From positions 1 through 64,000 of IMG/VR virus record IMGVR_UViG_3300037245_001295: a stretch of DNA of 64,000 nt; one strand, written 5' to 3'. The DNA comes from a virus. The first letter of the stretch is position 1. Each line of letters begins with the position of its first letter. Under the pieces are notes generated by a model. That model was not told where the DNA came from. It saw only the letters and a program-made list of their open reading frames with translations, and made no database searches. Both the position numbers and the translations under genes were made by a program. Of the stretch, positions 1-64,000 are shown piece by piece.

Positions 1-98
1 GTCGGGCGTCGGGCGTCGGGCGTCGGGCGTCGGGCGTCGGGCGTCGGGCGTCGGGCGTCGGGCGTCGGGCGTCGGGCGTCGGGCGTCGGGCGTCGGGC
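1..98. repeat. 14 perfect tandem copies of a 7-base repeat (GTCGGGC)
   Basis: Fourteen uninterrupted copies of GTCGGGC fill the left edge and probably continue outside the window. Seven is not a multiple of three, so read as coding DNA (leftward) the array gives a seven-residue period, PDARRPT. The array could be a genome-end or telomere-like tract, a slipped-strand expansion, or an assembly end artefact. The sequence alone does not decide. Confidence 0.95.
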
Positions 99-285
99 GC
101 GTAGCAAATCCCATACCAATTGCGCTTATTCCGTTCGTGCTGGTCCTCGGGGTCGGGGCGCTTAGTCCGATTATGCCGATCCTCGGGGTCGTTCCGGTCG
201 TGCCGGCGGGCGGGCGTCGCGCCACGCCGGACCCCGACAATCGGAACATCCGGCATGACCCGCGCCACCCGGCGCTACCCCGACA
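99..285. other. GC-rich intergenic stretch with short inverted repeats
   Basis: This stretch lies downstream of the leftward operon. It holds repeated pieces such as CCTCGGGGTCG, GTCGTGCCG and CCCCGACAATCGG that can pair with each other, so it may end leftward transcription, although no run of T follows on the leftward strand. A leftward open frame beginning near 255 crosses it and continues into the 7-base array. Its composition (Arg, Asp, His, Pro) looks like translated repeat rather than a protein, so I do not call a gene. Confidence 0.5.
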
Positions 286-546
286 TCACGCCGAGTCGTG
301 ATAATGGTCACACAAGTCCCAGACCTCATAACCCACCTCAGTCAACCATGCGGCGCGACGGTCACGACCCTCACAAGCCGCACGATCCCCCTCATCCCGG
401 AGCATCGCGCTAATCCACACAAGCGTCAAGCGCTGCACACGCGGCACAAGCCGCTTAACCGCCACAGACAGCATAGCCTGCAAATCCGGGTCCATCACCC
501 CATCCCGCAGGCGCTCTACTTCCTGCCTAATCTCTACAATCGTCAT
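286..546 (-). CDS. small hypothetical protein (86 aa), last gene of the left leftward operon
   Basis: The start is ATG at 546, which overlaps the stop of the upstream mini-gene as TGATG and has GGGAGGA eight bases upstream; GTG at 549 is an alternative. The product is mostly helical and charged (VEIRQEVERLRDGVM near the start, ERL/RDRRAAWLTEVGYEVWDL near the end). I do not recognise a family. The good ribosome site and coupling to the gene before it support expression as the tail of a polycistronic message. Confidence 0.75.
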   Translation of the reverse strand: MTIVEIRQEVERLRDGVMDPDLQAMLSVAVKRLVPRVQRLTLVWISAMLRDEGDRAACEGRDRRAAWLTEVGYEVWDLCDHYHDSA

Positions 547-656
547 CACACGATCCTCCCGTTATAAACGGAATAACCGAACGCGCGGGCGACAAGCCCT
601 GCGATCCGCTCATTCGACACAATCACACCAATCGCCAGAACCGCTAAAATCGACAT
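546..656 (-). CDS. 36-residue membrane mini-protein
   Basis: Its ATG at 656 has GGAGGG seven bases upstream. The product begins MSILAVLAIGVIVSNE, a short hydrophobic segment, followed by a basic tail ending RIV. The stop TGA overlaps the start of the next gene, giving translational coupling. Function is unknown. It is one of four tiny hydrophobic proteins in this operon; single-span peptides of this kind in phages can act on host membrane proteins, but that is inference. Confidence 0.65.
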   Translation of the reverse strand: MSILAVLAIGVIVSNERIAGLVARAFGYSVYNGRIV

Positions 657-659
657 GAC

Positions 660-725
660 TCACCCTCCAAGGAAAATCGTCAGGATCACCAACCACGCCA
701 CAACCGTCACAATCGCTTCAACCAT
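660..725 (-). CDS. 21-residue membrane mini-protein
   Basis: The ATG at 725 lies inside the end of the upstream gene, overlapping by eight bases. The product is almost wholly hydrophobic (MVEAIVTVVAWLVILTIFLGG), a single membrane span. The ribosome site for the next mini-gene (GGAGGG) is formed by its own last codons and stop, a compact arrangement that argues this is a real coupled gene. The sequence upstream of its own start is only a weak site (GAGGT). Confidence 0.55.
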   Translation of the reverse strand: MVEAIVTVVAWLVILTIFLGG

Positions 726-993
726 TGTAACCAACCTCAATCCCTATGGCCATCAAATCCCGTATATCCCGATCTTCCGCGCGATCCAGCGCGGGGACTA
801 CGGATAATTCGCACAACTCCCCCAGAACCTCCAACCGTTCCGACCCCAACCAATCGGCAATCGGCAGGACGGTTGCAGAGGTTATCCGGTCTCTGCCGGT
901 TGTGACGGCGTAGAACTTGTCCGTCGCTGCAACCATTGTATCCTCTACAGCCACTACAGTCCGCTTGTCCAGGTCAATCACTGCATACTTCAT
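718..993 (-). CDS. small hypothetical protein (91 aa)
   Basis: ATG at 993 is preceded by GGGAGAG at good spacing. The protein starts MKYAVIDLDKRTVVAVEDTM, a beta-hairpin-like start, followed by an acidic helical part (LGSERLEVLGELCELSVVPALDRAEDRD). No family is recognised. The DxDxxTVVA segment resembles the strand seen in the rightward family-B proteins (VDMDERTVVAIEED at 10059-10307), but the rest does not align, so a relationship is only suggested. Confidence 0.8.
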   Translation of the reverse strand: MKYAVIDLDKRTVVAVEDTMVAATDKFYAVTTGRDRITSATVLPIADWLGSERLEVLGELCELSVVPALDRAEDRDIRDLMAIGIEVGYNG

Positions 994-1154
994 AATCGTC
1001 TCTCCCGGTATTTTCGGATGAATTGAACGTAATCGTTACAACCGGCCCCGGCCCCAAATCGCCGGGTAAATCGGAACGACCGGTACTTTGCGTACCATTC
1101 CACTTGTCGTTTCGACCCGCAATTCCGGCGCTTTCGTTTCGACCCATCGACCAT
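990..1154 (-). CDS. possible basic mini-protein (54 aa)
   Basis: An open frame starts at ATG 1154, eight bases after AGGA and just after the stop of the upstream gene. It ends with TGA overlapping the next ATG (ATGA), a spacing typical of real phage genes. The product is very basic (MVDGSKRKRRNCGSKRQVEW, ending RKYRERRL) and would suit a nucleic-acid binder. Base content resembles the neighbouring repeat-rich spacers, so it may instead be a non-coding leader carrying the small hairpin GGTACGCAAAGTACC. Confidence 0.4.
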   Translation of the reverse strand: MVDGSKRKRRNCGSKRQVEWYAKYRSFRFTRRFGAGAGCNDYVQFIRKYRERRL

Positions 1155-1164
1155 CGGTACAATC

Positions 1165-1497
1165 CTAAAATGCGGGAAGCTCGAAATCATCGGAATCAGC
1201 GGCCCAACTGGCAGCACCCCACAAAAGCACATGAGCGGCACGATAGGCAAAATCCGCATCGGCCACATTATCCGACCTAATCAGCGTAATCCGCGTATCC
1301 TGCCCGGTCAGCGCGTCACAGAACCGAATACGGGCACGAAACTTACCACCGGTAAAATCGACACCAACGCACCCCCACCTATTCGGCACAGGCGTTACAT
1401 TCGGCTCAGCCGCTTCCATCGCGCGACGTGTTCCAAGCCTTGCGATCACTTCATTCAGGATAACCGCACGTTCCAGCTTTGTCGTCAAAGTCGTCAT
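1165..1497 (-). CDS. small protein with an AP2-like segment (110 aa)
   Basis: ATG at 1497 follows GAGGAGGGG, so it is preferred over the in-frame upstream codon. The N-terminal third is helical. Residues about 45-105 run WGCVGVDFTGGKFRARIRF ... RITLIRSDNVADADFAYRAA, with three strands then a helix, which recalls the AP2/ERF DNA-binding fold found in phage homing nucleases (G-x-x-F-x-x-G-K-x-R-A-x-I, then DA-x-x-AxxA). The match is by eye and lacks the usual YxS element, so DNA binding is a hypothesis. Confidence 0.75.
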   Translation of the reverse strand: MTTLTTKLERAVILNEVIARLGTRRAMEAAEPNVTPVPNRWGCVGVDFTGGKFRARIRFCDALTGQDTRITLIRSDNVADADFAYRAAHVLLWGAASWAADSDDFELPAF

Positions 1498-1499
1498 AA

Positions 1500-1622
1500 T
1501 CAGACCCCTCCTCGGCACGGTGGTACAAGTGACATAATCCGCACAGGTGGTTTTTCCGTGCGAGCCGTTCGATTCCCTGCGACCAGCAGCAGCATCAGCG
1601 TAATCAGTAGAATCGTGAACAT
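1500..1622 (-). CDS. 40-residue membrane mini-protein
   Basis: ATG at 1622 follows GAGG about nine bases upstream. It starts MFTILLITLMLLLVAGNRTA, a strong single membrane span, followed by a basic, proline-containing tail (EKPPVRIMSLVPPCRGGV). The GAGGAGGGG inside its last codons serves the next gene at 1497, so both are read from one message. Function unknown. Confidence 0.65.
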   Translation of the reverse strand: MFTILLITLMLLLVAGNRTARTEKPPVRIMSLVPPCRGGV

Positions 1623-1633
1623 CGGATCAATCC

Positions 1634-1726
1634 TCAAAATCGGCCAGTGTTGGCGGGTCCGGCTGTCAGTAGGGCAAGCGCCCCGACGATTGCGACCATG
1701 GTTGCGATTGCGATTAGTGTGGCCAT
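1634..1726 (-). CDS. 30-residue membrane mini-protein, first gene of the leftward operon
   Basis: ATG at 1726 follows GGGAG at eight bases. The product (MATLIAIATMVAIVGALALL, then a short polar end) is one membrane span. It is the first gene downstream of the leftward early-type promoter near 1778, which gives a leader of about 45 bases. Function unknown. Confidence 0.65.
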   Translation of the reverse strand: MATLIAIATMVAIVGALALLTAGPANTGRF

Positions 1727-1764
1727 TGTCTCGACTCCCTGTGTGGTTCGCGTGGTTTCCTTCT

Positions 1765-1802
1765 CTATTACAAGTATACAACATTTCCCCCACAAGTCCA
1801 GA
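1765..1802 (-). promoter_or_regulatory. leftward early-class promoter
   Basis: On the minus strand the sequence reads TATACTTGTAATAG, identical to the -10 and start region of the rightward early promoters at 4963, 7041, 8120 and 8649. The -35 position carries a poor match (TGGACT about 16 bases upstream). It is well placed to express all genes down to 286. Confidence 0.8.
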
Positions 1803-2160
1803 AAGAAACCGAGAAACCGATTAACGGGGTCGTGCCGACTATCGGGGTCGTGCCGATGATCCGGGGGTCGCGACGCCGGGCAACCGGCATGACCCCGACA
1901 ATACCACGCATCCGGGCATCCAGGCCCTACAGGTCATTTTACCATGCTGAGCCCATTCGATCGTAATAAGCCCTACAACCCCGAGCCTGAGGTACTACAA
2001 GCAGGACGACCGGTGCAGGCGGGTAACCGTCATAAGTGGCCTGCACCCTGCCCCCCATAAGTATGACCTTTCCCCCCATCGTGGCTATTGACAGGCATGG
2101 CGGCCCGATTGTGCCGGTCGTGCCGATTATGCAGGCACCCGACAGGATACCCCCTCCATC
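1803..2160. other. non-coding GC-rich spacer with degenerate short repeats
   Basis: No frame here has a ribosome site or protein-like composition. The stretch is built from variants of a nine-base word, such as CGGCACGAC, CGGCATGAC and CGATTATGC, on both strands. Some pair as hairpins (for example around GTCGTGCCG/CGGCATGAC at 1830-1905). It separates the leftward operon from the repeat cluster at 2161. Confidence 0.6.
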
Positions 2161-2183
2161 GGGTGGGGTCGTTGACACCACCC
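2161..2183. promoter_or_regulatory. near-perfect palindrome centred on GTT (operator-like)
   Basis: GGGTGGGGTC-GTT-GACACCACCC is an inverted repeat with ten-base arms and one mismatch. A perfect version is present at 2521-2543. The two enclose the 54-base repeats. Symmetric sites of this size are typical of dimeric DNA-binding proteins, but a structured RNA is also possible. Confidence 0.6.
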
Positions 2184-2201
2184 GAAAGGACTACCCCTAT
2201 T

Positions 2202-2370
2202 GGGGGTCCACCCCTGTGGGTGGTTGACAAGTCCCCCATCTTTACCCCGCCGTTTGGGGGTCCACCCCTGTGGGTGGTTGACAAGTCCCCCATCTTTACC
2301 CCGCCGTTTGGGGGGTCCACCCCTGTGGGTGGTTGACAAGTCCCCCATCTTTACCCCGCCGTTTGGGGGG
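2202..2370. repeat. three tandem copies of a 54-55 base repeat
   Basis: Each unit has a hairpin CCACCC-CTGT-GGGTGG followed directly by TTGACAAG, then CCCCCATCTTTACCCC and a second G/C hairpin around CCGTTTGGGG. Copies start near 2202, 2256 and 2311 and differ almost only by one extra G. The TTGACAA matches the -35 box of the early promoters, yet no TATACT follows within 16-18 bases, so the units are not complete promoters. They have no spacers and are not a CRISPR array. Confidence 0.95.
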
Positions 2371-2543
2371 AAACGTCATAACCCCGAGAATCAGTACAAT
2401 CGGAACCCCTCCTTCGGGGGGAAACATCATAAGGCCTACAACCCCGATAATCGTTACCCCTCTTCTGGGGGGTCCACCCCTGTGGGTGGTTGACAAGGCA
2501 CCACAGGTGGGGGTTCTATCGGGTGGTGTCGTTGACACCACCC
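2371..2543. repeat. divergent repeat copies, hairpins and perfect 10-base-arm palindrome
   Basis: Two segments GGGGGGAAAC-TCATAA (2365-2380 and 2417-2433) are followed by short hairpins CCCC-TCCTTC-GGGG and CCCC-TCTTCT-GGGG. A fourth copy of the hairpin plus TTGACAA lies at 2467-2497. A perfect inverted repeat, GGGTGGTGTC-GTT-GACACCACCC, closes the block at 2521-2543. No coding potential seen. Confidence 0.8.
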
Positions 2544-2623
2544 ACAGGAGGGGAAGCGACCAGGATAACCGATACAACCGGCCGCGTGTGGGCGTCTCGC
2601 GGTAGCGCACCCCCCATAGTGAC

Positions 2624-2655
2624 TAGGAATCCCCTCTCCAGAGGGGTTGACAGCC
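2624..2655. promoter_or_regulatory. hairpin followed by TTGACA
   Basis: CCCCTCTCCAGAGGGG forms a tight hairpin and is followed at once by TTGACAG. It repeats the hairpin-then-TTGACA layout of the 54-base units with a different stem sequence, which suggests the layout itself matters. It sits directly before the AGTGGATAA cluster. Confidence 0.6.
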
Positions 2656-2658
2656 TCA

Positions 2659-2980
2659 CAGAGTGGATAATCGGAATTCTATCCACTACCCCTTTGTACA
2701 CTACAATCGTCGTAAACGCTACTATAGTAGCATATATCGCAGAGTGGATAACCGGGCGAGTGGATAGCCCCTATCTCCCCCATATAGAAACTATTCACTA
2801 TATTCTCTACAGATCTTTCTTATACTATTATCCACTCAAAACTAACTATCTCTATAAGAAGATAGGTCAGAACCACTGTAAAACTAGGGTTTTCCTGCAT
2901 AATCGACGCGTCAATCACAACCGATTGTAGTGGATAATGAGTGGATAATGAGTGGATAAACGGGCTTAGAGTGGATAGAA
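2659..2980. repeat. cluster of DnaA-box-like AGTGGATAA elements (candidate origin A)
   Basis: About nine copies of AGTGGATA(A/G), on both strands, occur near 2661, 2680, 2742, 2758, 2828, 2929, 2940, 2951 and 2970, within AT-rich DNA (2690-2880). The reverse complement TTATCCACT differs from the bacterial DnaA box TTATCCACA only at the last base. The same element is clustered again at 58261-58590. A replication origin or iteron array is the natural reading, but binding of host DnaA versus a phage protein cannot be told apart. Confidence 0.75.
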
Positions 2981-3952
2981 TGATGGTATCTGTCATGTTG
3001 ATTGTGCCGGTTGGGACAGAACACCTGTCAATCCGTACAGTCCTACAAATCAGCACACCCCGCAGATGCCGCGTAGTCCTTGGGACTATACCAGCCAGAA
3101 GACCCGTAACGCCTGCACCAGTTAGAAGATTCCACCTATTCCTTAAATATTACCTAACTATTACATTCGTCACAACCCGCAGGGCTCATACAATCTATTT
3201 CTTCCCTACATTCTATCCAGCCCACCTGTCATTATAACCGATACTATCCGACCCCTAACGGCTATGAGCCCTGTAGGGCGCATACCGGTCCTCGGGGTCG
3301 TGCCGGTCGTGACGATCGCCGCGCCCGCCCGCCCCGACCCCGAGGACTCATACAATCATTATCATCATGCTGATCGTCGCGATCGGCACGACCGTCATAA
3401 CCGGACCCGCAGCCCGCCCCGCTCAGCAACCGGCACAACCGGTACAGGTGGCTATCTTTCCTGACCCCGAGGATCGTTGTAATCGGCACAATCACCACAA
3501 CCCGCAGGTGTCGGTATGATAGGTACAATCATCACAGCCTGCTGTATCAAGTATGTGGAGTGTCCCGGTTGTACCGGTGGTGCGGGTCGTCGGGGTCGTG
3601 CCGGTAGTAACGTGGTGCGGTGTGCCAGCGGCAGCCGGTTGTAGTGATGGTACTAGCTGTGCTAGCTGTGAGGATGGTGACGATGGTGCGGGTTGCGGGT
3701 GGGTTAAACGAGAGAGGGGTAACCCCACCCCCCGGTAGGGGTATCTACTAGCCCTCCTCGCGGTGCTGCCAGCCCTTTTTGAGAGTGTTGACGCGTCATC
3801 TACTCGCGGCCACCCCAGGCACCACCCGCAGGTGCCATAGAGTATAAGGCCTCGTTCGCGGCCACCTGAGGCGGGGGGTGGGGTCAAATCGGGCCGATGT
3901 TTCGCGGAGGCCATGAGCCCTGCGGTAAAGATCGGATTTTTTGTTTTTTCAC
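2981..3952. other. long non-coding spacer upstream of the early block
   Basis: Open frames here lack ribosome sites and have Arg/His/Thr/Pro-rich, repeat-like products, so I call no gene. Part 1 (2990-3240) is rich in nine-to-ten-base variants of CCGTACAGTC. Part 2 (3260-3700) carries dense copies of GTCGTGCCGGT and CGGCACAATC. Part 3 (3700-3900) is G/C-rich with the pair ACTCGCGGCCACC / GTTCGCGGCCACC. The last 70 bases turn AT-rich ahead of the first early promoter. Confidence 0.6.
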
Positions 3953-3987
3953 TTGACAAAGGTGGCCCGGTAGGGTATACTTGTAAT
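3953..3987 (+). promoter_or_regulatory. early-class promoter P1, probably giving a leaderless message
   Basis: TTGACA (3953-3958) and TATACT (3976-3981) are separated by 17 bases, a canonical sigma70 layout. The usual start point, about seven bases after the -10 box, falls on the A of the ATG at 3988. There is no room for a ribosome site, so the first gene is likely translated from a leaderless transcript. Confidence 0.9.
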
Positions 3988-4563
3988 ATGAGCAAGAAGT
4001 ACCCGCGAACAAACGACCGGACGACCTGCACGAAGTGCAAAGAGGAGAAGGAAGCTACGGAGTTTTATTCCAAGCCCGAGAAGCGAAACGGCTTGCGAAG
4101 TGCTTGTATAGCGTGTGAAAAAATCAGAGATAAGGGTCGTCGGAAACACCCATGTTCCGAGAACCCGCAGGAGTGTGTACAATGCGGCGAAGTCAAGGCG
4201 GCAGCGGAGTTTGCCCTTTGTCCGGGAAATAAGAGTGGGCTGAGGGGCGAATGTATGGCGTGCGGCAGGATTGCCCGGCGAAGGCGTCTGTACGGAATCA
4301 CCCCCGAGACTCATTTGCGGATGCTTGACGCACAAAACTACGAGTGCATCTGTGGGAAACCCATTACTGTATCTGACGACCTCGACCACTGCCACACAAC
4401 CGGCAGGCTTCGCAACATTCTCTGCGCAGCCTGTAATCGTCTAATCGGGCATGCAAACGATGACCCCAACCTACTAGAGAAACACGCAGAGAATCTCCGA
4501 CAACACCAGCAACTCGAAGCCCAGGGCGTCAGCCAGTGGGGCTACGTCCCGGATTCCAAGTAA
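3988..4563 (+). CDS. recombination endonuclease VII-like HNH nuclease with duplicated zinc modules (191 aa)
   Basis: The C-terminal half matches the endonuclease VII (His-Me finger) family: YGITPETHLRMLDAQ, then C120/C122, DLDHCH (131-136), LRNILCAACN (C146, C149) and NDDPNLLEKHAENL. In T4 this enzyme cleaves branched DNA; many phage relatives are homing or packaging-associated nucleases. The N-terminal half is an internal duplication of a four-Cys zinc module (C14, C17, C40, C43 and C63, C66, C89, C92), each ending in a basic patch. ATG at 3988 sits exactly at the expected transcription start. First gene of the early block; its end (PDSK) lies in the recurring linker GATTCCAAGTAACGCCC. Confidence 0.93.
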   Translation: MSKKYPRTNDRTTCTKCKEEKEATEFYSKPEKRNGLRSACIACEKIRDKGRRKHPCSENPQECVQCGEVKAAAEFALCPGNKSGLRGECMACGRIARRRRLYGITPETHLRMLDAQNYECICGKPITVSDDLDHCHTTGRLRNILCAACNRLIGHANDDPNLLEKHAENLRQHQQLEAQGVSQWGYVPDSK

Positions 4564-4590
4564 CGCCCAGAGTGTGGTATACTTGTAGTA
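4555..4590 (+). promoter_or_regulatory. early-class promoter P2 with weak -35
   Basis: TATACTTGTAGTAG (-10 at 4578-4583) is a one-base variant of the conserved start region. The -35 position holds TCCAAG from the recurring linker GATTCCAAGTAACGCCC instead of TTGACA. It therefore looks like a weakened copy and overlaps the end of the nuclease gene. Confidence 0.65.
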
Positions 4591-4602
4591 GAGGAGAACG
4601 CA

Positions 4603-4635
4603 ATGCACGTCAAGAGGAAGATACATGACACGTAA
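4603..4635 (+). CDS. possible 10-residue leader peptide
   Basis: ATG at 4603 has the best ribosome site nearby (GAGGAGAAC, six to seven bases away). It encodes MHVKRKIHDT before stopping inside the next gene, whose own ATG at 4625 follows AGGAAG. This layout is consistent with a short upstream frame that loads ribosomes for the gene at 4625. It could also be fortuitous. Confidence 0.35.
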   Translation: MHVKRKIHDT

Positions 4636-4966
4636 AGGTCTTTTGCCGCCGCACGAATGCTGGTCTCAATGGATCAATGGCATTGCCTCGGACAATGATG
4701 TCGATCGTCAGCGTATCATTGACCATATAAAGGTCCATGTTGAGCAACACATGCCGCCAAAAGACGCGCCAGCACAGCGTTGGACTCAGTGGCTTACAGG
4801 CACTTACAATCTGCTCGGCATCCTGCAACAACTGACGGCCGGTACGCCAACTTTTGCGCTTGGACTGGATCGCCTCTTTCGGAAATGGGCAAAAGACCCG
4901 TTCGATCATACACCACCACCAACAGGATTGGTAGATACCGTTCGCACACACTGCGAATCTACTTGA
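4625..4966 (+). CDS. hypothetical early protein (113 aa)
   Basis: The frame starts at ATG 4625 after AGGAAG. The product is soluble and helical, with two related Trp-containing segments (ECWSQWINGIASDND and QRWTQWLTGTYNLL). No family recognised. Its stop TGA (4964-4966) lies inside the TTGACA of the next promoter, an arrangement repeated at 8121 and 8650. Confidence 0.75.
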   Translation: MTRKGLLPPHECWSQWINGIASDNDVDRQRIIDHIKVHVEQHMPPKDAPAQRWTQWLTGTYNLLGILQQLTAGTPTFALGLDRLFRKWAKDPFDHTPPPTGLVDTVRTHCEST

Positions 4967-4997
4967 CAAACGCCCAGAGTGTGGTATACTTGTAATA
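4963..4997 (+). promoter_or_regulatory. early-class promoter P3
   Basis: TTGACA (4963-4968) is followed after 16 bases by TATACT (4985-4990) and the conserved TGTAATAG start region, then a ribosome site GAGGATAAC for the gene at 5010. The -35 box contains the stop codon of the upstream gene. Confidence 0.9.
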
Positions 4998-5009
4998 GAG
5001 GATAACACC

Positions 5010-5228
5010 ATGTACGAAGAAGAGTTAGACAGATGGTTGGTGGAAGATCGCCCCACAAAGCACGAGCGGCTTTTTAGCGTTCTTGATAAGGTGAGTCGGG
5101 ACGAAAGCCTGTCACCTGCCGAACAGCAGCTATTAGACGACTACCGCGCAGCGGGTGGGGGCGCGCACGCTAAACGACATCGAGAACGCATGGACGCTTG
5201 GAAACGCGAGCGTCGGGATTCCAAGTAA
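5010..5228 (+). CDS. small charged early protein (72 aa)
   Basis: ATG at 5010 follows GAGGATAACACC directly downstream of promoter P3. The protein is acidic at the front (MYEEELDRWLVEDRP) and basic at the end (KRHRERMDAWKRERRDSK). The middle (LFSVLDKVSRDESLSPAEQQLLDDYRAAGG) is helical. It ends DSK, like the genes ending at 4563 and 6741, because all three end in the shared linker. Function unknown. Confidence 0.8.
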   Translation: MYEEELDRWLVEDRPTKHERLFSVLDKVSRDESLSPAEQQLLDDYRAAGGGAHAKRHRERMDAWKRERRDSK

Positions 5229-5250
5229 CGCCCTGAGTAGGGTAACACAT

Positions 5251-5344
5251 GGGCGGGTGGCGAAATTGGTAGACGCACCCGGCTAATACTGGGTTAGGTG
5301 GTACGCGACCACTACGTATGCAGGTTCGAGTCCTGCCCCGCCCA
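5251..5344 (+). tRNA. class II tRNA with unusual 6-base anticodon loop (Leu-like; anticodon AAT or TAA)
   Basis: Acceptor GGGCGGG/CCCGCCC, a three-pair D stem with Leu-style TTGGTAGACGCA, long variable arm (GTGG...CCAC) and a perfect T arm (GCAGG-TTCGAGT-CCTGC) give a good tRNA fold; discriminator A, CCA not encoded. The anticodon stem CCCGG/CTGGG encloses only six bases, CTAATA. Counting from U33 gives AAT (Ile codon). If the missing base is at position 32, TAA (Leu UUA). The D arm, A73 and long variable arm fit charging by LeuRS. It follows a degenerate copy of the early promoter linker (5217-5245). Confidence 0.75.
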
Positions 5345-5371
5345 CTTGACAAACACCCGCAGGAGAACAAC

Positions 5372-5725
5372 ATGACGCCCACAGAGACAGAAGTTCTAGC
5401 CCTTTACAAACAACTTGACCCGTCGCGACTGGCCGGCGAGACGATTGCATGTGTTTACCACGATGACTACACGCTCGTCATGGTCACTGAATCTGAAAAA
5501 TACGTCAAGTTGGGCGCACCTGATGACGACCGCCTTGATTTTGAATCACTCACCGTCCTCGATCTGAAATGCATGCGGCTAATCGACCTAGATACCTGGG
5601 AACAAATACTGGCCGAGCGAAAAACGAGCCAGAGGACGCGAAGGCGGTCTGATGCCGAAATCACCATAGCTCGACTCGTCTTAGAACATGGGGCCGACAC
5701 GATTCGAGACTTGATCCGAGAATAA
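5372..5725 (+). CDS. hypothetical early protein (117 aa)
   Basis: The start is ATG 5372 after AGGAGAACAAC. An in-frame upstream ATG at 5318 lies inside the tRNA and is rejected. The first half looks beta-rich (ETIACVYHDDYTLVMVTESE), the second is helical and basic (LAERKTSQRTRRRSDAE) with a last helix IARLVLEHGADTIRDLIRE. It follows a spacer beginning TTGACAAACACCCGC that lacks a -10 box, so it is probably co-transcribed with the tRNA. Unknown function. Confidence 0.8.
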   Translation: MTPTETEVLALYKQLDPSRLAGETIACVYHDDYTLVMVTESEKYVKLGAPDDDRLDFESLTVLDLKCMRLIDLDTWEQILAERKTSQRTRRRSDAEITIARLVLEHGADTIRDLIRE

Positions 5726-5726
5726 C

Positions 5727-5882
5727 ATGAATGCTTTGAAATCCCATACCGTCTTGATCGAACCATGCGACGGCGGCTTTGTCACTGTCGAAGTTCGAGT
5801 TTACGAGGACGCCTGGATTGAATTGTTCTTTGACGGGCAGCTATTGCACAGTCGTCCAGCCCTGTCACGGGTAGCAGTATGA
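5727..5882 (+). CDS. small hypothetical protein (51 aa)
   Basis: ATG at 5727 follows the upstream stop by one base (TAACATG), and the stop overlaps the next start as ATGA at 5879. The protein (MNALKSHTVLIEPCDGGFVT ... VYEDAWIELFFDGQLL) is predicted beta-strand rich and short. The tight spacing on both sides supports it as a coupled gene. No family recognised. Confidence 0.65.
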   Translation: MNALKSHTVLIEPCDGGFVTVEVRVYEDAWIELFFDGQLLHSRPALSRVAV

Positions 5883-6154
5883 TGAGACCTGTAATGAAGA
5901 AGATCATGTTGTGGACAGTTATTCTGGATGCTGATTATACAGCTTGGCAGCGGAATTTCATGTTTAAGCCCACGTTGATCGACCTCCTCACCATTGTGGA
6001 GGAACAAGCCCAGACCGCAGCAACGGCCCCGCTGTTGGAACTTGTGCGGGGGGCTCAGGGGGTTGACCCCGACATCCATGACTCGGGCAGCTTGACGTAT
6101 CATGCCGAGGGCGGCGTGATATTTATCTACCAAAATGAGGCCATCGCGAAATGA
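5879..6154 (+). CDS. family A early protein, member 1 (91 aa)
   Basis: It carries the family A signature: LWTVILD, then AWQRNFMFKPTLIDLL (W-x3-F-x3-P-T-x2-D) near the N terminus, a variable helical middle, and a C-terminal GGVIFIYQNEAIAK corresponding to the G-x-I...Y end of the others. Eight further members lie at 8326-12546, so this copy is separated from the main cluster by two kilobases. Function is unknown. The start overlaps the upstream stop; a second Met (MKKIMLW) seven residues in may be the real start. Confidence 0.8.
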   Translation: MMRPVMKKIMLWTVILDADYTAWQRNFMFKPTLIDLLTIVEEQAQTAATAPLLELVRGAQGVDPDIHDSGSLTYHAEGGVIFIYQNEAIAK

Positions 6155-6741
6155 ATAACATGCCACCCCTATCAGAACTGATTGCGAGAGCGCGGCGAAA
6201 CCAAATCGTTGTCGGCCTGGACCTGCAACGGCTACTCGGGGAAGCCGAGCGGCTGCAAGAGATCGACCGCGAGCAATTGAAAGGCAAAGCCAAGGACTGG
6301 AAGATTCGCTTAGGCAATCTGGACATGATGGCCGGCGAGATGCTTAGCACCCCCGACGCCGAAGCACTACTCGCCAAGGCACAGGCAGCGAATCTCGCAA
6401 TCAACGAATTGCGAGATTCGCTCAATCTGGCAATATCTGGTGAGGTCGAGGTGCCCATCGAGGTGCCCATCGAGGAGATCAACACGCCAGTGTTGCATCG
6501 GCCGGGGGTGTGGATTACGCCAGTGTTGCAGCGGGCGGGGAGCCGCAAGCGGGAACTCTATAAGGTTCCAACAGGAACGGGTGGGGTTGAGTGGCTCGGA
6601 ACTGTGGTGCCAAACGGAGTCAGGTGGGATTGGTGCCGGCACAATTCAGAGGTATATGACTGGGACGGTGAGCGTGGCGGCACTGAGGACACCTTGGAGC
6701 AAGCGAAGGCCAAAGTCATGGAGGGGTGGGATTCCAAGTAA
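6151..6741 (+). CDS. hypothetical early protein with internal repeats (196 aa)
   Basis: ATG 6151 overlaps the previous stop (ATGA). Residues 1-90 are helical (LSELIARARRNQIVVGLDLQ, LAKAQAANLAINELRDSL). The middle has two short direct repeats, EVPIEVPIEE and TPVLHRPGVWI/TPVLQRAG, matched by near-identical DNA repeats. The C-terminal part is rich in Trp and Gly (VEWLGTVVPNGVRWDW ... YDWDGERGG) and reads like a small beta domain. Ends in the DSK linker. No family recognised. Confidence 0.85.
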   Translation: MNNMPPLSELIARARRNQIVVGLDLQRLLGEAERLQEIDREQLKGKAKDWKIRLGNLDMMAGEMLSTPDAEALLAKAQAANLAINELRDSLNLAISGEVEVPIEVPIEEINTPVLHRPGVWITPVLQRAGSRKRELYKVPTGTGGVEWLGTVVPNGVRWDWCRHNSEVYDWDGERGGTEDTLEQAKAKVMEGWDSK

Positions 6742-6768
6742 CGCCCAAAGCACCCGTAGGGGATCACA

Positions 6769-7032
6769 ATGATTGATAGGATTTTGCAAGATGGCTTCGG
6801 GATGATTACCTGCGGGGATCACCTCGGCGTCTTCGTCTCACCCCTCAGGCAGGTGGGAAGGACGCCTCCGGGGTGGGTCTTTGTACCGAGCGAGACAATG
6901 ACTGCTGAGATTCTGCAAGAGGCCATCGACTGTGCCAAGAGCGGCCGGTCGGACTGGCCCAAAGCAGAGAAGCAACCAAAGGCTAAGATAACCAACCGGC
7001 GGAAGAAAGCAGCGCACATCCGCAGGCTGTAA
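6769..7032 (+). CDS. small hypothetical protein with basic tail (87 aa)
   Basis: ATG at 6769 follows GTAGGGGATCAC. The N-terminal half is beta-like (GFGMITCGDHLGVFVSPLRQ), followed by one helix (TAEILQEAIDCAKSG) and a Lys/Arg-rich tail (KAEKQPKAKITNRRKKAAHIRRL) suited to nucleic-acid binding. The preceding linker contains GATTCCAAGTAACGCCC without a complete promoter, so it is likely read from upstream. Confidence 0.8.
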   Translation: MIDRILQDGFGMITCGDHLGVFVSPLRQVGRTPPGWVFVPSETMTAEILQEAIDCAKSGRSDWPKAEKQPKAKITNRRKKAAHIRRL

Positions 7033-7040
7033 GATTCCAC

Positions 7041-7075
7041 TTGACAAACGCCCGCAATGTGGTATACTTGTAATA
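7041..7075 (+). promoter_or_regulatory. early-class promoter P5
   Basis: TTGACA (7041-7046), 16 bases, TATACT (7063-7068) and TGTAATAG. The expected start point is only about seven bases before the tRNA-Tyr, so the primary transcript would need little 5' trimming; small protein genes follow on the same message. Confidence 0.9.
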
Positions 7076-7081
7076 GAACAA

Positions 7082-7165
7082 GCGTCGGTTGGGCATTGGC
7101 AGGCCTCGCTGGCTGTAAACCAGTCATCCTTACGGATCGTGGCGGTTCGACTCCGCCCCGGCGCA
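7082..7165 (+). tRNA. tRNA-Tyr (GTA)
   Basis: Acceptor GCGTCGG/CCGGCGC (one G-U pair), anticodon stem GCTGG/CCAGT with loop CTGTAAA (anticodon GTA), a variable arm ATCC-TTAC-GGAT typical of class II Tyr tRNAs, and T arm GGCGG-TTCGACT-CCGCC. Discriminator A; CCA not encoded. It is the first transcript element after promoter P5. Confidence 0.92.
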
Positions 7166-7184
7166 CTAACCCTTGGAGAATAAC

Positions 7185-7364
7185 ATGTTGATCGTTTACA
7201 CCGGCCTTGATGAAGTTTTGGTCTGTCTCAGTGTCCGCGAAGCCGAAATGCGCGCCATTTGGTTTGCACCTGGCGCAGGGCGGGATGTCGATGATTACGA
7301 CCGCGAGGTATCCTCCACAGGGATTGTGGCAATCTCTTCTCGAATGAGCGTTGATTTAGACTAA
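7185..7364 (+). CDS. small acidic hypothetical protein (59 aa)
   Basis: ATG 7185 follows TTGGAGAATAAC; an in-frame TTG upstream is less likely. The protein is beta-rich and acidic (MLIVYTGLDEVLVCLSVREA ... GAGRDVDDYDREVSSTGIVAI). Located between tRNA-Tyr and the two membrane proteins of family D. Function unknown. Confidence 0.75.
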   Translation: MLIVYTGLDEVLVCLSVREAEMRAIWFAPGAGRDVDDYDREVSSTGIVAISSRMSVDLD

Positions 7365-7379
7365 CCCAAGGATTCAAAC

Positions 7380-7622
7380 ATGCTTCCTTATATCGCACTA
7401 TGGCTCGCTACCGTGCCAGTGGCCTACTGTCTATTTTACCTGATTTTCAAAAGGCTTGGTTCCTGGAGAAGGGGCGACGTAGTATATTTTACCCTCTTCT
7501 GCGTGGGCTTCGGCCCTGTCGCGCTGTTCATAGCTCTCAAGGAGTTGGCGGACATTTTCACTGCGAAACTAAGAATCCGTAAGGCCTTGTCCGACTGGGC
7601 GGGCCGCTTAGCAAAGTGGTAG
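7380..7622 (+). CDS. family D membrane protein, copy 1 (80 aa)
   Basis: Two membrane spans (PYIALWLATVPVAYCLFYLI and VVYFTLFCVGFGPVALFIAL) separated by a short basic loop, then a basic tail ending WAGRLAKW. Copy 2 at 7652 shares the first 29 bases of coding DNA exactly and the same end ([A/S]KW). A third copy lies on the other strand at 53116. A holin-like or host-membrane role is possible, but two-span topology alone does not show it. Confidence 0.85.
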   Translation: MLPYIALWLATVPVAYCLFYLIFKRLGSWRRGDVVYFTLFCVGFGPVALFIALKELADIFTAKLRIRKALSDWAGRLAKW

Positions 7623-7651
7623 AAACCAACAGAACCCAAGGAGAACACAAG

Positions 7652-7891
7652 ATGCTTCCTTATATCGCACTATGGCTCGCCGCCGCAATAGCGGCCTACT
7701 ACCTGTTTCGCTGGGATTGTAAGACGTTTGCGATCTGGATAAACAGTGACGTAATATTTTTCAGCACCATCTGTCTGATCTTTTCCCCTGTCACATTGCT
7801 CGTAGCACTCGTGTGGACGGGCATCCTCGTTATGCAACGAAGTGCCGGAACGAGGTTGTCCAACTGGCTTGACCGCCCATCAAAGTGGTAG
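7652..7891 (+). CDS. family D membrane protein, copy 2 (79 aa)
   Basis: Starts MLPYIALWLAAAIAAYYLF, almost identical to copy 1 and preceded by AAGGAGAACAC. The second span is VIFFSTICLIFSPVTLLVAL. The tail ends NWLDRPSKW. The identical 5' coding sequence and diverged remainder point to a tandem duplication followed by rapid change. Role unknown. Confidence 0.85.
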   Translation: MLPYIALWLAAAIAAYYLFRWDCKTFAIWINSDVIFFSTICLIFSPVTLLVALVWTGILVMQRSAGTRLSNWLDRPSKW

Positions 7892-7901
7892 GGAGAACAA
7901 C

Positions 7902-8123
7902 ATGAACGACATCATCGAACTGTGTGACGAATTAGCGTGCAACTTCGCCTACAGCCACCGGCAAGATCGTCTACCGTGGGCGCAAACTCTATATAGACAT
8001 GTGTGGCGTATCGAGGGTGTCAGAGAAGGGGAATCAAATGACGGCCGATCCGAGAGCTTAGCGGATTGCTTACAAGGGTGCAAAAAGTGGTTGCTTCAAA
8101 TTAAGTCCAAGAGATTGGCTTGA
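7902..8123 (+). CDS. family C early protein, copy 1 (73 aa)
   Basis: ATG 7902 follows GGGAGAACAAC. The start (NDIIELCDELACNFAYS) and end (ADCLQGCKKWLLQIKSKRLA) match the protein at 9519-9737 (EIIDLCLELECTCSYN, LDSCLQTALDCLKQIKAQR), with a Trp-rich segment between them. Several conserved Cys could bind metal or form disulphides. The stop TGA lies within the TTGACA of promoter P6. Confidence 0.8.
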   Translation: MNDIIELCDELACNFAYSHRQDRLPWAQTLYRHVWRIEGVREGESNDGRSESLADCLQGCKKWLLQIKSKRLA

Positions 8124-8154
8124 CAAACCCGCAGGATAGTGTATACTTGTAATA
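8120..8154 (+). promoter_or_regulatory. early-class promoter P6
   Basis: TTGACA (8120-8125), 16 bases (AACCCGCAGGATAGTG), TATACT (8142-8147), TGTAATAG, then the ribosome site GGAGGAG for the gene at 8168. The spacer is the same as in P7 and differs from the CGCCC spacers of P3 and P5. Confidence 0.9.
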
Positions 8155-8167
8155 GGAGGAGACGCGG

Positions 8168-8329
8168 ATGAATTACGTAGTAGCAGGGCTTGAAGGTGTT
8201 GGATTAGGCGTGTTGGCAGTCGTAGCCATCATTACCACCCCGATATGGTTGCCCCTTTGGCTCCTGGGCTATCGTGCGGCCCCGACCAAGTCTCAAATCG
8301 CAGAGCATATCGTAAGGAATTCGCGATGA
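8168..8329 (+). CDS. family E single-span membrane protein, copy 1 (53 aa)
   Basis: ATG 8168 has a strong ribosome site (GGAGGAG). One long hydrophobic span contains GVLAVVAIITTPIWLPLWLLGY, broken here only by description. The P-I/L-W-L-P-L/F-W-L-L motif recurs in the 48-residue protein at 9368. The short C-terminal tail is polar (KSQIAEHIVRNSR). Its stop overlaps the next start (ATGA), coupling it to a family A gene. Confidence 0.75.
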   Translation: MNYVVAGLEGVGLGVLAVVAIITTPIWLPLWLLGYRAAPTKSQIAEHIVRNSR

Positions 8330-8652
8330 ACACAACAAAAATATGGCACGTCGCAGTCAAGACTGACTCAAACTTCAGGTGGCAGGGAATCTTTGCCTTT
8401 GAGCCAACTTTGCTTGACGTTGAAAGCGCCGTACACGGTGCCATCATTGCGGCCGACCTCAAATGTAAACGCAACCGCCCGCCCGATGAGTCTCTCCAGG
8501 AGTATTGGGAGTGTTTGAAGCGAGTCCGAGAAGTGTTGCTCCAGGCGAGTGATCTTTCTGATTACTCTAACTGGCACTCGGTTATGAATGGCCGAGTAGA
8601 AGTTGGCACCATCTATGTGTGGGGAGACAAACTATACACGGAATCCATTTGA
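8326..8652 (+). CDS. family A early protein, member 2 (108 aa)
   Basis: Clear signature: IWHVAVKTD, FRWQGIFAFEPTLLDVESAV, a helical middle (PDESLQEYWECLKRVREVLL) and the end VEVGTIYVWGDKLYTESI. The long helical insert makes it one of the largest members, like members 8 and 9. The start overlaps the membrane gene's stop. The DNA around its start (GGAATTCGCGATGAACA) is repeated before the family B gene at 8696, a mark of cassette shuffling. Confidence 0.85.
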   Translation: MNTTKIWHVAVKTDSNFRWQGIFAFEPTLLDVESAVHGAIIAADLKCKRNRPPDESLQEYWECLKRVREVLLQASDLSDYSNWHSVMNGRVEVGTIYVWGDKLYTESI

Positions 8653-8683
8653 CAAACCCGCAGGATAGTGTATACTTGTAATA
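8649..8683 (+). promoter_or_regulatory. early-class promoter P7
   Basis: TTGACA (8649-8654), the same 16-base spacer as P6, TATACT (8671-8676), TGTAATAG and GAGGAATTCGCG before the ATG at 8696. The stop TGA of the upstream gene (8650-8652) is inside the -35 box. Confidence 0.9.
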
Positions 8684-8695
8684 GAGGAATTCGCG

Positions 8696-8941
8696 ATGAA
8701 CAGAACAAACACAATTTACCTAGTGACGCCTCCCTTTGAACGCCACGTGCTTGAAGGGTTCGCGACCGACGTTGAAGGTATCAAGCAGATTATGCGGAAT
8801 CACTACCACACGCACTTTGCCTACCCCAACATAGACGTGTCCATAGACATGGAAGCTTTGACCGTGACGGCGTCCGCACAACATTACGTGAAAATGTACC
8901 ACATCCGAGTAATCAAGAGGGCCGTATGCTCCACTGCATAG
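8696..8941 (+). CDS. family B early protein, copy 1 (81 aa)
   Basis: Layout shared with 9117 and 10059: NTIYLVTPPF at the start, LEGFATDVEGIKQIMRNHY as a strand-helix unit, then IDVSIDMEALTVTA and a final strand MYHIRVIKR. A compact alpha/beta fold is likely. First gene after promoter P7, so it should be well expressed. No known family recognised; function unknown. Confidence 0.85.
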   Translation: MNRTNTIYLVTPPFERHVLEGFATDVEGIKQIMRNHYHTHFAYPNIDVSIDMEALTVTASAQHYVKMYHIRVIKRAVCSTA

Positions 8942-9120
8942 AAATCACAGACGACTATCACATGGGCACGGCGGGGCGGCTTTGGGTATTCCTCGACATC
9001 GCGTCAGACATGTTCCTCAAGACGGACTGCGGGCGTCATGTGTTCAACCGCGAGGAGATCGAGGAGCACGCGCGAGTGTCAGAACTCAGGCGACTGATTT
9101 TTGGGGGAGAGAGAGTATGA
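8926..9120 (+). CDS. small hypothetical protein (64 aa)
   Basis: It starts at ATG 8926 inside the end of the family B gene, with AGAGGG just upstream, and ends with TGA overlapping the next ATG. The front is beta-like (CIEITDDYHMGTAGRLWVFL), the rest helical and charged (REEIEEHARVSELRRLIFGG). Not similar to the neighbouring families. Overlaps at both ends support coupled translation. Confidence 0.75.
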   Translation: MLHCIEITDDYHMGTAGRLWVFLDIASDMFLKTDCGRHVFNREEIEEHARVSELRRLIFGGERV

Positions 9121-9374
9121 ACACCATCTACCTCGTGACGCCCAGCTTTTGCCACTGGGAGGGCAAGCTTGAAGGATTTGCGACCGATGCTGAAGGCATT
9201 GAGCAGATTGTCCAGGATCGCTACCTCAAACACTACCACTATCTCGGCCGTCAGCGTATCGGGCCAATCAACGTGCAAGTAGACATGTCTAAGTTCACAG
9301 TATTTGTGCGTGTGCCCAAGATCGGTCATAAACAAACCTACTACATCCGAGAGATCGGGAGAAAGATATGTTAG
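9117..9374 (+). CDS. family B early protein, copy 2 (85 aa)
   Basis: Starts at the ATGA overlap (9117) with GGGGGAGAGAG upstream. It contains NTIYLVTPSF, KLEGFATDAEGIEQIVQDRY, NVQVDMSKFTVFV and the ending TYYIREIGRK. It is closer to copy 3 in its last strand (YYIREI) and to copy 1 in its first half. Slightly longer than the others by a loop after the central helix (LGRQRIG). Unknown function. Confidence 0.85.
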   Translation: MNTIYLVTPSFCHWEGKLEGFATDAEGIEQIVQDRYLKHYHYLGRQRIGPINVQVDMSKFTVFVRVPKIGHKQTYYIREIGRKIC

Positions 9375-9514
9375 ACAAACTGTGGTATGACCTCCTGGGC
9401 AATGCGGATGATGTCATTGAAGATGTTCTTCACGGCGTCGGGGTAATTCTTCTCGTACTGACCGCGCCTCTGTGGCTACCGTTTTGGCTCCTTACCTACT
9501 TCATCAACAGGTGA
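9368..9514 (+). CDS. family E single-span membrane protein, copy 2 (48 aa)
   Basis: ATG 9368 overlaps the end of the upstream gene by seven bases. An acidic amphipathic front (DKLWYDLLGNADDVIEDVL) is followed by a membrane span with LTAPLWLPFWLLTYFINR, the motif also seen in copy 1 at 8168. Too short for most gene finders. No ribosome site is obvious beyond GGGAGAAAG about seven bases upstream. Confidence 0.65.
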   Translation: MLDKLWYDLLGNADDVIEDVLHGVGVILLVLTAPLWLPFWLLTYFINR

Positions 9515-9518
9515 TAAC

Positions 9519-9737
9519 ATGACGCCAGAGATCATCGACCTGTGCCTAGAGTTGGAATGCACCTGCTCCTACAACTGTGAATGGCAATACACGGACCGCC
9601 CTGTGCTAAAGCACTGGTGGTACATCGCCAGCATTAGGCCTCGGGAATCCAACTGTTCCATCAACGCCTGCCTAGACTCTTGCTTGCAGACGGCCTTGGA
9701 TTGTCTGAAACAGATCAAAGCCCAGAGGACGCCATGA
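9519..9737 (+). CDS. family C early protein, copy 2 (72 aa)
   Basis: ATG 9519 follows AGGTGATAAC. IIDLCLELECTCSYNCEW, KHWWYIASIRPRESN and LQTALDCLKQIKAQ align with copy 1 at 7902, with nine Cys in this copy. It is followed by an 18-residue coupled frame and then a family A gene, whereas copy 1 is followed by a promoter and a family E gene. Confidence 0.8.
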   Translation: MTPEIIDLCLELECTCSYNCEWQYTDRPVLKHWWYIASIRPRESNCSINACLDSCLQTALDCLKQIKAQRTP

Positions 9738-9790
9738 CCGCAGATGAACTCCGACGCACGAAGGGCGAACGAGCCTGGAGGGACCAGTAA
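9734..9790 (+). CDS. 18-residue mini-ORF
   Basis: ATG 9734 overlaps the previous stop (ATGA), has AGAGG at good spacing, and ends TAATG into the next start. It encodes MTADELRRTKGERAWRDQ. Its main effect may be to pass ribosomes on to the family A gene at 9790. Whether the peptide itself matters is unknown. Confidence 0.45.
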   Translation: MTADELRRTKGERAWRDQ

Positions 9791-10062
9791 TGAACGTGTG
9801 GAAAATCTGCATCGAGACAGTTAATCAATTGTGGTGGCACGAAGCCCCCATCACACCTTGCTGGCAGTATATCCTAGCCGTGCTGCGGGAAGAAATGTCT
9901 GATGACAACAACCTGCACGAATCAATTGAACTTGTGCAATATCTTATGGTGTATCACAGCATAGGATTTGTGGGGACTACGAATAAGGAATTTGTCGCCA
10001 AGATCGCTGGCACCTGCGTCGGCACCGTTGAGATCAGGCGTGTAACGCGGGAGACGCTATGA
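9790..10062 (+). CDS. family A early protein, member 3 (90 aa, divergent)
   Basis: The start NVWKICIETVNQLWWHEAPIT departs from the usual W-x3-F-x3-PT motif, but length, position, a helical middle (ESIELVQYLMVYHS) and the end CVGTVEIRRVT fit the family. It is coupled by TAATG to the upstream mini-ORF and by ATGA to a family B gene. The altered front half could mean a changed binding face or relaxed selection. Confidence 0.75.
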   Translation: MNVWKICIETVNQLWWHEAPITPCWQYILAVLREEMSDDNNLHESIELVQYLMVYHSIGFVGTTNKEFVAKIAGTCVGTVEIRRVTRETL

Positions 10063-10307
10063 TCGACGCCATCTATCTCGTGACGCCATCCAAGGGATAT
10101 TTGGATGACATTTTTGAAGGGTTCGCGGCCGGTGCCCGGGGCGTTGAGCGAATTGTGCGAGATCATTACCGCACGTATTCATACATCGAGTTGACCAGTG
10201 TGCGAGTCGATATGGACGAGCGTACAGTGGTAGCGATCGAGGAGGACGGCGACGAACGGACCTATTACATCCGAGAGATTAGGAGGCATGCTGATGAACA
10301 AGACTGA
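10059..10307 (+). CDS. family B early protein, copy 3 (82 aa)
   Basis: AIYLVTPSKG, IFEGFAAGARGVERIVRDHY, SVRVDMDERTVVAIEEDG and TYYIREIRRH place it firmly in family B. It starts in an ATGA overlap and its end overlaps the next family A gene. Its last codons carry AGGAGG, the ribosome site of that gene. Function unknown. Confidence 0.85.
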   Translation: MIDAIYLVTPSKGYLDDIFEGFAAGARGVERIVRDHYRTYSYIELTSVRVDMDERTVVAIEEDGDERTYYIREIRRHADEQD

Positions 10308-10593
10308 ATTTTGGGTAATCCATGTGACGGTCCAGACACTATCGTGGGAAGGTAAATTCACGGCCCAGCCGAAGTTGCGCGATGTACTCGCCGCATTGAC
10401 TGAGGAAAATCTACGCGAACGATATGCCACCTTGATCGAACTTGTGGAATACACCATCAACGTTACCACGGGACACAGTGCGGCGTTCGCCCTCCCAAAG
10501 GCCGTGAAGATCGCGGGCTGTATAATCGGAACATTTGCCTCGCGGATAGACCGGGCGTACAACAACGACCTAGAACTCTCGGAGGCGTGCTGA
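10294..10593 (+). CDS. family A early protein, member 4 (99 aa)
   Basis: AGGAGG lies at 10281-10286, so ATG 10294 (seven bases away) is preferred over ATG 10288. Signature: FWVIHVTVQTLSWEGKFTAQP, with K in place of T in PT, LRDVLAALT, and IIGTFASRIDRAY near the end, with a short additional tail. Followed by TGATG coupling to member 5. Members 4-8 form an unbroken tandem run. Confidence 0.85.
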   Translation: MNKTEFWVIHVTVQTLSWEGKFTAQPKLRDVLAALTEENLRERYATLIELVEYTINVTTGHSAAFALPKAVKIAGCIIGTFASRIDRAYNNDLELSEAC

Positions 10594-10880
10594 TGGATAC
10601 TGACACAGTCTGGACGGTAACGATTAACTCGCTCGCCCCAGGCGCCCGTGCTTGGCAGCGCCGCTTCCTTGGTAAGCCGATTATCCACGACATCAGGGAC
10701 GCATTGGAACACGAGGGCAAACAGCCAGAGGGTTCGGTCGAAGTCTTCGCTGACCTTGCGTCCCGCCTGCCCGTGTGTTTTCACGAGAAGGCTATGAACG
10801 GCCGTGGCTACATTATCTATGCCGCCCAGGTCGAAATTGGCAGCGTCAGTCTCAAGGAGTGGGAGGTTTACACGCGATGA
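10593..10880 (+). CDS. family A early protein, member 5 (95 aa)
   Basis: ATG 10593 (TGATG overlap) with GGAGG seven bases upstream. Signature: VWTVTINSL, ARAWQRRFLGKPIIHDIRDAL, a short middle, and VEIGSVSLKEWEVYTR. The C-terminal E-x-Y-T-R is shared with member 6, so 5 and 6 may be the most recent duplicates. Role unknown. Confidence 0.85.
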   Translation: MDTDTVWTVTINSLAPGARAWQRRFLGKPIIHDIRDALEHEGKQPEGSVEVFADLASRLPVCFHEKAMNGRGYIIYAAQVEIGSVSLKEWEVYTR

Positions 10881-11173
10881 GACGAGTGACTTACTGGAGA
10901 GTGATGGTCTACATCATAGCCTCACGCACGACTTGGACTCGGAGCTTCGGATTCAAGCCAATGATGGAGGACATCCTAAATGCCCTCTACGCAGAGTGGA
11001 ACGGAGGTGCGCCGTGGTCAAAGCTATGCCGCGACCTCAGGTTGTTTGTCGCAGTTGCCGACCGTGCCCCGTTCGATTTTTCCGACGACTCCGGCACCCA
11101 CTGTGTCGTAGAAATCGAGGACACCCCCGTTGGCCATATCCGCATGAAGAAAGAGGAGATGTACACACGATGA
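10877..11173 (+). CDS. family A early protein, member 6 (98 aa)
   Basis: Starts in an ATGA overlap. YWRVMVYII, TTWTRSFGFKPMMEDILNAL and the end VGHIRMKKEEMYTR match the family. The middle has WSKLCRDLRLFVAVADRAPF and an acidic loop (DDSGTH). The C-terminal motif is G-H-I rather than G-T-I. Confidence 0.85.
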   Translation: MRRVTYWRVMVYIIASRTTWTRSFGFKPMMEDILNALYAEWNGGAPWSKLCRDLRLFVAVADRAPFDFSDDSGTHCVVEIEDTPVGHIRMKKEEMYTR

Positions 11174-11481
11174 ACATACTACCGAGTAAGACTTACGTGT
11201 ATGAAGTGACCCTGGCGACGACTAACGGTCCAAACTGGACCCGAAGCTTCACGTTCGACCCGACCCTAGCAGACATCGTGGCCACGTTGAAACTTGAGGT
11301 GAAGTATTCAACCTTCTGCGCTATTGGGCGATACCTGAAACGGCTGATTGAGCTAATAGATTACATCCCCAACGGGTCGAACTGGGCGGTGCGAAGCGTT
11401 CCCTACGCTATCAGTGCTGTCGGGACAACGCTCGGAACCATTTATCGCAGTAAAACGGAGGCGTACGAGAAATGCAAGTAG
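11170..11481 (+). CDS. family A early protein, member 7 (103 aa)
   Basis: ATGA overlap at 11170. YVYEVTLATT, PNWTRSFTFDPTLADIVATL, a helix (RYLKRLIELIDYIP) and TTLGTIYRSKTEAYEKCK. This copy is a good reference for the family since every signature position is present except W to Y in the first strand. Confidence 0.87.
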   Translation: MNILPSKTYVYEVTLATTNGPNWTRSFTFDPTLADIVATLKLEVKYSTFCAIGRYLKRLIELIDYIPNGSNWAVRSVPYAISAVGTTLGTIYRSKTEAYEKCK

Positions 11482-11798
11482 CAAAGACGTGGAAAGTTTC
11501 TGTCGCGACAGTCCACAACGGCGAGTGGAAGGGGATATTCCTCTTCCAACCAACCAGTCAGGATGTGATAAACGCCATCTCAGGCGTCATCACAGACGGG
11601 CAGCGGGAGTTGGAGCGGTGCGATCCCGGAGACGCGGACGAAGTTGAATCCTATCAGGAACGTCTACGGCATTTGCGAGACGTGGCGCAGCACGCGATGC
11701 ACGGCTTCGCGAACACGGAAGTCCGTAAGCGGATTCTCGTAGCGGGCACCCTTGTTGGAACCATCCGAGTATCCTTTGAACGAGCGTTTATCAAATGA
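11472..11798 (+). CDS. family A early protein, member 8 (108 aa)
   Basis: ATG 11472 overlaps member 7 by ten bases, with GGAGG upstream. TWKVSVATVHNGEWKGIFLF, QPTSQDVINAI, a long acidic helix (DEVESYQERLRHLRDVAQ) and LVGTIRVSFERAFIK. It ends the five-gene tandem run (members 4-8) and couples to a short helical gene. Confidence 0.87.
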   Translation: MQVAKTWKVSVATVHNGEWKGIFLFQPTSQDVINAISGVITDGQRELERCDPGDADEVESYQERLRHLRDVAQHAMHGFANTEVRKRILVAGTLVGTIRVSFERAFIK

Positions 11799-11944
11799 AC
11801 AACAGCAACACGAACGTAATAGTACAGTCTGTGATCGACTTGGCCAAGGCGGCTAAGCTAGCCTTGGAGATCGTGTATGAGAGAGAACAGGCCCGCCTGG
11901 ACAAAGCCATCGCGGATGGCGAGGAGCTATTGAAAGATGCCTGA
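11795..11944 (+). CDS. small helical protein (49 aa)
   Basis: Starts in an ATGA overlap and ends over the start of the family F gene. The product is a single long amphipathic helix (VIDLAKAAKLALEIVYEREQ, LDKAIADGEELLKDA), coiled-coil like. Function unknown; might assemble with a neighbour. Confidence 0.7.
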   Translation: MNNSNTNVIVQSVIDLAKAAKLALEIVYEREQARLDKAIADGEELLKDA

Positions 11945-12245
11945 ATTCGAGAAAGACCCCAGCGGACAGGCGAGTTGCCGCAACCGCGTAGTATGCAACG
12001 ATGATCCGTGGTCCAAGGATGACTGTGCGAAGTTCAAAAGATACTGCCGCTACAGCGAGGACTGCCGAGTCCCGATCCCGGTGAAAGAGGGGATTAAGGT
12101 GGAAATACCGCCGCGTGACTGGCTGCTGGCACGATTAGGGGCCACGGGCGGAATCGCCCCAGAGTATGGCATCGCCATGCTGGACAGAATCGAGCAACTG
12201 GAACGTGACCTGGGGGTGGCAAATGAAACCAGCAATCGCACATAA
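11937..12245 (+). CDS. family F Cys-rich early protein, copy 1 (102 aa)
   Basis: The N-terminal half has a zinc-finger-like pattern, SCRNRVVCNDDPWSKDDC, then YCRYSEDCRVPIPV, shared with 12543-12866 (SCRYRLPPDDDP, CQYCEDCRVTIP). The C-terminal half is helical (GIAMLDRIEQLERDLGVAN). Metal binding is likely from the Cys spacing; the role is unknown. Overlaps the next family A gene by 23 bases. Confidence 0.82.
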   Translation: MPEFEKDPSGQASCRNRVVCNDDPWSKDDCAKFKRYCRYSEDCRVPIPVKEGIKVEIPPRDWLLARLGATGGIAPEYGIAMLDRIEQLERDLGVANETSNRT

Positions 12246-12546
12246 GGTGACTGTCTCCACGCGGGGCGGCAATGTATGGGCCGGGCGATTCGTGGGGAAA
12301 CCGACGCGCAAAGACGTAGTCGCCGCCATTCAGTACGGCATTGACGCAGTCGTGAAGAATTTGGGTAAAAAGTGCGGGGACATAGGTTACTATACGTGGC
12401 GGCTGCGTGAGGCTTTGGAGATCATGGCGAATGCACCGTCCTACTTCGCCATGGATGATCGCGAGTACAGAATCGAGGTGGGAGCCACTTTGATCGGGAC
12501 GATTCAAACCCTCAGGTGTACGGTGTATATTGAGGACGCAGAATGA
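12223..12546 (+). CDS. family A early protein, member 9 (107 aa)
   Basis: HKVTVSTRGGNVWAGRFVGKPTRKDVVAAI, given here as two pieces, HKVTVSTRGG and VWAGRFVGKPTRKDVVAAI, followed by a helix (YTWRLREALEIMANAP) and LIGTIQTLRCTVYIEDAE. It sits between the two family F genes, an F-A-F arrangement. The start is inside the end of the first F gene. Last recognised copy of the family. Confidence 0.85.
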   Translation: MKPAIAHKVTVSTRGGNVWAGRFVGKPTRKDVVAAIQYGIDAVVKNLGKKCGDIGYYTWRLREALEIMANAPSYFAMDDREYRIEVGATLIGTIQTLRCTVYIEDAE

Positions 12547-12866
12547 TCGAACATCAACAAGACGCCGATGGAGTCGTAAGTTGCAGGTACCGACTACCGC
12601 CGGACGACGACCCCAACACAATAGGGTGGTGTATGTTGCGTAAGGAACCCTGCCAGTATTGCGAGGATTGCCGAGTCACGATCCCGACAAATCTCTCGCT
12701 GGTAGTCAATGCAGCGGAGGAACTGGTGACGGCTTCGCACGAGCTTGTGGAGATCATGGTGGACCTGGGCTACGACCGCGAGGGAAGCTGCCGCGAAGAC
12801 TTGGACGCAGCACGGAAGGCACTGACCACTGTCAAAGCTATCCTCAAACATCAGGAGGAAGCGTGA
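12543..12866 (+). CDS. family F Cys-rich early protein, copy 2 (107 aa)
   Basis: ATGA overlap with the previous gene. The Cys motif (SCRYR...DDDP, WCMLRKEPCQYCEDCRVTIP) is followed by two helices (AAEELVTASHELVEIMVDLG, EDLDAARKALTTVKAILKH). It ends over a GTG start, and its last codons provide AGGAGG for that gene. Confidence 0.82.
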   Translation: MIEHQQDADGVVSCRYRLPPDDDPNTIGWCMLRKEPCQYCEDCRVTIPTNLSLVVNAAEELVTASHELVEIMVDLGYDREGSCREDLDAARKALTTVKAILKHQEEA

Positions 12867-13036
12867 ACGCCACCGAGAGAACGAAGTTCCGAAAGCATCT
12901 GGAGTGGGCCACTAAGATCGTAGCAACGTGGCCGCCCTGGAAGCGCAACCTGCTGGAGGACAGTCTGAAATCAACATGCCCGAGACGCGAGGGAAGATAC
13001 AATGAAAGCTTCAGAAGCAAAAGCAGCCGCAGCTAG
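12863..13036 (+). CDS. conserved phage-type small protein, GTG start (57 aa)
   Basis: GTG at 12863 follows AGGAGGAAGC and overlaps the previous stop. ERTKFRKHLEWATKIVATWP, PWKRNLLEDSLKSTC and the basic tail are typical of a small protein found in many phage early regions (helix, then WPxWKRNxLxxS). Its molecular role is not established. Too short for many gene finders and overlaps the next gene by 35 bases. Confidence 0.75.
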   Translation: MNATERTKFRKHLEWATKIVATWPPWKRNLLEDSLKSTCPRREGRYNESFRSKSSRS

Positions 13037-13406
13037 GATTAGGGACATGCGGAAGAAGAAAGCAGAAAGAGATCACAAAGAATGGCAACAAAGAGAGAAA
13101 AAACGAATAGCAAAAGAGAGAAAAGAGCGGCTTGAGTGGTGGTCAGAGGTGGGCTGGGCTGACCTCCAGAAACGCATCAATAAGGCTGTGGGGGAGGGTA
13201 AGACTCATATTTTACGGGAATGGATCAGACTTGCTATGGGGGGATTGCCTGATGAGATTGTGGACCGACTCAGAAAAGATGGTTTTCAAGTAGAATCCGG
13301 CCTCGAAGGTGGTCCAACTCCGTGTGACCCCGGTTGTGGGGACTATTTCCCCTTTTACAAAATCAGTTGGAAACATCCAACGTCAGAGACAGACAATGGA
13401 CAATGA
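13002..13406 (+). CDS. basic coiled-coil protein (134 aa)
   Basis: ATG 13002 follows GAGGGAAGATAC. Residues 1-45 are a continuous Lys/Arg/Glu helix (AAAARIRDMRKKKAERDHKE, RKERLEWW). Residues 60-95 are a second helical part (INKAVGEGKTHILREWIRLA), and the C terminus is Gly/Cys/aromatic (CDPGCGDYFPFYKISW). May bind nucleic acid. No family recognised. Confidence 0.8.
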   Translation: MKASEAKAAAARIRDMRKKKAERDHKEWQQREKKRIAKERKERLEWWSEVGWADLQKRINKAVGEGKTHILREWIRLAMGGLPDEIVDRLRKDGFQVESGLEGGPTPCDPGCGDYFPFYKISWKHPTSETDNGQ

Positions 13407-13776
13407 CTGCGAACGGCCCACGGTGGCTGATCTCATAACCAGGATGAACGATCATACAACAGACAAAGACCGCCCATTCACCGGCCAACCGCATACACAC
13501 CAGGGCCAACGCGGCAAGACCATGGTTGGGGGGATTAGGTTTAGGGATTTGGCCGATTGTGTTGCACGGGCCTTTGTCCACTCGGCTGGATTCACACTTG
13601 ATGACCCTGATGTGATATACGGACGGGCTGAGGATGGTACGCTCAACTACAATGACCTACACGATCTGGATTTATCTCGGATGGACCCAGTAGCATTGAT
13701 TCAAAACACGGTCTGCGAAGTTGAGAAAGCAATGGGGATATACCCGAACATTGAGGCCAACAATGGACAGAAGTAG
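13396..13776 (+). CDS. hypothetical early protein (126 aa)
   Basis: The chosen start is ATG 13396, just after the end-region Gln codons of the previous gene; an upstream in-frame start would overlap it by 100 bases. Contains DLADCVARAFVHSAGF and DVIYGRAEDGTLNYNDLHDLD, moderately acidic. Its end (NNGQK) and that of the previous gene (DNGQ) share the DNA word CAATGGACA, which each time also forms the next gene's ATG. Confidence 0.75.
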   Translation: MDNDCERPTVADLITRMNDHTTDKDRPFTGQPHTHQGQRGKTMVGGIRFRDLADCVARAFVHSAGFTLDDPDVIYGRAEDGTLNYNDLHDLDLSRMDPVALIQNTVCEVEKAMGIYPNIEANNGQK

Positions 13777-13966
13777 CGACTACTCATTGGAAGACACGTA
13801 CCAATGGTTGAAAAAGGAATTTCCCGCTATACGGCCTACCGGTATAGATGTCTTGGCGGAAGCCATCACGGAGAAGCTCGCCAGGGCTTACAGGAACGGA
13901 CGGGACGACGGCCGGGCAACAGCGGCCGAGGACATCATCAAGACCTCGACGAGACTTTACCCATGA
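13763..13966 (+). CDS. small hypothetical protein (67 aa)
   Basis: ATG 13763 follows TTGAGGCCAACA within the end of the preceding gene. Mostly helical (SLEDTYQWLKKEF, VLAEAITEKLARAYRNGRDD). The end overlaps the next start by ATGA. No family recognised. Confidence 0.75.
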   Translation: MDRSSDYSLEDTYQWLKKEFPAIRPTGIDVLAEAITEKLARAYRNGRDDGRATAAEDIIKTSTRLYP

Positions 13967-14175
13967 AACATGCAGAACCCACAGTCGATCACTTAGAGCG
14001 AATAGCCGACTACGAAACTACATCCGTCTACAACTTCATATCACTGCGGCATGTGCTCGACTTCTTTAAGGAGCGGGGGGTTGATCTTGACGACGTCTTT
14101 ATCGAAGGCTCATACGGCGGAAGCAGCCCTACTGAGGACGACTGCCCGGTATTTACTTGGAGGCACCCACAATGA
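13963..14175 (+). CDS. small hypothetical protein (70 aa)
   Basis: Starts and ends in ATGA overlaps. Helical front half (DHLERIADYETTSVYNFISL, HVLDFFKERGVDLDDVFI) and a short beta-like end (CPVFTWRHPQ). Unknown role; co-translated with the HD hydrolase gene that follows. Confidence 0.72.
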   Translation: MKHAEPTVDHLERIADYETTSVYNFISLRHVLDFFKERGVDLDDVFIEGSYGGSSPTEDDCPVFTWRHPQ

Positions 14176-14690
14176 ACATCATCCAACATGCCGCACAGCT
14201 TGCAAACGCCTTGCACAGAGGGCAGACCCGAGCCTGCGGCGAGCCTTACATTAACCACCCGCTGCGGGTGGCCGGAGCGGTGACGCTCCTCGACGATGCC
14301 ACAGAAGATATGATCGCGGTGGCGTGGCTCCATGACGTGTATGAAGACACCCTCTTCAGCGCGCCGTCATTGGTGAATCCTTTCGGCCATCCCGTAAATG
14401 AGATGGTCGTAGAACTGACGAACAGGTTCACCAAGGAAGCCTTTCCAGCATTAAACCGTGCGAAGCGGAAGGCGTCTGAGACTTGGCGTCTGGCTAGCAT
14501 CCCGCCGCAAGCACAGATCATCAAGCTCTGTGATCGCATTGACAACCTGAGGACAATCGGAGCCAAGGGGCGGGGGTTCGCGTTGCTCTACTGTGACGAG
14601 AGTGACGCCCTCGCGAAGGCACTGACCGCTGCTCCAGACCTCCAGGAGGAAATTTTCAAACTTACCCAGGAGCTTAGAGCCAATGGATAA
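14172..14690 (+). CDS. RelA/SpoT-like HD-domain hydrolase (172 aa)
   Basis: The protein is a single HD domain of the (p)ppGpp hydrolase type: ALHRGQTRACGEPYINHPLR (His29), AVAWLHDVYEDT (His54-Asp55, Glu58-Asp59) and KLCDRIDNLR (Asp121), with the spacing of small alarmone hydrolases (MESH1/SpoT). It lacks a synthetase domain. Known relatives use Mn to remove the 3' pyrophosphate of ppGpp; a phage copy could lower the host alarmone during infection, though other nucleotides are possible substrates. Starts in an ATGA overlap; embedded in the early operon. Confidence 0.88.
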   Translation: MNIIQHAAQLANALHRGQTRACGEPYINHPLRVAGAVTLLDDATEDMIAVAWLHDVYEDTLFSAPSLVNPFGHPVNEMVVELTNRFTKEAFPALNRAKRKASETWRLASIPPQAQIIKLCDRIDNLRTIGAKGRGFALLYCDESDALAKALTAAPDLQEEIFKLTQELRANG

Positions 14691-14913
14691 AAACACAGCG
14701 TCAATTCGTAAGCTGGGCGAGGTACTCAAGACGAACTCAGAGCACGCGACGGGGAACACGGGGTTCATCATGTGCTACTGCGCTGACGAGATCGACCGGT
14801 TGCGAGATGATTTGACCGAGGTGCGAAAGTCCATGGCGAACGCCGCAGCGTACCTCAGGCAAGCTCAACGAGAGGCCGAACACGCCGCCGACCCGGAGAA
14901 CTTTGAGATATGA
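14683..14913 (+). CDS. small helical protein (76 aa)
   Basis: ATG 14683 overlaps the hydrolase gene by eight bases. SIRKLGEVLKTNSEHATG, then EIDRLRDDLTEVRKSMANAA and YLRQAQREAEHAAD give a coiled-coil-like helical hairpin. Unknown function. Confidence 0.78.
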   Translation: MDKNTASIRKLGEVLKTNSEHATGNTGFIMCYCADEIDRLRDDLTEVRKSMANAAAYLRQAQREAEHAADPENFEI

Positions 14914-15143
14914 GATACAAAGTCATCAACGAGAGCGTGAGCGCACACTGCTGCTTTGAGGCAACAGTCGTAGATACGCAGACACGGTGCGTGGCGTACC
15001 CCGAGCGCGGGCGAACCTTGTGCGAGTGTTTCAGCCGGGCCGACGCCCAGCGGGTGGCCAGGGCTTTGAATGCGGAGGAGGACGGTGTGGATCAAGGCAT
15101 AGTTAACGCATGCAAGGCAGCAGCGCTGCTGGAGGGTGAATGA
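14910..15143 (+). CDS. small Cys-containing protein (77 aa)
   Basis: ATGA overlap at both ends. The front half is beta-like with several Cys (HCCFEATVVDTQTRCVAYPE, LCECFSRADAQRVARALNAE), typical of short phage proteins of the form strand-strand-helix; last helix IVNACKAAALLEGE. No family assigned. Confidence 0.78.
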   Translation: MRYKVINESVSAHCCFEATVVDTQTRCVAYPERGRTLCECFSRADAQRVARALNAEEDGVDQGIVNACKAAALLEGE

Positions 15144-15496
15144 TGGATAAGTGCATCCAAGTGTTGAAGAAGCTAGTGAGGTCTTGCGAATATCTCATTG
15201 AAGACATGGAGATACTAGGCCTCGATGGCGAAGGCTATTGGGAGGACATGAACGAGGCGCGGCAGTGCATCGCCAGGGCTCACAAGTTATTCAAGTACAG
15301 GGAGGCAGAGCAGAAGGTGCGCGACGCCTTTGTCGCGGCGGGCATTGATCTTGGCGTGGACTATTCCGATCAACTAACCAGCGACGACCGAGCCCGTTTT
15401 GGGGCCGCAATGAATGCGTGCTGGAATAACAACGGCTACGATTCCACACCCGTGGATATTCTGTTGAAAGAATTCAGGGAGAAGTACAATGACTAA
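15140..15496 (+). CDS. hypothetical early protein with repeated C-terminal module (118 aa)
   Basis: Residues 1-65 are helical (IQVLKKLVRSCEYLIEDMEI). The C-terminal 45 residues (DQLTSDDRARFGAAMNACWN, GYDSTPVDILLKEF) correspond to residues 17-60 of the next protein (DRLSNDDKMRLVQAFNEAW, SYDPGPVDEVLAVI). So this module is used twice in adjacent genes. Function unknown. Confidence 0.78.
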   Translation: MMDKCIQVLKKLVRSCEYLIEDMEILGLDGEGYWEDMNEARQCIARAHKLFKYREAEQKVRDAFVAAGIDLGVDYSDQLTSDDRARFGAAMNACWNNNGYDSTPVDILLKEFREKYND

Positions 15497-16100
15497 CGCA
15501 GCGCGATACCGACAACACCATGTTACCGTCGCCAAATTGATGGACCGGTTGAGCAATGACGACAAGATGCGTCTGGTCCAGGCTTTCAATGAGGCGTGGG
15601 CAGTCGGTGGCTTTGGTATAGGCTCATACGATCCGGGGCCGGTGGACGAGGTGTTGGCCGTTATCGAGGAGAGGGAGGGTGTGCCCGAATTCAAGGTGTC
15701 CGAATTCAAGGTGTTGGCACGGATCGGCGGGACCGGGTCGTATGAGCATACCCCAGAGCCACGGTACACAACAAGCTGTGAAGCCGCCCAGACCTTTGTA
15801 TTTGACGGAGATGACCCCTTGACAATGGGTCAGATTGTCGAACGCTTGAACAGCCAGCAGTGTGAGATCGACCGGCTCACCACCGGACTCCCAAAGACAA
15901 AGGATGGTGTGCCGGTGACGCCGGGAATGGTACTGATCGTCGGCCACCCTGAGACACAGGAGTTGTGGGAATTGAACGTGGTGTTAATGGGTAAGGAACA
16001 CTTCATGTATGGCTGGCCGCACCACGGGAAACTTTGTCGCTATGACGAGTGCTGGAGTACCGCTGACGCCGCCATAGCCGACGCCAACAAACTGCGATGA
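15489..16100 (+). CDS. hypothetical early protein, last gene before the terminator (203 aa)
   Basis: The N-terminal part is the module shared with the preceding gene. Then comes a short DNA-level duplication (PEFKVSEFKV), a helix (MGQIVERLNSQQCEIDRL), and a C-terminal domain starting KTKDGVPVTPGMVLIVGHPE, a module seen in many phage early proteins and probably beta-barrel like. It overlaps the previous gene by eight bases and is followed by the strong terminator. Confidence 0.82.
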   Translation: MTNAARYRQHHVTVAKLMDRLSNDDKMRLVQAFNEAWAVGGFGIGSYDPGPVDEVLAVIEEREGVPEFKVSEFKVLARIGGTGSYEHTPEPRYTTSCEAAQTFVFDGDDPLTMGQIVERLNSQQCEIDRLTTGLPKTKDGVPVTPGMVLIVGHPETQELWELNVVLMGKEHFMYGWPHHGKLCRYDECWSTADAAIADANKLR

Positions 16101-16115
16101 TCCACTCGGCCGCCC

Positions 16116-16156
16116 GGTAAACCTGTCCGTTTTTCACCGGATGAGTAAGGTTTACC
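16116..16156 (+). promoter_or_regulatory. inverted repeat ahead of the early-block terminator
   Basis: GGTAAACC (16116-16123) and GGTTTACC (16149-16156) pair across a 25-base loop containing a T run. It lies just before the main terminator and may help stop transcription or be a protein site. Confidence 0.5.
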
Positions 16157-16160
16157 TTGA

Positions 16161-16188
16161 AAGCCTACCAAATTGGTAGGCTTTTTCT
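16161..16188 (+). terminator. intrinsic terminator of the early block
   Basis: AAGCCTACC-AAATT-GGTAGGCTT forms a nine-pair stem with a five-base loop and is followed by TTTTTC. It ends the long rightward early operon. Confidence 0.92.
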
Positions 16189-16294
16189 ATGCGCCGACCC
16201 CCTCATTCTGGGGGTCATTTGCCGCGTCGTTGACCCCGACAACCAAAATAATCCGACTATTTGGCATAAAAGGCACAATCCCATTGCCGCTCGA

Positions 16295-16322
16295 CTCCGT
16301 TTGGCGTAATATAGAAGTATAG
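16295..16322 (+). promoter_or_regulatory. second-class phage promoter before the structural block
   Basis: The 28 bases CTCCGTTTGGCG + TAATATAGAAGTATAG are found exactly at 58700-58727 (plus) and 58201-58228 (minus), in each case just upstream of a gene start. No good -35 hexamer is present, but TAATATAG or AGTATAG could be a -10. A phage-encoded activator or sigma factor may be needed. Confidence 0.8.
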
Positions 16323-16361
16323 AGGGAGAAGCCCGCCCTTTAACCTTTTGCGAGGACGCCC

Positions 16362-16898
16362 ATGAGTAGAACCGATCCCAACGACCCCCGTCGCTGCGAA
16401 GCGACCACCCAATCGGGTCAATGTGCCCATCAAGCTGTTGATGGGCAGAATCTTTGCGCCTACCACATGAAGGATCGCGATGTAGAGGACAAGATGTCTC
16501 TGCGTAGCTACATCCTCACAGACACGGTGCTGGCGGAGTCTGCCGGGCGTCATAGTCAGGTCGAGGAACTGAAATCCCTCCGCGAAGAAATCGCTATCTG
16601 CCGCTCCCTTGTCGAGCGGCGTTTGAATATGATCGAGAGCAACGCCGATTTGCTGGCCGCAGTCGGGCAGGTGAACTCGCTCTTTCTCACGCTTGAGAAA
16701 CTCATCTCAAGTTGCCACCGGCTGGAGACCAGCCTTGGCACATTGCTTTCCCGATCCTCTCTGCTGGAACTTGCGAAGGGTATCGTGGGCACCATCATGG
16801 ACGAGTTGGAAGGCATTGATAACTACGAGGAGATCGTTGACACGATCAGCGAGAAAATCCTTAGGCAGATTGCCAGCTACGACCCTGACGAGAAGTAA
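16362..16898 (+). CDS. zinc-knuckle protein, possible small-terminase-type or regulatory protein (178 aa)
   Basis: The front carries a Cys/His cluster, RRCEATTQSGQCAHQAV and LCAYHMKD, as in small phage proteins encoded near packaging genes that hold a C-x(n)-C...C-x2-H site. The rest is helical (EELKSLREEIAICRSLVERR, ELAKGIVGTIMDELEGIDN) and could oligomerise. It is the first gene after the second-class promoter. TerL is twelve kilobases away, so a TerS role is only one option; DNA-binding regulator is another. Confidence 0.8.
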   Translation: MSRTDPNDPRRCEATTQSGQCAHQAVDGQNLCAYHMKDRDVEDKMSLRSYILTDTVLAESAGRHSQVEELKSLREEIAICRSLVERRLNMIESNADLLAAVGQVNSLFLTLEKLISSCHRLETSLGTLLSRSSLLELAKGIVGTIMDELEGIDNYEEIVDTISEKILRQIASYDPDEK

Positions 16899-16900
16899 GC

Positions 16901-18247
16901 ATGGCGTTAGAATACCACGATACTATGGTTCCGTCGCATGAGTATGGGAACATTGGTAACGATACAGCGAAGTGGGATGATGGGTGGTTTTCGGACACTA
17001 TCCACGCTCGTAAGTTTGAAGGCGACTTGCTTGACGTGACTGCGTACACCGCAGATACCATCACCGTAAACACAATCAACGCAGTTGATGTATACATTTC
17101 CGGCTTGCTTGACGTGACGGGAGAAACTACTAGCAGGGATGATTGGCACCTCCTATCGGACTCGGCTAAACTGTATCTCGGGGCCTTTGATGACGCAGGC
17201 ATCTATTACGATGATACTGACCTCATCATTGACCCGAAGATTGTTGGTTCCGGTAAGGTATCGGTCCCGGGCTCCATTTTTGTTACCGATTACTTCGGCA
17301 TCGGTAATGAGCCTGGAAACGCAAACCAAAGAATGAATTGCGTTTTCGCGACCGAGGAAACCTCCGCGCCCCAGTATGGCTACAGGATGCTGGGCCTTTA
17401 CGGTTCCCCCGGCTCCGGCAACATGTCGCTTGAAGCATACGGAATGTTTGGCGACTTCGGCACGGCGGCCACCTACGATGGTGACTATCTTCACAATATC
17501 AATGGTGTGTGGGCTTCCGTGAGTCACCGTGGCTCTGGATTGCTAGCTGGTGCGTATGGTGGGAGATTTTCCGTTGCCGTACATGGTTCGGGAAACATCA
17601 CAAACGCAAGGGCTGGTAGCTTTTCGATAGGAGACGCGGGTGCTGGCAGTATCATCAATGCCTACGGCATGTGGGTGTCGAACATTACTGTGGGAACGAC
17701 CCTCAACTACGCGGTCTACACTAACGCTGGGATGGTTCATTTCGGAGATGATGTTGAAATCCTGGGCGACCTCACGTTCAGTGGTGCCGGTAGCGGGCTC
17801 CCTTATGCAGAGATTTACGTCTACGATGCAGGGGCCACAATTACCATTGGCGGCACCGGGATCGGCAACAAGGTGCAGATCGACACGTTTGATGCCGATG
17901 GTGTGTCAAACCTCGCAACACCCGACCACACGAATGACCACATAACAATCACAAAGGCAGGCGACTACAGAGTAGCAGTCTCGCTAACGGCGGAAAGCAC
18001 CGGGGCCGCAGCATACAATTTTGGTTTCGCAGTCTACAAAAATGATGGGGCAACACTCTTCCAGAATCTACATGCTCATCGTGAGTTTTCAGGCGCTGGT
18101 GGCGACACAGGCTCCGTCAGCATCAGCGGGATCGCAACCTTTGCGGTGGCCGACACTATCGAAGTATGGTGTTGGAACGAAACAAACACAAACAACATAG
18201 TCATCGACGACATCAACCTAAGTATCTCGATGGTCGGAGGAGCCTAA
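16901..18247 (+). CDS. virion fibre/decoration protein with C1q-like end (448 aa)
   Basis: Residues 1-130 are repetitive beta-structure (LLDVTAYTADTITVNTINAV, ISGLLDVTGET). The middle is Gly-rich (YGGRFSVAVHGSGNITNA). The last 130 residues (YVYDAGATITIGGTG ... HITITKAGDYRVAVSLTAES ... FAVYKNDGATLFQNL) have the look of a trimeric C1q/TNF-like jelly roll used at the tips of phage and spore fibres. Receptor binding or capsid decoration is inferred from domain type and place. Confidence 0.82.
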   Translation: MALEYHDTMVPSHEYGNIGNDTAKWDDGWFSDTIHARKFEGDLLDVTAYTADTITVNTINAVDVYISGLLDVTGETTSRDDWHLLSDSAKLYLGAFDDAGIYYDDTDLIIDPKIVGSGKVSVPGSIFVTDYFGIGNEPGNANQRMNCVFATEETSAPQYGYRMLGLYGSPGSGNMSLEAYGMFGDFGTAATYDGDYLHNINGVWASVSHRGSGLLAGAYGGRFSVAVHGSGNITNARAGSFSIGDAGAGSIINAYGMWVSNITVGTTLNYAVYTNAGMVHFGDDVEILGDLTFSGAGSGLPYAEIYVYDAGATITIGGTGIGNKVQIDTFDADGVSNLATPDHTNDHITITKAGDYRVAVSLTAESTGAAAYNFGFAVYKNDGATLFQNLHAHREFSGAGGDTGSVSISGIATFAVADTIEVWCWNETNTNNIVIDDINLSISMVGGA

Positions 18248-18248
18248 T

Positions 18249-18476
18249 ATGGCAAGTTTCACATTTGTGGTCCCGAATGAACATTTTGAAAGACTCGTAG
18301 ATGCAGTCTGCGGACTACAAAACTACAAGTGGGAAACTCGAGAAACCGAGGAGACGAAGAACCAGTTTGCAAAGAGAAAAATACGTGAGTGGCTCGTCGC
18401 TCAAGTACGCCGATGGGAGCAAGCTGAAGCACAGAAGGCCGTCACCGCAGCGTTGACGGATATTAACGTAACTTAA
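18249..18476 (+). CDS. small conserved phage-type protein (75 aa)
   Basis: FTFVVPNEHFERLVDAVCGL, then RKIREWLVAQVRRWEQAEAQ, is a beta-then-helix layout common in small proteins within phage structural operons. Base gap of one from the fibre gene. Role not known. Confidence 0.8.
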   Translation: MASFTFVVPNEHFERLVDAVCGLQNYKWETRETEETKNQFAKRKIREWLVAQVRRWEQAEAQKAVTAALTDINVT

Positions 18477-18498
18477 CAACACACACTAGGAGACTCTC

Positions 18499-19221
18499 AT
18501 GGGCGTTTATTCAGATTATCTCGCACACACAGGCGTAGTTGATGTGACCGGAGACAAGGTAGCCAACCAGCGATCAGCTTATAGTGAACTTGCCGGACAC
18601 GCGGGCGATTTTGACCCCGCCTGCCCCTCCTTCCTCGAAGCGAAGGACGCGGTCAAGGTAGTCAACAAGTTTGTCGCTACGGTCAGTGGTGGTAACTTCA
18701 CACTAACCATCACGGACTTCGCTGGCACCACGTACACCACGGCCAGCATTCTTTACAACGCAAGCGCGGCCACCATCGAAGCGGCCATCGACACGGCCTG
18801 CAATGGCAGCCTTCCCAGCTTCGTTGACGAAGATATTAGCGTTGCCCTCGCCGGTGACCTGACGGCAAATGCGATGACGGTAACGTTTGATGGTGACTCT
18901 GTCACGGGCGAGAATATGGACATCTCCATCGCTGACGTGGACTTGTCTGGGGGCGGTGGCATCAACACCGTGGCCACGACGACGTATGGTCAGGACAAGC
19001 GATACGCTTGGGCAATCATGTGGGCACACGGTATGATTACCTCGGTCCCGGTACAAGGTGCCGCAATGGCCGTCGGCGCGGGACTGGACGTGACGCCTGC
19101 GAGCACGACGGCTCACTGGCCGCGAGCCGCTCTGCGTAAGATGCTCGCTTTGGAGGCTTCGATTGACGACGCCAACGTCACTCTGAAAGGCCAGTTGGAA
19201 ACCCTCTTCAACGTTGAATAA
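18499..19221 (+). CDS. putative virion protein (240 aa)
   Basis: The middle carries a beta-rich module, GGNFTLTITDFAGTTYTTAS, followed by ASAATIEAAIDTACNGSLPSF, a motif pair (strand-rich plus SAATIxxAI) that recurs in surface proteins. The C-terminal third (YAWAIMWAHGMITSVPVQGA, RKMLALEASIDDANVTL) is helical. Ribosome site AGGAGAC. Position among fibre genes suggests a structural role. Confidence 0.75.
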   Translation: MGVYSDYLAHTGVVDVTGDKVANQRSAYSELAGHAGDFDPACPSFLEAKDAVKVVNKFVATVSGGNFTLTITDFAGTTYTTASILYNASAATIEAAIDTACNGSLPSFVDEDISVALAGDLTANAMTVTFDGDSVTGENMDISIADVDLSGGGGINTVATTTYGQDKRYAWAIMWAHGMITSVPVQGAAMAVGAGLDVTPASTTAHWPRAALRKMLALEASIDDANVTLKGQLETLFNVE

Positions 19222-19229
19222 GGTTGAGT

Positions 19230-20879
19230 ATGTTTGGACCACTGTACACGCCGCCAGGACTCGTCACAGGTCTCTACCCGTACATAGACTTCCTGACGGG
19301 TAATGCCGCACCACCATGGCACGAGGGTCGTGTATTCTATGATGATGTGAACAAGACTCTCGCGGTGTACAACAGTGAATCCGAGGTGACGTTACAACTT
19401 GGTCAGGAGATTTACATCCGTGCTCACAATGACACGGGTGATGCTCTTCCCAATGGTACTCTCGTCTATATCAATGGTGCGGTGCATGGAAGTCCCTCAA
19501 TCGAGAAAGCCCGATCCGATTCGCCCAACACCACTGGCGTCATCGCGATGACGACGCATGAAATCGGGACCGATGAAGATGGCTTTTGCACCACTCTTGG
19601 ATCGGTCGGTGGTCTCAACACACTCGGGCTTGCGGTCGGCACAACGCTGTACTTGTCGGAGACAGTGGCAGGTGATTGGCAAGTCGTCGCCCCTCTCGCT
19701 CCCAACTTCCCGATTCAAATCGGCATCGTAATCGCTGAGAGTGCTACGGAAGGTAAAATACTCATCAATGTTGGCCCGACCGACGTTGCCCAAACGATGG
19801 TGATCCAAGACCTCGAAATCAACGAGGACTTGAGGGTCAATAACAAGTTCACATTGAACCCGTCAGACTCGACGTATATTGATGCCGTGACAGGTATCAC
19901 GATCACTAATGCAACGATGCGGATTCAAGGCAACGGCGGCCCAGTAGTTATCACCGCCAGCCCACAGATCGCCCCCGCTGGTACAGATGGTCAAATCGTA
20001 CTACTGCACGGCGACCATGATGTAAATACAGTTACCCTCCACGATGGAGATGGTTTACATCTTCACTCCGGTAGCGTGCTCATCATGGGGGAGCACGACC
20101 ATCTCTTCCTACAGTATGATGCAGGTTCATCCTTGTGGGAAGAAGTGTCAACCAACTTCAAGTCGTTCGATACGTGTTGGTCATTCGCATCCCCGTCTGG
20201 TTCAGCGGGCACTTTCTACATCGGTGGTTTTTACCTGCTACCAGCAACCAGTTACACACCTGCGGGCGGGACATCACTCGGCACCTTAACCACCAGCTAT
20301 GCCGCCCATGCGTTTATCGTACTGGGGGCGAACTCAACGGATATGGTTGTGCGAATCACGGGCACGTCAATTGCTGAAGATGGTACCACCACGGCCAACG
20401 ATACTGACGACATTGATACGAGCGGTGGTGTGGTTGATGACTACTTCGAGACGCCGACGAAGTGGCTAGGACAAGTCAGCGTAAGTCTTCTGAGTGGTAC
20501 CGGAGTTGTCATCAATCATGGGCTGTGCAAATACTGGGACAACCAAAATAGTGACTTCCGCGTAACTGGCATCGAAGTCACCGGGCGAGCCGGGGCCAAT
20601 GATACCGGTGTAAACTTCGCGGCGATTCGACACCGCCCCATTGGCTGGACGTATGGCGGTGGCTCCGGCGCGATTCCGCCCGCCCCGGCTGCTGACATGA
20701 ACACCGACCACGGTGTTAATAGCAACATTACGAACGGTGAGCATTTTGCATGGAAGAGAATTGGCCTGAGTGAGGAAGTCAATGGAAGCGGGAGTGAAGG
20801 ACTCATCTGCGTGGTGACAACCACCGCGAACAAGGCGATCGAGATGATGAACTGGACATTCTCGATTCGACCGAGCTAA
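19230..20879 (+). CDS. large virion fibre-type protein (549 aa)
   Basis: ATG 19230 is seven bases after AAGG, preferred over the TTG two codons earlier. A module near residues 45-180 (VRAHNDTGDALPNGTLVYI-like: RAHNDTGDALPNGTLVYING, then TTLYLSETVAGDWQV) is typical of phage fibre proteins, where it forms a small beta barrel. The C-terminal region is beta-rich (RITGTSIAEDGTTTANDTDD, ending MNWTFSIRPS). Probably exposed on the virion. Confidence 0.82.
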   Translation: MFGPLYTPPGLVTGLYPYIDFLTGNAAPPWHEGRVFYDDVNKTLAVYNSESEVTLQLGQEIYIRAHNDTGDALPNGTLVYINGAVHGSPSIEKARSDSPNTTGVIAMTTHEIGTDEDGFCTTLGSVGGLNTLGLAVGTTLYLSETVAGDWQVVAPLAPNFPIQIGIVIAESATEGKILINVGPTDVAQTMVIQDLEINEDLRVNNKFTLNPSDSTYIDAVTGITITNATMRIQGNGGPVVITASPQIAPAGTDGQIVLLHGDHDVNTVTLHDGDGLHLHSGSVLIMGEHDHLFLQYDAGSSLWEEVSTNFKSFDTCWSFASPSGSAGTFYIGGFYLLPATSYTPAGGTSLGTLTTSYAAHAFIVLGANSTDMVVRITGTSIAEDGTTTANDTDDIDTSGGVVDDYFETPTKWLGQVSVSLLSGTGVVINHGLCKYWDNQNSDFRVTGIEVTGRAGANDTGVNFAAIRHRPIGWTYGGGSGAIPPAPAADMNTDHGVNSNITNGEHFAWKRIGLSEEVNGSGSEGLICVVTTTANKAIEMMNWTFSIRPS

Positions 20880-20900
20880 CTAATCTTAACAAGGGAGAGT

Positions 20901-21092
20901 ATGATGACGAAATCTAAATGGCGATCCAAGACGTTTTGGGTAAATGTTGCGACCGCAGCAGTGGGTATGATTACCTATCTGGTCGGACAAGACCTTATCG
21001 CGGACAATGCTAGCCTCGTGGCGATGCTTATCGCGATCCAAGGTGCCGTCAACGTCGGCCTTCGGTTTGTGACGACCCAGCCGATCAAGTAA
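20901..21092 (+). CDS. holin-like membrane protein (63 aa)
   Basis: Two hydrophobic spans (FWVNVATAAVGMITYLV and ASLVAMLIAIQGAVNVGLRF) with a basic start (MTKSKWRSKTF). This is the layout of phage holins of the two-span type: W-x-S-K-T-F-W, then TM, G-Q-D-L, then TM. ATG 20901 or 20904 after GGGAGAGT; the second has better spacing. Followed by a likely terminator. Confidence 0.8.
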   Translation: MMTKSKWRSKTFWVNVATAAVGMITYLVGQDLIADNASLVAMLIAIQGAVNVGLRFVTTQPIK

Positions 21093-21103
21093 TCAGCGTA
21101 GTT

Positions 21104-21143
21104 AAGGGACGGGTCGTACCGGCCGGGCGGCCCAACCCTTTTT
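21104..21143 (+). terminator. probable terminator
   Basis: AAGGG-AC-GGG and CCC-AA-CCCTT pair around a G/C-rich core containing GGCCGGGCGGCC, followed by TTTTTA. It separates the holin-like gene from the next fibre genes; read-through is likely because no new promoter is seen. Confidence 0.6.
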
Positions 21144-21157
21144 AAGAGGACACTAAC

Positions 21158-21685
21158 ATGCCAACATTCCCGCAAGAAATCTGGAACGGCATCACGGACG
21201 GTAGACCGGACCTCGATGTCGTGAAATCACCGTCGCACAATGATTGGCGGCTGATGCTGCACGAACTGGTAGCCATCCAAGAGTACATTCTGAACCTCTC
21301 CAGTAATATCGAAGACATGCCGAACCTGAGCGAAACCATCGGAGGCGCAACGGCACAAGTCCGAGAGATGCTGGTGACATTAGATGAACTTGCTCCGCCA
21401 GCGGAATTGAAGGAGGATGTAAGGGGTCTACAACGTGAATTGGCGGACCTGGGGGCGAATCAAGACAACCTGAGGAGCGGCGTTAAAAAGCTCCTCCTGC
21501 GGACACGCACAGTCGAAGCCCTGTTCCAGAAGCTCAAAGAGACCGTGGACGAGCAGATCGAGGTGACTAGAAACAGCGTCCGCAATCAACTAGCAGAGTA
21601 CGAGAAGTTGATGCGAGCGGACAATTTGAAACTTCAGAAACAGATTGATGAGCTACACGAAGCGCTCACCAGCACTGATATTTAA
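21158..21685 (+). CDS. coiled-coil virion-associated protein (175 aa)
   Basis: Begins FPQEIWNGITDGRPDLDVVK, a tail-fibre attachment style opening similar to the next protein (FPDSVWDGLTSTTEDV). Residues 60-170 are almost all coiled coil (LRRELADLGANQD-like: GLQRELADLGANQDNLRSG, LFQKLKETVDEQIEVTR). A fibre shaft or chaperone is likely. Function not shown directly. Confidence 0.8.
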   Translation: MPTFPQEIWNGITDGRPDLDVVKSPSHNDWRLMLHELVAIQEYILNLSSNIEDMPNLSETIGGATAQVREMLVTLDELAPPAELKEDVRGLQRELADLGANQDNLRSGVKKLLLRTRTVEALFQKLKETVDEQIEVTRNSVRNQLAEYEKLMRADNLKLQKQIDELHEALTSTDI

Positions 21686-21696
21686 GGGGTGACTCT

Positions 21697-22356
21697 ATGC
21701 CACAATCAACGCCCGAATCCAAATTTCCTGATTCAGTCTGGGATGGCCTTACATCCACCACAGAGGATGTCAGCGTTGATAAGACCCCTGATAACGTAAT
21801 GGGCAACCGGCTTCGGGCGGAAATCCGTGGCGTTGAAACGTCCATGCAGCCTTTCATCGCGGACCTTACGGTCATCAACACGTACGGCTCTCCTGCCACG
21901 GTGCTGACGGTAAACGCTCTCGGCACAGGGCTCGAATGGGCGGCTAGCAGTGGTGGTGGTGGCAGCGTCATCGAACTGACAAATGACAACGCAGGGACGC
22001 TGGTTATTGGCATGGCCGTCTACGTGAAATCGGACGGCGACATGGACAAGGCGCAAGCCGATGCGGCCGGGACTACGGAGCTTCTCGGACTCGTGGCAGA
22101 TACGACCATTCTCACAACTGCGGACGGCGACGTGCAGGCCGATGGCTTCCTGGAAGCGACCACAGGCCAGTGGGACGCAGTCACAGGAGATGTGGGCGGG
22201 CTGACAGCAGGGGGCATCTACTACTTGGACCCCGACACGGCGGGGTTACTCACCAGCACAGCCCCAACCACAGTAGGACAGTATGTTGTACGTGTGGGTC
22301 AGGCGATTAGTACAACGGTAATGAACATTCGCATCGAGCAACCGATACTGCTATGA
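21697..22356 (+). CDS. fibre-type virion protein (219 aa)
   Basis: Opens with FPDSVWDGLTSTTEDVSVDK, paralogous to the start of the gene at 21158. The rest is a beta-rich module (VIELTNDNAGTLVIGMAVYV ... LGLVADTTILTTADGDVQ ... YYVRVGQAIS-type end) like the one in the 549-residue fibre protein. Ends in an ATGA overlap with the propeller gene. Confidence 0.8.
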   Translation: MPQSTPESKFPDSVWDGLTSTTEDVSVDKTPDNVMGNRLRAEIRGVETSMQPFIADLTVINTYGSPATVLTVNALGTGLEWAASSGGGGSVIELTNDNAGTLVIGMAVYVKSDGDMDKAQADAAGTTELLGLVADTTILTTADGDVQADGFLEATTGQWDAVTGDVGGLTAGGIYYLDPDTAGLLTSTAPTTVGQYVVRVGQAISTTVMNIRIEQPILL

Positions 22357-23480
22357 CATACATAAAACCCTTAGTAACATCGAACGGTAGGTTGGAAGCA
22401 CTCGCTGCTGGCGATTTTGTCAGCCCCGGCTCCTTCCCCCTGTGGGATACGGACGCCCTGGCTTGGACTGCCTTCAGAGAAGCCCTCAGCAATTGGATTC
22501 CGATCCATCGGCCGCAATGGACTAAGAAGGGTGTAGAGCTTGGGACCGTTGGTGCGGGCTCGGATGATTGGTACGGCGGGGTTGTAGCTCCCAACGGTAT
22601 CATCTACGGGATTCCCTACGATAGCACCACAGTGCTCAAGATAGACCCGAGCGACGATTCAACCTCGACCTTTGGCAGTATTGCTGGCGGCGCTAAGTAT
22701 GCTGGCGGCGTCCTTGGCTCGGATGGCCTCATCTACTGCATCCCGTATGATGCGACGGCTGTGAGGAAGATCGACCCAAGCGACGACTCGATGGCAACCA
22801 TCGGCACGCTCTCTGACTCCGCGATGTACTTTGGTGGTGTGCTGGCTGCCACGGGGGTCATCTACGGAGTGCCGCATGGTCAGGCGACTATTTTGAAGAT
22901 TGACGGTGACACCGTCACGGAAATCGGCACCATCGCGGGCGCAGGTAGTAAGTACGCCGGGGGTGTGTTAGCACCAAATGGCCTCGTCTATTGTATGCCT
23001 TACACCAACACCGACATTCTTACGATTGACCCGTCAGACGATTCAACCGCAGTCTTTGGCACCGTGGCTGACGGCACACACATGGGCGGCGTGCTAGCCC
23101 CGAACGGCTGTATTTACTCGCCACCGTACGGAGCCACATCCATCCTCAAGATTAACACGCACGATGACACCTTAACTGAGTTCGGCACCTTCAGCAGTAG
23201 CGCGATGTATGTCGGAGGGGCTTTGGCACCGAACGGCAGAATCTATTGTGTTCCGAGAGATGAGAACACAATTCTTGAGATTGATCCCGAGACAGACACA
23301 TATACCGAGTGGGCTGACTTCGGTGAGACGGCTAATAAATGGGTTGGTACTGTACTTGCACCCAATGGCTGCATCTACGGCATCCCGGCCGATTTCACGA
23401 CCTTCCTAAAGATTGGTGAAAACTTGGACAGCGTACTGTTGGATCAAGTGTTGTCACGCCACAGTAACAACGCGATATGA
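22353..23480 (+). CDS. seven-bladed beta-propeller virion protein, copy 1 (375 aa)
   Basis: After a 55-residue front shared with the gene at 23730 (GRLEALAAGDFV, W-x-T-DA-x-x-W), seven repeats of about 44 residues follow. Each reads roughly KW-x-GGVLAPNG-x-IYGIP-x5-VLKIDPSDDT-x3-FG. Seven blades imply a closed propeller, a fold used for carbohydrate or protein binding. The end (LDQVLSRHSNNAI) corresponds to the LSRYFNKH end of copy 2. Ribosome coupling by ATGA. Likely host-surface binding, by inference. Confidence 0.88.
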   Translation: MTYIKPLVTSNGRLEALAAGDFVSPGSFPLWDTDALAWTAFREALSNWIPIHRPQWTKKGVELGTVGAGSDDWYGGVVAPNGIIYGIPYDSTTVLKIDPSDDSTSTFGSIAGGAKYAGGVLGSDGLIYCIPYDATAVRKIDPSDDSMATIGTLSDSAMYFGGVLAATGVIYGVPHGQATILKIDGDTVTEIGTIAGAGSKYAGGVLAPNGLVYCMPYTNTDILTIDPSDDSTAVFGTVADGTHMGGVLAPNGCIYSPPYGATSILKINTHDDTLTEFGTFSSSAMYVGGALAPNGRIYCVPRDENTILEIDPETDTYTEWADFGETANKWVGTVLAPNGCIYGIPADFTTFLKIGENLDSVLLDQVLSRHSNNAI

Positions 23481-23490
23481 GGGTGGAAAC

Positions 23491-23733
23491 TTGAACATAT
23501 ACAAAGTGACCCATGAAGAACGTTTGGCGATAGAAGCCTTGAACGAGGTAAGCACCAACAACCTAGTCATCGTATGTGACACTGAGGAACACGGCTGCGT
23601 TATCTGTGCGGACGACATCAACAAGCCCGTATTCGTTGAGCATCGTAAACTACTGCCCCTTACTTTGGATTCAGCAAAGATTGTCGAGCTTGTCGAGCTA
23701 ACAGGGATAGATGACGTAGAGCCCAAAAAATGA
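23491..23733 (+). CDS. small hypothetical protein with TTG start (80 aa)
   Basis: No ATG is available; TTG at 23491 follows GAGGGTGGAAAC, a good ribosome site. The product (NIYKVTHEERLAIEALNEVS ... LVIVCDTEEHGCVICADDIN) is a small alpha/beta protein. It sits between two propeller genes and overlaps the second start. It may be a fibre chaperone by position only. Confidence 0.72.
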   Translation: MNIYKVTHEERLAIEALNEVSTNNLVIVCDTEEHGCVICADDINKPVFVEHRKLLPLTLDSAKIVELVELTGIDDVEPKK

Positions 23734-24872
23734 CCTACCATAATCCACTAACGATTTCCGACGGCGGTTTGCAAAAGCTCCAATCAGGAGACTTGGTAGC
23801 CAAGGGTGATTTTCCGGCCTGGGAAACCGATGCGCCGGGCTGGGACCAGATGCGGGAAGCGATTAGTGTACGAGCCGGAGCAGGACGCGCTCAAATGAGT
23901 CTCACCACATCGACGTTCGGCACCTTAACAGCCAGCGATCAAGCCGCCGGGTGCGTGCTAGCTCCTAACGGCTACATTTATGGTATCCCCTTTGATGCGG
24001 GCGTTATGATGAAAGTAGACCCGTCCAATGATACGGCGTCAACATTTGGTAGCCCAGGGGTTGCAGGCTCAAAATGGTGCGGCGGCGTGTTGGCCCCCAA
24101 CGGCGTAATATACGCCCCGCCTTATCATAACGGTACAATTTTCAGACTAGACACCAGTGACGATTCGTTCACGTCATTTGGCTCATACCCTGGGACACAA
24201 CAATATCTCGGGGCCGTGCTTAGCGATGCTGGCAAGGTCTACTGCATCCCGAACAACAGTGAACGGGTTATAAAGATTGATCCCAGCGACAGTGATTCAC
24301 ACGGGCTAGTTGGCACTACTTATCCAGCAGCGGGTTTGAAGTGGAGTAGTGGAGTTTTGGCCCCGAACGGGTGTATTTACGGCATACCGAGGAACTGGGC
24401 GGGAGTTCTAAAGATAGACACCAGCGACGATACGACTTCTACAGTTGGTACCCTTTCTAGCGACGGCGAGAAGTGGTGGGGCGGAGTCTTAGCCCCCAAT
24501 GGCTGCATCTACGGGATTCCATATTACGCTACCTCCGTCCTGAAAATTGACCCCCGTGACGATACGATCACTACCTTTGGCAGCCTAAGCGGCGCTGCTA
24601 AATGGAAGGGCGGTGTGCTGGGTTCAGACGGTTGTATCTACGGGGTTCCGTGGGCTAGTCAAACCGTCCTGCGAATTGATCCAACCAATGACACAGCCAC
24701 CACATTTGATGCCTTAGAGGCAGGAACCCAGAAGTGGTGGGGCGGCGCACTTGCACCTAACGGTGCCATTTATTGTGTACCGCACGACGCAAATTACGTG
24801 TTAAAATATGGCACCGGAGTGTCGGGCGTGTCCGAGGATTTCTGCCTATCACGGTACTTCAACAAGCACTAG
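23730..24872 (+). CDS. seven-bladed beta-propeller virion protein, copy 2 (380 aa)
   Basis: Same plan as the gene at 22353: front part GGLQKLQSGDLVAKGDFPAW, then seven blades with the core GGVLAPNGCIYGIP and VLKIDP-x-DDT, and a short conserved end (LSRYFNKH). DNA identity between blades is low, so the repeats are old. Start in ATGA overlap. The two copies could form two receptor-binding variants or a hetero-assembly. Confidence 0.88.
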   Translation: MTYHNPLTISDGGLQKLQSGDLVAKGDFPAWETDAPGWDQMREAISVRAGAGRAQMSLTTSTFGTLTASDQAAGCVLAPNGYIYGIPFDAGVMMKVDPSNDTASTFGSPGVAGSKWCGGVLAPNGVIYAPPYHNGTIFRLDTSDDSFTSFGSYPGTQQYLGAVLSDAGKVYCIPNNSERVIKIDPSDSDSHGLVGTTYPAAGLKWSSGVLAPNGCIYGIPRNWAGVLKIDTSDDTTSTVGTLSSDGEKWWGGVLAPNGCIYGIPYYATSVLKIDPRDDTITTFGSLSGAAKWKGGVLGSDGCIYGVPWASQTVLRIDPTNDTATTFDALEAGTQKWWGGALAPNGAIYCVPHDANYVLKYGTGVSGVSEDFCLSRYFNKH

Positions 24873-24880
24873 GAATCACA

Positions 24881-25084
24881 ATGCGGCGACACTTACGTCA
24901 ACAGCGTAAACGAGAAGTGAAACAGGCCGAGCTAACCAAGCGGCGGGTCAGTGTTAGCGGCCAATATGTAGTATGTGGGTGCGGGAAAACAATCTTCTTC
25001 GCGAACACCGATTTGTGCGAGGATTGCTGGGTAGACAACCAACTGAAATATCACGGAAACGATCAATCAGCGAAGATCAACTGA
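24881..25084 (+). CDS. small zinc-ribbon-like basic protein (67 aa)
   Basis: ATG 24881 follows AGGAATCACA. The front is strongly basic (MRRHLRQQRKREVKQAELTK), followed by VCGCGKTIFFANTDLCEDCW, a four-Cys site of the zinc-ribbon type. Nucleic-acid binding is possible. Role in the structural block unknown. Confidence 0.75.
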   Translation: MRRHLRQQRKREVKQAELTKRRVSVSGQYVVCGCGKTIFFANTDLCEDCWVDNQLKYHGNDQSAKIN

Positions 25085-25096
25085 AGAGGGAGAACC

Positions 25097-25930
25097 ATGG
25101 GTAACCTGAAGATCACTTTGAAGAACGCACTCTTGGGCACAGCCTTGCTGGCGATGTTGGCACTTACTGGCGTCTGCGTAGTCCCTAAGATCGCCGGCCT
25201 GACAGCGTCCGTTTCCACAGTTCAGCATGTCGAGAGGAATGTCTACAATGGGTTGACGATCTTTTCGGACGACGAAGAGAATCTCGACACGGCTAAGATC
25301 GTCCTTAAAGCTCCGATTGAAGCCGAGATCGGAGAGCTTGTGCGATTCGACGTGTCTGCGAGTTGGGCTAAATCTTTCAAGTGGGTTCTGGTACCGGAGT
25401 CGGGCGACTTTGAAGTTTATGACGGTGGGAAACGCGCAGTATTCAGTGGCCGAAAATCGGGGGAATACATGTTCATCGTAGCTTGTGCCTACGAGAATAC
25501 CGTCGATGTTATCATACACACTGTCAGAGTTGGAACCCCCATTCCGAAGCCCGGCGACTATCCGGTGGTGGCTGAGCCCGAGGCAGATGCCCTCTTTTCG
25601 GAGTGGCTTCCTTACTGGTGCTCACTCACAGTCCGCACTGAAGCAGAGACCAGAAAACTTGCAGATGGTTTTGACAGCGTTGCCGCCAAAATCTCGGCCG
25701 GAGTGTACACAACCCCTGAAGAAATTATCAAGGCCACAGGCGAAGCTAATCGACTGGCCCTTGGCGACTCGCTTGAGGCGTGGAAGATGGTCCTCCTCAG
25801 TCTACAGAATGAATTCAAAGCCCGTGCGGATGCGGGCACGCTAGCGTCCCCTGAGCAGCACGCCGACATGTGGCGGGAAGTAGCTGCCGGGCTGCGAGCC
25901 TATGCCGATCTCTTTGAGACGCTGAAATAA
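25097..25930 (+). CDS. exported/membrane-anchored protein with Ig/PKD-like domain (277 aa)
   Basis: Signal sequence or anchor at 8-32 (LLGTALLAMLALTGVCVV with Cys27). Residues 65-150 form a PKD/Ig-like beta sandwich (AEIGELVRFDVSASWAKSFK, FSGRKSGEYMFIVACAYENT). Residues 160-275 are helical (LFSEWLPYWCSLTVRTEAET, EAWKMVLLSLQNEFKARAD). It opens a three-gene set of exported proteins, an unusual content for a virion operon. Confidence 0.8.
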   Translation: MGNLKITLKNALLGTALLAMLALTGVCVVPKIAGLTASVSTVQHVERNVYNGLTIFSDDEENLDTAKIVLKAPIEAEIGELVRFDVSASWAKSFKWVLVPESGDFEVYDGGKRAVFSGRKSGEYMFIVACAYENTVDVIIHTVRVGTPIPKPGDYPVVAEPEADALFSEWLPYWCSLTVRTEAETRKLADGFDSVAAKISAGVYTTPEEIIKATGEANRLALGDSLEAWKMVLLSLQNEFKARADAGTLASPEQHADMWREVAAGLRAYADLFETLK

Positions 25931-25950
25931 CCAAACGGCAGGAGGCAACG

Positions 25951-26985
25951 ATGAATCGACGTGACGCTTTGAAGCTAATGGCTGGAACGGCTGGCGGGCT
26001 TGTGACCGGCGGTGGCTTACTGAAACCGGCTTATGCAGCAGGAATGCCTTTGGACTTGTTTGCAGATTCCGATAAACCCCTCCTCACAGGCTGGATAAGC
26101 GACACAGCGGCACGTCAACGCTTTGTCGAGAACAACAGGTATCCCTTCCTGCGTAGCCACATGGGGCAAATCAAAGGTACGGGCAAAGGTAAGAAAGTCC
26201 TCCTGTACAAGCTCTTTGAGCAAGTCACAGGGCGACCTCTGGTCCCCCACTACCAGACTATTGGTGACTGTGTGAGTCACGCCTACGGCCTGGGGGTGGA
26301 TGTCCTTACTGCTGTCCGTATTTTGATGTACAACAAGTCCGAGCAGTGGGTTGCAAAGTCGGCAACTGAGCTTATCTACGCCGGGTCTCGAATAGAAGTA
26401 GGCGGCGGCAGGATCGGCGGGGACGGCTCAATTGGCGTGTGGGCTGCTGAATTCATCCGTAAGTGGGGCGTGTTGCTCCGGCAATCTTATCTCAACGGTG
26501 CGTACGATTACACCACGTATAGTGGGCAGCTTGCCAGAGCTTTAGGCAGACGTGGCGTAGGCGTGCCGGACTCATTGGAGCCTCTTTGCAAGTTGCACCC
26601 CTTGAAGACTTGTGCCCTTGTGAACTCGTGGGAAGAGTGTCGTGATGCGGTGGCGAATGGCTACCCCGTGACCATGTGCAGCAATATTGGCTTCACGTCG
26701 AAACGAGACAGAGATGGCTTCCTCCGACGCGGACGACAGCCGTGGTACCACGCGATGGCGATCCTTGGCGTGGACGACGAGTATCGGCGCCCCGGAGCAT
26801 TGATCCAGAACAGTTGGGGCGGCGACACATGGGTCAGTGGGCCGAAGCGGCATGAGCAGCCAGACGGTAGTTTCTGGTGTGACGCTGCTACGATTGATGC
26901 CGCCATGAAACAGGGCGACAGCATCGCCCTCAGTGGTTACGTTGGGTACCCACGAGTGGACATCCCAGATTACATCATTTGGTGA
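25951..26985 (+). CDS. Tat-exported papain-like cysteine peptidase (344 aa)
   Basis: The leader NRRDALKLMAGTAGGLVTGG ending AYAA is a twin-arginine signal with a hydrophobic core and cleavage near residue 30. The catalytic layout of clan CA is visible: oxyanion Gln and Cys in YQTIGDCVSHAYG (Cys107), His in WYHAMAILGVDDE (His267), Asn in IQNSWGGDTW (Asn287). It should act outside the cytoplasm, in periplasm or cell wall. A role in lysis, release, or remodelling of a protein cell surface is inferred. Ribosome site GGCAGGAGGC. Confidence 0.88.
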   Translation: MNRRDALKLMAGTAGGLVTGGGLLKPAYAAGMPLDLFADSDKPLLTGWISDTAARQRFVENNRYPFLRSHMGQIKGTGKGKKVLLYKLFEQVTGRPLVPHYQTIGDCVSHAYGLGVDVLTAVRILMYNKSEQWVAKSATELIYAGSRIEVGGGRIGGDGSIGVWAAEFIRKWGVLLRQSYLNGAYDYTTYSGQLARALGRRGVGVPDSLEPLCKLHPLKTCALVNSWEECRDAVANGYPVTMCSNIGFTSKRDRDGFLRRGRQPWYHAMAILGVDDEYRRPGALIQNSWGGDTWVSGPKRHEQPDGSFWCDAATIDAAMKQGDSIALSGYVGYPRVDIPDYIIW

Positions 26986-26989
26986 CATA

Positions 26990-27523
26990 ATGAAAAAACA
27001 CATCCTTTCAATACTAGGAGTTGCTTATGTTTGCTTTGCTCTCATTATGGCGACGAGTAGTCAAGTTATTCCGGTCGGTAGCGACGGCCCTATCCCAGGG
27101 CACAAAGATCGTCTGGAGCAAGAAAATCGAAGAGGCGACGGATATAGCCAACGATTACCTGGACCAGCAAGGTCGTCCGAAGCTGAACGACAGTTCGGCT
27201 GGCGACCCGAGTATCTCCAAGAAGCCAAGGACGAGGCTGCTGAACCTCAGGCGGTGACGCCAATTTTTCAACCCAATTGCATGATCCTGTGGACGGCTGA
27301 GTGGTGCCCCTCTTGCAAAAGCATGTATCCGATTGCTAAGATACTGCAAGCTGAGGGTTACACAGTCTACGTCCTGGACCTCGACAAAAACAAGAAACTT
27401 GCCAAAGAGATGCGGATTCAAGCCGTGCCGACAACTTTGATTCGGCGCGATGGTGTTGAAGTTACACGTCGAATTGGCACCGTCGCCTTAGCCGAGATCA
27501 AGAGAACCCTAACGAAGAATTGA
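26990..27523 (+). CDS. exported thioredoxin-fold protein (177 aa)
   Basis: An N-terminal signal or anchor (MKKHILSILGVAYVCFALIM) leads to a low-complexity linker and a thioredoxin domain: ILWTAEWCPSCKSMYPIAKI (Cys106, Cys109) and the cis-Pro loop IQAVPTTLIRRDG (Pro147). A CPSC redox centre can act as disulphide reductase or transfer factor. Placed next to the exported Cys peptidase, it may keep the catalytic Cys reduced. The start is supported by distance to the upstream stop, though its ribosome site is weak. See the nested frame at 27027. Confidence 0.85.
   Translation: MKKHILSILGVAYVCFALIMATSSQVIPVGSDGPIPGHKDRLEQENRRGDGYSQRLPGPARSSEAERQFGWRPEYLQEAKDEAAEPQAVTPIFQPNCMILWTAEWCPSCKSMYPIAKILQAEGYTVYVLDLDKNKKLAKEMRIQAVPTTLIRRDGVEVTRRIGTVALAEIKRTLTKN
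27027..27257 (+). CDS. out-of-frame nested ORF with strong ribosome site (76 aa)
   Basis: Inside the thioredoxin gene, in another frame, ATG 27027 follows AGGAG at six bases, a better site than that of the host gene. The product has a hydrophobic basic start (MFALLSLWRRVVKLFRSVAT) and a helical polar part (KKIEEATDIANDYLDQQGRP) that looks like genuine protein. An Rz/Rz1-style nested pair is one possibility; a chance frame is the other. Confidence 0.5.
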   Translation: MFALLSLWRRVVKLFRSVATALSQGTKIVWSKKIEEATDIANDYLDQQGRPKLNDSSAGDPSISKKPRTRLLNLRR

Positions 27524-27525
27524 CA

Positions 27526-27837
27526 ATGACAATCAGTGAAATCATTATCTTAGCCCTCGCCGTATCGTCAATGTCGATGACTGTCACTACGTCGATCGCC
27601 CTGGGGTGGTTGCGAACATTGGTTTCCAAGCTCGGCCCAATGTCTACGGGGTTGATCCACTGCCCGTACTGCCTTAGCCATTGGCTGGCAGCGATTGTTA
27701 CCTTAGCCTGGGTCAAAGGTCCGGTGAGTGAGTTAATTGTAACGGGCTTTGCAATCGTAACTATTGCAAGCCTGACATCCTTAGGAATCACACATTTCTT
27801 TTTGGCACTAGATGCCTTAGACAGGAGTGAAGAATGA
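27526..27837 (+). CDS. DUF1360-like membrane protein (103 aa)
   Basis: ATG 27526. Three membrane spans: SEIIILALAVSSMSMTVTTS, HWLAAIVTLAWVKG and LIVTGFAIVTIASLTSLGI. The motif LIHCPYCLSHWLA is the conserved CPxC-x3-W of DUF1360-type phage and bacterial membrane proteins, whose role is not known. Coupled by ATGA to the next gene. Confidence 0.8.
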   Translation: MTISEIIILALAVSSMSMTVTTSIALGWLRTLVSKLGPMSTGLIHCPYCLSHWLAAIVTLAWVKGPVSELIVTGFAIVTIASLTSLGITHFFLALDALDRSEE

Positions 27838-28151
27838 ACTTCGCACGAAAAGCACAACGAGTAGCTAGACGACAACATCGGCGTGGACTCATCACCCGAG
27901 AAGAATACGATAAGGTAAAGGAAGCCGTCCGTGACCCAGAGATCGTGGAGAAGTGGCAGGCCGAAGTTGAGAAGCAACTGGTGCCGCCGTGGAAGGCTAA
28001 GACCGGCAAGATTGATTGGGCGGCTATTTGGGATTGGTTCATTCGGAACTGGCCCACGATTCAAGCCATCCTGTTTAAGCTGCTTCCGCTGCTTATCCTG
28101 GAGCCGAATCCGTCCGAGCGTAAATCCGAGCGTAAACCCGAAGGAGAGTAA
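27834..28151 (+). CDS. small basic protein with Trp-rich hydrophobic helix (105 aa)
   Basis: Front half basic helical (RKAQRVARRQHRRGLITREE), then a helix DWAAIWDWFIRNWPTIQAIL followed by FKLLPLLILEP, probably membrane-associated, and a charged repeat end (SERKSERKPEGE). It lies between the DUF1360-like gene and a Pro-rich gene. Function unknown. Confidence 0.78.
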   Translation: MNFARKAQRVARRQHRRGLITREEYDKVKEAVRDPEIVEKWQAEVEKQLVPPWKAKTGKIDWAAIWDWFIRNWPTIQAILFKLLPLLILEPNPSERKSERKPEGE

Positions 28152-28152
28152 G

Positions 28153-28587
28153 ATGAAGATCAAGAATCCCGCACGCCACTTGCCGCACTACGCTATCCGA
28201 ATCCATTTCTCGGATGGGACGCAGATGAACAAGCGAGGCTCGGCCCAACCTGAGATTGACGTTCCAGTTGAAAAAGGCGAGTATCTGGCCCTAGTCTTTG
28301 AGTGCCTCAACAGTGCCAGAGAGACGCAGATCAAGCTGCTGTTTGTTGATGGGGCGTGGGTTGACTTTAGCGAGGCGGCGCTGGCAGAGATGTTAGCCCC
28401 CAAGCCCGAACCCAAGCCCGAGCCAGTGCCGGCGTCAAAAGAAGAGACATGTGGCCCCGACATTGCAATGTCTGAGCCCAAGCCCAAGCCCAAGCCCAAT
28501 CGCAAGCGTAAGCCAGTCGAGCGTAAGCCCGAACCCAGAGATGAAGACGCCGATGATGATGGCCGGTTCGGCCTTGGTTGCAACTAA
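28153..28587 (+). CDS. small protein with KPEP-repeat tail (144 aa)
   Basis: Residues 1-82 look like a compact alpha/beta domain (HYAIRIHFSDGTQMNKRGSA, EYLALVFECLNSARETQIKL). The rest is low-complexity Pro/Lys/Glu (APKPEPKPEPVPASKEE, EPKPKPKPNRKRKPVERK) ending in an acidic stretch. The tail may be a flexible linker. Another PEPEP-repeat protein is encoded at 53958. Unknown role. Confidence 0.78.
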   Translation: MKIKNPARHLPHYAIRIHFSDGTQMNKRGSAQPEIDVPVEKGEYLALVFECLNSARETQIKLLFVDGAWVDFSEAALAEMLAPKPEPKPEPVPASKEETCGPDIAMSEPKPKPKPNRKRKPVERKPEPRDEDADDDGRFGLGCN

Positions 28588-28611
28588 CAGGATTCTAACG
28601 AAGAGTAAGCA

Positions 28612-30279
28612 ATGGGCGAGTTACAGGACGCATTCCGGGAAGCGGTCGCAGAAGGCATGAGAAGCCGCACTATGACCTCACCGTCTCGATGGGCCTGTAA
28701 TAGGCGTGTCATGGGCGGGAACTTTCCAGGGCCGTATGGGTACGGAGCACACCCGTGGTGTAAGGAGATTCAGGACGCAACATCAGCATACATCGTAGCT
28801 ATGAAGGCCGCACAAATGGGCGTCACCGAAGTCGCCATCAATCAAGCCTTTTATGTTGTGGACGTGCTACGGAAGGATGTCCTGTATGTCCTCCCAACTT
28901 TAAGCAACGCCAGTGACTTTTCCAAGGCCCGGTTTAACACAGCACTACTGTACAGCCCGTACTTGGATCAACTTTTCACGGACACTAACACCGTTGGATT
29001 GAAGCAGGCAGGTGGAGTTAATCTCTACATCAGAGGCTCGCGTGGCGACTCGAACTTGAAGTCGGTCCCTGTCTCGACGCTCATCCTTGATGAAGTAAAC
29101 GAGATGGACCAGAAGCAAATCTGGTTGGCTTTGGAAAGGTTGTCAGGATATGACAAGAAGTCAGTGATGGCCATATCCACGCCGACCATTCCTAAGTTTG
29201 GAGTCCACAAACTTTATGAGCAAGGGTCGCAAGAGCACTACATGTTCAAGTGCCCACACTGCGGACGGATGACAGAGTTAGTGTGGCCAGATTGTTTTGA
29301 ACTAATCGGTGAGACTGTTTCCGACCCACGTTGCAAAGAGTCTTACCTGAAATGTAAGGAATGCGATCACAAACTTAGCCACAAAAATAAAGCTGAGTGG
29401 CTTAACCTAGATAACTGTAACTGGGAATCGACGGTGCGGTGCGATGAAGATTTTCGCAGCTTCCTAATCAACCAGTTGTACAGTTACACAGTGTCCCCAG
29501 GGGAAATTGCAGTAGCACATTTCAGAGGTCTGGGTGATGAAGCTGCAATGGTTGAGTTCCACAATTCAAAGCTAGGCCAACCGTATGTACCGGCAGGTGG
29601 TTTAGTCACAGACACCGAACTTGAACGTGCGGTCGCTGGGTACACGAAGAATGACGCCAGACCGGCATTTGGAGGCGACAGGTGCATTTGCATGGGGATT
29701 GACCAAGGTAAAGTAAACAACATCGTCGTAATGGAATATTTCTTTGATCGGTTTGACCACGACTTAAACGCCGCTGCGTTTGGAAAGCTGTTGTGGGAGG
29801 GCAAGGTTCCTGGCGACGATTTTGAACATCTCGATAAATTGATGCGAGAATGGCAAGTCTTGGCCTGCGTAATAGACCCCGATCCACAGATCAATGATGC
29901 CAGACGGTTTGCACGACGCTTCCCAGGTTACGTTTATCTGTGCCGATACCGAGCAGGGGTTACTGGCAAAGAACTGCAACTTAGCGAGGAAGACGGCGGC
30001 GCACCTATAGCTACTGTTGACCGAACTAACTGGTTGGACGCGGCCCTTGGGCGTTTTCATAGCGGGCGGATTCAAATTCCCGCTGACACAAGTTTAGAAT
30101 TCAAAACGCACATGAAGAATGTAGTCAGAACCTATGAGAAGGACAGCTTGAACAACCCCCGAGCCGTCTATATCAACACCGGCGCCGACCACTTTGTGCA
30201 TGCCCTTACATACGCAGAAGTGGCCCTACCGCTCGCAGCGGGAATCGTCACTAACAAAGACATTGGAGCGTTCTTATGA
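28612..30279 (+). CDS. terL: terminase large subunit, GpA type (555 aa)
   Basis: It packages DNA into the procapsid using an ATPase and a nuclease domain. The ATPase has a degenerate Walker A (AAQMGVTE, about 67-73), a Walker B TLILDEVNEM (156-165) and motif III (AISTPTIP). As in lambda GpA-type enzymes, a zinc site is inserted (CPHC 214-217, CKEC 248-251). The RNase H-like nuclease shows MGIDQGK (Asp364), VIDPDPQ and DHFVHALTYAEVA. Length is normal for the family. Stop overlaps the portal start. Confidence 0.95.
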   Translation: MGELQDAFREAVAEGMRSRTMTSPSRWACNRRVMGGNFPGPYGYGAHPWCKEIQDATSAYIVAMKAAQMGVTEVAINQAFYVVDVLRKDVLYVLPTLSNASDFSKARFNTALLYSPYLDQLFTDTNTVGLKQAGGVNLYIRGSRGDSNLKSVPVSTLILDEVNEMDQKQIWLALERLSGYDKKSVMAISTPTIPKFGVHKLYEQGSQEHYMFKCPHCGRMTELVWPDCFELIGETVSDPRCKESYLKCKECDHKLSHKNKAEWLNLDNCNWESTVRCDEDFRSFLINQLYSYTVSPGEIAVAHFRGLGDEAAMVEFHNSKLGQPYVPAGGLVTDTELERAVAGYTKNDARPAFGGDRCICMGIDQGKVNNIVVMEYFFDRFDHDLNAAAFGKLLWEGKVPGDDFEHLDKLMREWQVLACVIDPDPQINDARRFARRFPGYVYLCRYRAGVTGKELQLSEEDGGAPIATVDRTNWLDAALGRFHSGRIQIPADTSLEFKTHMKNVVRTYEKDSLNNPRAVYINTGADHFVHALTYAEVALPLAAGIVTNKDIGAFL

Positions 30280-32075
30280 GCAAAGCCTTCTCAGTCACCG
30301 AGTCACGGCATCCGAGATACTTCCATGATACGCCATTCTGGTTCAAGTGGAGAGAGGTTTACGATGGTGGGGACGCTTATGTTGACCAATATCTCAACAA
30401 GTTCACTGAACGTGAGACGCCGGAAGATTTTACCAATCGCCGGGCAATAACACCCATCCCCACTTACGCAAAAGCAGCAGTGAACGATGTGCGTAATGCC
30501 ATTTTCCAGCGGATGCGAGACATCACGCGGCGAGATGGGTCCGATGCCTATATGCGAGCAGTAGCGGGCGAGCGAGGTGGTGTTGACTTGGAAGGTAGTA
30601 CGATGAATGGCTTCCTTGGTATCAACATTCTAACCGAATTACTTGTCATGGGCAAAGTCGGGATGTACATTGACATGCCGCAACTGACCGGGCCTACCCT
30701 TGCTGACATTGGGGACGCACGGCCTTACCTGTACATGTACCAAGTGGAAGACATCCTAGCATGGTCACAGTCCAAGCCAGAGGAACCGGGCGAGTTTCAA
30801 TCTCTCCTCCTGCGAGACAAGGGTATAGACTTCACGCAGCACGATATGTACGATCTCCAATTGCCCGGCGGTGAGTACGAGCGATACAGATTGATTTGGA
30901 TAGACAAAGAGACTGGCTTCGTCAATGTTCAATTTTATGACGCCGAGTCAGTTCCGATTGACAAAGACGGCGAGTACACGGATGAAGGGCCAATTGAATT
31001 ATCGCTACAACGGATTCCATTCGTTATGCTGGACATCGGTGACAGTCTTTTGAAGGATGTCTCTAACCATCAAGCAGCCTTACTAAATCTAACCTCCGCT
31101 GACGTGTCGTATGCTCTGAAATCAAACTTCCCGTTCTACACCGAACAGCGGGACGCACGGGCTGTTGGCGACCACTTGAAAACCACCATGAACCCAGATG
31201 GAACGGCGATGGCTGGCGGACAACGAGCTTCTGACCGGGAAGTAATCACAGGAGTTACGCACGGGCGAACTTACGACCTGAAGGCTGACCGACCTAAGTT
31301 CATCCACCCATCCCCCGAGCCTCTAGAGGCTTCGCTCAAGCTACAGGAGAAGCTCGAAGATGACATCCGTAAGCTGGTTAATTTGGCAGTAACGAACAAG
31401 ATCGGTAAGCGAGCCACTTCCGCCGAAGCTCTGCAAATGAGTGACCAAGGGTTGGAAGCCGGACTATCCTTCATTGGACTGGTACTGGAAAGTGGAGAGA
31501 GAAAAATCACCAGCCATTGGGCGGCGTATGAAGAACGCCAACCTGCGAGCAGGGAAATCGCCACGATCAAATACCCTGATCGGTACAGCTTGAAGACAGA
31601 TGCCGATCGCATCTCCGAGGCTGGTAAACTGGCCGAGTTGATGTTCAAAGTACCGGGCCGGAGCGTCAAGAAAGAGATTGCTAAGGGCATTGTATCCGCT
31701 CTGCTTTCAGGCCGTGTAAACACCGCGAAGATGGACGACGTGTTTAAGGAAGTTGACGCAGCCAACTATGCCACCAGCGATCCAAAGACCATCCTCGATG
31801 CCTTAGAGGCTGGGGCGTGCGGTGAGCAGGTGGCGTCGATTGCACTCGGCTTCGATGACGATGAATACCTGCAAGCCCGTGAAGATCATGCGGCCCGAGC
31901 CGTAAGAGTTTTGGCGGCACAAACGGCAGCCAGTGCTGGTAACAATCCAGCAGCCAGGGGTGTGGCCGACCTGTCGGCCGACCCAGGGAGAGAGGGGTCG
32001 GAGGAGCGCAGTGCGGCTTTAGATACCACGCTGAAGGATACTGCGGCTAAGCCAGTTCGTGGCGAAGGTAAGTGA
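30276..32075 (+). CDS. portal protein (599 aa)
   Basis: Directly follows terL in an ATGA overlap. Features of SPP1/DUF4055-type portals are visible: the early helical wing (WFKWREVYDGGDAYVDQYLN), the YLYMYQVEDILAWS segment, and a C-terminal crown helix region (LKLQEKLEDDIRKLVNLAVT, SAEALQMSDQGLEAGLSFIG). The last 100 residues are Ala-rich, flexible. It should form the dodecameric ring at the packaging vertex. Confidence 0.92.
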   Translation: MSKAFSVTESRHPRYFHDTPFWFKWREVYDGGDAYVDQYLNKFTERETPEDFTNRRAITPIPTYAKAAVNDVRNAIFQRMRDITRRDGSDAYMRAVAGERGGVDLEGSTMNGFLGINILTELLVMGKVGMYIDMPQLTGPTLADIGDARPYLYMYQVEDILAWSQSKPEEPGEFQSLLLRDKGIDFTQHDMYDLQLPGGEYERYRLIWIDKETGFVNVQFYDAESVPIDKDGEYTDEGPIELSLQRIPFVMLDIGDSLLKDVSNHQAALLNLTSADVSYALKSNFPFYTEQRDARAVGDHLKTTMNPDGTAMAGGQRASDREVITGVTHGRTYDLKADRPKFIHPSPEPLEASLKLQEKLEDDIRKLVNLAVTNKIGKRATSAEALQMSDQGLEAGLSFIGLVLESGERKITSHWAAYEERQPASREIATIKYPDRYSLKTDADRISEAGKLAELMFKVPGRSVKKEIAKGIVSALLSGRVNTAKMDDVFKEVDAANYATSDPKTILDALEAGACGEQVASIALGFDDDEYLQAREDHAARAVRVLAAQTAASAGNNPAARGVADLSADPGREGSEERSAALDTTLKDTAAKPVRGEGK

Positions 32076-32079
32076 TAAC

Positions 32080-32409
32080 ATGCTGCCAGTGAAAATTTCC
32101 AAAAGCTCGATCCCTGATAAGGTTTATCATGGTCATAAGACAGTGGGGGCTTCCATCGTTCAATTCGATGAGGTTGCTCCGAAACTGGTCTTTGGCTTGG
32201 TACTCAGAACCCCGGGCCGAGATGACCCGGTAACAAACTCTGCACCAATATGGGTTGGTGGCTCCAATGTTACTGCCGACTCCGACCCAGGTACGGGTGG
32301 TTTTCCGCTGGTCCCCGGCGCCTCCCTGTCCTTGAGTGTGGAAGATGCGAAGCACTTGTATTTCATTAGCACTGTTGCCGACCAAAGTATCATGTGGATA
32401 GGTAACTGA
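32080..32409 (+). CDS. small beta-rich head protein, possible decoration protein (109 aa)
   Basis: ATG 32080 is preferred; an in-frame GTG at 32059 would overlap the portal gene. The protein is predicted all-beta (MLPVKISKSSIPDKVYHGHK, ASLSLSVEDAKHLYFISTVA) with no Cys. Its place between portal and connector genes suggests a head-associated role. Confidence 0.75.
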   Translation: MLPVKISKSSIPDKVYHGHKTVGASIVQFDEVAPKLVFGLVLRTPGRDDPVTNSAPIWVGGSNVTADSDPGTGGFPLVPGASLSLSVEDAKHLYFISTVADQSIMWIGN

Positions 32410-32444
32410 ATCAGGAAACAACCAAGCGATAACGAGGAATTCAC

Positions 32445-32969
32445 ATGTACACATACTACGGCACAATCGCGGACGCTGATGAATACTTCGACAACCGACT
32501 CCACGAGGAGGCTTGGACGGATGCGTCTACGGATGATAGACGGAAGGCTTTGATCGCCGCCACTGTCATTATTGACGCACTCAACTACCGGGGTCAGAAG
32601 GCCGCCGTTTACGATATTATGTACGACGACGATGGTATCCTATTGGATGTCACCGATGAAGAACTCAGAGACGCCGACTGGTCGCAGGACTTAGAGTTCC
32701 CGCGAGACTCGGATGTTGATGTTCCAGAGGAGATCGAAATCGCCTCCTGGGAAATCGCCCACGCCCTTTTGGACGGGGTCGATCCTGACCTTGAACTTGA
32801 AAATCTTGGAGTGGTCAGCCAAGGAATTGCGTCAGTCAGAACGACGTACAATCGGAATCACACGCAGGTTGAACACCTGATAAACGGGATTCCCAGTGCC
32901 ACAGCGTGGAGGTACCTACGCCCCTTCCTGCGTGACAGTAGCGCAATTAAATTCAGTAGGGTAGACTAA
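32445..32969 (+). CDS. head-tail connector protein, DnaT-like fold (174 aa)
   Basis: Begins YYGTIADADEYFDNRLHEEA, then KALIAATVIIDALNYRG and WEIAHALLDGVDPDLELENL, the pattern of the phage proteins annotated as DnaT-like or connector adaptors (gp15/gp6-like helical fold). These bind under the portal ring. Ribosome site ACGAGGAATTCAC. Confidence 0.85.
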   Translation: MYTYYGTIADADEYFDNRLHEEAWTDASTDDRRKALIAATVIIDALNYRGQKAAVYDIMYDDDGILLDVTDEELRDADWSQDLEFPRDSDVDVPEEIEIASWEIAHALLDGVDPDLELENLGVVSQGIASVRTTYNRNHTQVEHLINGIPSATAWRYLRPFLRDSSAIKFSRVD

Positions 32970-32989
32970 CACATGTTAGGAGAGTGACG

Positions 32990-33937
32990 ATGTCGAACGA
33001 CAAACTGTACAACTTGATCTGGACGAAGCCGACCCTGGCCTGCTACGAAGGCGATGGTGGAGACGGTGGAGATGGTGGAGATGGTGGAGATGGTGGTGGA
33101 GATGCTGGCGACCCTTTGGCCGACCGCGCGCAGGCCGCCCAAGCTGCTGCGGATCAAGCCCGCGATGATGCCGCTCGTGCAGCCGCAGATGCTCGGCTCG
33201 CTGCCGATGCCGCCCGTAAGGACTCTGAGAAAAGCTTTTCTCAGAAGGATTTGAATGCCTTCCTGGCCGAGGACAGACGCAAGCATCAGGAGAAGTACAC
33301 TAAACTGGAAGGCAGCATGAAGACGATGCTGGAAGACACGAATTTGCAAAAAGAGCAGCGAGCAAGGATTGAATCTGAGCTTCAGGATTTGCAGGCTTCT
33401 CAACGCACCGCTAAGCAGCAGGCTGAGTACGAGCGTAAGCAAGAGCGTGAGGAGTTTACCACGGAGGTGGAAAGCCTAAAAGATCAGGTCGGTCAGTGGG
33501 AAAGTTTGTACAAAACCTCTGTTGTTGACCGGTCGCTTCAGGATGCGGCCATTGCTCAGGGCGCATTTAACCCTTCGCAGATTATGGGGTTGCTCCGCCC
33601 GATGACTCGTATGCAGGAACAGACTGACGACAGTGGAAATCCGCTTGGTCAGTTCACGCCTATCATTGATTTCTCCGACATAAACGAAGCAAGCGGAGAG
33701 GAAGAAACCACACTAAGAACCCCCGAACAAGCTGTACAACGCATGAAGGAGTTGCCGCAACTTTACGGTAACCTCTTTCGCTCAAACGTTGTAAGTGGTA
33801 TCGGGTCAGGTTCCGCAACCGGCGGCGTCAAGTCGGGCGAAGGCCGTATTGATCCTACGAAGTTGACTGCTGAGCAGTATCGTAAGGTTCGCAGGGAAAA
33901 CCCAGAAGCCCTGGGCCTAAAGCGTCGAGACGTATAA
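32990..33937 (+). CDS. capsid scaffolding protein (315 aa)
   Basis: AGGAG at 32978 gives seven-base spacing to ATG 32990. After a glycine/aspartate run (residues 23-40, encoded by GGTGGAGAT repeats) comes a long charged coiled coil (AAQAAADQARDDAARAAADA, KLEGSMKTMLEDTNLQKEQR) and a small C-terminal basic domain (TAEQYRKVRRENPEALGLKR), as in P22/HK97-class scaffolds whose C terminus binds the coat protein. It lies immediately before the capsid gene. Confidence 0.9.
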   Translation: MSNDKLYNLIWTKPTLACYEGDGGDGGDGGDGGDGGGDAGDPLADRAQAAQAAADQARDDAARAAADARLAADAARKDSEKSFSQKDLNAFLAEDRRKHQEKYTKLEGSMKTMLEDTNLQKEQRARIESELQDLQASQRTAKQQAEYERKQEREEFTTEVESLKDQVGQWESLYKTSVVDRSLQDAAIAQGAFNPSQIMGLLRPMTRMQEQTDDSGNPLGQFTPIIDFSDINEASGEEETTLRTPEQAVQRMKELPQLYGNLFRSNVVSGIGSGSATGGVKSGEGRIDPTKLTAEQYRKVRRENPEALGLKRRDV

Positions 33938-33950
33938 AGAAAGGGGTCAC

Positions 33951-34000
33951 GGCAATATCCAATGTAGGATATTGAACTGTTGTCACCGCCCAGTATGGGC
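33951..34000 (+). promoter_or_regulatory. two hairpins in the capsid gene leader
   Basis: CAATATCC-AATGTA-GGATATTG (33953-33974) is a perfect eight-pair hairpin, followed by GCCCA-GTA-TGGGC. They lie 30-75 bases before the capsid ATG. Such structures can stabilise or process a strongly used message. Confidence 0.7.
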
Positions 34001-34027
34001 AAAAGTAACCAATTAGGAGAAAGCACT

Positions 34028-35446
34028 ATGAATATGCTTTACAGCCACCCCGTCATGGCTTGTTATGCCAATGACAACGATGCGTTGATCCCGGAACTGT
34101 GGGCTCAGGAAGGTCTTGCCATTCTCGAAGAGAACATGGTCATGGCTCGTCTGGTCCACCGGGACTTCAGTAACGTAGTCGCCCAATTTGGCGACGTTGT
34201 GAACACACGTCGGCCCGGAACTTTCACGGCTAAGCGGAAGACCGACTCTGACAGTGTCACCAATCAGGATGCCGTCGCGACCAACGTGCAGGTTCCTCTG
34301 GATCAGCACGTCTACGTGTCCTTCACCATCAAGGATGGTGAGGCCAGCAAGTCCTTCCAGGACTTGGTCGAGATGTACCTGACGCCCGCCGCGCAGGAAA
34401 TCGCTAGCTCGGTTGACCGCATTCTGTGTGGTCAGGTCCATGAGTTCCTCACCAACAACGTTGGTCAACTTCAGACGATGGACTCCACGAATGCGAAGTC
34501 CTATCTGTTGGCCGCGCGTGAGAAGATGAACCAGAACAAGGCCTACGCCGGTGGACGGAACATGGTTCTTTCGCCTGCGTCGGAAACTGACCTTCTGGAA
34601 ACGGAACTGTTCGTCAGTGCTGAGAAGCGCGGCGACGATGGAACCGCTCTGCGTGAAGCCAGCCTGGGCCGTGTCTTTGGTTTCGATACCTACATGGACC
34701 AGAACATTCCGAGCCTCTTGCAGGCTAGCACGGACAACGCCCCTGGCGTACTCAATGGCGGTGAGCCTCTTGGCGAAACCGTCCTGGCCGTGACCATTCT
34801 GGCCTACACGGTCGTGGATGGTGAGTATGTCTGGATCGAAGGCGAAGGTAAGCCGCATGTCGTGTCGGCCGCCACGGATGACGCCACGGACACCAGCAGC
34901 ATCACGCTGGTCTCTGGCTTGACCGCAGCCGGCGTTGACACGAATGCAGTCGTCGTGTGGAAGTCGTGTCAAGTGGATGGCATTCATGCTTCCGGCTACT
35001 CGAAGGGCATCGCTCTTGACCTCTCGAACGCCGTGATGACAGAGCCGCCGCAGGTTGGCCAGTTGCTCGCGTTCGCGGAAGGTGCGAGTCGTCATGTGTA
35101 CACGATTATCGGCATCGCCGTTGATCCCGACGACGCAACCCGCCACTTGGCGTGGTTGGATCGCCCGCTGGCCGCAGCCTTGGCTGACAACGACATCGCG
35201 TTCCCCGGCCCGTCTGGTTCGTTCAACTTTGCGTTCCACCGCAATGCTCTCGCGCTCGTTACACGTCCGCTGGCTCTGCCGAATACCGCTCTTGGTGTCC
35301 GGTCGGCCGTTGGTGCGTACAACGACGTGGCCATGCGGGTTTCGATGCAGTACGACATCAGTGCCCAGGGCACGATCGTGACGGCTGACCTGCTCTGCGG
35401 AGTGGCTAAGCTGGATGCCAACCTCGGTTGCATCATGCTCGGATAA
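34028..35446 (+). CDS. major capsid protein, P22 coat-like (472 aa)
   Basis: ATG 34028 follows TTAGGAGAAAGCACT. IPELWAQEGLAILEENMVMA, FGDVVNTRRPGTFTAKRKTD and LTPAAQEIASSVDRILCGQV are typical of P22-type coat proteins with the HK97 fold. A 130-residue beta-rich stretch (about 240-370) could be the inserted I-domain, and the end (RVSMQYDISAQGTIVTADLL) matches the family. Strong hairpins before and a terminator after fit high expression. Confidence 0.92.
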   Translation: MNMLYSHPVMACYANDNDALIPELWAQEGLAILEENMVMARLVHRDFSNVVAQFGDVVNTRRPGTFTAKRKTDSDSVTNQDAVATNVQVPLDQHVYVSFTIKDGEASKSFQDLVEMYLTPAAQEIASSVDRILCGQVHEFLTNNVGQLQTMDSTNAKSYLLAAREKMNQNKAYAGGRNMVLSPASETDLLETELFVSAEKRGDDGTALREASLGRVFGFDTYMDQNIPSLLQASTDNAPGVLNGGEPLGETVLAVTILAYTVVDGEYVWIEGEGKPHVVSAATDDATDTSSITLVSGLTAAGVDTNAVVVWKSCQVDGIHASGYSKGIALDLSNAVMTEPPQVGQLLAFAEGASRHVYTIIGIAVDPDDATRHLAWLDRPLAAALADNDIAFPGPSGSFNFAFHRNALALVTRPLALPNTALGVRSAVGAYNDVAMRVSMQYDISAQGTIVTADLLCGVAKLDANLGCIMLG

Positions 35447-35456
35447 ACCCCTTACC

Positions 35457-35498
35457 ACCGGGCGGGCGAAAGCTCGCCCGCCCGGTTTCTTTTGTTTA
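35457..35498 (+). terminator. intrinsic terminator after the capsid gene
   Basis: ACCGGGCGGGCG and CGCCCGCCCGGT form a twelve-pair G/C stem around AAAGCT, followed by TTCTTTTGTTT. It probably lowers read-through into the tail genes. Confidence 0.92.
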
Positions 35499-35510
35499 AG
35501 GGGGCGTCCC

Positions 35511-35834
35511 ATGGAAATACTTTTTGCAGCAGCAGGTTCGGAAATGCTGACAGAATTACTCGCCAACTTTGGTCCTCTTGTCGGCATTGTGCTGTTTTTC
35601 ATTTGGCGCGATTGGAAACGAGAAGACGCGCTTTCCACAAGAGTTGAAAAACTCGAAGACTACCAGCGAGACACTTTGTTCAGTCTGGTAGAACGGTCTA
35701 CAACAGCTTTGGCCCAAAACGCAGAATGTCTGAGTTGGGTTGCACACGTAATGGAGCGGCTCTGTAACCGCTGTCCATACATCGAAGCAAGTGACGCACC
35801 TGAAGGAGTCAGAGATGTTGAGCGGCGTAAATAG
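35511..35834 (+). CDS. BhlA/holin-like single-span protein (107 aa)
   Basis: ATG 35511 follows GGGGGCGTCCC. One N-terminal span (LTELLANFGPLVGIVLFFIW) is followed by a charged helix (RDWKREDALSTRVEKLEDYQ), the plan of BhlA/UviB-type small holin-like proteins. A role in lysis or as a membrane factor in DNA entry are alternatives. Its end overlaps the next gene by 20 bases. Confidence 0.75.
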   Translation: MEILFAAAGSEMLTELLANFGPLVGIVLFFIWRDWKREDALSTRVEKLEDYQRDTLFSLVERSTTALAQNAECLSWVAHVMERLCNRCPYIEASDAPEGVRDVERRK

Positions 35835-37503
35835 AAGTATGAACCGCTTTCTTCGGAGAACGCTGTACAGCCTCAAGAGGCAGTACGGTGGGCGGGTCGA
35901 TGTGTACCAACTTGGAAGCACCGACACGGATTACGAGACTGGCGACAAGACATACACCCGATCAATGATTACGGTGCCTAAATGTATTGTGTTGCCTGTT
36001 AAAATCCAACGCGAGGCTGTGCAGTCGATCTCCGTAATATCAGCAAACAAAACATTCGTCTATGGTGGGACGTATGATGCGGGAACACGGATGTTTATCA
36101 TTGATGCTCGTGACTTGCCCAACGACTATGAAATCGTCAACGACGATTGGTTGGTCTATGATAACCGTCGTTACGACATCAAAGACATCACTGAGTTTGA
36201 GCAACACACAGGTTGGATAATCACCGGACGTGAAGTCAAGGGTGTTCGACCTGAGCAGATTTTCAAGGTCAACAGTGAAAATATCATGGAGGTTGAGAGC
36301 AGCGTCTTTGGTGAGGTCGGCCCAGTCGTCGCGGAGAATCCCGCCAGTGCTGCGGCAATCTTGCAAGCAGTGGTGGCAGTTATGGAGCGTTCGGTCGCGC
36401 CGTCCAGTACGGCTAGCATGTCGCAAGAAGTTGAGGCGACTTTAGTTGGCGGTGCTTGTGCCGGTGTTGCCTGGGCTAACGTAGGTGCTGCTTACTGGTC
36501 TGGGTATCAATCCTGTATCAATGCGACGAAGGACCAAAGTGGGTCAGACTCAACAGCTACTTTTGGCAGTCTTGCAGGGTCGTCTAAGTGGTGGGGCGGT
36601 GTTCTCGCACCCAATGGTTTTATCTATGGGGTGCCGTTTGTCAGTACCTCGGTGCTTAAAATCAATCCAAGTACGAACGGTGCTACCACCTTTGGAAGTC
36701 TCGCAGGGTCAACTAAGTGGGTGGGCGGGGTTTTAGCCCCTAATGGCTTCATCTACGGCATCCCATTCAGCAGCACCACCGTGCTTAAACTCAACCCGAG
36801 TGACGATTCAACTTCAACGTTCGGCACAGTCTCAAATGGTCCATATTACAGCGGAGTGTTGGCTGGCAACGGATGTATCTACTGTGTGCCAAACAACGGT
36901 ACAACAGTGTTGAAGATTGATACGAGCAACGATACTGTTGACGAAATCGGCTCGCTGCCCGCCACGTCTTCCAAGTGGAGAGGTGCCGTGCTAGGTGCAA
37001 ATGGGATGGTTTATGGGATACCTGGAAGCAGCACCACGATCTTGAAGATAAACCCAAGTAACGATAGTATATCTGAATTTGGAAGTCTGAGCGGAACCAA
37101 TAAATGGGTGGGTGGCGTCTTGGCACCTAATGGCCACATCTACGGGATACCATTCGATAGTACCCAAGTGCTAAAGATTGATACTACCTCAGACACCCCA
37201 ACAGTCTTTGGGAGTTTGTCAGGAAGTAATAAATGGCGGGGCGGTGTCTTAGCTCCCAATGGTTTCATTTATGGGGTGCCTCGCGACAGCACTTCAATCC
37301 TCAAGATTGATCCCTCGGGCGATACTGCCGGTACCTTTGGAAGTTTCCCAGGTGCTAGCGACTGGGCCGGTGGAATTTTGGCCCCTAATGGACACCTTTA
37401 CTGTATTCCATACTCAAATACAACTGTACTTAGGATTGAGCCTGACAGCGCCTCAGAGTTTACGGATGACGTGATCCAATCGGCTTACTTCAACAAATTT
37501 TAA
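35815..37503 (+). CDS. head-closure protein fused to a seven-bladed beta-propeller (562 aa)
   Basis: ATG 35815 follows GAAGGAGTCAGAG. Residues 1-140 (RRTLYSLKRQYGGRVDVYQL, WLVYDNRRYDIKDITEFEQH, GWIITGREVKG) have the beta-barrel pattern of head-closure/stopper proteins and occupy that gene's usual place between connector and tail terminator. After an Ala-rich linker (about 150-215), seven blades follow (KWVGGVLAPNGFIYGIP, VLKINPSND), ending QSAYFNKF, as in the fibre propellers at 22353 and 23730. The fusion would display a propeller at the neck of the virion. Confidence 0.88.
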   Translation: MLSGVNRSMNRFLRRTLYSLKRQYGGRVDVYQLGSTDTDYETGDKTYTRSMITVPKCIVLPVKIQREAVQSISVISANKTFVYGGTYDAGTRMFIIDARDLPNDYEIVNDDWLVYDNRRYDIKDITEFEQHTGWIITGREVKGVRPEQIFKVNSENIMEVESSVFGEVGPVVAENPASAAAILQAVVAVMERSVAPSSTASMSQEVEATLVGGACAGVAWANVGAAYWSGYQSCINATKDQSGSDSTATFGSLAGSSKWWGGVLAPNGFIYGVPFVSTSVLKINPSTNGATTFGSLAGSTKWVGGVLAPNGFIYGIPFSSTTVLKLNPSDDSTSTFGTVSNGPYYSGVLAGNGCIYCVPNNGTTVLKIDTSNDTVDEIGSLPATSSKWRGAVLGANGMVYGIPGSSTTILKINPSNDSISEFGSLSGTNKWVGGVLAPNGHIYGIPFDSTQVLKIDTTSDTPTVFGSLSGSNKWRGGVLAPNGFIYGVPRDSTSILKIDPSGDTAGTFGSFPGASDWAGGILAPNGHLYCIPYSNTTVLRIEPDSASEFTDDVIQSAYFNKF

Positions 37504-37520
37504 CCAGCGGGAGAGAAACT

Positions 37521-38003
37521 ATGGATGCCAATCTACCCCGCTGGATCATGTCGTCAATTGCTGTCTATTTTAAGCCAGTTGCCGACAGCCTGAGTCTCAC
37601 ATACTTCGTGGAAGGTGTCGATGAGCGCGAGACCGATACGATGCGTGCTGAGCATTCAGAAGTGCGTGTCAGTGGTCCCAACATCCGAGAGGTTAGTAAG
37701 GACTATTGGCGTGTACATATTGATATCAATATCATGCTAACAGACTACATGCAAATGTCTTCTGAGAATGCTTATGATATCAATCAATGGGGCGGCGCAT
37801 TTCTTGCCGCAATGATGGACCCGATTCCAATCTATCGTTTTGGGAGCGGGGGAGATGACGATGATTCGCTGATAGGTTGTTTGACCCAACGGTCCAAGTT
37901 TGCCGAGCCAGCGAAGCTAATCCACTTTGGCCAAGTCAACAGTGAAGATCGGATACGACAGGCTGTGGTGGATGGACGTTTTGAAATGTACCTCACAATG
38001 TAA
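37521..38003 (+). CDS. tail terminator/completion protein (160 aa)
   Basis: Length and place (between head closure and tail tube) fit the tail terminator. SSIAVYFKPVADSLSLTYFV, the strand YWRVHIDINIMLTDYMQ and the last part IRQAVVDGRFEMYLTM give the alpha/beta pattern of gpU/gp17-like proteins. No exact family named. Confidence 0.8.
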   Translation: MDANLPRWIMSSIAVYFKPVADSLSLTYFVEGVDERETDTMRAEHSEVRVSGPNIREVSKDYWRVHIDINIMLTDYMQMSSENAYDINQWGGAFLAAMMDPIPIYRFGSGGDDDDSLIGCLTQRSKFAEPAKLIHFGQVNSEDRIRQAVVDGRFEMYLTM

Positions 38004-38018
38004 CCATTGAGGCACGCA

Positions 38019-38034
38019 GGGATTTTGTGATCCC
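38019..38034 (+). promoter_or_regulatory. short hairpin before the tail-tube gene
   Basis: GGGAT-TTTGTG-ATCCC lies 30-45 bases before the tail-tube ATG, whose ribosome site is GAAGGAGG. It resembles the leader hairpin of the capsid gene. Confidence 0.45.
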
Positions 38035-38062
38035 ACTAACTTAACAATGAAGGAGGCTTATA

Positions 38063-38812
38063 ATGGCCCGAATCGAACTTAGGGATGCCACTATCCTTAT
38101 CAAGGATGGCCTTAGTGGCTCAGGCATAATTGAAGAAGCGACTCCCGGTGCAACGGACACCGACGCTGATGTGAATACCGCCGTTCTGAACTCTGCCATT
38201 ACCGACTTGGTTCCGGTGGGCGCTCGGTTCACGGTAAACACGGCAAACAACACTGAGATTTATACGGTCACCGCTCGAACTCCTGCGACGACAAGCCCGA
38301 CTACCAACGTCGAGTTTACGCCTGCCTGGGGTGCGAATACGCCGACCGTTTCGGACGTGATTACGTTCCAGGCCCAGGAACTCGAAGTGACCATCGGTGA
38401 GGGTAACCTTACCTGGACGGAAGCCAAGGAGTACGAGTATCTCCTGGACCGTGGTGACCTCGATACCGTGAAGGAAGGCGACGAGCAGCCGCTTGAAGTC
38501 TCCCTGGAATTTGTGTACTCGCACGTTACCCAAGGCACCGGCGAATCCGTCTCCCCTGTGGATGCTGTCAAAGGCTCTGGTGGGGCATCGGAGTGGGTGT
38601 CTAGTTCGTCCGACTTGTGCGAACCGTATGCGGTTGACATGGTGGTTCGCCACTGCGTTCCGTGTGGTACGGACGAGGACGAAGAAATCACGTTCCCGGA
38701 CTTCCGCCAGGAAAGTTTGGAGTATGACCTGAGTGAGGCAACGATTGCCGTATCCGGTCGGTGCAACGTGAGTGAGGCGGTTGCGGTTAGGAGTAACAAC
38801 ACCGAGTGTTAA
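38063..38812 (+). CDS. major tail-tube protein (249 aa)
   Basis: ATG 38063 follows GAAGGAGGC. The protein is beta-rich with an insertion domain (residues 35-105, TDLVPVGARFTVNTANNTEI) and the end LSEATIAVSGRCNVSEAVAV. LEVTIGEGNLTWTEAKEYEY is typical of siphovirus tube proteins with their long beta hairpin. It is followed by a strong terminator, as expected for an abundant virion protein. Confidence 0.88.
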   Translation: MARIELRDATILIKDGLSGSGIIEEATPGATDTDADVNTAVLNSAITDLVPVGARFTVNTANNTEIYTVTARTPATTSPTTNVEFTPAWGANTPTVSDVITFQAQELEVTIGEGNLTWTEAKEYEYLLDRGDLDTVKEGDEQPLEVSLEFVYSHVTQGTGESVSPVDAVKGSGGASEWVSSSSDLCEPYAVDMVVRHCVPCGTDEDEEITFPDFRQESLEYDLSEATIAVSGRCNVSEAVAVRSNNTEC

Positions 38813-38821
38813 GCAGTGAAC

Positions 38822-38874
38822 GTCAGTGGGCGGGTGTGAAATACCGCCCGCCCACTGATTCTTTTCATCTTTTT
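38822..38874 (+). terminator. intrinsic terminator after the tail-tube gene
   Basis: CAGTGGGCGGG and CCCGCCCACTG pair around TGTGAAATACCG, followed by TTCTTTTCATCTTTTTT. The next gene's ribosome site starts right after the T run. Confidence 0.92.
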
Positions 38875-38889
38875 TGAGGGAGAACAGTT

Positions 38890-39435
38890 ATGCGTATAGG
38901 TGGAGTGAACATTGAAGGCCCAAATGAGGAAATTCTCGTGCTTCCGCGACTTGGTGACGACATCATCATCCGCGCGATTGCCGTATCGGATATGAGTGAG
39001 TTTCATGCACTCGTCCCCGAACCGAAGCCTCCGGGCAAGCTAACGAAGAATGGCTGGGAACCGACTCTGAACGACGAGACGTTCAAGACGAAGATGATTC
39101 GGTATGGCGAGCAACGCTACGCCTACATGCTTATCCTGTCGCTTATCCCGAGCGAAATCGAGTGGGAGACAGTCGATCTTAACAGTCCGAAGACATGGAC
39201 CCGATGGGACGAAGAACTGCGAGCCGCTGGTTTGTCTACAGTTGAGGTTGATCGTATCTCTGTCTGCGTGATGCGTGCAAACGCTCTGGACGAGAAAAAG
39301 TTGAAGGAAGCCCGCGACCTTTTTCTACTTGGGATGGCGGAGGAACAAAGAAAATCCTGTGGCCTGGAAACCGAACCGGGGAGTACGCCGTCTGGCGAGC
39401 CTGCGAGCGATTCGGAATCCGACCGCCAGGAGTAA
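38890..39435 (+). CDS. tail assembly chaperone, G-type short form (181 aa)
   Basis: ATG 38890 follows GAGGGAGAACAGTT. It lies between tail tube and tape measure, where long-tailed phages encode the chaperone of the tape measure. ILVLPRLGDDIIIRAIAVSD at the start and the helical end (LKEARDLFLLGMAEEQRKS) followed by a polar tail fit. A second product is made by a -1 frameshift (next entry). Confidence 0.85.
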   Translation: MRIGGVNIEGPNEEILVLPRLGDDIIIRAIAVSDMSEFHALVPEPKPPGKLTKNGWEPTLNDETFKTKMIRYGEQRYAYMLILSLIPSEIEWETVDLNSPKTWTRWDEELRAAGLSTVEVDRISVCVMRANALDEKKLKEARDLFLLGMAEEQRKSCGLETEPGSTPSGEPASDSESDRQE

Positions 39436-39602
39436 AGGCCGACTGGGAAGATTGCATGTCTCCTACGCAAGCACAAATACTCGCGTATGACCAGACACGT
39501 CAACATGACGAATTTGAGGAAGCGAAGGCGTTGTCGGGAGCAGGGAAGTCTCCCGCATCGCCAACAATGGGACGAGGCCGCAGGGGACGAGGACGACGCT
39601 AA
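39351..39602 (+). CDS. -1 frameshift extension of the tail assembly chaperone (GT-type)
   Basis: From the AAAA run at 39351-39354 the -1 frame stays open to TAA at 39600-39602 and reads as protein: KILWPGNRTGEYAVWRACER, then FGIRPPGVKADWEDCMSPT and AYDQTRQHDEFEEAKALSG. FGxxP...W...AY...R is the T-domain pattern of GT proteins. It has no start codon of its own at the front, so frameshifting is required; slip on AGA-AAA is the likely site. The stop overlaps the next ATG (TAATG). Confidence 0.82.
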   Translation, partial: KILWPGNRTGEYAVWRACERFGIRPPGVKADWEDCMSPTQAQILAYDQTRQHDEFEEAKALSGAGKSPASPTMGRGRRGRGRR

Positions 39603-40111
39603 TGAAATTCAAAGCTAAATTTCATACTTTGACGTTGGACTTAGGGGCCTACAAGGCGGAACTTAATGCCTACATGGAGGAATGGTTAAAGCAAGCTGGA
39701 CGAGAGTGGCTGAATGCTACCGTTATGACTGCGATCCCCACATGGTCGAAGGCATCTCGGGCCACTTTCCAAAAGCTCGCTCACGAACTAGGCACGTCAG
39801 TTCCGTATGGCCCTTTGAAAAGCCTAAAAGATCGGGAATCTCTAGGACTATCTGCCGGGAGCGGCAGTGGTGTGGAGCTTAATCCGAGCAATCAGCAGTG
39901 GCATTTCAAATACCACAGTGACCTCAAATATCTGGCATACAATGAGTACAATAAGGCCGTCTATGGACAGGGCGGCGTCTTCTCAAGATCGGGACTTCGA
40001 CATCCCACCCCCTATCACTTCCAAGAAAAAGGACTGAAAGCGTTTGAAGATTTCACACGCTTTACAGAACTTCCGAATCCCTTCAAGTTTTTGAAAAAGG
40101 GTAAGATTTAA
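39602..40111 (+). CDS. minor tail protein before the tape measure (169 aa)
   Basis: Begins at the TAATG overlap and ends in a TAATG overlap with the tape measure gene. LNAYMEEWLKQAGREWLNAT, then PTWSKASRATFQKLAHELG and LRHPTPYHFQEKGLKAFEDF. A gp10-like or minor tail function is inferred from place; no clear family match. Confidence 0.78.
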   Translation: MKFKAKFHTLTLDLGAYKAELNAYMEEWLKQAGREWLNATVMTAIPTWSKASRATFQKLAHELGTSVPYGPLKSLKDRESLGLSAGSGSGVELNPSNQQWHFKYHSDLKYLAYNEYNKAVYGQGGVFSRSGLRHPTPYHFQEKGLKAFEDFTRFTELPNPFKFLKKGKI

Positions 40112-43100
40112 TGCCTGAAGACATCACACAAAAACTAGGTTTTGACGCCTCCTCCGCTATCCAAGAGTTAGTGCGGTTGCGTCAGGAACTTCAGAACTTC
40201 AAGCAGTCCCTCCAGAATGTGTCTGGTGGGCTGCGGAAGTTCCCGTCTGCGGCCGTTCCCGCAATCAAGACATTCCGAGAACTCGCGACAGCGGCAACCT
40301 CAGCCTCCGCTGCTATTCAAAGTCTAGCAGTAGCGGGTGGGGTTCGTCAGGCTGCCGCTGCGGTTACAAACTCGTTTGACCAAGCTCGGACGGCTGTGCA
40401 AGGTGCTGGGGAGGCCGCCACGCAGGCGAGTACCGCAACGAAAGCGGCGGCGGACACTACCGCAACGGCTGCTAAAAAGTCTGGCGATGCAATGGACAAG
40501 GCCGGTAAAGCCGGTCAGAATGCTGGCAAAGCAATTTCCATCTCTTGGAAGACAATTGCCAGAGTCGTGCAGGCTCAGGTTATTGTCCGTGCAGTAAACA
40601 CGATAATCTCTTCGTTCAAAGAAGCCCGTGAAGAAGCTATTCAATTCTCAGTGGCCGTGGCGGAAGCGTTCACGATTTCCGGCGGTGCCTTAGGGTCAAT
40701 GGATGAGATGAACGAGCGGGTTCGTCAACTGACCCTCAGTTTAGGGGCTACTAGCGATGTCGTCGCCGAAGGTGTCTACCAAACTCTGTCGAACCAAGTG
40801 GTTGAGGCAGGGGACGCTTTGAAATTCACGGAGCAGGCGGGAAAGCTTGCTATTGCCACTAACTCCGACCTGAAGGATGCGGTGAATGCACTATCGTCTG
40901 TGATGAACAGTTATGGTCTCGATGTAACTGAGGCCACTCAAGTATCTGATGTACTCTTCAAAACAGTTGAATTGGGACGTACTCGACTGAATGAATTCGG
41001 GTCCACCTTAGGCCGATTGGCTCCTTTGACATCCGCACTTGGGATTAGCTATCAAGAAATGGCAGCAGCGGTGGCGGCTGTCACTAGGAAGGGTGTTCCA
41101 ACCCACACCGCTCTGACACAGATTTTGCAGGTGTCGCAAAAACTTCTACGGCCCACGGAGAAGCTGCAAGAACTCTATAATAAGTGGGGTGTAGAAACAG
41201 GGCCGGAGGCAATCGAGCGGTTCGGAGGCCTCGCTGGTGTATTGATTAAGATGAAGGACGAGACGGCCGGAAACGACGCCGCATTCTCCGATTTGTTAGG
41301 CCGAGTTCGTGCCATTGTTGGTGCTTTGAACTTGACCACTGACGGTGCCAATGACCTCACTGACGCACTCGATGCGATGAATAGTGTTGGTGGCGAGACC
41401 AGCAAGGCAATGGATGAGATTCGCGAGTCCACAGGTCGGCAAGCAATTGAGGCTTGGAACAATCTTGGCACGGAAATGTTGACTGTCGGTAAGACCTTGG
41501 CGGAAATTACCACGCCGTTAGCTAAGGGACTCCAGGTAATCGTTGACAATATGAATTCAGTTATCGCCGTCACAGTAGCGGTCGGTGTTGGCTTCATAGC
41601 TCTACGGGCGCAAGCTGCGGCGGCCTCGTCGCAGATGGGTGTAATGGCCCTCTCTGTGAAAGGCGTTGGTGCTGCTTTGATGTCTGTTCTTCCTATAGCC
41701 ATACTGGCAGCGGCGGCATTTGCCGCAGTAAAGGCTGCTGAGGCGTGGGCCGATTGGGCCGACAGTGCTACCGAAAATGCTGAAAGGATCGCAAATGCAG
41801 AGACGGCTCTGACGGCAGCACATGAACGGGGGACGAGGGAACGGGTGGAAACGTCTCGAAAAGAATTTGCTGCGCAAACCAAAGTTGCTGGTACGTTCTT
41901 CACTGAGATGTCCCAACTGTATCAGAAAGATGCGAGTGAGTTTGAGACTCGCAGTGAAGTCATTGGTAAAGTTCTTGATAGTACGCTTAGTCGCTTGATG
42001 AAGAGACGTGCTGATGCCGTCAAGATAGTCAGGGACGCTGTGATTGAAGCAGATGATGCGATCAGAACATCTGCTGAGAAACAAGCTACCGCGCAAGACA
42101 AACTCGATGAACTCAACTTCAAGAGACGGCTTCGCCGCCTGGGCGCGCGACGTGCAGCTACCGCCGTACACCAGCGTGCAGAGCAGACTGCGGCGCGTGC
42201 CGCGCAAGCGTTTGCCACAGCGGGTGCTGACGAGGAAGCACAAGCTGGGGCGCGGAAACTGTCGCAGGTGGCTGAGGTGCGGGCTGCCGAAGATGCCTCC
42301 CATCAAAAGACATTGGGCAACTTCAAGGGTATCCAAAGGGCTGAGAAGGTTCTTGAGGGAATCTTGCAAACTCGTATCTCGGGCGAAAAGGCTTTCCAAG
42401 CTGAAAGAACTAAGCTGCGCGACAGCGAGCACAGGACAGAGCTTCAAAGACTGGAAGAAACCGGACAGGCGGTCGAGGTTCTTCTGGAGAAGATGAAAGA
42501 CCTTGCTGACCCCACTGGTAAAACTTTCGCACAAATGGAGGCAGATACGCAGCGGATCGCCGAGCTTGTTCCTGAGTTCGCACGAAACCTTCAAGGAGCA
42601 TTTGACTTCGACGCCTTTGAGGGGTTAGGGCTGCCAGCGGGGATTGAAGAGTTGAAGACAGGCGTTGCGGAGGCATTTGACAAGGCTACGTTCGATTGGA
42701 CTCGGGCCACGGCAGACTTCAAGAATGCCGTGACCTCCCAAGAATATGATGTGCCAGTGACGCTAAAAATCTCCAACGAAGGATTCATTGAACAATTCGT
42801 GGCGTCGTTCGGTGAGGTTGATCTGCTTGGTGATCCAGGGCAGCGAGCCGCCAAAGAATTAAAGACTGCCCAAGACATAGTCCAAAGGACAGAAGAAGCT
42901 GGACGGGGTGTCGCTAACTCTCTGGACATAATTACGGACAGAGCGGGGACTATCAGAAGTAGTTTGGACATCAGTGACTTGTTAAGCACTTGGGAGAAAT
43001 TCTACGCCGTTGGTGCCCGTAAGGCCCCGTTTGAAAATATGGAAGAGTACCACGAGCGAGTGCGAAAGGCGGTGCCCGAACTCGATGCACTTCGCGGCAA

Positions 43101-44418
43101 GGTGCTGGAACTGACTAACTCACTTGAGACAAGTGGTAAAACTGGACAAGCCGTTATTGATGAGCAGCGAACAGCTTACAAGGAGATCATTGATGAAGCA
43201 AAGAGGTTGGAGGAGGAAGATATTGTCAGTCAGAACGCACTGAACAACCTCAAGCTCTCCACTGACCGTCTCAAAGAGATGGGAGCGGAAGTGACGAAGA
43301 TTAAGGCCTTTGACGAATCTGTTTCGGATATTCGGGCGGGCACTTACGAGGTGGCGTTGACTCGTCTAAGCGAGACGAGTGCCCAAGCAAAAGAATTGGT
43401 CCTCACAGAGGAACTTCTTGGCACGAAGACTAAGGCTCGAAATACAGAGCTTGAGCGGTCTATCGCCATTCACAAGCTACTCAACCAGGGTTCTCAGGAT
43501 AATGTCACTGCTACTGACAGTGAGAAAGAAGCCGTGGACTCACTATCAACCGCGTATGAGGGCGCGGCCGAGGCTCGTAAGAAATTGAACGAAGCCGGTG
43601 CTCGCGGTGAGGCTGGTGACGCCGGGGCGGCTGGCCCTGCCGGCGGCGAAGAAGCAGCGGCTCCGTCTGTGGATGCTTTGGCTGCTCAGGCTGCCGCTGC
43701 GCAGCAACTTCAAGCAGAGTTGCTGCTAGTCAATACGGAATTCGCAAACGTCATCAGTTCAGCCAGCGGACTCACAACTGCCGTTAGTGCCCCCCTTGAG
43801 CCCGCCATCCAGCTTCGGGACGCCTTCATGGGCATCTCCCAGGCGATAGCCGGTGTTAGTGCTGCTATGCCGTTGGTGACAGGGCAGCTATCGGGCGCAA
43901 CCTCAATTGCTGGTGCCTTGACCTCAGCTTTGAATCAGTCGGCCACGGCTGTAAGTGCTATCACGCAAGCCACCGGAAGCTTGTCCAGTAGTTTGGCAGC
44001 AGCGGCGGGCGCCGGTAACACCATGGCAGCGTCGATGAATGCTGCTGCTGCGGCGGCTGTGAAGGCGGCACAGGCCTGTGCCAAGGCCGCACAACAGTGT
44101 GCAGGCGGTAGCGCCCGTGCGTCCAATGGCGGCCGGTTCTTCGCGGACGGTGGGCGTGGCACGGACACCGTGCCTGCTATGCTGACTCCGGGTGAATTTG
44201 TTGTCAACGCCAAATCGGCACGTAACTTCTTCCCGCAGCTTCAGGCCATCAATGCGGGCCAGAGTCCTGTCTACCGAGAGCAAGGCGGACAGGTGACAAA
44301 TATCGGTGACGTGAACGTGACGTTACAAGGTGGTGACGGGCCGCCCGCCCAAACTATAAGAGAGATTGGTAACGGGTTACGACGTGAGTTACGTCGAAAA
44401 ACTGTGAAACTTTACTAA
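40111..44418 (+). CDS. tail tape measure protein (1435 aa)
   Basis: The longest gene. An early coiled part (IQELVRLRQELQNFKQSLQN), the TP901-type core (EEAIQFSVAVAEAFTISGGA ... SNQVVEAGDALKFTEQAGKL ... TSALGISYQEMAAAVAAVTR), hydrophobic stretches at about 480-555, long helical parts and an Ala-rich end. The last 80 residues hold GGRFFADGGRGTDTVPAML and TPGEFVVNAKSARNF, the usual C-terminal motif. At about 0.15 nm per residue a tail near 200 nm would be expected; that figure is only a rule of thumb. Confidence 0.95.
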   Translation: MPEDITQKLGFDASSAIQELVRLRQELQNFKQSLQNVSGGLRKFPSAAVPAIKTFRELATAATSASAAIQSLAVAGGVRQAAAAVTNSFDQARTAVQGAGEAATQASTATKAAADTTATAAKKSGDAMDKAGKAGQNAGKAISISWKTIARVVQAQVIVRAVNTIISSFKEAREEAIQFSVAVAEAFTISGGALGSMDEMNERVRQLTLSLGATSDVVAEGVYQTLSNQVVEAGDALKFTEQAGKLAIATNSDLKDAVNALSSVMNSYGLDVTEATQVSDVLFKTVELGRTRLNEFGSTLGRLAPLTSALGISYQEMAAAVAAVTRKGVPTHTALTQILQVSQKLLRPTEKLQELYNKWGVETGPEAIERFGGLAGVLIKMKDETAGNDAAFSDLLGRVRAIVGALNLTTDGANDLTDALDAMNSVGGETSKAMDEIRESTGRQAIEAWNNLGTEMLTVGKTLAEITTPLAKGLQVIVDNMNSVIAVTVAVGVGFIALRAQAAAASSQMGVMALSVKGVGAALMSVLPIAILAAAAFAAVKAAEAWADWADSATENAERIANAETALTAAHERGTRERVETSRKEFAAQTKVAGTFFTEMSQLYQKDASEFETRSEVIGKVLDSTLSRLMKRRADAVKIVRDAVIEADDAIRTSAEKQATAQDKLDELNFKRRLRRLGARRAATAVHQRAEQTAARAAQAFATAGADEEAQAGARKLSQVAEVRAAEDASHQKTLGNFKGIQRAEKVLEGILQTRISGEKAFQAERTKLRDSEHRTELQRLEETGQAVEVLLEKMKDLADPTGKTFAQMEADTQRIAELVPEFARNLQGAFDFDAFEGLGLPAGIEELKTGVAEAFDKATFDWTRATADFKNAVTSQEYDVPVTLKISNEGFIEQFVASFGEVDLLGDPGQRAAKELKTAQDIVQRTEEAGRGVANSLDIITDRAGTIRSSLDISDLLSTWEKFYAVGARKAPFENMEEYHERVRKAVPELDALRGKVLELTNSLETSGKTGQAVIDEQRTAYKEIIDEAKRLEEEDIVSQNALNNLKLSTDRLKEMGAEVTKIKAFDESVSDIRAGTYEVALTRLSETSAQAKELVLTEELLGTKTKARNTELERSIAIHKLLNQGSQDNVTATDSEKEAVDSLSTAYEGAAEARKKLNEAGARGEAGDAGAAGPAGGEEAAAPSVDALAAQAAAAQQLQAELLLVNTEFANVISSASGLTTAVSAPLEPAIQLRDAFMGISQAIAGVSAAMPLVTGQLSGATSIAGALTSALNQSATAVSAITQATGSLSSSLAAAAGAGNTMAASMNAAAAAAVKAAQACAKAAQQCAGGSARASNGGRFFADGGRGTDTVPAMLTPGEFVVNAKSARNFFPQLQAINAGQSPVYREQGGQVTNIGDVNVTLQGGDGPPAQTIREIGNGLRRELRRKTVKLY

Positions 44419-44436
44419 GGACTTCAGCGGGCCACG

Positions 44437-44455
44437 GGCACCTGATGTTGGTGCC
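44437..44455 (+). promoter_or_regulatory. hairpin after the tape measure gene
   Basis: GGCACC-TGATGTT-GGTGCC forms a six-pair hairpin in the 74-base gap before the next gene. No T run follows, so it is more likely a processing or stability element than a terminator. Confidence 0.5.
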
Positions 44456-44492
44456 TGCTAGACAGCCTGCGTAATACGATTGGAGACAAGAC

Positions 44493-44981
44493 ATGAACGC
44501 TAATCACGCCCTACCGCTTCGAGGCAAATTCTTCGTTGAGCACCGGAACAAGGACGGAAAACTTATCGGCCTCTACAGGATTCCTAATGGGATCGTGGAT
44601 GTTGGTATGGACTTCCTCCTGGACTGCATGTTCAACAGTGGCACGCAGAGTGCTACTTGGTATATCGCCCTCATCGACAACTCTGGGTACACCGGAGTTG
44701 CGGACAGTGACACACTGGCTTCCCACGCGGGCTGGACGGAATTCACTGATTACTCGGGTGGCCGAAAGACGTGGGGCGTTGGTTCTCCTTCTGGCCGTGC
44801 GATAACGAACGGCTCTACTGTGGACTTTACCATTACCGGCGCAGGCGCAGTCAGAGGTATTTTCGCCACAGACCAAGCGTCCGGTGCCTCTCCCATCCTC
44901 TGGGCAACGGCTCTATTCAGTTCGGCCATTACGGTTGCGGGGTCTGACGTGTTGAAGATTACCTACACAGTCAGTGGTTGA
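44493..44981 (+). CDS. tail/baseplate-associated virion protein (162 aa)
   Basis: GIVDVGMDFLLDCMFNSGTQ, WYIALIDNSGYTGVADSDTL, GWTEFTDYSGGRKTWGVG and VRGIFATDQASG form a pattern common in phage tail structural proteins (N-D-A-G-x-x-x-L-L style opening, then W-x-x-x-L-I-D). Predicted all-beta. Followed by a terminator. Confidence 0.8.
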   Translation: MNANHALPLRGKFFVEHRNKDGKLIGLYRIPNGIVDVGMDFLLDCMFNSGTQSATWYIALIDNSGYTGVADSDTLASHAGWTEFTDYSGGRKTWGVGSPSGRAITNGSTVDFTITGAGAVRGIFATDQASGASPILWATALFSSAITVAGSDVLKITYTVSG

Positions 44982-44996
44982 TTCTCTCCCTCGGTG

Positions 44997-45034
44997 AGCC
45001 TTGGCGCGAGACTTCTCGCGTCAGGGCTCTTTTC
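44997..45034 (+). terminator. intrinsic terminator
   Basis: AGCCTTGGCGCGAGA and TCTCGCGTCAGGGCT fold into a long, slightly imperfect stem and are followed by CTTTTC. This also argues that the gene downstream starts at 45051 and not within the hairpin. Confidence 0.82.
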
Positions 45035-45050
45035 AAGACAAGGTGCTGAT

Positions 45051-46088
45051 ATGGCTCTACTGTGGGTGGATGGCTTTGAAGGCTATGGTGATTCCGACAA
45101 CGAACGTGTGGAGAGTGTATTAGCGCGCCGGTATACTGTCGCTAGTCTACACGAAGTAAAGAATGATGGAAGATATGGAGGTTGGTCAATGCAGCCTGAG
45201 TTTTTTAACTGCACTTTCCAAACTCCCGCGTTGACAACTGACGATACTTTGATTGTTTGTTTTGCCTTGAAGTGGCCATACTTTGTCATTAACGCTGGCT
45301 CAATCTGTGCCATGTACAGTGGAGTTACAGAGGGTATGAAGTTTGGATGCCGTCCAGATGGTTCAATCATCATCTGGCGCGGCGGCACTATATTGGAGAC
45401 TACTGAACCCAGCGTTCTAAAATATCGCAGGTGGCATTGGATCGAATTCAAAGTAGTTACCAGTGACACGATCGGTTCGTATGAACTGAAGGTTGACGGG
45501 ACAACAGTTGCCTCAGCTTCCGGTATGGACACACAACCCGGCCTCTCTGCGTATCACGATATTGTGCAACTAAATGGCGTGGCTATCTCAACTGTAAAGA
45601 CGCCTAGATTCGACGATCTATTTATTATGGACGGTACGGGTGGGAGCTACGACGATTTCATTGGGCAGCGTCGTACGCAGGTGATAGTGCCTGACGGCGA
45701 CACTGCCACAGTAAATTGGACCGTTAGCGGCGGCAGTAATCACTGGGAGCTTGTTGATGACCTTGATCCTGATGATGACGCGAACTACGTCGAAGATACG
45801 GTCAGCACCGATCAAGATCGCTGGACTTACAGTGATATTACCGACTTCGATGGTGGGAGCATTGATGCCGTCTCCTTGATTACAGATGTTCGTGTAACAG
45901 ATGCTAACACGTATGATCTAACCACAGTCGTCAAGTCTGGCGGAACTGAATATACAGTAAATGCAGGAACTATCAGCAGCACTTCGTATGTTATGCTGGA
46001 CAGGTTGATGGTAGTAGACCCAGACACTTCGTCTGCTTGGACGTACAACAACGTAAATGCCATTGAAATGGGCGTGGAGGTGGGTTAA
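45051..46088 (+). CDS. virion beta-sandwich protein, copy 1 (345 aa)
   Basis: ATG 45051 follows AAGGTGCTGAT. ALLWVDGFEGYGDSDNERVE, FQTPALTTDDTLIVCFALKW, RWHWIEFKVVTSDTIGSYEL and PRFDDLFIMDGTGGSYDDFI show the concanavalin/LamG-like pattern of phage tail proteins. The gene at 46088 is a clear paralogue. The C-terminal third is a second beta domain (WELVDDLDPDDDANYVEDTV). Possibly sugar-binding. Confidence 0.82.
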   Translation: MALLWVDGFEGYGDSDNERVESVLARRYTVASLHEVKNDGRYGGWSMQPEFFNCTFQTPALTTDDTLIVCFALKWPYFVINAGSICAMYSGVTEGMKFGCRPDGSIIIWRGGTILETTEPSVLKYRRWHWIEFKVVTSDTIGSYELKVDGTTVASASGMDTQPGLSAYHDIVQLNGVAISTVKTPRFDDLFIMDGTGGSYDDFIGQRRTQVIVPDGDTATVNWTVSGGSNHWELVDDLDPDDDANYVEDTVSTDQDRWTYSDITDFDGGSIDAVSLITDVRVTDANTYDLTTVVKSGGTEYTVNAGTISSTSYVMLDRLMVVDPDTSSAWTYNNVNAIEMGVEVG

Positions 46089-47146
46089 TGTCATTGTTAT
46101 GGATGGATGGCTTTGATAAGATTGGCGACATGGTCGGGGGTGAGGTGACGCCTGACAGTGTCATGGGTTGTCGCTATACAGACAGCCAGCATAGAGTGAA
46201 ATCGTATGGAGGCAGGAACGGTGGCGGGTCTATGGTCGCTTACTGGAATGCCGAGGCATTTATTCAGACGCCAGCTTTGACAACTGATGATACATTGATA
46301 GTTGGATTTTCTATGTATTGCCCAGACCCGTTTAACTCGGGTGAAATTTTTCAGATGAGATCGGCCTTTAACTTTGTAGACGACGAAATTGGCGGGATTT
46401 CACTCGTACTCAACGCTGACCTGTCCCTTACAATCAAACGTGGCTCAACTATACTGGCATCTTCGTCGGCGGGTGCTATCACACTTGACAATTGGGTTAG
46501 TGTAGAGACAAAGATAGTGTGTGACAATACCACAGGCTCTTATGAAGTTAGAGTCGATGATGTTGATGTTTTGTCTGCCACTGGAGTAGATACGCAACAA
46601 GGCGCAGACCCGCACCACAGTGTTGTTCGTTTTAATGGCGCATTGGCGTCCACTACTCCTGTCAGAGGTATGCGCATTGATGACTTTTGGGTGTGCGACA
46701 GTGTCGGTGGTCTCAGTGATTTTCTAGGTGCCTCCATAAGAATCACCACACTAAGCCCTAATGCTGATGGTGACGCTACAGACTGGACGCCGGATGCCGG
46801 GGGTACAAACTATACTCAGGTGGATGAAGATACTCAGGTAAGTGGCAACTATGTTGAGTCAAGCAGTCAATATGAGTTGGACTTATATGAGTTGGAAAAT
46901 ACCGTTAATATGCTAACACCCCTTGTTGTTCAAGTAGTTACCGAGGCTTTGAATACCGAGCCGAGTACCTGGACTCTGCAAACTGCCGTGAAGCACGGTG
47001 TTGATGTGAGTGTAGATTCTGGACAAACTATCGGCCACAGTGAGGTTGCATCAATTACCAGAAAAATGGACACTAATCCGGTAACTGCCAACATTTGGAC
47101 TGTGTCGGACATTGATGCACTTCAAACTGGGATAAAGGTAGGCTAA
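46088..47146 (+). CDS. virion beta-sandwich protein, copy 2 (352 aa)
   Basis: Starts in a TAATG overlap. SLLWMDGFDKIGDMVGGEVT, IQTPALTTDDTLIVGFSMYC, NWVSVETKIVCDNTTGSYEV and MRIDDFWVCDSVGGLSDFLG line up with copy 1 throughout, including the QTPALTTDDTLIV block, also close at DNA level. Tandem duplication is evident. Ends TAATG into the next gene. Confidence 0.82.
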   Translation: MSLLWMDGFDKIGDMVGGEVTPDSVMGCRYTDSQHRVKSYGGRNGGGSMVAYWNAEAFIQTPALTTDDTLIVGFSMYCPDPFNSGEIFQMRSAFNFVDDEIGGISLVLNADLSLTIKRGSTILASSSAGAITLDNWVSVETKIVCDNTTGSYEVRVDDVDVLSATGVDTQQGADPHHSVVRFNGALASTTPVRGMRIDDFWVCDSVGGLSDFLGASIRITTLSPNADGDATDWTPDAGGTNYTQVDEDTQVSGNYVESSSQYELDLYELENTVNMLTPLVVQVVTEALNTEPSTWTLQTAVKHGVDVSVDSGQTIGHSEVASITRKMDTNPVTANIWTVSDIDALQTGIKVG

Positions 47147-48336
47147 TGGCACTAAGAGTAACAAGACAACTTGGTGAAGTTTTGGGAACCGGCGGCGGTG
47201 TAGTTCGTGTTATACGTCAGTATACTGAAGTTTTAAGTGCGTCCTATACAATCTTTAACGAATCAGTGTCCTCCACACTGTCGCTTGGTTCCGAATCAGG
47301 TGAGTTCCTCGGCATTGGGGAAAGTGCCCTTGTAGGTAATACACTTAATATGACCTCTGAGGTTGTTACGAGTGGCCTATTACAGTCTATTGGTTCAGTA
47401 ATGAACCTGCAACAAACTATGGTGGTGCAGAAGCCGATCTATCAGTTTATGGTATCTCCGATGCGTATTCTTAGTGCTGTTAGTCGGGCGGGTTCGGAGA
47501 GGAATCTGTCACTAGCGTCAGAGATGTTGGTGACCGGTCAGGCAGGGCGGGGTTACGACGTTGATGTAGCGACCACGCTGGCAGTGGTCCAAGACATGTA
47601 TCGCCTCCAGACCCCCTCTTCAACGATGAACCTCACACAAACAGTTGACTATGGGAAGACCAAAGGACTTGAAGTAAGCGACATGGCTCTTGAGCAGACG
47701 GTTCTGTTAAATGCTGACTGGGTCCGTCCGATCACACAGACTTTGGGCATCGGCCACACCCTGACTTACTATCTCCCTAGTCCGTGTGGCACGAAGGCCT
47801 ACACCCCCTATATCGGTGAGAACACTATCATCGGCGCCCCCGCGCCGCCCGACGCTTCGCTGCCGTTTGCACCTGGACTCCCAGTGGACGAGAGATTCCA
47901 ACTTCTGTATCCTGGCCTTGGAGAGGCTACCGACACGGTCGAGCTTCGAGCCCCTAACCTGGACAACAGAGAGCGCCTATCCTTCACGAGGATTAACAGA
48001 GAGACTCGTGGCGGTCGTTTAATCGTATTTGCCGACCCGACGTGGCCACAAGTAAATACGTTGGTACTTAGCTTCTCCGGCCTCTCCAAAGCAGAGGTGG
48101 ACTCGCTACAAACATTCATGGTGGCACACCTCGGAGAGGAGGTTGGTTTGATTGATTGGGAGGGTCACCATTGGGTCGGTGTGATTACATCACCAACGGA
48201 ACGGGCTGTGCAAGATGGTAAAGGCTGCGACGGCCGGTGGACCATCGGATTGGAGTTTGAAGGCGTTATGTTGGAGGAGGCGCCGTCTGGGTCGCACATG
48301 TCGCTGGCGAGTTCTGTCATCGCGGTGTTAAACTAA
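47146..48336 (+). CDS. tail protein with C-terminal domain shared with the next gene (396 aa)
   Basis: The front half is repetitive, with short strands of the type SVSSTLSLGSESGEFLG, SLASEMLVTGQAGRGYDVDV and SSTMNLTQTVDYGK. The C-terminal 130 residues (DNRERLSFTRINRETRGGRL, VDSLQTFMVAHLGEEVGLID, HHWVGVITSPTE, WTIGLEFEG) correspond to the whole 127-residue protein that follows. Likely a distal tail or baseplate component. Confidence 0.8.
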   Translation: MALRVTRQLGEVLGTGGGVVRVIRQYTEVLSASYTIFNESVSSTLSLGSESGEFLGIGESALVGNTLNMTSEVVTSGLLQSIGSVMNLQQTMVVQKPIYQFMVSPMRILSAVSRAGSERNLSLASEMLVTGQAGRGYDVDVATTLAVVQDMYRLQTPSSTMNLTQTVDYGKTKGLEVSDMALEQTVLLNADWVRPITQTLGIGHTLTYYLPSPCGTKAYTPYIGENTIIGAPAPPDASLPFAPGLPVDERFQLLYPGLGEATDTVELRAPNLDNRERLSFTRINRETRGGRLIVFADPTWPQVNTLVLSFSGLSKAEVDSLQTFMVAHLGEEVGLIDWEGHHWVGVITSPTERAVQDGKGCDGRWTIGLEFEGVMLEEAPSGSHMSLASSVIAVLN

Positions 48337-48349
48337 TTGGGAGAGTCAC

Positions 48350-48733
48350 ATGTTCTTTATTCGAGCCCCATACCCCACCACCCAAGTGACGGTGGAACTT
48401 CCGTCGCCGCATTGGAGCGACTCTGTAGCCCTTGCCGCAACCTTACAAGTGTTGCGAGCAATGAACGGGGCGCAGTACACTTACGTTCACGAGCGAAATG
48501 GTCGGAAGAAGTTTCAGTGGGATTTCACCATAGCTAGAAACAAAGCCCTGGAGTTGCGTGCCTTTCTGAAGGTGTACTTCCGCTTCCAAGTGCAGATCAT
48601 TGACCACAATAACGAGACGTGGGTTGGTTACTTAATCAACAACCCGTTTGAAAGTGCTGGCAGCGGTCGGGCGGTGGACTTCCCAGGGGGTGAGACGATG
48701 GACATTACTTTGGAATTCGAGGAGGCTGAGTGA
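48350..48733 (+). CDS. distal tail-type protein (127 aa)
   Basis: FIRAPYPTTQVTVELPSPHW, QWDFTIARNKALELRAFLKV, FQVQIIDHNNETWVGYLINN and MDITLEFEEAE. The domain (strands, then L-R-x-F helix, D-H-x-x-x-x-WVGY) is the same as at the end of the preceding protein and is common in phage baseplate hub neighbours. The stop overlaps the hub gene's start. Confidence 0.82.
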   Translation: MFFIRAPYPTTQVTVELPSPHWSDSVALAATLQVLRAMNGAQYTYVHERNGRKKFQWDFTIARNKALELRAFLKVYFRFQVQIIDHNNETWVGYLINNPFESAGSGRAVDFPGGETMDITLEFEEAE

Positions 48734-51732
48734 TGCGTGACATACCTGCTGATGTTTTAGCCAACTTACAACAGAACCATGGCATCGAACCGGTCCTCAT
48801 TATCGAGGTCCAGTGGGTTGATGGCGGTCCACTTGTATTGTACTCTGACCAAAAACTATCTGGTGCCGAGTACCCGTATCCTTCAATCATCCAAGTGGGT
48901 AATTTCGACGCGGCTATGCAGGTTGATGGTGCCGGGGACTCGCAGCAAATCAGCATTGTGTTGAATGATGTTGATGGTGCTTTGAAAACTCTCATTGACG
49001 AGAACGATATTCATAAACGCCCTGTGCGCGTGTTTCAAGGCGTTCAAGGTCTTACCATAGACCACAAGTTCCTACTTTTCAAAGGGGAGCTTAGCAGTCC
49101 CATTGTCTGGAATGAAGGCGACAGGACACTGAGCTTTGACGTGTTGACGCGCGAAGAAGATACAGAGGTGGGTTTTTCGATGGAGGAAGGTGACTTCCTC
49201 AGTATCCCCAACGAAGCTCTCGGTAAAGCGTGGCCTCTGGTCTTCGGAGAAGTGTGCAACATGCAGGCGGTCGCTGTAAGGGCTCAACAGCGGGGGCGCA
49301 TGGTGGCCGGCGAAGGTGTGCATGATTGGACCTTGCCGAATCGCATTTGTCAAGCTCGCGAACTGCAATGCCCCGCGCAGTACACAGGGCTTGAAACATA
49401 CTTAAACAACCTTAGGTTTGGCAGTGGCACACAACGTTTGATTACGGTCCCGACCTTTGCGCCTGACTATGACTGTATAGACAATCGTTGGGCGACAGTT
49501 TGTCAATTACAGAACTTGTACACGCAGCAACGTTCATACGAACATACGTCTTTTGAGATCACCGGTGGCGGGGAGTTTCCTCAAGGTGAGGGTAACCGAG
49601 TTGTGCTGAATATCAATGGGGCAAAGTTTCATGGTTGGTTTGACGACACCACCTTCCATGTTACCGAGCGATTCCACCCTGAATATGACAACATCACCTT
49701 AGCCGGTTGTACGTCCATTCCCGAACGTAATCGTGGTCTCCTTCGCGTCAATTGGTTCAGCACGGATGAGTCGGTACAAGATCAGCTTGATGGAGGCAGT
49801 CCATTCTGGGGGCGATCGGACTCTGGACTAACGTATGCGCCGAACCCCAATAGCCCAAACCTCGGTGCTTGCGTGGAGGAAGACGCAACCCAATTAGTCC
49901 CTGGAATGACTGGCGGTCCTGCCCAAGCCCAGGAGGTGTTTGACGCGATGCCCACGTCTAGTTTCTTCTGGATTCCGCCCGGGGCCGAAGTGTTCTTAGA
50001 AGAAGAGGGGGAGGTGCTCTCGATTGTTAGTCTCATTACGGGGACGGTGAACCATGTGGCTGCCTACAAGAAGCAGCCGGTAGGTAATGACTTGCTTCTC
50101 GAAGTTCCGGCCGATTATTACACAATCTACGAGACCGACTACAATGGCTACACGGTTATAGAAATTGGCATGGAGCAGAAGATGAGCCTTCGTGACCCTG
50201 ATTGGGGCGACGATCTCTATGTGTCATTTACGTCAGATGTTGGGCCTAATCCCGTTGACATCATCCAATGGTTGGTGGAGAAATACACTAGCCTGTCAGT
50301 AGATGCCGCTACATTTGCAACCGTCCAGACGAGTATGACTAACTACCCGACGAACTTTACCCTCAAAGAGCGGAAGAATGTCTTGGAGTTGATTAAGGAT
50401 ATTGCCTACCAAACTCGATGCGCAGTGTATATTCGAGACGGTGTGCTATTCATCAAGTATCTGGCTACCGAGCCCGCGTCTGTTCGGACGATAACGGGTG
50501 GGGACATTCTTACGCAGTCTTTCAAGATTACTCACACACCCTCTGAAGACCTCGTGACAAAGTCGGTGGTGAATTACCGGGAGACTGAAGCCCCCGTCGT
50601 GCGGGGCGACAACATTGACCACACCATCATGCTGAAGTACAACATTCCAAAATACGGTGTCTCTGAGGCGGACTACGATTACTACACTCAAAATACTTTT
50701 GGCACAATTATGAAGTCGTCCACCTTCTGGCTGATTCGAGACGCACACACCTGGAAGTACGTTGAGTTTGACACGACCATTAAGCACTTGGATTTAGATT
50801 TGTTTGACTGCATCACTCTGGACTTGCCGCAGTTTTCAGCGAGTCCAATAAAGTGTGTCATCACTGAAGCTCAATTCAATAGTGAAAACAATACCATTCA
50901 CTTCCAAGCCTGGACTCCTGTTCGGGCAGGAACTTCAATCCAGTATCCACTAGCGTGGCCAGCGGCTCTACCAGCCGAGACTGTGTGGCCGGTAGACGGC
51001 GAGCAGCAGTGGGCCAATCCCGGCTATTCGTTCAACGTCACCCCACCAATCGGCCACATCCTTTCGGGCGGCGACACAACGGAGCTTGAGAACTTTGTCG
51101 TTCAGTCTAGTGGCGACCGCCACCCGTCTGACCTTGACGACGTGCTGCCTTCGGTTGAGTGCCTGATCTCCTCCTTTGAAGAGGGGGATGTGGATGTTAG
51201 TGAGTTGGCCCCAGAGTTCCGAGCCTTGAATCTTGCGAAGCGTAATCACAAAAAATTGTTGGAGCGAGGGGGTTGGTCTGTGAATTGGCCCGATAAGGAC
51301 GAACAAGAGGAGGAAGAGGAGGAGAAAAACCCAGAGCGGGGCGGCTGTGGTACGGCAACGGAAGGTAGCGGCTGCGTTTACGACGTTACCGTGACATATA
51401 CCCTGCCGACCAGTGTGTCGTCTGGAAAGATTGCTGGCGGTTGCGCTGGCGGTCCTTGTTGGTGTGACGCAGGTGGCGGGCCTTGCATATCCGCACTAAG
51501 TCAGAAATGTCACTCATTTAGTAGTATGTCGGCAGCTACATTATTCCACTCTGAGATGACGGCTACAATTCAAGGGTTGAAAAATGCCTGCGGTTACTTC
51601 TGTGGCACGTCGTCACCTTATATGGTGAGTAGTGTTAAGGCATTTGCCGACCCCACAAGCGACGAGCCTTGTGAAGACCCACCGGGTCAGCCCGAGGTGC
51701 CATACATTGAGTACGAACCACAGGACGTTTAA
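48733..51732 (+). CDS. tail hub/baseplate protein with Cys-rich end (999 aa)
   Basis: GAGGAGG is seven bases before ATG 48733, so this start is preferred over the GTG just before it. Residues 1-170 (PVLIIEVQWVDGGPLVLYSD, QQISIVLNDVDGALKTLIDE, FKGELSSPIVWNEGDRTLSF) and the middle (ADYYTIYETDYNGYTVIEIG, DIIQWLVEKYTSLSVDAATF, LELIKDIAYQTRCAVYIRDG) are typical of large tail hub proteins of long-tailed phages. An acidic run (DEQEEEEEE, near 855) precedes a Cys-rich C-terminal domain (GGCAGGPCWCDAGGGPC, ACGYFCG) not usual for hubs. Confidence 0.88.
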   Translation: MRDIPADVLANLQQNHGIEPVLIIEVQWVDGGPLVLYSDQKLSGAEYPYPSIIQVGNFDAAMQVDGAGDSQQISIVLNDVDGALKTLIDENDIHKRPVRVFQGVQGLTIDHKFLLFKGELSSPIVWNEGDRTLSFDVLTREEDTEVGFSMEEGDFLSIPNEALGKAWPLVFGEVCNMQAVAVRAQQRGRMVAGEGVHDWTLPNRICQARELQCPAQYTGLETYLNNLRFGSGTQRLITVPTFAPDYDCIDNRWATVCQLQNLYTQQRSYEHTSFEITGGGEFPQGEGNRVVLNINGAKFHGWFDDTTFHVTERFHPEYDNITLAGCTSIPERNRGLLRVNWFSTDESVQDQLDGGSPFWGRSDSGLTYAPNPNSPNLGACVEEDATQLVPGMTGGPAQAQEVFDAMPTSSFFWIPPGAEVFLEEEGEVLSIVSLITGTVNHVAAYKKQPVGNDLLLEVPADYYTIYETDYNGYTVIEIGMEQKMSLRDPDWGDDLYVSFTSDVGPNPVDIIQWLVEKYTSLSVDAATFATVQTSMTNYPTNFTLKERKNVLELIKDIAYQTRCAVYIRDGVLFIKYLATEPASVRTITGGDILTQSFKITHTPSEDLVTKSVVNYRETEAPVVRGDNIDHTIMLKYNIPKYGVSEADYDYYTQNTFGTIMKSSTFWLIRDAHTWKYVEFDTTIKHLDLDLFDCITLDLPQFSASPIKCVITEAQFNSENNTIHFQAWTPVRAGTSIQYPLAWPAALPAETVWPVDGEQQWANPGYSFNVTPPIGHILSGGDTTELENFVVQSSGDRHPSDLDDVLPSVECLISSFEEGDVDVSELAPEFRALNLAKRNHKKLLERGGWSVNWPDKDEQEEEEEEKNPERGGCGTATEGSGCVYDVTVTYTLPTSVSSGKIAGGCAGGPCWCDAGGGPCISALSQKCHSFSSMSAATLFHSEMTATIQGLKNACGYFCGTSSPYMVSSVKAFADPTSDEPCEDPPGQPEVPYIEYEPQDV

Positions 51733-51755
51733 GCAACTGTTTAAGGGAGAGAGAG

Positions 51756-52136
51756 ATGAACGGTTTATTTTGTAAGTATCAGGAGAACATGGTTGATGAC
51801 GGTAGCGGCATTACCGTCTCAGCCTGTCGGTGTCCCGACGCCGCGCACCAGCACAGCATTGTAAGCGAGTTAATTTGCTCAGCCTGTCATCTACGGGAGG
51901 AACCAACTGCGGAGGAGCGACATCTGAACACACACATGCAGGAGCAGAGGGGCGGAGACATTCTTGAGACTCGTCCCTTAGCCGTTCGGACGAAAATCTT
52001 GGAGGACTACTGCCTAAAATGCAAACACTGTGATAGTGTTGACAAGGTATGTATGGCCTGTACCTGTAACGTCAGGATACCGGTCGATGACTACGTGAAG
52101 TACGCCGCCCACCACTGTCCACTGGAGTTATGGTAA
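51756..52136 (+). CDS. Cys-rich metal-binding-type protein, copy 1 (126 aa)
   Basis: ATG 51756 follows GGGAGAGAG. The C-terminal 45 residues (YCLKCKHCDSVDKVCMACTC, YVKYAAHHCPLELW) match the end of the next protein (YCLQCDWYDKPTQRCKGCGC, MATEHCPRDFW), a four-to-five Cys zinc-like site closing in CPxxxW. The front half has its own Cys/His set (CRCPDAAHQHS, ICSACH). Role unknown; follows the hub gene. Confidence 0.82.
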   Translation: MNGLFCKYQENMVDDGSGITVSACRCPDAAHQHSIVSELICSACHLREEPTAEERHLNTHMQEQRGGDILETRPLAVRTKILEDYCLKCKHCDSVDKVCMACTCNVRIPVDDYVKYAAHHCPLELW

Positions 52137-52885
52137 TGAGCCGACCTTGCCAGAAACGACGAACGATTGTCCACAAAGGGCAAGACGGTTCCAAGAGAAC
52201 TTACTATAGGTGTGCGCACGGCGGTGCGAACACCTACCGCCAGGAAGTGGACGACGGGATTTGCGACGGTTGCGTCCTTAGACAGGAATTGCCAGGGGCC
52301 GCCAAGTGTAGCCCTAAGCCTCCGGCAAACCCAACTTACAGTCAGCCAACATACGGGCAGGACGCGGAGATACGCTACGAACCTATTGACGCTTCCGAGC
52401 CGCCGGAGTGCCCAGAAGGATATACACGCCGCACGGACGATGAATGGGCGTTTGACTCGGTATGGTTCCCGTGCCCCTACCGGGCTTTTAGCGACGATTT
52501 GAAACCAGACGGATCGCTGCAAGTTCACGCCTTCTGCACTGTGGGTCATAAGAAGGTCACCTGCGGCGACTGTGAACAGTGTGAAGGTGCATTAGTACAG
52601 CTTGACGGTTCTTTGAAGATAGACAAGTCGCCAGAGACGCCTGCCTTAATAAGTAAGGCTAGGACATACTGGAAAGCCGTGAAGAATTGGATCTCAAGTG
52701 GGCGACCCGTCAGATCGGATGCCGAGGTGCAGAGGATACATGCAAACTATTGTTTGCAGTGTGATTGGTATGACAAACCGACCCAGAGATGTAAGGGCTG
52801 CGGTTGTAAAGTCAAACCGGTTGGAAAGGCCTTGCTCAACAAAGCCAAGATGGCTACCGAGCACTGCCCCCGTGATTTTTGGTAA
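52136..52885 (+). CDS. Cys-rich metal-binding-type protein, copy 2 (249 aa)
   Basis: GGAG is eight bases before ATG 52136 (TAATG overlap), so this start is chosen over ATG 52130. Front zinc-like site (TYYRCAHGGANTYRQEVDDG, ICDGCVLRQ), Pro/Tyr linker (NPTYSQPTYGQ), a middle Cys group (AFCTVGHKKVTCGDCEQCEG) and the shared C-terminal module ending HCPRDFW. May be a virion accessory protein or act in the host cell. Confidence 0.82.
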   Translation: MSRPCQKRRTIVHKGQDGSKRTYYRCAHGGANTYRQEVDDGICDGCVLRQELPGAAKCSPKPPANPTYSQPTYGQDAEIRYEPIDASEPPECPEGYTRRTDDEWAFDSVWFPCPYRAFSDDLKPDGSLQVHAFCTVGHKKVTCGDCEQCEGALVQLDGSLKIDKSPETPALISKARTYWKAVKNWISSGRPVRSDAEVQRIHANYCLQCDWYDKPTQRCKGCGCKVKPVGKALLNKAKMATEHCPRDFW

Positions 52886-52967
52886 ACGGCCGTCGTTGTC
52901 GGCAAGCGGGCTAACGCTAACTCGCCGCGATAGTCAGACACCGGCCATTTTCATAGAGGAGAAAGAT

Positions 52968-53114
52968 ATGGGTTGCTGTTCTAAAGGTAGGGGACGCAGT
53001 GGTAGCCGCAATAGTAGAAGTGTGGTGTCCTCTGGCGCATGCCGGACACCGCAGTCGAAAATGCCGCGATCCGGCAAGCGAAAAGTACGCAAGGCTCAGG
53101 GCCACGCTAGATAA
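52968..53114 (+). CDS. small basic Cys-starting protein (48 aa)
   Basis: ATG 52968 follows GAGGAGAAAGAT, a strong site. The product MGCCSKGRGRSGSRNSRSVV, ending KMPRSGKRKVRKAQGHAR, is very basic. The N-terminal MGCC is unusual. Last rightward gene; its end is two bases from the end of the leftward block, so transcription from both sides collides here. Confidence 0.75.
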   Translation: MGCCSKGRGRSGSRNSRSVVSSGACRTPQSKMPRSGKRKVRKAQGHAR

Positions 53115-53115
53115 G

Positions 53116-53352
53116 CTACCATTTAGCTGACCCCTCCAGCCACCTCACAACCCTCTGGGCCATGGAGAAACGCCAGCTTATGTATGCCAGTATCCAGACA
53201 ACTGTTGTTACAGGTCCAAAGAGGAGGCTAACAATAAAGCAAGAGAGGCGATCAAAGTTGGTCCAAGAGTTATACGCCCGCCGCCAATAGGCTTGCATAA
53301 GTGTGTAAGATGTGACGCACAAAATCAACCACAAAATCAAGAACATCAACAT
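53116..53352 (-). CDS. family D membrane protein, copy 3 (78 aa)
   Basis: GGAGG sits five bases before ATG 53352. Two spans (MFLILWLILCVTSYTLMQ and CFIVSLLFGPVTTVVWILAY) and the end VVRWLEGSAKW match the early proteins at 7380 and 7652 (FGPVALFI, FSPVTLLV; LAKW, PSKW). The copy lies on the opposite strand, 45 kilobases away, at the end of the replication operon. Confidence 0.8.
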   Translation of the reverse strand: MLMFLILWLILCVTSYTLMQAYWRRAYNSWTNFDRLSCFIVSLLFGPVTTVVWILAYISWRFSMAQRVVRWLEGSAKW

Positions 53353-53353
53353 A

Positions 53354-53957
53354 TCAACCTCCAAACGCGGACAGCATTGCTTTGTACACCTTAGCTTCTG
53401 TAATTGCATCGCACAAGGCATCATGCGGTTTGGGATTCACAATCCCAAACCGTTTTGCCATTGCCTTCAGGCCGGGATATGGGAACGGCGCACTCAGACC
53501 ATGGAAGGTCGCCGCATCGTTGATGCTCAGAGCAAACAGCATGGAGTCCCGAGGGTGGTAGTGGAAGAATTGATTGAAGGACTCCAGCCCCAGCCAGTTC
53601 ATTAGGAATCCCCGCTCGAAAGCCCAGTTGTGAGCCAGAGGCACCAACCGCCTGTCGAACGGTAAGTTCAACGACTGCAACCACTCGTCAAACAAATCAG
53701 CCACCTTCCAAGCGTCTGGGCAGTTATTCATCAGTTCTTCGATGTTCAAGCCATGTACGGTCTGGGCTTCGGCCTCGCACCGCTCCGGCCTCTCTGGGGC
53801 TATGTCCATATAGAATGGAATGATGTCCGGCACGGGCTCGATTGAACTCGTAAGTGGCACCACAGCAATCTGGATAATCTCGTGGTAGCCCGCGATCCGC
53901 CCTGTCGTCTCTACGTCCACAGCGGCGAGCATGTGGCCATTCAGGTTCAGTAAGCTA

Positions 53958-53971
<14 letters not shown>
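53354..53971 (-). CDS. DnaQ-like 3'-5' exonuclease (205 aa)
   Basis: DEDDh motifs: AAVDVETTGRIAGYHEIIQI (Asp, Glu), PLAHNWAFERGFL (Asn replaces the usual Asp in HNxxFD, with Glu nearby), PKPHDALCDAITEAKVY (His, Asp). This fold proofreads or trims DNA or RNA ends. ATG 53971 follows AAGGGGAAAACA; the longer frame upstream overlaps the previous gene. Part of the leftward replication operon. Confidence 0.88.
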
Positions 53972-54553
<582 letters not shown>

Positions 54554-54557
<4 letters not shown>

Positions 54558-55048
54558 TTCTCTCTCTCCGCTGCAATCTTTGCTGCGATGTCCGGGTTTC
54601 GTCTCAGGAAGTCCTCTTCGTCAAACGGGATGTTGAAGTGATCCAAAGACTGCCGGAATTCAGTGAGACCTTGGCAGGGGCGATCATCCCCGTCTTTGTA
54701 ACTGTCTACATAGTGACGAAGGAACAAGAGGTTTGCGAGGCAATGATCCAAGTGATGTTCGCCGGAGTCTTTGTCCAAGTCTTCTCCGAACCACCACCAC
54801 TTCATCCAATGCCTCATGTAACTATCATAGCACACAGACCATGCCATTCCGCGAGCCCAGTTGAAAGCTGAATACTTCAACAAGCCTCCCATGAATACGC
54901 GGCACGCACCGGCCAGTAGATGGATGGGCATCAATGAGAATGACACCTTTCCCAGATTAGCGCGAGCGCCAGTTCCGCGTTCCTTGCTGTTTACATCGCC
55001 CACCGCATACTCTAATGCTTCTGGAATCTCCAAATATTCAGAACTCAC
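54554..55048 (-). CDS. dATP/dGTP pyrophosphohydrolase-like protein (DUF5664 type, 164 aa)
   Basis: GTG at 55048 follows GAGGAGCACGACT and overlaps the upstream gene; the longer frame has no ribosome site. LGKVSFSLMPIHLLAGACRV, GLLKYSAFNWARGM, YDSYMRHWMKWWWFGEDLDK and EHHLDHCLANLLFLRHY give the DUF5664 pattern (GA-x-KY-x-x-NW-x-x-G; RH-x-x-x-W; GE-D-x-x-SG-x-HL-x-H), annotated in phages as an all-alpha NTP pyrophosphatase-like enzyme. It may clean or skew the dNTP pool. Confidence 0.85.
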
Positions 55049-55220
55049 AGTCGTGCTCCTCTTCGTCAACGTTGGTAATGTTGCAGAAATCGCCTTCAAG
55101 GTCGTCAATGATGTCATCGAGATCGTCGGGGATTTCTGGTCCGTACAAGGTTGTAAGCAATGTCGCCAGGACTACCGACCCTGCACGACCCGTGCTGCGG
55201 AAAATGGCTATCTCGTGCAT
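55038..55220 (-). CDS. small acidic protein (60 aa)
   Basis: GGAGGAATGAT precedes ATG 55220. Hydrophobic-to-polar front (IAIFRSTGRAGSVVLATLLT) followed by a very acidic end (DDLDDIIDDLEGDF, VDEEEHDCEF) that itself contains the ribosome site of the next gene. Unknown role. Confidence 0.75.
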   Translation of the reverse strand: MHEIAIFRSTGRAGSVVLATLLTTLYGPEIPDDLDDIIDDLEGDFCNITNVDEEEHDCEF

Positions 55221-55221
55221 A

Positions 55222-57966
55222 TCATTCCTCCAGTGCTAGTCGTTTGCCTTTTGCGATGTACCGTTTTGCATCCGGTTCTACTTTGACGTCCGTAAGGCTG
55301 ACATTTCCAACATAAAGCTGTCCGCCAGTGTTAATCCCCACTGGGAAGCTGTCTGGCACGTTTTGCCGAACCTTCCTCTTTGTCCAACTGGCCTGCTCGA
55401 ACGCTGTCAAAGTACCCATGAAATGGTTAAAGAAATCTTTGAACAAGGCCTTCTGTCCGGGACTTTCAAAGCAGTTCTCATTGATGAACTCATCAAGCGG
55501 GTTGCGATTGGATTCAGCAGCTTGTTCTTTGCCCGCCGTGTCCAGAACAGGGATGCGAAGTCGCGAAGTTGCTGCCGGTAGTGACAGACCCATTAAGGTG
55601 GCCATGAAGTGCGGGGCCTCCTCCTCCAAGGCTCGTATCAGGATCGGTTTAGGAATCTCTTCCAGAAGGGGGCCAACATACATGGCCGTGATCCGGGTGT
55701 CTCCCGGAAAGATCGGGCAGCTATCACGATAGTTAGCCGTCTGAACAAAGTGCAAGCAATTCCGCTGCTGGTAAACTTGCTGGTACATTGGTCTGATACT
55801 GAGAAACTGGGCGGTGGTCCATTCTTTGATTTTGTTGTAAACGGATGGACCGGCATTAGAAATGTTCACTTCGTCCACAACGCCTAAAACGGCGTTTGCA
55901 AGTTCGCCATTGAAGTCACTGGAACTGGTCAAAGCCCTGTCGGCCTTGACAACGCCCGCCGTCATCAGCAAATTGATCGCCTCATGGAAGATGGATTTAC
56001 CTGACTCCTGAGGGCCATACATAAAGAGGTATGGAAGTGGTTCAAAGGGCTCTCGGAGTAAGCAGGAAACCCATGCCGTCAGGTAATCTCTTCCGTTGAA
56101 AATGCCCCAGTTCTTGCACCATGAAGTCTCGGATACAACGCCGTCCAAATCTTCGCCACAGTGATCGAGAACTCGATCCCAGTGTGGGTGGTACGGTTGC
56201 TCGTCGTCCTCAAATCTGGCCGGTTGGTAGACCAATTGAGGTGCTCCAAGATTCCACTGACGACCTCCAGGGTATTCTTCGTGGAAGGGTTTACAGACCA
56301 TTAGCCATTGATTGATAATGGACTGACCCATAATCTTTGTCGGAGGTACGTCCGGCGGGGCATACAGGTTCAGGACGCTTGTGACATTTTCCCGGGGGTG
56401 TTTAATCCATGAGCCGCCCCGCACACAGATTCGCCAACCCGCGTCAGCATTTGATGGGGTCCGGCAAGACCGGATTAGTGTGTCAAATCTGGTGTAGTCG
56501 TCCTTCTCGCTGGAGGCGTCAACCATGATGTTGAAGACCTTGATCCACTTATTCTTTTTCTGGCCATCCCACGACTCAAAGCCAACGTCTGTCTCCCGGC
56601 GATCAAGTTCGACCACAAGCCTACCATCTTTGTTCTTACGTAGCGTGGCTCCCCGCTGCTCGTAATCGTTTGCGGCGGGCAGAGTCAACTCTGAGCCAAG
56701 TGCCTTTACGGCGTCCTTAGCGTCCTCCACCGCTGTGAAGTGGAAGCCCTTATTGTTCTCAAGTTCAGCACCGCCTAGAGCCGTGGCCGCCTCCGAGAGG
56801 ATCGGGGGGCGGTTGTAATGACACCACGTCCAACCCTCTCGATCCTGCTTCCATAAATCGTGTTCGGTGGTTCCTTGCCCGAAGCGAAATACCATGAACG
56901 ATCCACCTTGCTTCGGAATGGCAAAGCAGTTCGGTTTCGACAAGTCGGTCCCTGGCGACAAGGTGTCAAAGAAACCCCTGATTGGTTCACCCTGATCCGC
57001 ACACTCCGTGTACACTTGCTTCAAGGCTTGCGTGTGAGTTTGCAGCAGGGAGTGGTCAGGTACCCATACACATGAATAGCCCGTCATTTCCAGATCGGAG
57101 ATGATCTTTCTGTGCTTCTCATCCAAAGGCACCTTAGGGTGGGCTGAGGTCAGTTCTGTTAGCGGGTCTTGATCGTCAACCTCGTCCCCACTATCGTTTA
57201 CACCCACGACTCGAATCTTAGAGGATTTTCCACCGATGACGTCAAGATGGTCTCGCCAATTTGGGGGCAGATCAGATTCGATCAATTCATGCTCAGTCTT
57301 CTTGACGCAAGTGAAGCCGGGCGTTCCAAACATCTTAGTGTGCCCGACCCACATGTTCCCGCCGCATACATCAAGGTGGCTACCGAAGTCAAACTCTGCG
57401 TCGGTGCTCAGCTTGCCGAGAATGGCCCTAGCAATGGCCGCGTGTTCCGTGTGGTTCTGTGTCTTTGGCCGCTGGCCTTCCGCAAACCAAACGTAGAGGT
57501 GAAGCCCCTTCCCTCCGGTAGAACGCAGGACTTCAACGTAATCCAATTCACACGCCCGGTGCCGAATCTCCTCAAGCTGTGAGTCAGAGACGCCTGTGCC
57601 TGCGGCGTGGGAGGAGATGTCGTCAAAGTCAAATCCACAGCCCACCGACTCCCGGTTCTTCCAATCCCACCACGTCGTACCTATCCCCAACCAATGCTTC
57701 TCAAGAAGGAAGTCCAGCGGGCGATCGCGCCAATAGGGCTCGTTCATCGCGTTCTTAGGATAACGTATATGGTGCCATGTCTCAGATTCATCAGTCCAGA
57801 CGTTCCTCTTATCGTCAATGGGGTGACCGCCCTCAGGTGAGACGAGCAACTGTGTCTCCAGAGCATCGAGGTTATCGAGCCATCGGCAAAAGAACTCAGG
57901 ATTGTTGTGCTTGGGCAGCACTTCGTTTCGGAAGTATGTCTCGAAGGCTTCAAGAATAGATGCCAT
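55222..57966 (-). CDS. primase-helicase (AEP-like primase + SF3-type helicase, 914 aa)
   Basis: N-terminal primase of archaeo-eukaryotic type: SVGCGFDFDDISSH (Asp113, Asp115) and VLRSTGGKGLHLYVWF (149-161), then DFGSHLDVCGGNMWVGH. The helicase has Walker A FMYGPQESGKS (651-658) and Walker B AVLGVVDEVNISN (694-701), with the sensor-like PIFPGDTRITAMYVGPL. Such proteins prime and unwind the phage genome. It is the second gene of the leftward operon next to the candidate origin. ATG 57966 follows AAGGACACAGC. Confidence 0.92.
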   Translation of the reverse strand: MASILEAFETYFRNEVLPKHNNPEFFCRWLDNLDALETQLLVSPEGGHPIDDKRNVWTDESETWHHIRYPKNAMNEPYWRDRPLDFLLEKHWLGIGTTWWDWKNRESVGCGFDFDDISSHAAGTGVSDSQLEEIRHRACELDYVEVLRSTGGKGLHLYVWFAEGQRPKTQNHTEHAAIARAILGKLSTDAEFDFGSHLDVCGGNMWVGHTKMFGTPGFTCVKKTEHELIESDLPPNWRDHLDVIGGKSSKIRVVGVNDSGDEVDDQDPLTELTSAHPKVPLDEKHRKIISDLEMTGYSCVWVPDHSLLQTHTQALKQVYTECADQGEPIRGFFDTLSPGTDLSKPNCFAIPKQGGSFMVFRFGQGTTEHDLWKQDREGWTWCHYNRPPILSEAATALGGAELENNKGFHFTAVEDAKDAVKALGSELTLPAANDYEQRGATLRKNKDGRLVVELDRRETDVGFESWDGQKKNKWIKVFNIMVDASSEKDDYTRFDTLIRSCRTPSNADAGWRICVRGGSWIKHPRENVTSVLNLYAPPDVPPTKIMGQSIINQWLMVCKPFHEEYPGGRQWNLGAPQLVYQPARFEDDEQPYHPHWDRVLDHCGEDLDGVVSETSWCKNWGIFNGRDYLTAWVSCLLREPFEPLPYLFMYGPQESGKSIFHEAINLLMTAGVVKADRALTSSSDFNGELANAVLGVVDEVNISNAGPSVYNKIKEWTTAQFLSIRPMYQQVYQQRNCLHFVQTANYRDSCPIFPGDTRITAMYVGPLLEEIPKPILIRALEEEAPHFMATLMGLSLPAATSRLRIPVLDTAGKEQAAESNRNPLDEFINENCFESPGQKALFKDFFNHFMGTLTAFEQASWTKRKVRQNVPDSFPVGINTGGQLYVGNVSLTDVKVEPDAKRYIAKGKRLALEE

Positions 57967-57978
57967 GCTGTGTCCTTA

Positions 57979-58185
57979 TTAGTCTTCCATTGCCACCACG
58001 CGATTCGTCATCGAGCGACGAACCCGTGTAAGTATACTGACCCTTGCCTTGTACCACTCTGTTCCAGGAGCGGCGAATGTGTGGGCTCGTTGTTTAGCGG
58101 CTTCCCCGCTCACTTCAACTACAACGGCATTTTGGCCCCTGGGAAGGTGTAGCCAGAAGATGTACTTGTGATCCGGTGTGTTCAT
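57979..58185 (-). CDS. small hypothetical protein, first leftward gene (68 aa)
   Basis: ATG 58185 has the leader GAGCGAGGGGACGTT, identical to that of the rightward gene at 58743. The product (YIFWLHLPRGQNAVVVEVSG, KARVSILTRVRRSMTNRVVA) is a basic beta-then-helix protein. Its place as the first gene at the divergent promoter suggests a regulator or replication accessory, which is unproven. Confidence 0.78.
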   Translation of the reverse strand: MNTPDHKYIFWLHLPRGQNAVVVEVSGEAAKQRAHTFAAPGTEWYKARVSILTRVRRSMTNRVVAMED

Positions 58186-58200
58186 AACGTCCCCTCGCTC

Positions 58201-58228
58201 CTATACTTCTATATTACGCCAAACGGAG
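58201..58228 (-). promoter_or_regulatory. second-class promoter, leftward copy
   Basis: Minus-strand CTCCGTTTGGCG + TAATATAGAAGTATAG, identical over 28 bases to 58700-58727 and 16295-16322. It drives the primase-helicase operon. The element TAGCGCTACCGCT directly upstream is shared with the rightward copy but absent at 16295, so it may be an operator private to the replication promoters. Confidence 0.85.
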
Positions 58229-58253
58229 AGCAGCGGTAGCGCTAAATGAGAAA

Positions 58254-58674
58254 ATTGCAAAGTGGATGGAAAACCCCTCTGATGGGTGTCGCATCCACTG
58301 GTTATCCACTAATTATGCCCCCGGTTGGGGGTATTATCCACTCAGTCGGCGCAGGGAATCTTGCTTAAACTCTATACAGTTGTACTTCTTCTCACTATGA
58401 GTGGATGAAAGAGAGTGGATAAGGTAGGAAAGACTATCTGAGAGAAAAAAGAAAAAGAAAATCTATAGGGGAGAGTTAACCCCCATCCACTCTGCGTTTA
58501 TCCACTCTCGACCTAAACCCTTGTCCCGCAACGACTTACGACAGTATTACTGTACATAAGGCGAGTGGATAAACAAAATTCCATCCACTCTGAAGCGATC
58601 TAAACCCCCTCTACCGGGGGTGGTCATACCTCTACTGGCAGTTTGACTACCCCTCTGTAGATTAGTTCAGTAAA
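58254..58674. other. candidate replication origin B with DnaA-box-like elements
   Basis: About ten copies of (A/C)(A/T)TCCACT or AGTGGAT(A/G), on both strands, lie near 58261, 58291, 58302, 58335, 58400, 58413, 58483, 58498, 58563 and 58582, many as TTATCCACT or GAGTGGATAA. The middle (58430-58480) is a purine-rich A/G tract (GAGAGAAAAAAGAAAAAGAA). Small hairpins CCCC-GGTT-GGGG and CCCCC-TCTACC-GGGGG flank it. No coding potential. Symmetric outward promoters and replication genes on both sides make an origin likely. Confidence 0.75.
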
Positions 58675-58699
58675 TTTCTCGTTTAGCGCTACCGCTACT

Positions 58700-58727
58700 C
58701 TCCGTTTGGCGTAATATAGAAGTATAG
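58700..58727 (+). promoter_or_regulatory. second-class promoter, rightward copy
   Basis: Same 28-base element as at 58201 and 16295, located 16 bases before the ATG of the ParB-like gene, so the transcript leader is very short and consists mostly of the ribosome site GGAGCGAGGGG. Confidence 0.85.
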
Positions 58728-58742
58728 GAGCGAGGGGACGTT

Positions 58743-59693
58743 ATGAACTTGGCACACATTGACTTGGAACTAATCCGTGCCCCTAAGTATCTCCTCCGCC
58801 CTGTGCGTGTCAACAGCGTCGAGTACGCGGAGATGCTGGACTCTATAAGAGATAATGGACTGTGGCAGCCTATCCTTGTTAGGGTGCTCGACAACGGCGA
58901 CTATGAGGTTGTGGAGGGTAACTGGCGGTATACTTGCTGTAAGCAACTCAGGTTCACAGCCATCCCTTGCATTGTATGCAAGCTCACAGACCCCGAGGTG
59001 CTGGTGGCACAGCTACAGTGCAATGGAATCCGACCAGAGACCACGCCGGTGGAATTTTCCGAACGTTTGGCACAGATTTTGCATAATACTCCTGGGATGA
59101 CTGTGCCAAAACTCGCAAAACTGATTCGCAAGAGCCCGTCTTGGATTCACAAAATCCTGCGGTTACAAAAGCTGCGAGCGCAATACAGCACGATGGTACG
59201 TAGAGGAGAGATGTCACTTACGGCCGCATGCGCCTTGGCCCGACTGCCCCCTGAATACCAAGATTTGCTGATAGACAAGGCTACAACATTATCAGCAAAG
59301 GACTTCACAGCCCTTGCCAACACGGAACTAAAACGTCTTCGGGAGGCTTCACGAAATGCGTACATTGATGGCCATGTTATCAATCAATCCAAACCGGTAC
59401 CATACCTTCGGAAGTTCGTTAAACTGCGGGGCGAATACCACAGGCCGACCGCCGCCGGTCCAACTTTGATTAAGATGGGCGCAGAGACAGCAATGGAGGG
59501 CTGGCTAACTTGTATGGCATGGATTATGCACATGGACCCGGATAGTATCGAGGATCAAGAACAAACGGTTCTCGCACGAAGTAAGATAGAACAGCGCGCA
59601 GCAAAGAGGCGAAAGAAAGAAAGACGCGCACTCAGGAAACTAAGAGAGGAAACTGGAGAAACAGAAATCCACCATTTGGAGAGTGAAGAATGA
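58743..59693 (+). CDS. ParB/Spo0J-like DNA-binding protein (316 aa)
   Basis: Residues 5-85 form a ParB N-terminal domain (SVEYAEMLDSIRDNGLWQPI, LVRVLDNGDYEVVEGNWRYT, with the GxRR-like GNWRYTCCK). Residues 95-160 hold a helix-turn-helix (TVPKLAKLIRKSPSWIHKIL). The C-terminal end is basic and Arg-rich (KRRKKERRALRKL). ParB relatives bind centromere-like DNA and some are CTPases or nucleases. With no ParA seen, it may act at the adjacent iteron cluster in replication or gene control. Confidence 0.88.
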   Translation: MNLAHIDLELIRAPKYLLRPVRVNSVEYAEMLDSIRDNGLWQPILVRVLDNGDYEVVEGNWRYTCCKQLRFTAIPCIVCKLTDPEVLVAQLQCNGIRPETTPVEFSERLAQILHNTPGMTVPKLAKLIRKSPSWIHKILRLQKLRAQYSTMVRRGEMSLTAACALARLPPEYQDLLIDKATTLSAKDFTALANTELKRLREASRNAYIDGHVINQSKPVPYLRKFVKLRGEYHRPTAAGPTLIKMGAETAMEGWLTCMAWIMHMDPDSIEDQEQTVLARSKIEQRAAKRRKKERRALRKLREETGETEIHHLESEE

Positions 59694-60421
59694 GTAAGAA
59701 AAACTCTTTAGTACCGTTTGATGCGAACGCCCTTCCGAGCACTGAGCTTGCGACGGACGAGCAACTTCAAGAGTTGTCCAAGGGAGTCGATTATTTGCAG
59801 CGTGTCCAGTTGGTCACGAAGGGCAAGTACGTTGACACGGGTAAGATTAAGCCCGGCCACTATGGTGTCCCCCAGCCCGGCGGCGAAGAGATTGATGATC
59901 TCGGCCCCGAGGTTGACTTCCTTCCTCTGTGTGTTCGGCCGAAGGCCTTGGACATGCGGGATCGTGAAGCAATCGTGGCAGTCTATGATATGGACAACCC
60001 GTCCTTCAAGGAAATCAAGAAGCTGTCAGCACAGTCCGATAGTAACTGTATGTGGGGGCCGTCGTTCCTCGTTCTCGAACGTTCGACAAACTCCCTCTTC
60101 GAGTTCTTTATGAGCAACAAGTCGTCTCGTGCTGAGTCAGGTAACTTGGTTAAGTTCCTGCCGATCAGCAAAGAGAAGGCTGAGCGAACAGGGGTCGAGC
60201 CGCAAGGGCCTATGCCTTGCACCTTGAAAGCTCGCTACGCAACGAGCGGTTCGTGGGGCTGGCATGTGCCAGTCGTAACGAAATGTTCTGAGCCCTTCAC
60301 CAACTCCCCGGATATTGAACGTATCCGAGAGGAGATGGTGAAGTTCACCTCTGTTAAGGATAACGGAGTTCAGAACGTGACAGAGGAAGAGGCCAAGGCG
60401 ACGAATCGCCGAGCCCGTTAA
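59690..60421 (+). CDS. conserved phage replication-module protein (243 aa)
   Basis: Starts in an ATGA overlap. TDEQLQELSKGVDYLQRVQL, VTKGKYVDTGKIKPGHYGVP, DLGPEVDFLPLCVRPKALDM, CMWGPSFLVLERSTNSLFEF and SGSWGWHVPVVTKCSEPF form a pattern I know from uncharacterised proteins of phage recombination/replication modules. A beta-rich core and high predicted abundance (own terminator) would suit a single-strand DNA-binding protein, but there is no direct sign. Confidence 0.82.
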   Translation: MSKKNSLVPFDANALPSTELATDEQLQELSKGVDYLQRVQLVTKGKYVDTGKIKPGHYGVPQPGGEEIDDLGPEVDFLPLCVRPKALDMRDREAIVAVYDMDNPSFKEIKKLSAQSDSNCMWGPSFLVLERSTNSLFEFFMSNKSSRAESGNLVKFLPISKEKAERTGVEPQGPMPCTLKARYATSGSWGWHVPVVTKCSEPFTNSPDIERIREEMVKFTSVKDNGVQNVTEEEAKATNRRAR

Positions 60422-60429
60422 ACCCGCTA

Positions 60430-60467
60430 AGGGAGCCGGAAAATAGCGATCCGGCTCCCTACCTTTT
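60430..60467 (+). terminator. intrinsic terminator before tRNA-Glu
   Basis: GGGAGCCGG and CCGGCTCCC pair around AAAATAGCGAT and are followed by TACCTTTTT. It ends the ParB operon or trims read-through ahead of the tRNA. Confidence 0.9.
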
Positions 60468-60471
60468 TCTG

Positions 60472-60544
60472 GGCGCGGTCGTCCAGTGGACCAAGACTCC
60501 GGGCTTTCATCCCGGCAACCGGGGTTCAATTCCCCGTCGCGTCA
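60472..60544 (+). tRNA. tRNA-Glu (TTC)
   Basis: Acceptor GGCGCGG/TCGCGTC (two G-U pairs), anticodon stem CCGGG/CCCGG with loop CTTTCAT (anticodon TTC), T arm CGGGG-TTCAATT-CCCCG, discriminator A. CCA not encoded. Located directly after a terminator, so its expression depends on read-through or an unseen promoter. Confidence 0.92.
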
Positions 60545-60576
60545 CTCACAGTAATTTAACCTCAGGAGAGAAGAAA

Positions 60577-60951
60577 ATGTTTACGAGATCATCCCTTAAT
60601 CTGTTGAAGTCAGCCGCAAAGTCCGATGCCGCAGCCCAGAGGGCGTTCGCACTCGCTCAAGCCGCGCAGACTAAGGCTAATAAGGCGCGAGAACTTGCCA
60701 GCGTGGCCGAAGCGAAGGAGCTAATCCTTGAACTGTCGAAAGCTGAGGTAGCGGCAAGACTGACCCAGACAAACGCTGCGTCAGCCTACATGGCTTCCGT
60801 TACAGACCGCAATTCTGCGTCGTCCGTTTATGAAGCCTCTAAGAAGAATGAGGAGGTCACGAAGGCAGCGTTGGCTCAGGCAGACGCGACCCTCATCGCG
60901 GCCGAAGATGCCGCCACCGTAGAGCGCGACCTAATCAAAACCACGGAGTGA
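60577..60951 (+). CDS. Ala-rich coiled-coil protein (124 aa)
   Basis: ATG 60577 follows CAGGAGAGAAGAAA. Almost entirely helical and rich in Ala, Lys and Glu (AALAQAAQTKANKARELASV-like: FALAQAAQTKANKARELASV, EAKELILELSKAEVAARLTQ, LAQADATLIAAEDAATVERD). Unknown role; looks like a rod-shaped multimer. Confidence 0.8.
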   Translation: MFTRSSLNLLKSAAKSDAAAQRAFALAQAAQTKANKARELASVAEAKELILELSKAEVAARLTQTNAASAYMASVTDRNSASSVYEASKKNEEVTKAALAQADATLIAAEDAATVERDLIKTTE

Positions 60952-60954
60952 CTC

Positions 60955-61422
60955 ATGGACAACTCAGATTTAAGTGCAGGCCCCATCGAACATCTCGGAG
61001 GTGCCGAGCAACCGCTGGGCGACATCACTGCATTGTCACCTGAGATGGCTATCAAATCGCTACAACTGCTGAAAGCGAAGACTGAAGCTGACGCAGCAGA
61101 ATACGAGAAGCGGTTGGTCATGCAGCAGTTCCGCCCGTGTAAGATGTACCCTGTCGTCATCTACCATGACGGTATGCGTTGGGTCTGCTCGATGGGCGTC
61201 ATGGGCAACGCTTACAGTGACTATCTGCCTGACAGCGCAATGGGTCAGTCGGGGGTAGAGGGTTACGGCGAGTTCCCTGAGCAAGCGATGCAAAACTTCG
61301 ACGCTATGTGGGTAGGTATGGTGGCCGAGGAATTGGCCGACGCTGCGAACGACTCCAATGATGACTCTGACGACAGCCCTGACGACGACCCTGACGATGA
61401 CTTTTTCGGAGAAGAAGTATGA
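60955..61422 (+). CDS. hypothetical protein with acidic tail (155 aa)
   Basis: ATG 60955 closely follows the previous stop. A helix (MAIKSLQLLKAKTEADAAEY) is followed by a small domain with VVIYHDGMRWVCSMGVMGNA and YGEFPEQAMQNFDAMWVG, then an Asp/Ser run (SNDDSDDSPDDDPDDD) ending FFGEEV. The last feature recalls acidic tails of ssDNA-binding proteins, with a final Phe pair. No family recognised. Confidence 0.8.
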   Translation: MDNSDLSAGPIEHLGGAEQPLGDITALSPEMAIKSLQLLKAKTEADAAEYEKRLVMQQFRPCKMYPVVIYHDGMRWVCSMGVMGNAYSDYLPDSAMGQSGVEGYGEFPEQAMQNFDAMWVGMVAEELADAANDSNDDSDDSPDDDPDDDFFGEEV

Positions 61423-61943
61423 CACCCGGAGTAGCGATGATCCTGCGATCTGAAATGGACCTTGGCACATTGCTGCCATTAACACGTAGGCTTCTGGGGT
61501 ACAGTATTGCAAAGCAAGCTGATGGGGCCACGATCCCCTTGGCTCCTATTGCCCACCAACTAGCCTGCCTCGCCGGGTTTAAGGATGAAAAAGCATCACC
61601 GACAGTCAGAGGCGGCGACTCTTATCTGGGTCTGCTTTCTGTTGGCTTCTTAGTTGCAGCAGACGAGCGGGACATGGTCTTCATCTTAGAAGCCACGCTC
61701 GGTATGGAATGGGTCGTCACAGATAGCACTCAACGCGGTACGCAGGCAGCACTAATCACCGGCACGCTGGCCCAGTGGAAGCGAGCGGTACGGGCAGCCT
61801 GTAAGCCTTCAACAGCCACCGCCGTGCGGCAGACCTACAATGCTGTGTATCGGCAGCTTTCCGATCAGAGTCTTCGCCCGTTATTCGGAGACCTCCGGGA
61901 ACACAAGCAAACAGACCAAACTTTTCTGCTGTTGGAAGGCTGA
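61419..61943 (+). CDS. hypothetical protein (174 aa)
   Basis: Starts in an ATGA overlap. Helical, with MDLGTLLPLTRRLLGYSIAK, GLLSVGFLVAADERDMVFIL, WKRAVRAACKPSTATAVRQT and LRPLFGDLREHKQT. No family recognised. Part of the rightward replication-side operon. Confidence 0.8.
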   Translation: MTPGVAMILRSEMDLGTLLPLTRRLLGYSIAKQADGATIPLAPIAHQLACLAGFKDEKASPTVRGGDSYLGLLSVGFLVAADERDMVFILEATLGMEWVVTDSTQRGTQAALITGTLAQWKRAVRAACKPSTATAVRQTYNAVYRQLSDQSLRPLFGDLREHKQTDQTFLLLEG

Positions 61944-61945
61944 GC

Positions 61946-62134
61946 ATGTACATCATCGTATTCACTGAGGACACACAGTCTGTTGTATCAACCGCCAAAG
62001 GAACGCCGCGAGATTTTTCAAAGGCGAAGAAGGCGAGAAACTTCATTCAAGGTAGGCCACGATTACGCAATCTTAAATGGCGGGTTGTTGAAGACCTACC
62101 CACAAACATCCAACGATTGAGAGTGGACCTGTAA
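61946..62134 (+). CDS. small basic protein (62 aa)
   Basis: ATG 61946 after GAAGGCTGAGC. YIIVFTEDTQSVVSTAKGTP then basic RDFSKAKKARNFIQGRPRLR. The stop overlaps the helicase start (TAATG). Unknown role; might assist the helicase. Confidence 0.75.
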   Translation: MYIIVFTEDTQSVVSTAKGTPRDFSKAKKARNFIQGRPRLRNLKWRVVEDLPTNIQRLRVDL

Positions 62135-64000
62135 TGTCAGAACCAGAAACAGTTCATCTGATGACGGAGACAAGTAGCGGGAAACTGATTAAAGTCCCGG
62201 TAACTTTCCAAGTGGTCAAGAAGCGGATCGAGTTTCTCAAATGCCCGTTTGCGTTGAAGGACGAGATCAAAGCAATGGCAGGGGCAAAGTGGCACGGGTA
62301 TGATGACGTAAAACGGATGATCTGGTCAGTCTCAGATTGTGCTAGGAACCGCTTCCAGCTTGCCTTCATGCAAGGTCAGAATCCATACACCCGTTGGGAG
62401 AAGCCTCTACAGGAATTCAGCTACGAGCGGCCACTGCGGCAGCACCAAGAACTGATGTCGAACTGGGGCCTGACGTATCATTACTGCATCCTGGCGGCCG
62501 AGATGGGTACTGGTAAGACTCTCTCTGCTATCGAGATCATGGAACAGTCGGGCTTTGAGGACTGGTGGTGGGTTGGGCCGAAGTCTGGGCTCAAGGCAGT
62601 CGAACGGGAGTTTAAGAAGTGGGGCTTGACCGGTGTTGACTTGAAGCTGATGACCTACGAAGCCTTGCGAAACATCGTGAAGAACTGGACACCCGGCGAC
62701 AGGCCACCCCACGGACTGGTCTGTGATGAGTCCAGTCGCCTGAAGAATCACCGGGCAAAGAGGTCAGAAGCGGCTCAGCATTTGGCTGACGGCATCCGTG
62801 AGGCCTTCGGCAGTGATGGCTATGTCATTGAGATGTCTGGCACACCATCGCCCAAATCGCCAGTGGACTGGTGGAGCCAGTGCGAGATCGCCGCCCCAGG
62901 CTTTCTGCGTGAGGGTAGTATGAAATCGTTCGAGCGGCGGATGGGCATCTTTGCGGAGAAGGAAACGTCCCAGGGAAAACACCTGCAACGAATCGCGTGG
63001 TTAGACGACGAAGACAAGTGCGCGATCTGTGGCGGCTATGCGGACGAAGAACAGCATAACCCCGACCTCTTCGCAGAGGACTACCACCCGTGGGAGGCGA
63101 GCTTCAATGAGGTGGCTTTTTTGAACGAGAGACTGCAAGGGCTGGTGCTGGTTCTACACAAGAAGGATTGCCTCGACCTGCCCGAGAAGCAGTACCGCAC
63201 CGTCGAGTGTCCGATGACTCCGACGACCGAGCGGGTGGCGAAGGCGTTGGCAAAGATCGCTCCGAATGTAATCACCGGCCTGACATGGCTGCGTGAGTTG
63301 AGCGACGGCTTCCAGTACAGGGACGAAGTTGATGGCACTGATCCGTGCCCCGTCTGTGCTAGTACCGACACACCTGGGCAGACTGAAGTGTGGTGTGACC
63401 CGGAGGACGAGGACCGCCAGTTTGAGATGGTGGACATGCTCGACCCAGAGTATGTCGAGACGTTGGAGAAGAAGCTGATCGAATGCCCAACGTGCGAAGG
63501 TTCGGCCGAAGTGCCTCATAAGATTCGTGTCACTCGGGAAGTACCCTGCCCGAAGGACAAGGCACTAATTGAACTGCTTGACGAAAATGACGATCAAGGT
63601 CGCCTCGTGGTGTTCACCGGTTTCACCGGCTCTGTGGACCGAATCACCAAACTCTGTCTGAAGCAGAAGTGGGCAGTCGTCAAGGTTGACGGCCGTGGTT
63701 GGAAAGTCTGGGACATGGACGGCAACTACCTTCTGAAAGAAGACCCGCTAGAATACTGGGCCGACATTGCCAAGAACAGACGAGTCGTCTTCGTTGCCCA
63801 CCCGCAGTCCGGCGGCATGGGCCTGACGCTCACTGAGAGCCGCATGGCCGTCTTCTACAGTAATGACTTCAACCCAGAGTCCCGGTCGCAGGCAGAGGAT
63901 CGCATCCACCGCATGGGCACGGATGTGAATCTAGGTGCGACAATCGTAGACCTGATCCACCTGCCGACAGACGCGAGGGTGCGAGACATCTTGAGACAAA
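62134..64000 (+). CDS. SNF2/SF2-type DNA helicase, incomplete at the right edge (first 622 aa)
   Basis: ATG 62134 in a TAATG overlap. Residues 1-100 are a phage-specific front domain with FLKCPFALKDEIKAMAG and WHGYDDVKRMIWSV. Then motif I ILAAEMGTGKTLSAI (119-132), motif II LVCDESSRLKN (Asp198), motif III EMSGTPSPKSPVDWW, and late motifs VVFTGFTGSVDRI, GMGLTLTES and QAEDRIHRMGT. Two Cys pairs (CAICGGY; CPVC with CPTC) mark zinc insertions. Family members remodel or unwind DNA, often in recombination and repair. No stop before the window ends. Confidence 0.92.
   Translation, partial: MSEPETVHLMTETSSGKLIKVPVTFQVVKKRIEFLKCPFALKDEIKAMAGAKWHGYDDVKRMIWSVSDCARNRFQLAFMQGQNPYTRWEKPLQEFSYERPLRQHQELMSNWGLTYHYCILAAEMGTGKTLSAIEIMEQSGFEDWWWVGPKSGLKAVEREFKKWGLTGVDLKLMTYEALRNIVKNWTPGDRPPHGLVCDESSRLKNHRAKRSEAAQHLADGIREAFGSDGYVIEMSGTPSPKSPVDWWSQCEIAAPGFLREGSMKSFERRMGIFAEKETSQGKHLQRIAWLDDEDKCAICGGYADEEQHNPDLFAEDYHPWEASFNEVAFLNERLQGLVLVLHKKDCLDLPEKQYRTVECPMTPTTERVAKALAKIAPNVITGLTWLRELSDGFQYRDEVDGTDPCPVCASTDTPGQTEVWCDPEDEDRQFEMVDMLDPEYVETLEKKLIECPTCEGSAEVPHKIRVTREVPCPKDKALIELLDENDDQGRLVVFTGFTGSVDRITKLCLKQKWAVVKVDGRGWKVWDMDGNYLLKEDPLEYWADIAKNRRVVFVAHPQSGGMGLTLTESRMAVFYSNDFNPESRSQAEDRIHRMGTDVNLGATIVDLIHLPTDARVRDILRQ

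Follow-up and report, generated by a model that had tools for sequence, protein, structure and literature searches.

Nine diverged paralogous small genes in a probable early, lineage-specific region of an uncultured tailed phage

Nine small plus-strand genes, packed into 6.7 kb (positions 5894-12546) of the genome of an uncultured tailed phage, form one homologous paralogous family (family A) as judged by profile comparison. We tentatively read their products as diversified early binding proteins directed against different host targets, most likely defence components or takeover regulators. The analysed window comprises 64,000 nucleotides (positions 1-64,000) of the IMG/VR virus record IMGVR_UViG_3300037245_001295, which is 124,740 bases (124.7 kb) long. 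The record contains phage-family matches for terminase, portal and primase, and a tape-measure-like protein with phage relatives at about 28-30% identity. At the DNA level, no match to the first 20 kb was found among 50,697 phage records.

All nine open reading frames listed in a preliminary description of this DNA are present, with preferred starts at 5894 for A1 and at 10593 for A5 (Table 1). The proposal that they constitute a single paralogous family is borne out by leave-one-out analysis, in which a profile from eight members was searched against the 2,040 frames of at least 35 codons of the whole record: in nine out of nine cases, the held-out member ranks directly below the eight training members, with E-values from 3.4e-5 to 5.5e-16. 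The best non-member in these searches (E 0.007 to 0.3) is itself a plausible tenth member. This weaker candidate is located just past the window, at 64078-64377 of the genome (first-pass E 0.0066), and retains the W, F and P residues as well as the VG..Y ending.

Table 1. Features of the family A region and its surroundings (window coordinates).
Feature	Position	Strand	Length (aa)	Remarks
Promoter, near-consensus sigma-70 type	3953..3986	+		TTGACA-N17-TATACTTGTAA
Recombination endonuclease VII family (HNH-type) protein	3988..4563	+		PF02945, E 4.7e-16
Promoter, near-consensus sigma-70 type	4963..4995	+		TTGACA-N16/17-TATACTTGTAA type
Left flanking gene, conserved	5372..5725	+	117	about 51% identical in L079 and L081
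A1	5894..6154	+	86	longer start at 5879 possible; leave-one-out E 1.7e-6
Promoter, near-consensus sigma-70 type	7041..7073	+		TTGACA-N16/17-TATACTTGTAA type; directly upstream of tRNA-Tyr
C1	7902..8123	+		paralogue of C2, E 3e-7
Promoter, near-consensus sigma-70 type	8120..8152	+		-35 box contains C1 stop codon
D1	8168..8329	+		small hydrophobic, probably membrane protein; paralogue of D2, E 8e-6
A2	8326..8652	+	108	leave-one-out E 7.1e-11
Promoter, near-consensus sigma-70 type	8649..8681	+		-35 box contains A2 stop codon; directed towards B1 and the A-gene run
B1	8696..8941	+		B1/B2/B3 phmmer E 1e-10 to 1e-13
B2	9117..9374	+		as B1
D2	9368..9514	+		paralogue of D1, E 8e-6
C2	9519..9737	+		paralogue of C1, E 3e-7
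A3	9790..10062	+	90	most divergent member; leave-one-out E 3.4e-5
B3	10059..10307	+		as B1
A4	10294..10593	+	99	leave-one-out E 1.3e-8
A5	10593..10880	+	95	leave-one-out E 7.3e-9
A6	10877..11173	+	98	leave-one-out E 3.6e-10; second AlphaFold model (pLDDT 81)
A7	11170..11481	+	103	leave-one-out E 4.8e-11
A8	11472..11798	+	108	leave-one-out E 5.5e-16; first AlphaFold model (pLDDT 88)
E1	11937..12245	+		cysteine-rich N-terminus; paralogue of E2, E 1e-8
A9	12223..12546	+	107	leave-one-out E 4.1e-12
E2	12543..12866	+		paralogue of E1, E 1e-8
Right flanking gene, conserved	16362..16898	+	178	72-77% identical in L081 and L079

The family is strongly diverged. Identity of the members to A8 amounts to 17-32%, with 37% as the highest value in any local pairwise alignment. 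At positions with identical aligned residues, the same codon is used in 41% of the cases, compared with 36% expected from codon usage; such near-random codons indicate that the copies are old duplicates kept by protein-level selection. The reading frames of all nine genes are intact. Phylogenetic analysis gave no resolution of the branching order among the members. A recent amplification was considered and rejected, because the codons are randomised and gene-scale DNA repeats were not found, the repeats being of promoter or motif length only. The signature proposed earlier, with W/Y, W, F, P and D near the front and a G and a final Y at the end, holds as a general pattern, with exceptions: A9 is devoid of the first W/Y, A3 of the motif F and D, and A1 of the I/V before the C-terminal G and of the final Y. 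Likewise, the tandem run A4-A8 does overlap, by 1, 4, 4 and 10 bases, and the 14-base overlap that had been counted with it lies between B3 and A4.

The description as a nine-member family was correct but slightly understated, since the tenth member and the duplication of the surrounding genes had gone unnoticed. Between 7902 and 12866, 17 out of 19 genes belong to five duplicated and interleaved families: eight genes to family A and nine to the families B (three copies), C, D and E (two copies each). A further neighbouring pair, the hydrophobic (membrane) genes at 7380 and 7652, are mutual duplicates. No relationship between families A and B was detected (hhalign probability 0.1%).

This is probably an early-gene region; the label is based on five near-consensus promoters of the type TTGACA-N16/17-TATACT, all situated at 3953-8681. 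No further promoter of this type occurs in the window, and the structural genes are free of them. The promoters at 8120 and 8649 are identical over 33 bases. One promoter appears to serve a long run of genes, rather than each gene separately. Two tRNA genes and the endonuclease VII-family gene lie upstream of or within the array region.

A terminase search of IMG/VR yielded 72 relatives, many of which are represented by fragmentary records. One further family A gene was found among these records, at 1120-1389 of a 21.9-kb fragment (L079), where it sits between the same flanking genes, i.e. those at 5372 and 16362. The interval between the two flanks measures about 10.6 kb in our phage, about 2.5 kb with one A gene in L079, and about 0.4 kb with no A gene in L081, a record that carries an 88%-identical terminase. 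The repeat-rich, gene-poor stretch that precedes the array (window 97-3608) has a match in L081 as well, and hence the comparison of the intervals is syntenic. Conserved flanks around a shrinking interval are as expected of accessory genes, and on this basis we regard the array as dispensable and lineage-specific; either one lineage has expanded it or the other has lost it. Furthermore, L079 contains decayed pieces of family B, which points to gene turnover at the locus.

The claim that the members belong to no named family stands for the libraries searched. For family A, no significant match was obtained in Pfam (best E 0.039) or PHROGs (best E 0.024), and none at all in PADLOC or, up to E 10, among the PDB sequences; in NCBIfam, the best match (E 0.0014) is a sigma-factor model hit by one member only and is not convincing. 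Nor did PADLOC, Pfam or NCBIfam provide a convincing anti-defence homologue. Scans of IMG/VR with single members and sub-families, with the family B profile and with the flanking gene at 5372, all of which reach close relatives only, returned nothing. When A8, A6 and the L079 member were compared with the 50,697 phages by tblastn, there were either no matches or chance-level ones; one in SPN3US (E 8) was rejected as a 219-aa protein of a different kind. Family A is thus new to the reference libraries searched; this kind of array is already known.

The AlphaFold model of A8 has the element order beta-beta-alpha-alpha-beta-beta (pLDDT 88, pTM 0.77). The same order is predicted for A6 (pLDDT 81, pTM 0.73), whose alignment excluded A8, A2, A9 and A7. 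A one-domain beta-beta-alpha-alpha-beta-beta scaffold is therefore the predicted common fold of the family. Neither matches to unrelated families nor differing folds, either of which would speak against a single family, were observed: the profiles cohere and the two models agree. The Foldseek matches have E-values of at least 0.2 for solved structures in the PDB and of at least 0.005 for viral models, TM-scores were mostly below 0.5, and the structural matches include no characterised inhibitor. The recurring top matches of both models are phage proteins of about 100 residues without a characterised role, for example A0A191ZBT6 of Erwinia phage Special G and UPI001F141EC9; at E 0.005-0.05 and TM-scores of 0.30-0.44, a relationship is not established, and the family A profile found nothing in phage Special G.

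Invariant alignment columns are limited to M1, W19, P27 and G96 (A8 numbering), with F23 conserved in at least 90% of the members. The conserved W, F, P and G look structural, as parts of the core. The lack of an invariant polar residue makes a shared enzyme activity unlikely and fits a binding role, and the pattern is equally compatible with any structural or regulatory binding role. Net charge varies between -5.3 and +3.5 across the members, a range that argues against one common DNA-binding or nucleic-acid role; a single shared role as DNA mimics was rejected for the same spread.

An anti-defence or takeover role is suggested by the location, small size and diversity of the proteins, by the promoters and by the absence of the array from a close relative. 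In our reading as diversified binding proteins, a small one-domain scaffold has expanded within this lineage, in a probable early, hypervariable accessory region. Host RNA polymerase would transcribe the array genes at once from the sigma-70-type promoters; each copy would have diverged in its helical middle and on its surface but kept the core residues W, F, P and G, and would bind and block a different host protein. Recombination may change copy number and content, perhaps with the help of homing-type endonucleases at the locus. A narrower version, in which the nine or ten co-expressed proteins represent a purely phage-borne inhibitor scaffold with each one aimed at a different host defence system, seems unlikely to us.

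Small, diverse early proteins of well-studied phages commonly take over host machinery. The members might accordingly act in takeover instead of anti-defence, binding core machinery (RNA polymerase, replication, metabolism) and redirecting it to the phage. Location, size and promoter evidence are equally compatible with this explanation, which we nevertheless judge unlikely: takeover of essential machinery predicts retention in close relatives, but the syntenic interval of L081 is without any member. It is rather unlikely that the array reflects near-neutral turnover, whereby a recombination-prone spot beside endonuclease genes gathers little-used, decaying duplicates of small genes. The joint duplication of five families, the endonuclease VII-family gene here together with GIY-YIG genes close to the corresponding position in the relatives, and the decayed B pieces in L079 would all be consistent with such a process; however, nine A frames that remain intact while synonymous positions are nearly random argue for long selection at the protein level.

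Alternatively, the paralogues could act jointly, either as subunits of a single hetero-oligomer or by adding to the dosage of a single function. The overlapping genes A4-A8 are probably translationally coupled, which would favour balanced expression, and pairing through edge strands is frequent in small beta sheets. We consider joint action quite improbable, given the low identity and widely differing charge of the members and the presence of a single member in the L079 fragment; moreover, selection for dosage would keep copies alike. The earlier suggestion of decoys, a set of diverged copies of one fold that imitate a phage protein sensed by host defence and soak up the sensor, is highly improbable, because no relative of family A except the tenth member was found among the other frames of the record, and hence no imitated phage protein is apparent.

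Several known amplified loci make an anti-defence role within our preferred reading of diversified binding proteins reasonable by analogy, without implying that family A belongs to any of them. In SIRV2, amplified and diversified homologues of AcrID1, which are small early proteins, occur close together in a stretch where an early promoter recurs (PMC11065993). Family A is similar in that several paralogues are clustered in one viral genome, but the AcrID1 array has an archaeal promoter and an established function, whereas family A resides in a tailed phage. Its locus has five near-identical sigma-70-type promoters, one of which apparently serves a long gene run. The 85-aa anti-toxin protein TifA is amplified under defence pressure (PMC9391042), and in T6 anti-defence loci are amplified by a SegB-type, endonuclease-driven process (PMC13096335). 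Common to these T4/T6 loci and ours are small accessory proteins accompanied by endonuclease genes and, in the case of T6, a nearby tRNA-Tyr gene. The T4/T6 amplifications, however, are recent and consist of near-identical DNA repeats, in contrast to the array without gene-scale repeats described here; and SegB-type amplification involves an adjacent GIY-YIG endonuclease, whereas the local enzyme belongs to the endonuclease VII family (PF02945), GIY-YIG genes being found only in L079 and L081. Phages G and 121Q possess tandem arrays of amplified small genes in large genomes, interpreted as tandem duplication (2017, PMC5646251). Small-gene amplification within a large phage genome is a shared trait, but the copies are very similar there and mostly 17-37% identical in family A; with the family A profile, nothing was found in 121Q, and the match in G (E 0.07, two stops) is at chance level.

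The locus merits testing, and by itself it is no evidence of a new system. Its interest lies in a family that none of the searched libraries contains and whose fold, predicted with confidence, has no clear structural counterpart. Should different copies act on different host targets, the array would serve as a small natural library in the search for unknown defence systems of uncultured bacteria, and close relatives with one A gene or none offer a clean comparison for what such arrays do. As to the host, the family A profile had no match in 301 Chloroflexota genomes, an empty result that carries little weight. These genomes were chosen on account of a terminase relative found inside an Anaerolinea MAG, and the host of the phage is perhaps a member of the Chloroflexota.

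The three paralogues of family B, which belong to the array of interleaved duplicated small genes, have in common the signature IYLVTP...EGFA..G...I...Y...V..DM...TV...Y.IR.I; searches of Pfam (with B1 and B2) and of PHROGs (with B1) returned no match, and in the relative L079 the family is present as decayed pieces. The paired proteins of family E have no match in Pfam; towards their N-termini they share a conserved arrangement of cysteines (C...C...YC.Y.EDCRV.IP). Compared by eye, openings at 51756 and 52130 resemble those of family E.

Features in and around the array
Feature	Position	Remarks
Gene-poor, repeat-rich stretch	1-3900	upstream of probable early genes
tRNA gene	5251-5345	near array; anticodon unreadable
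tRNA-Tyr gene	7082-7166	near array
B1	8696-8941	family B
B2	9117-9374	family B
B3	10059-10307	family B
E1	11937-12245	family E
E2	12543-12866	family E
HD-domain phosphohydrolase	14169-14690	PF13328, E 1e-13; PHROG 990

The HD-domain gene, a homologue of which is found in the relative L082, lies in what is probably the early region, and its product may hydrolyse (p)ppGpp or nucleotides. As for the tRNA-Tyr gene, phage T6 is known to counter the Septu defence with a phage tRNA-Tyr (PMC13096335).

The repeat-rich stretch, parts of which are conserved in the relative L081, contains 14 copies of GTCGGGC (1-99) and three of a 54/55-base unit (2200-2369); it may serve as an origin or for packaging. 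A terminase 66% identical to that of the phage is carried by a 63-kb contig (L125, DYKV01000002.1) binned in an Anaerolinea MAG, a weak hint at Chloroflexota as hosts of this phage group.
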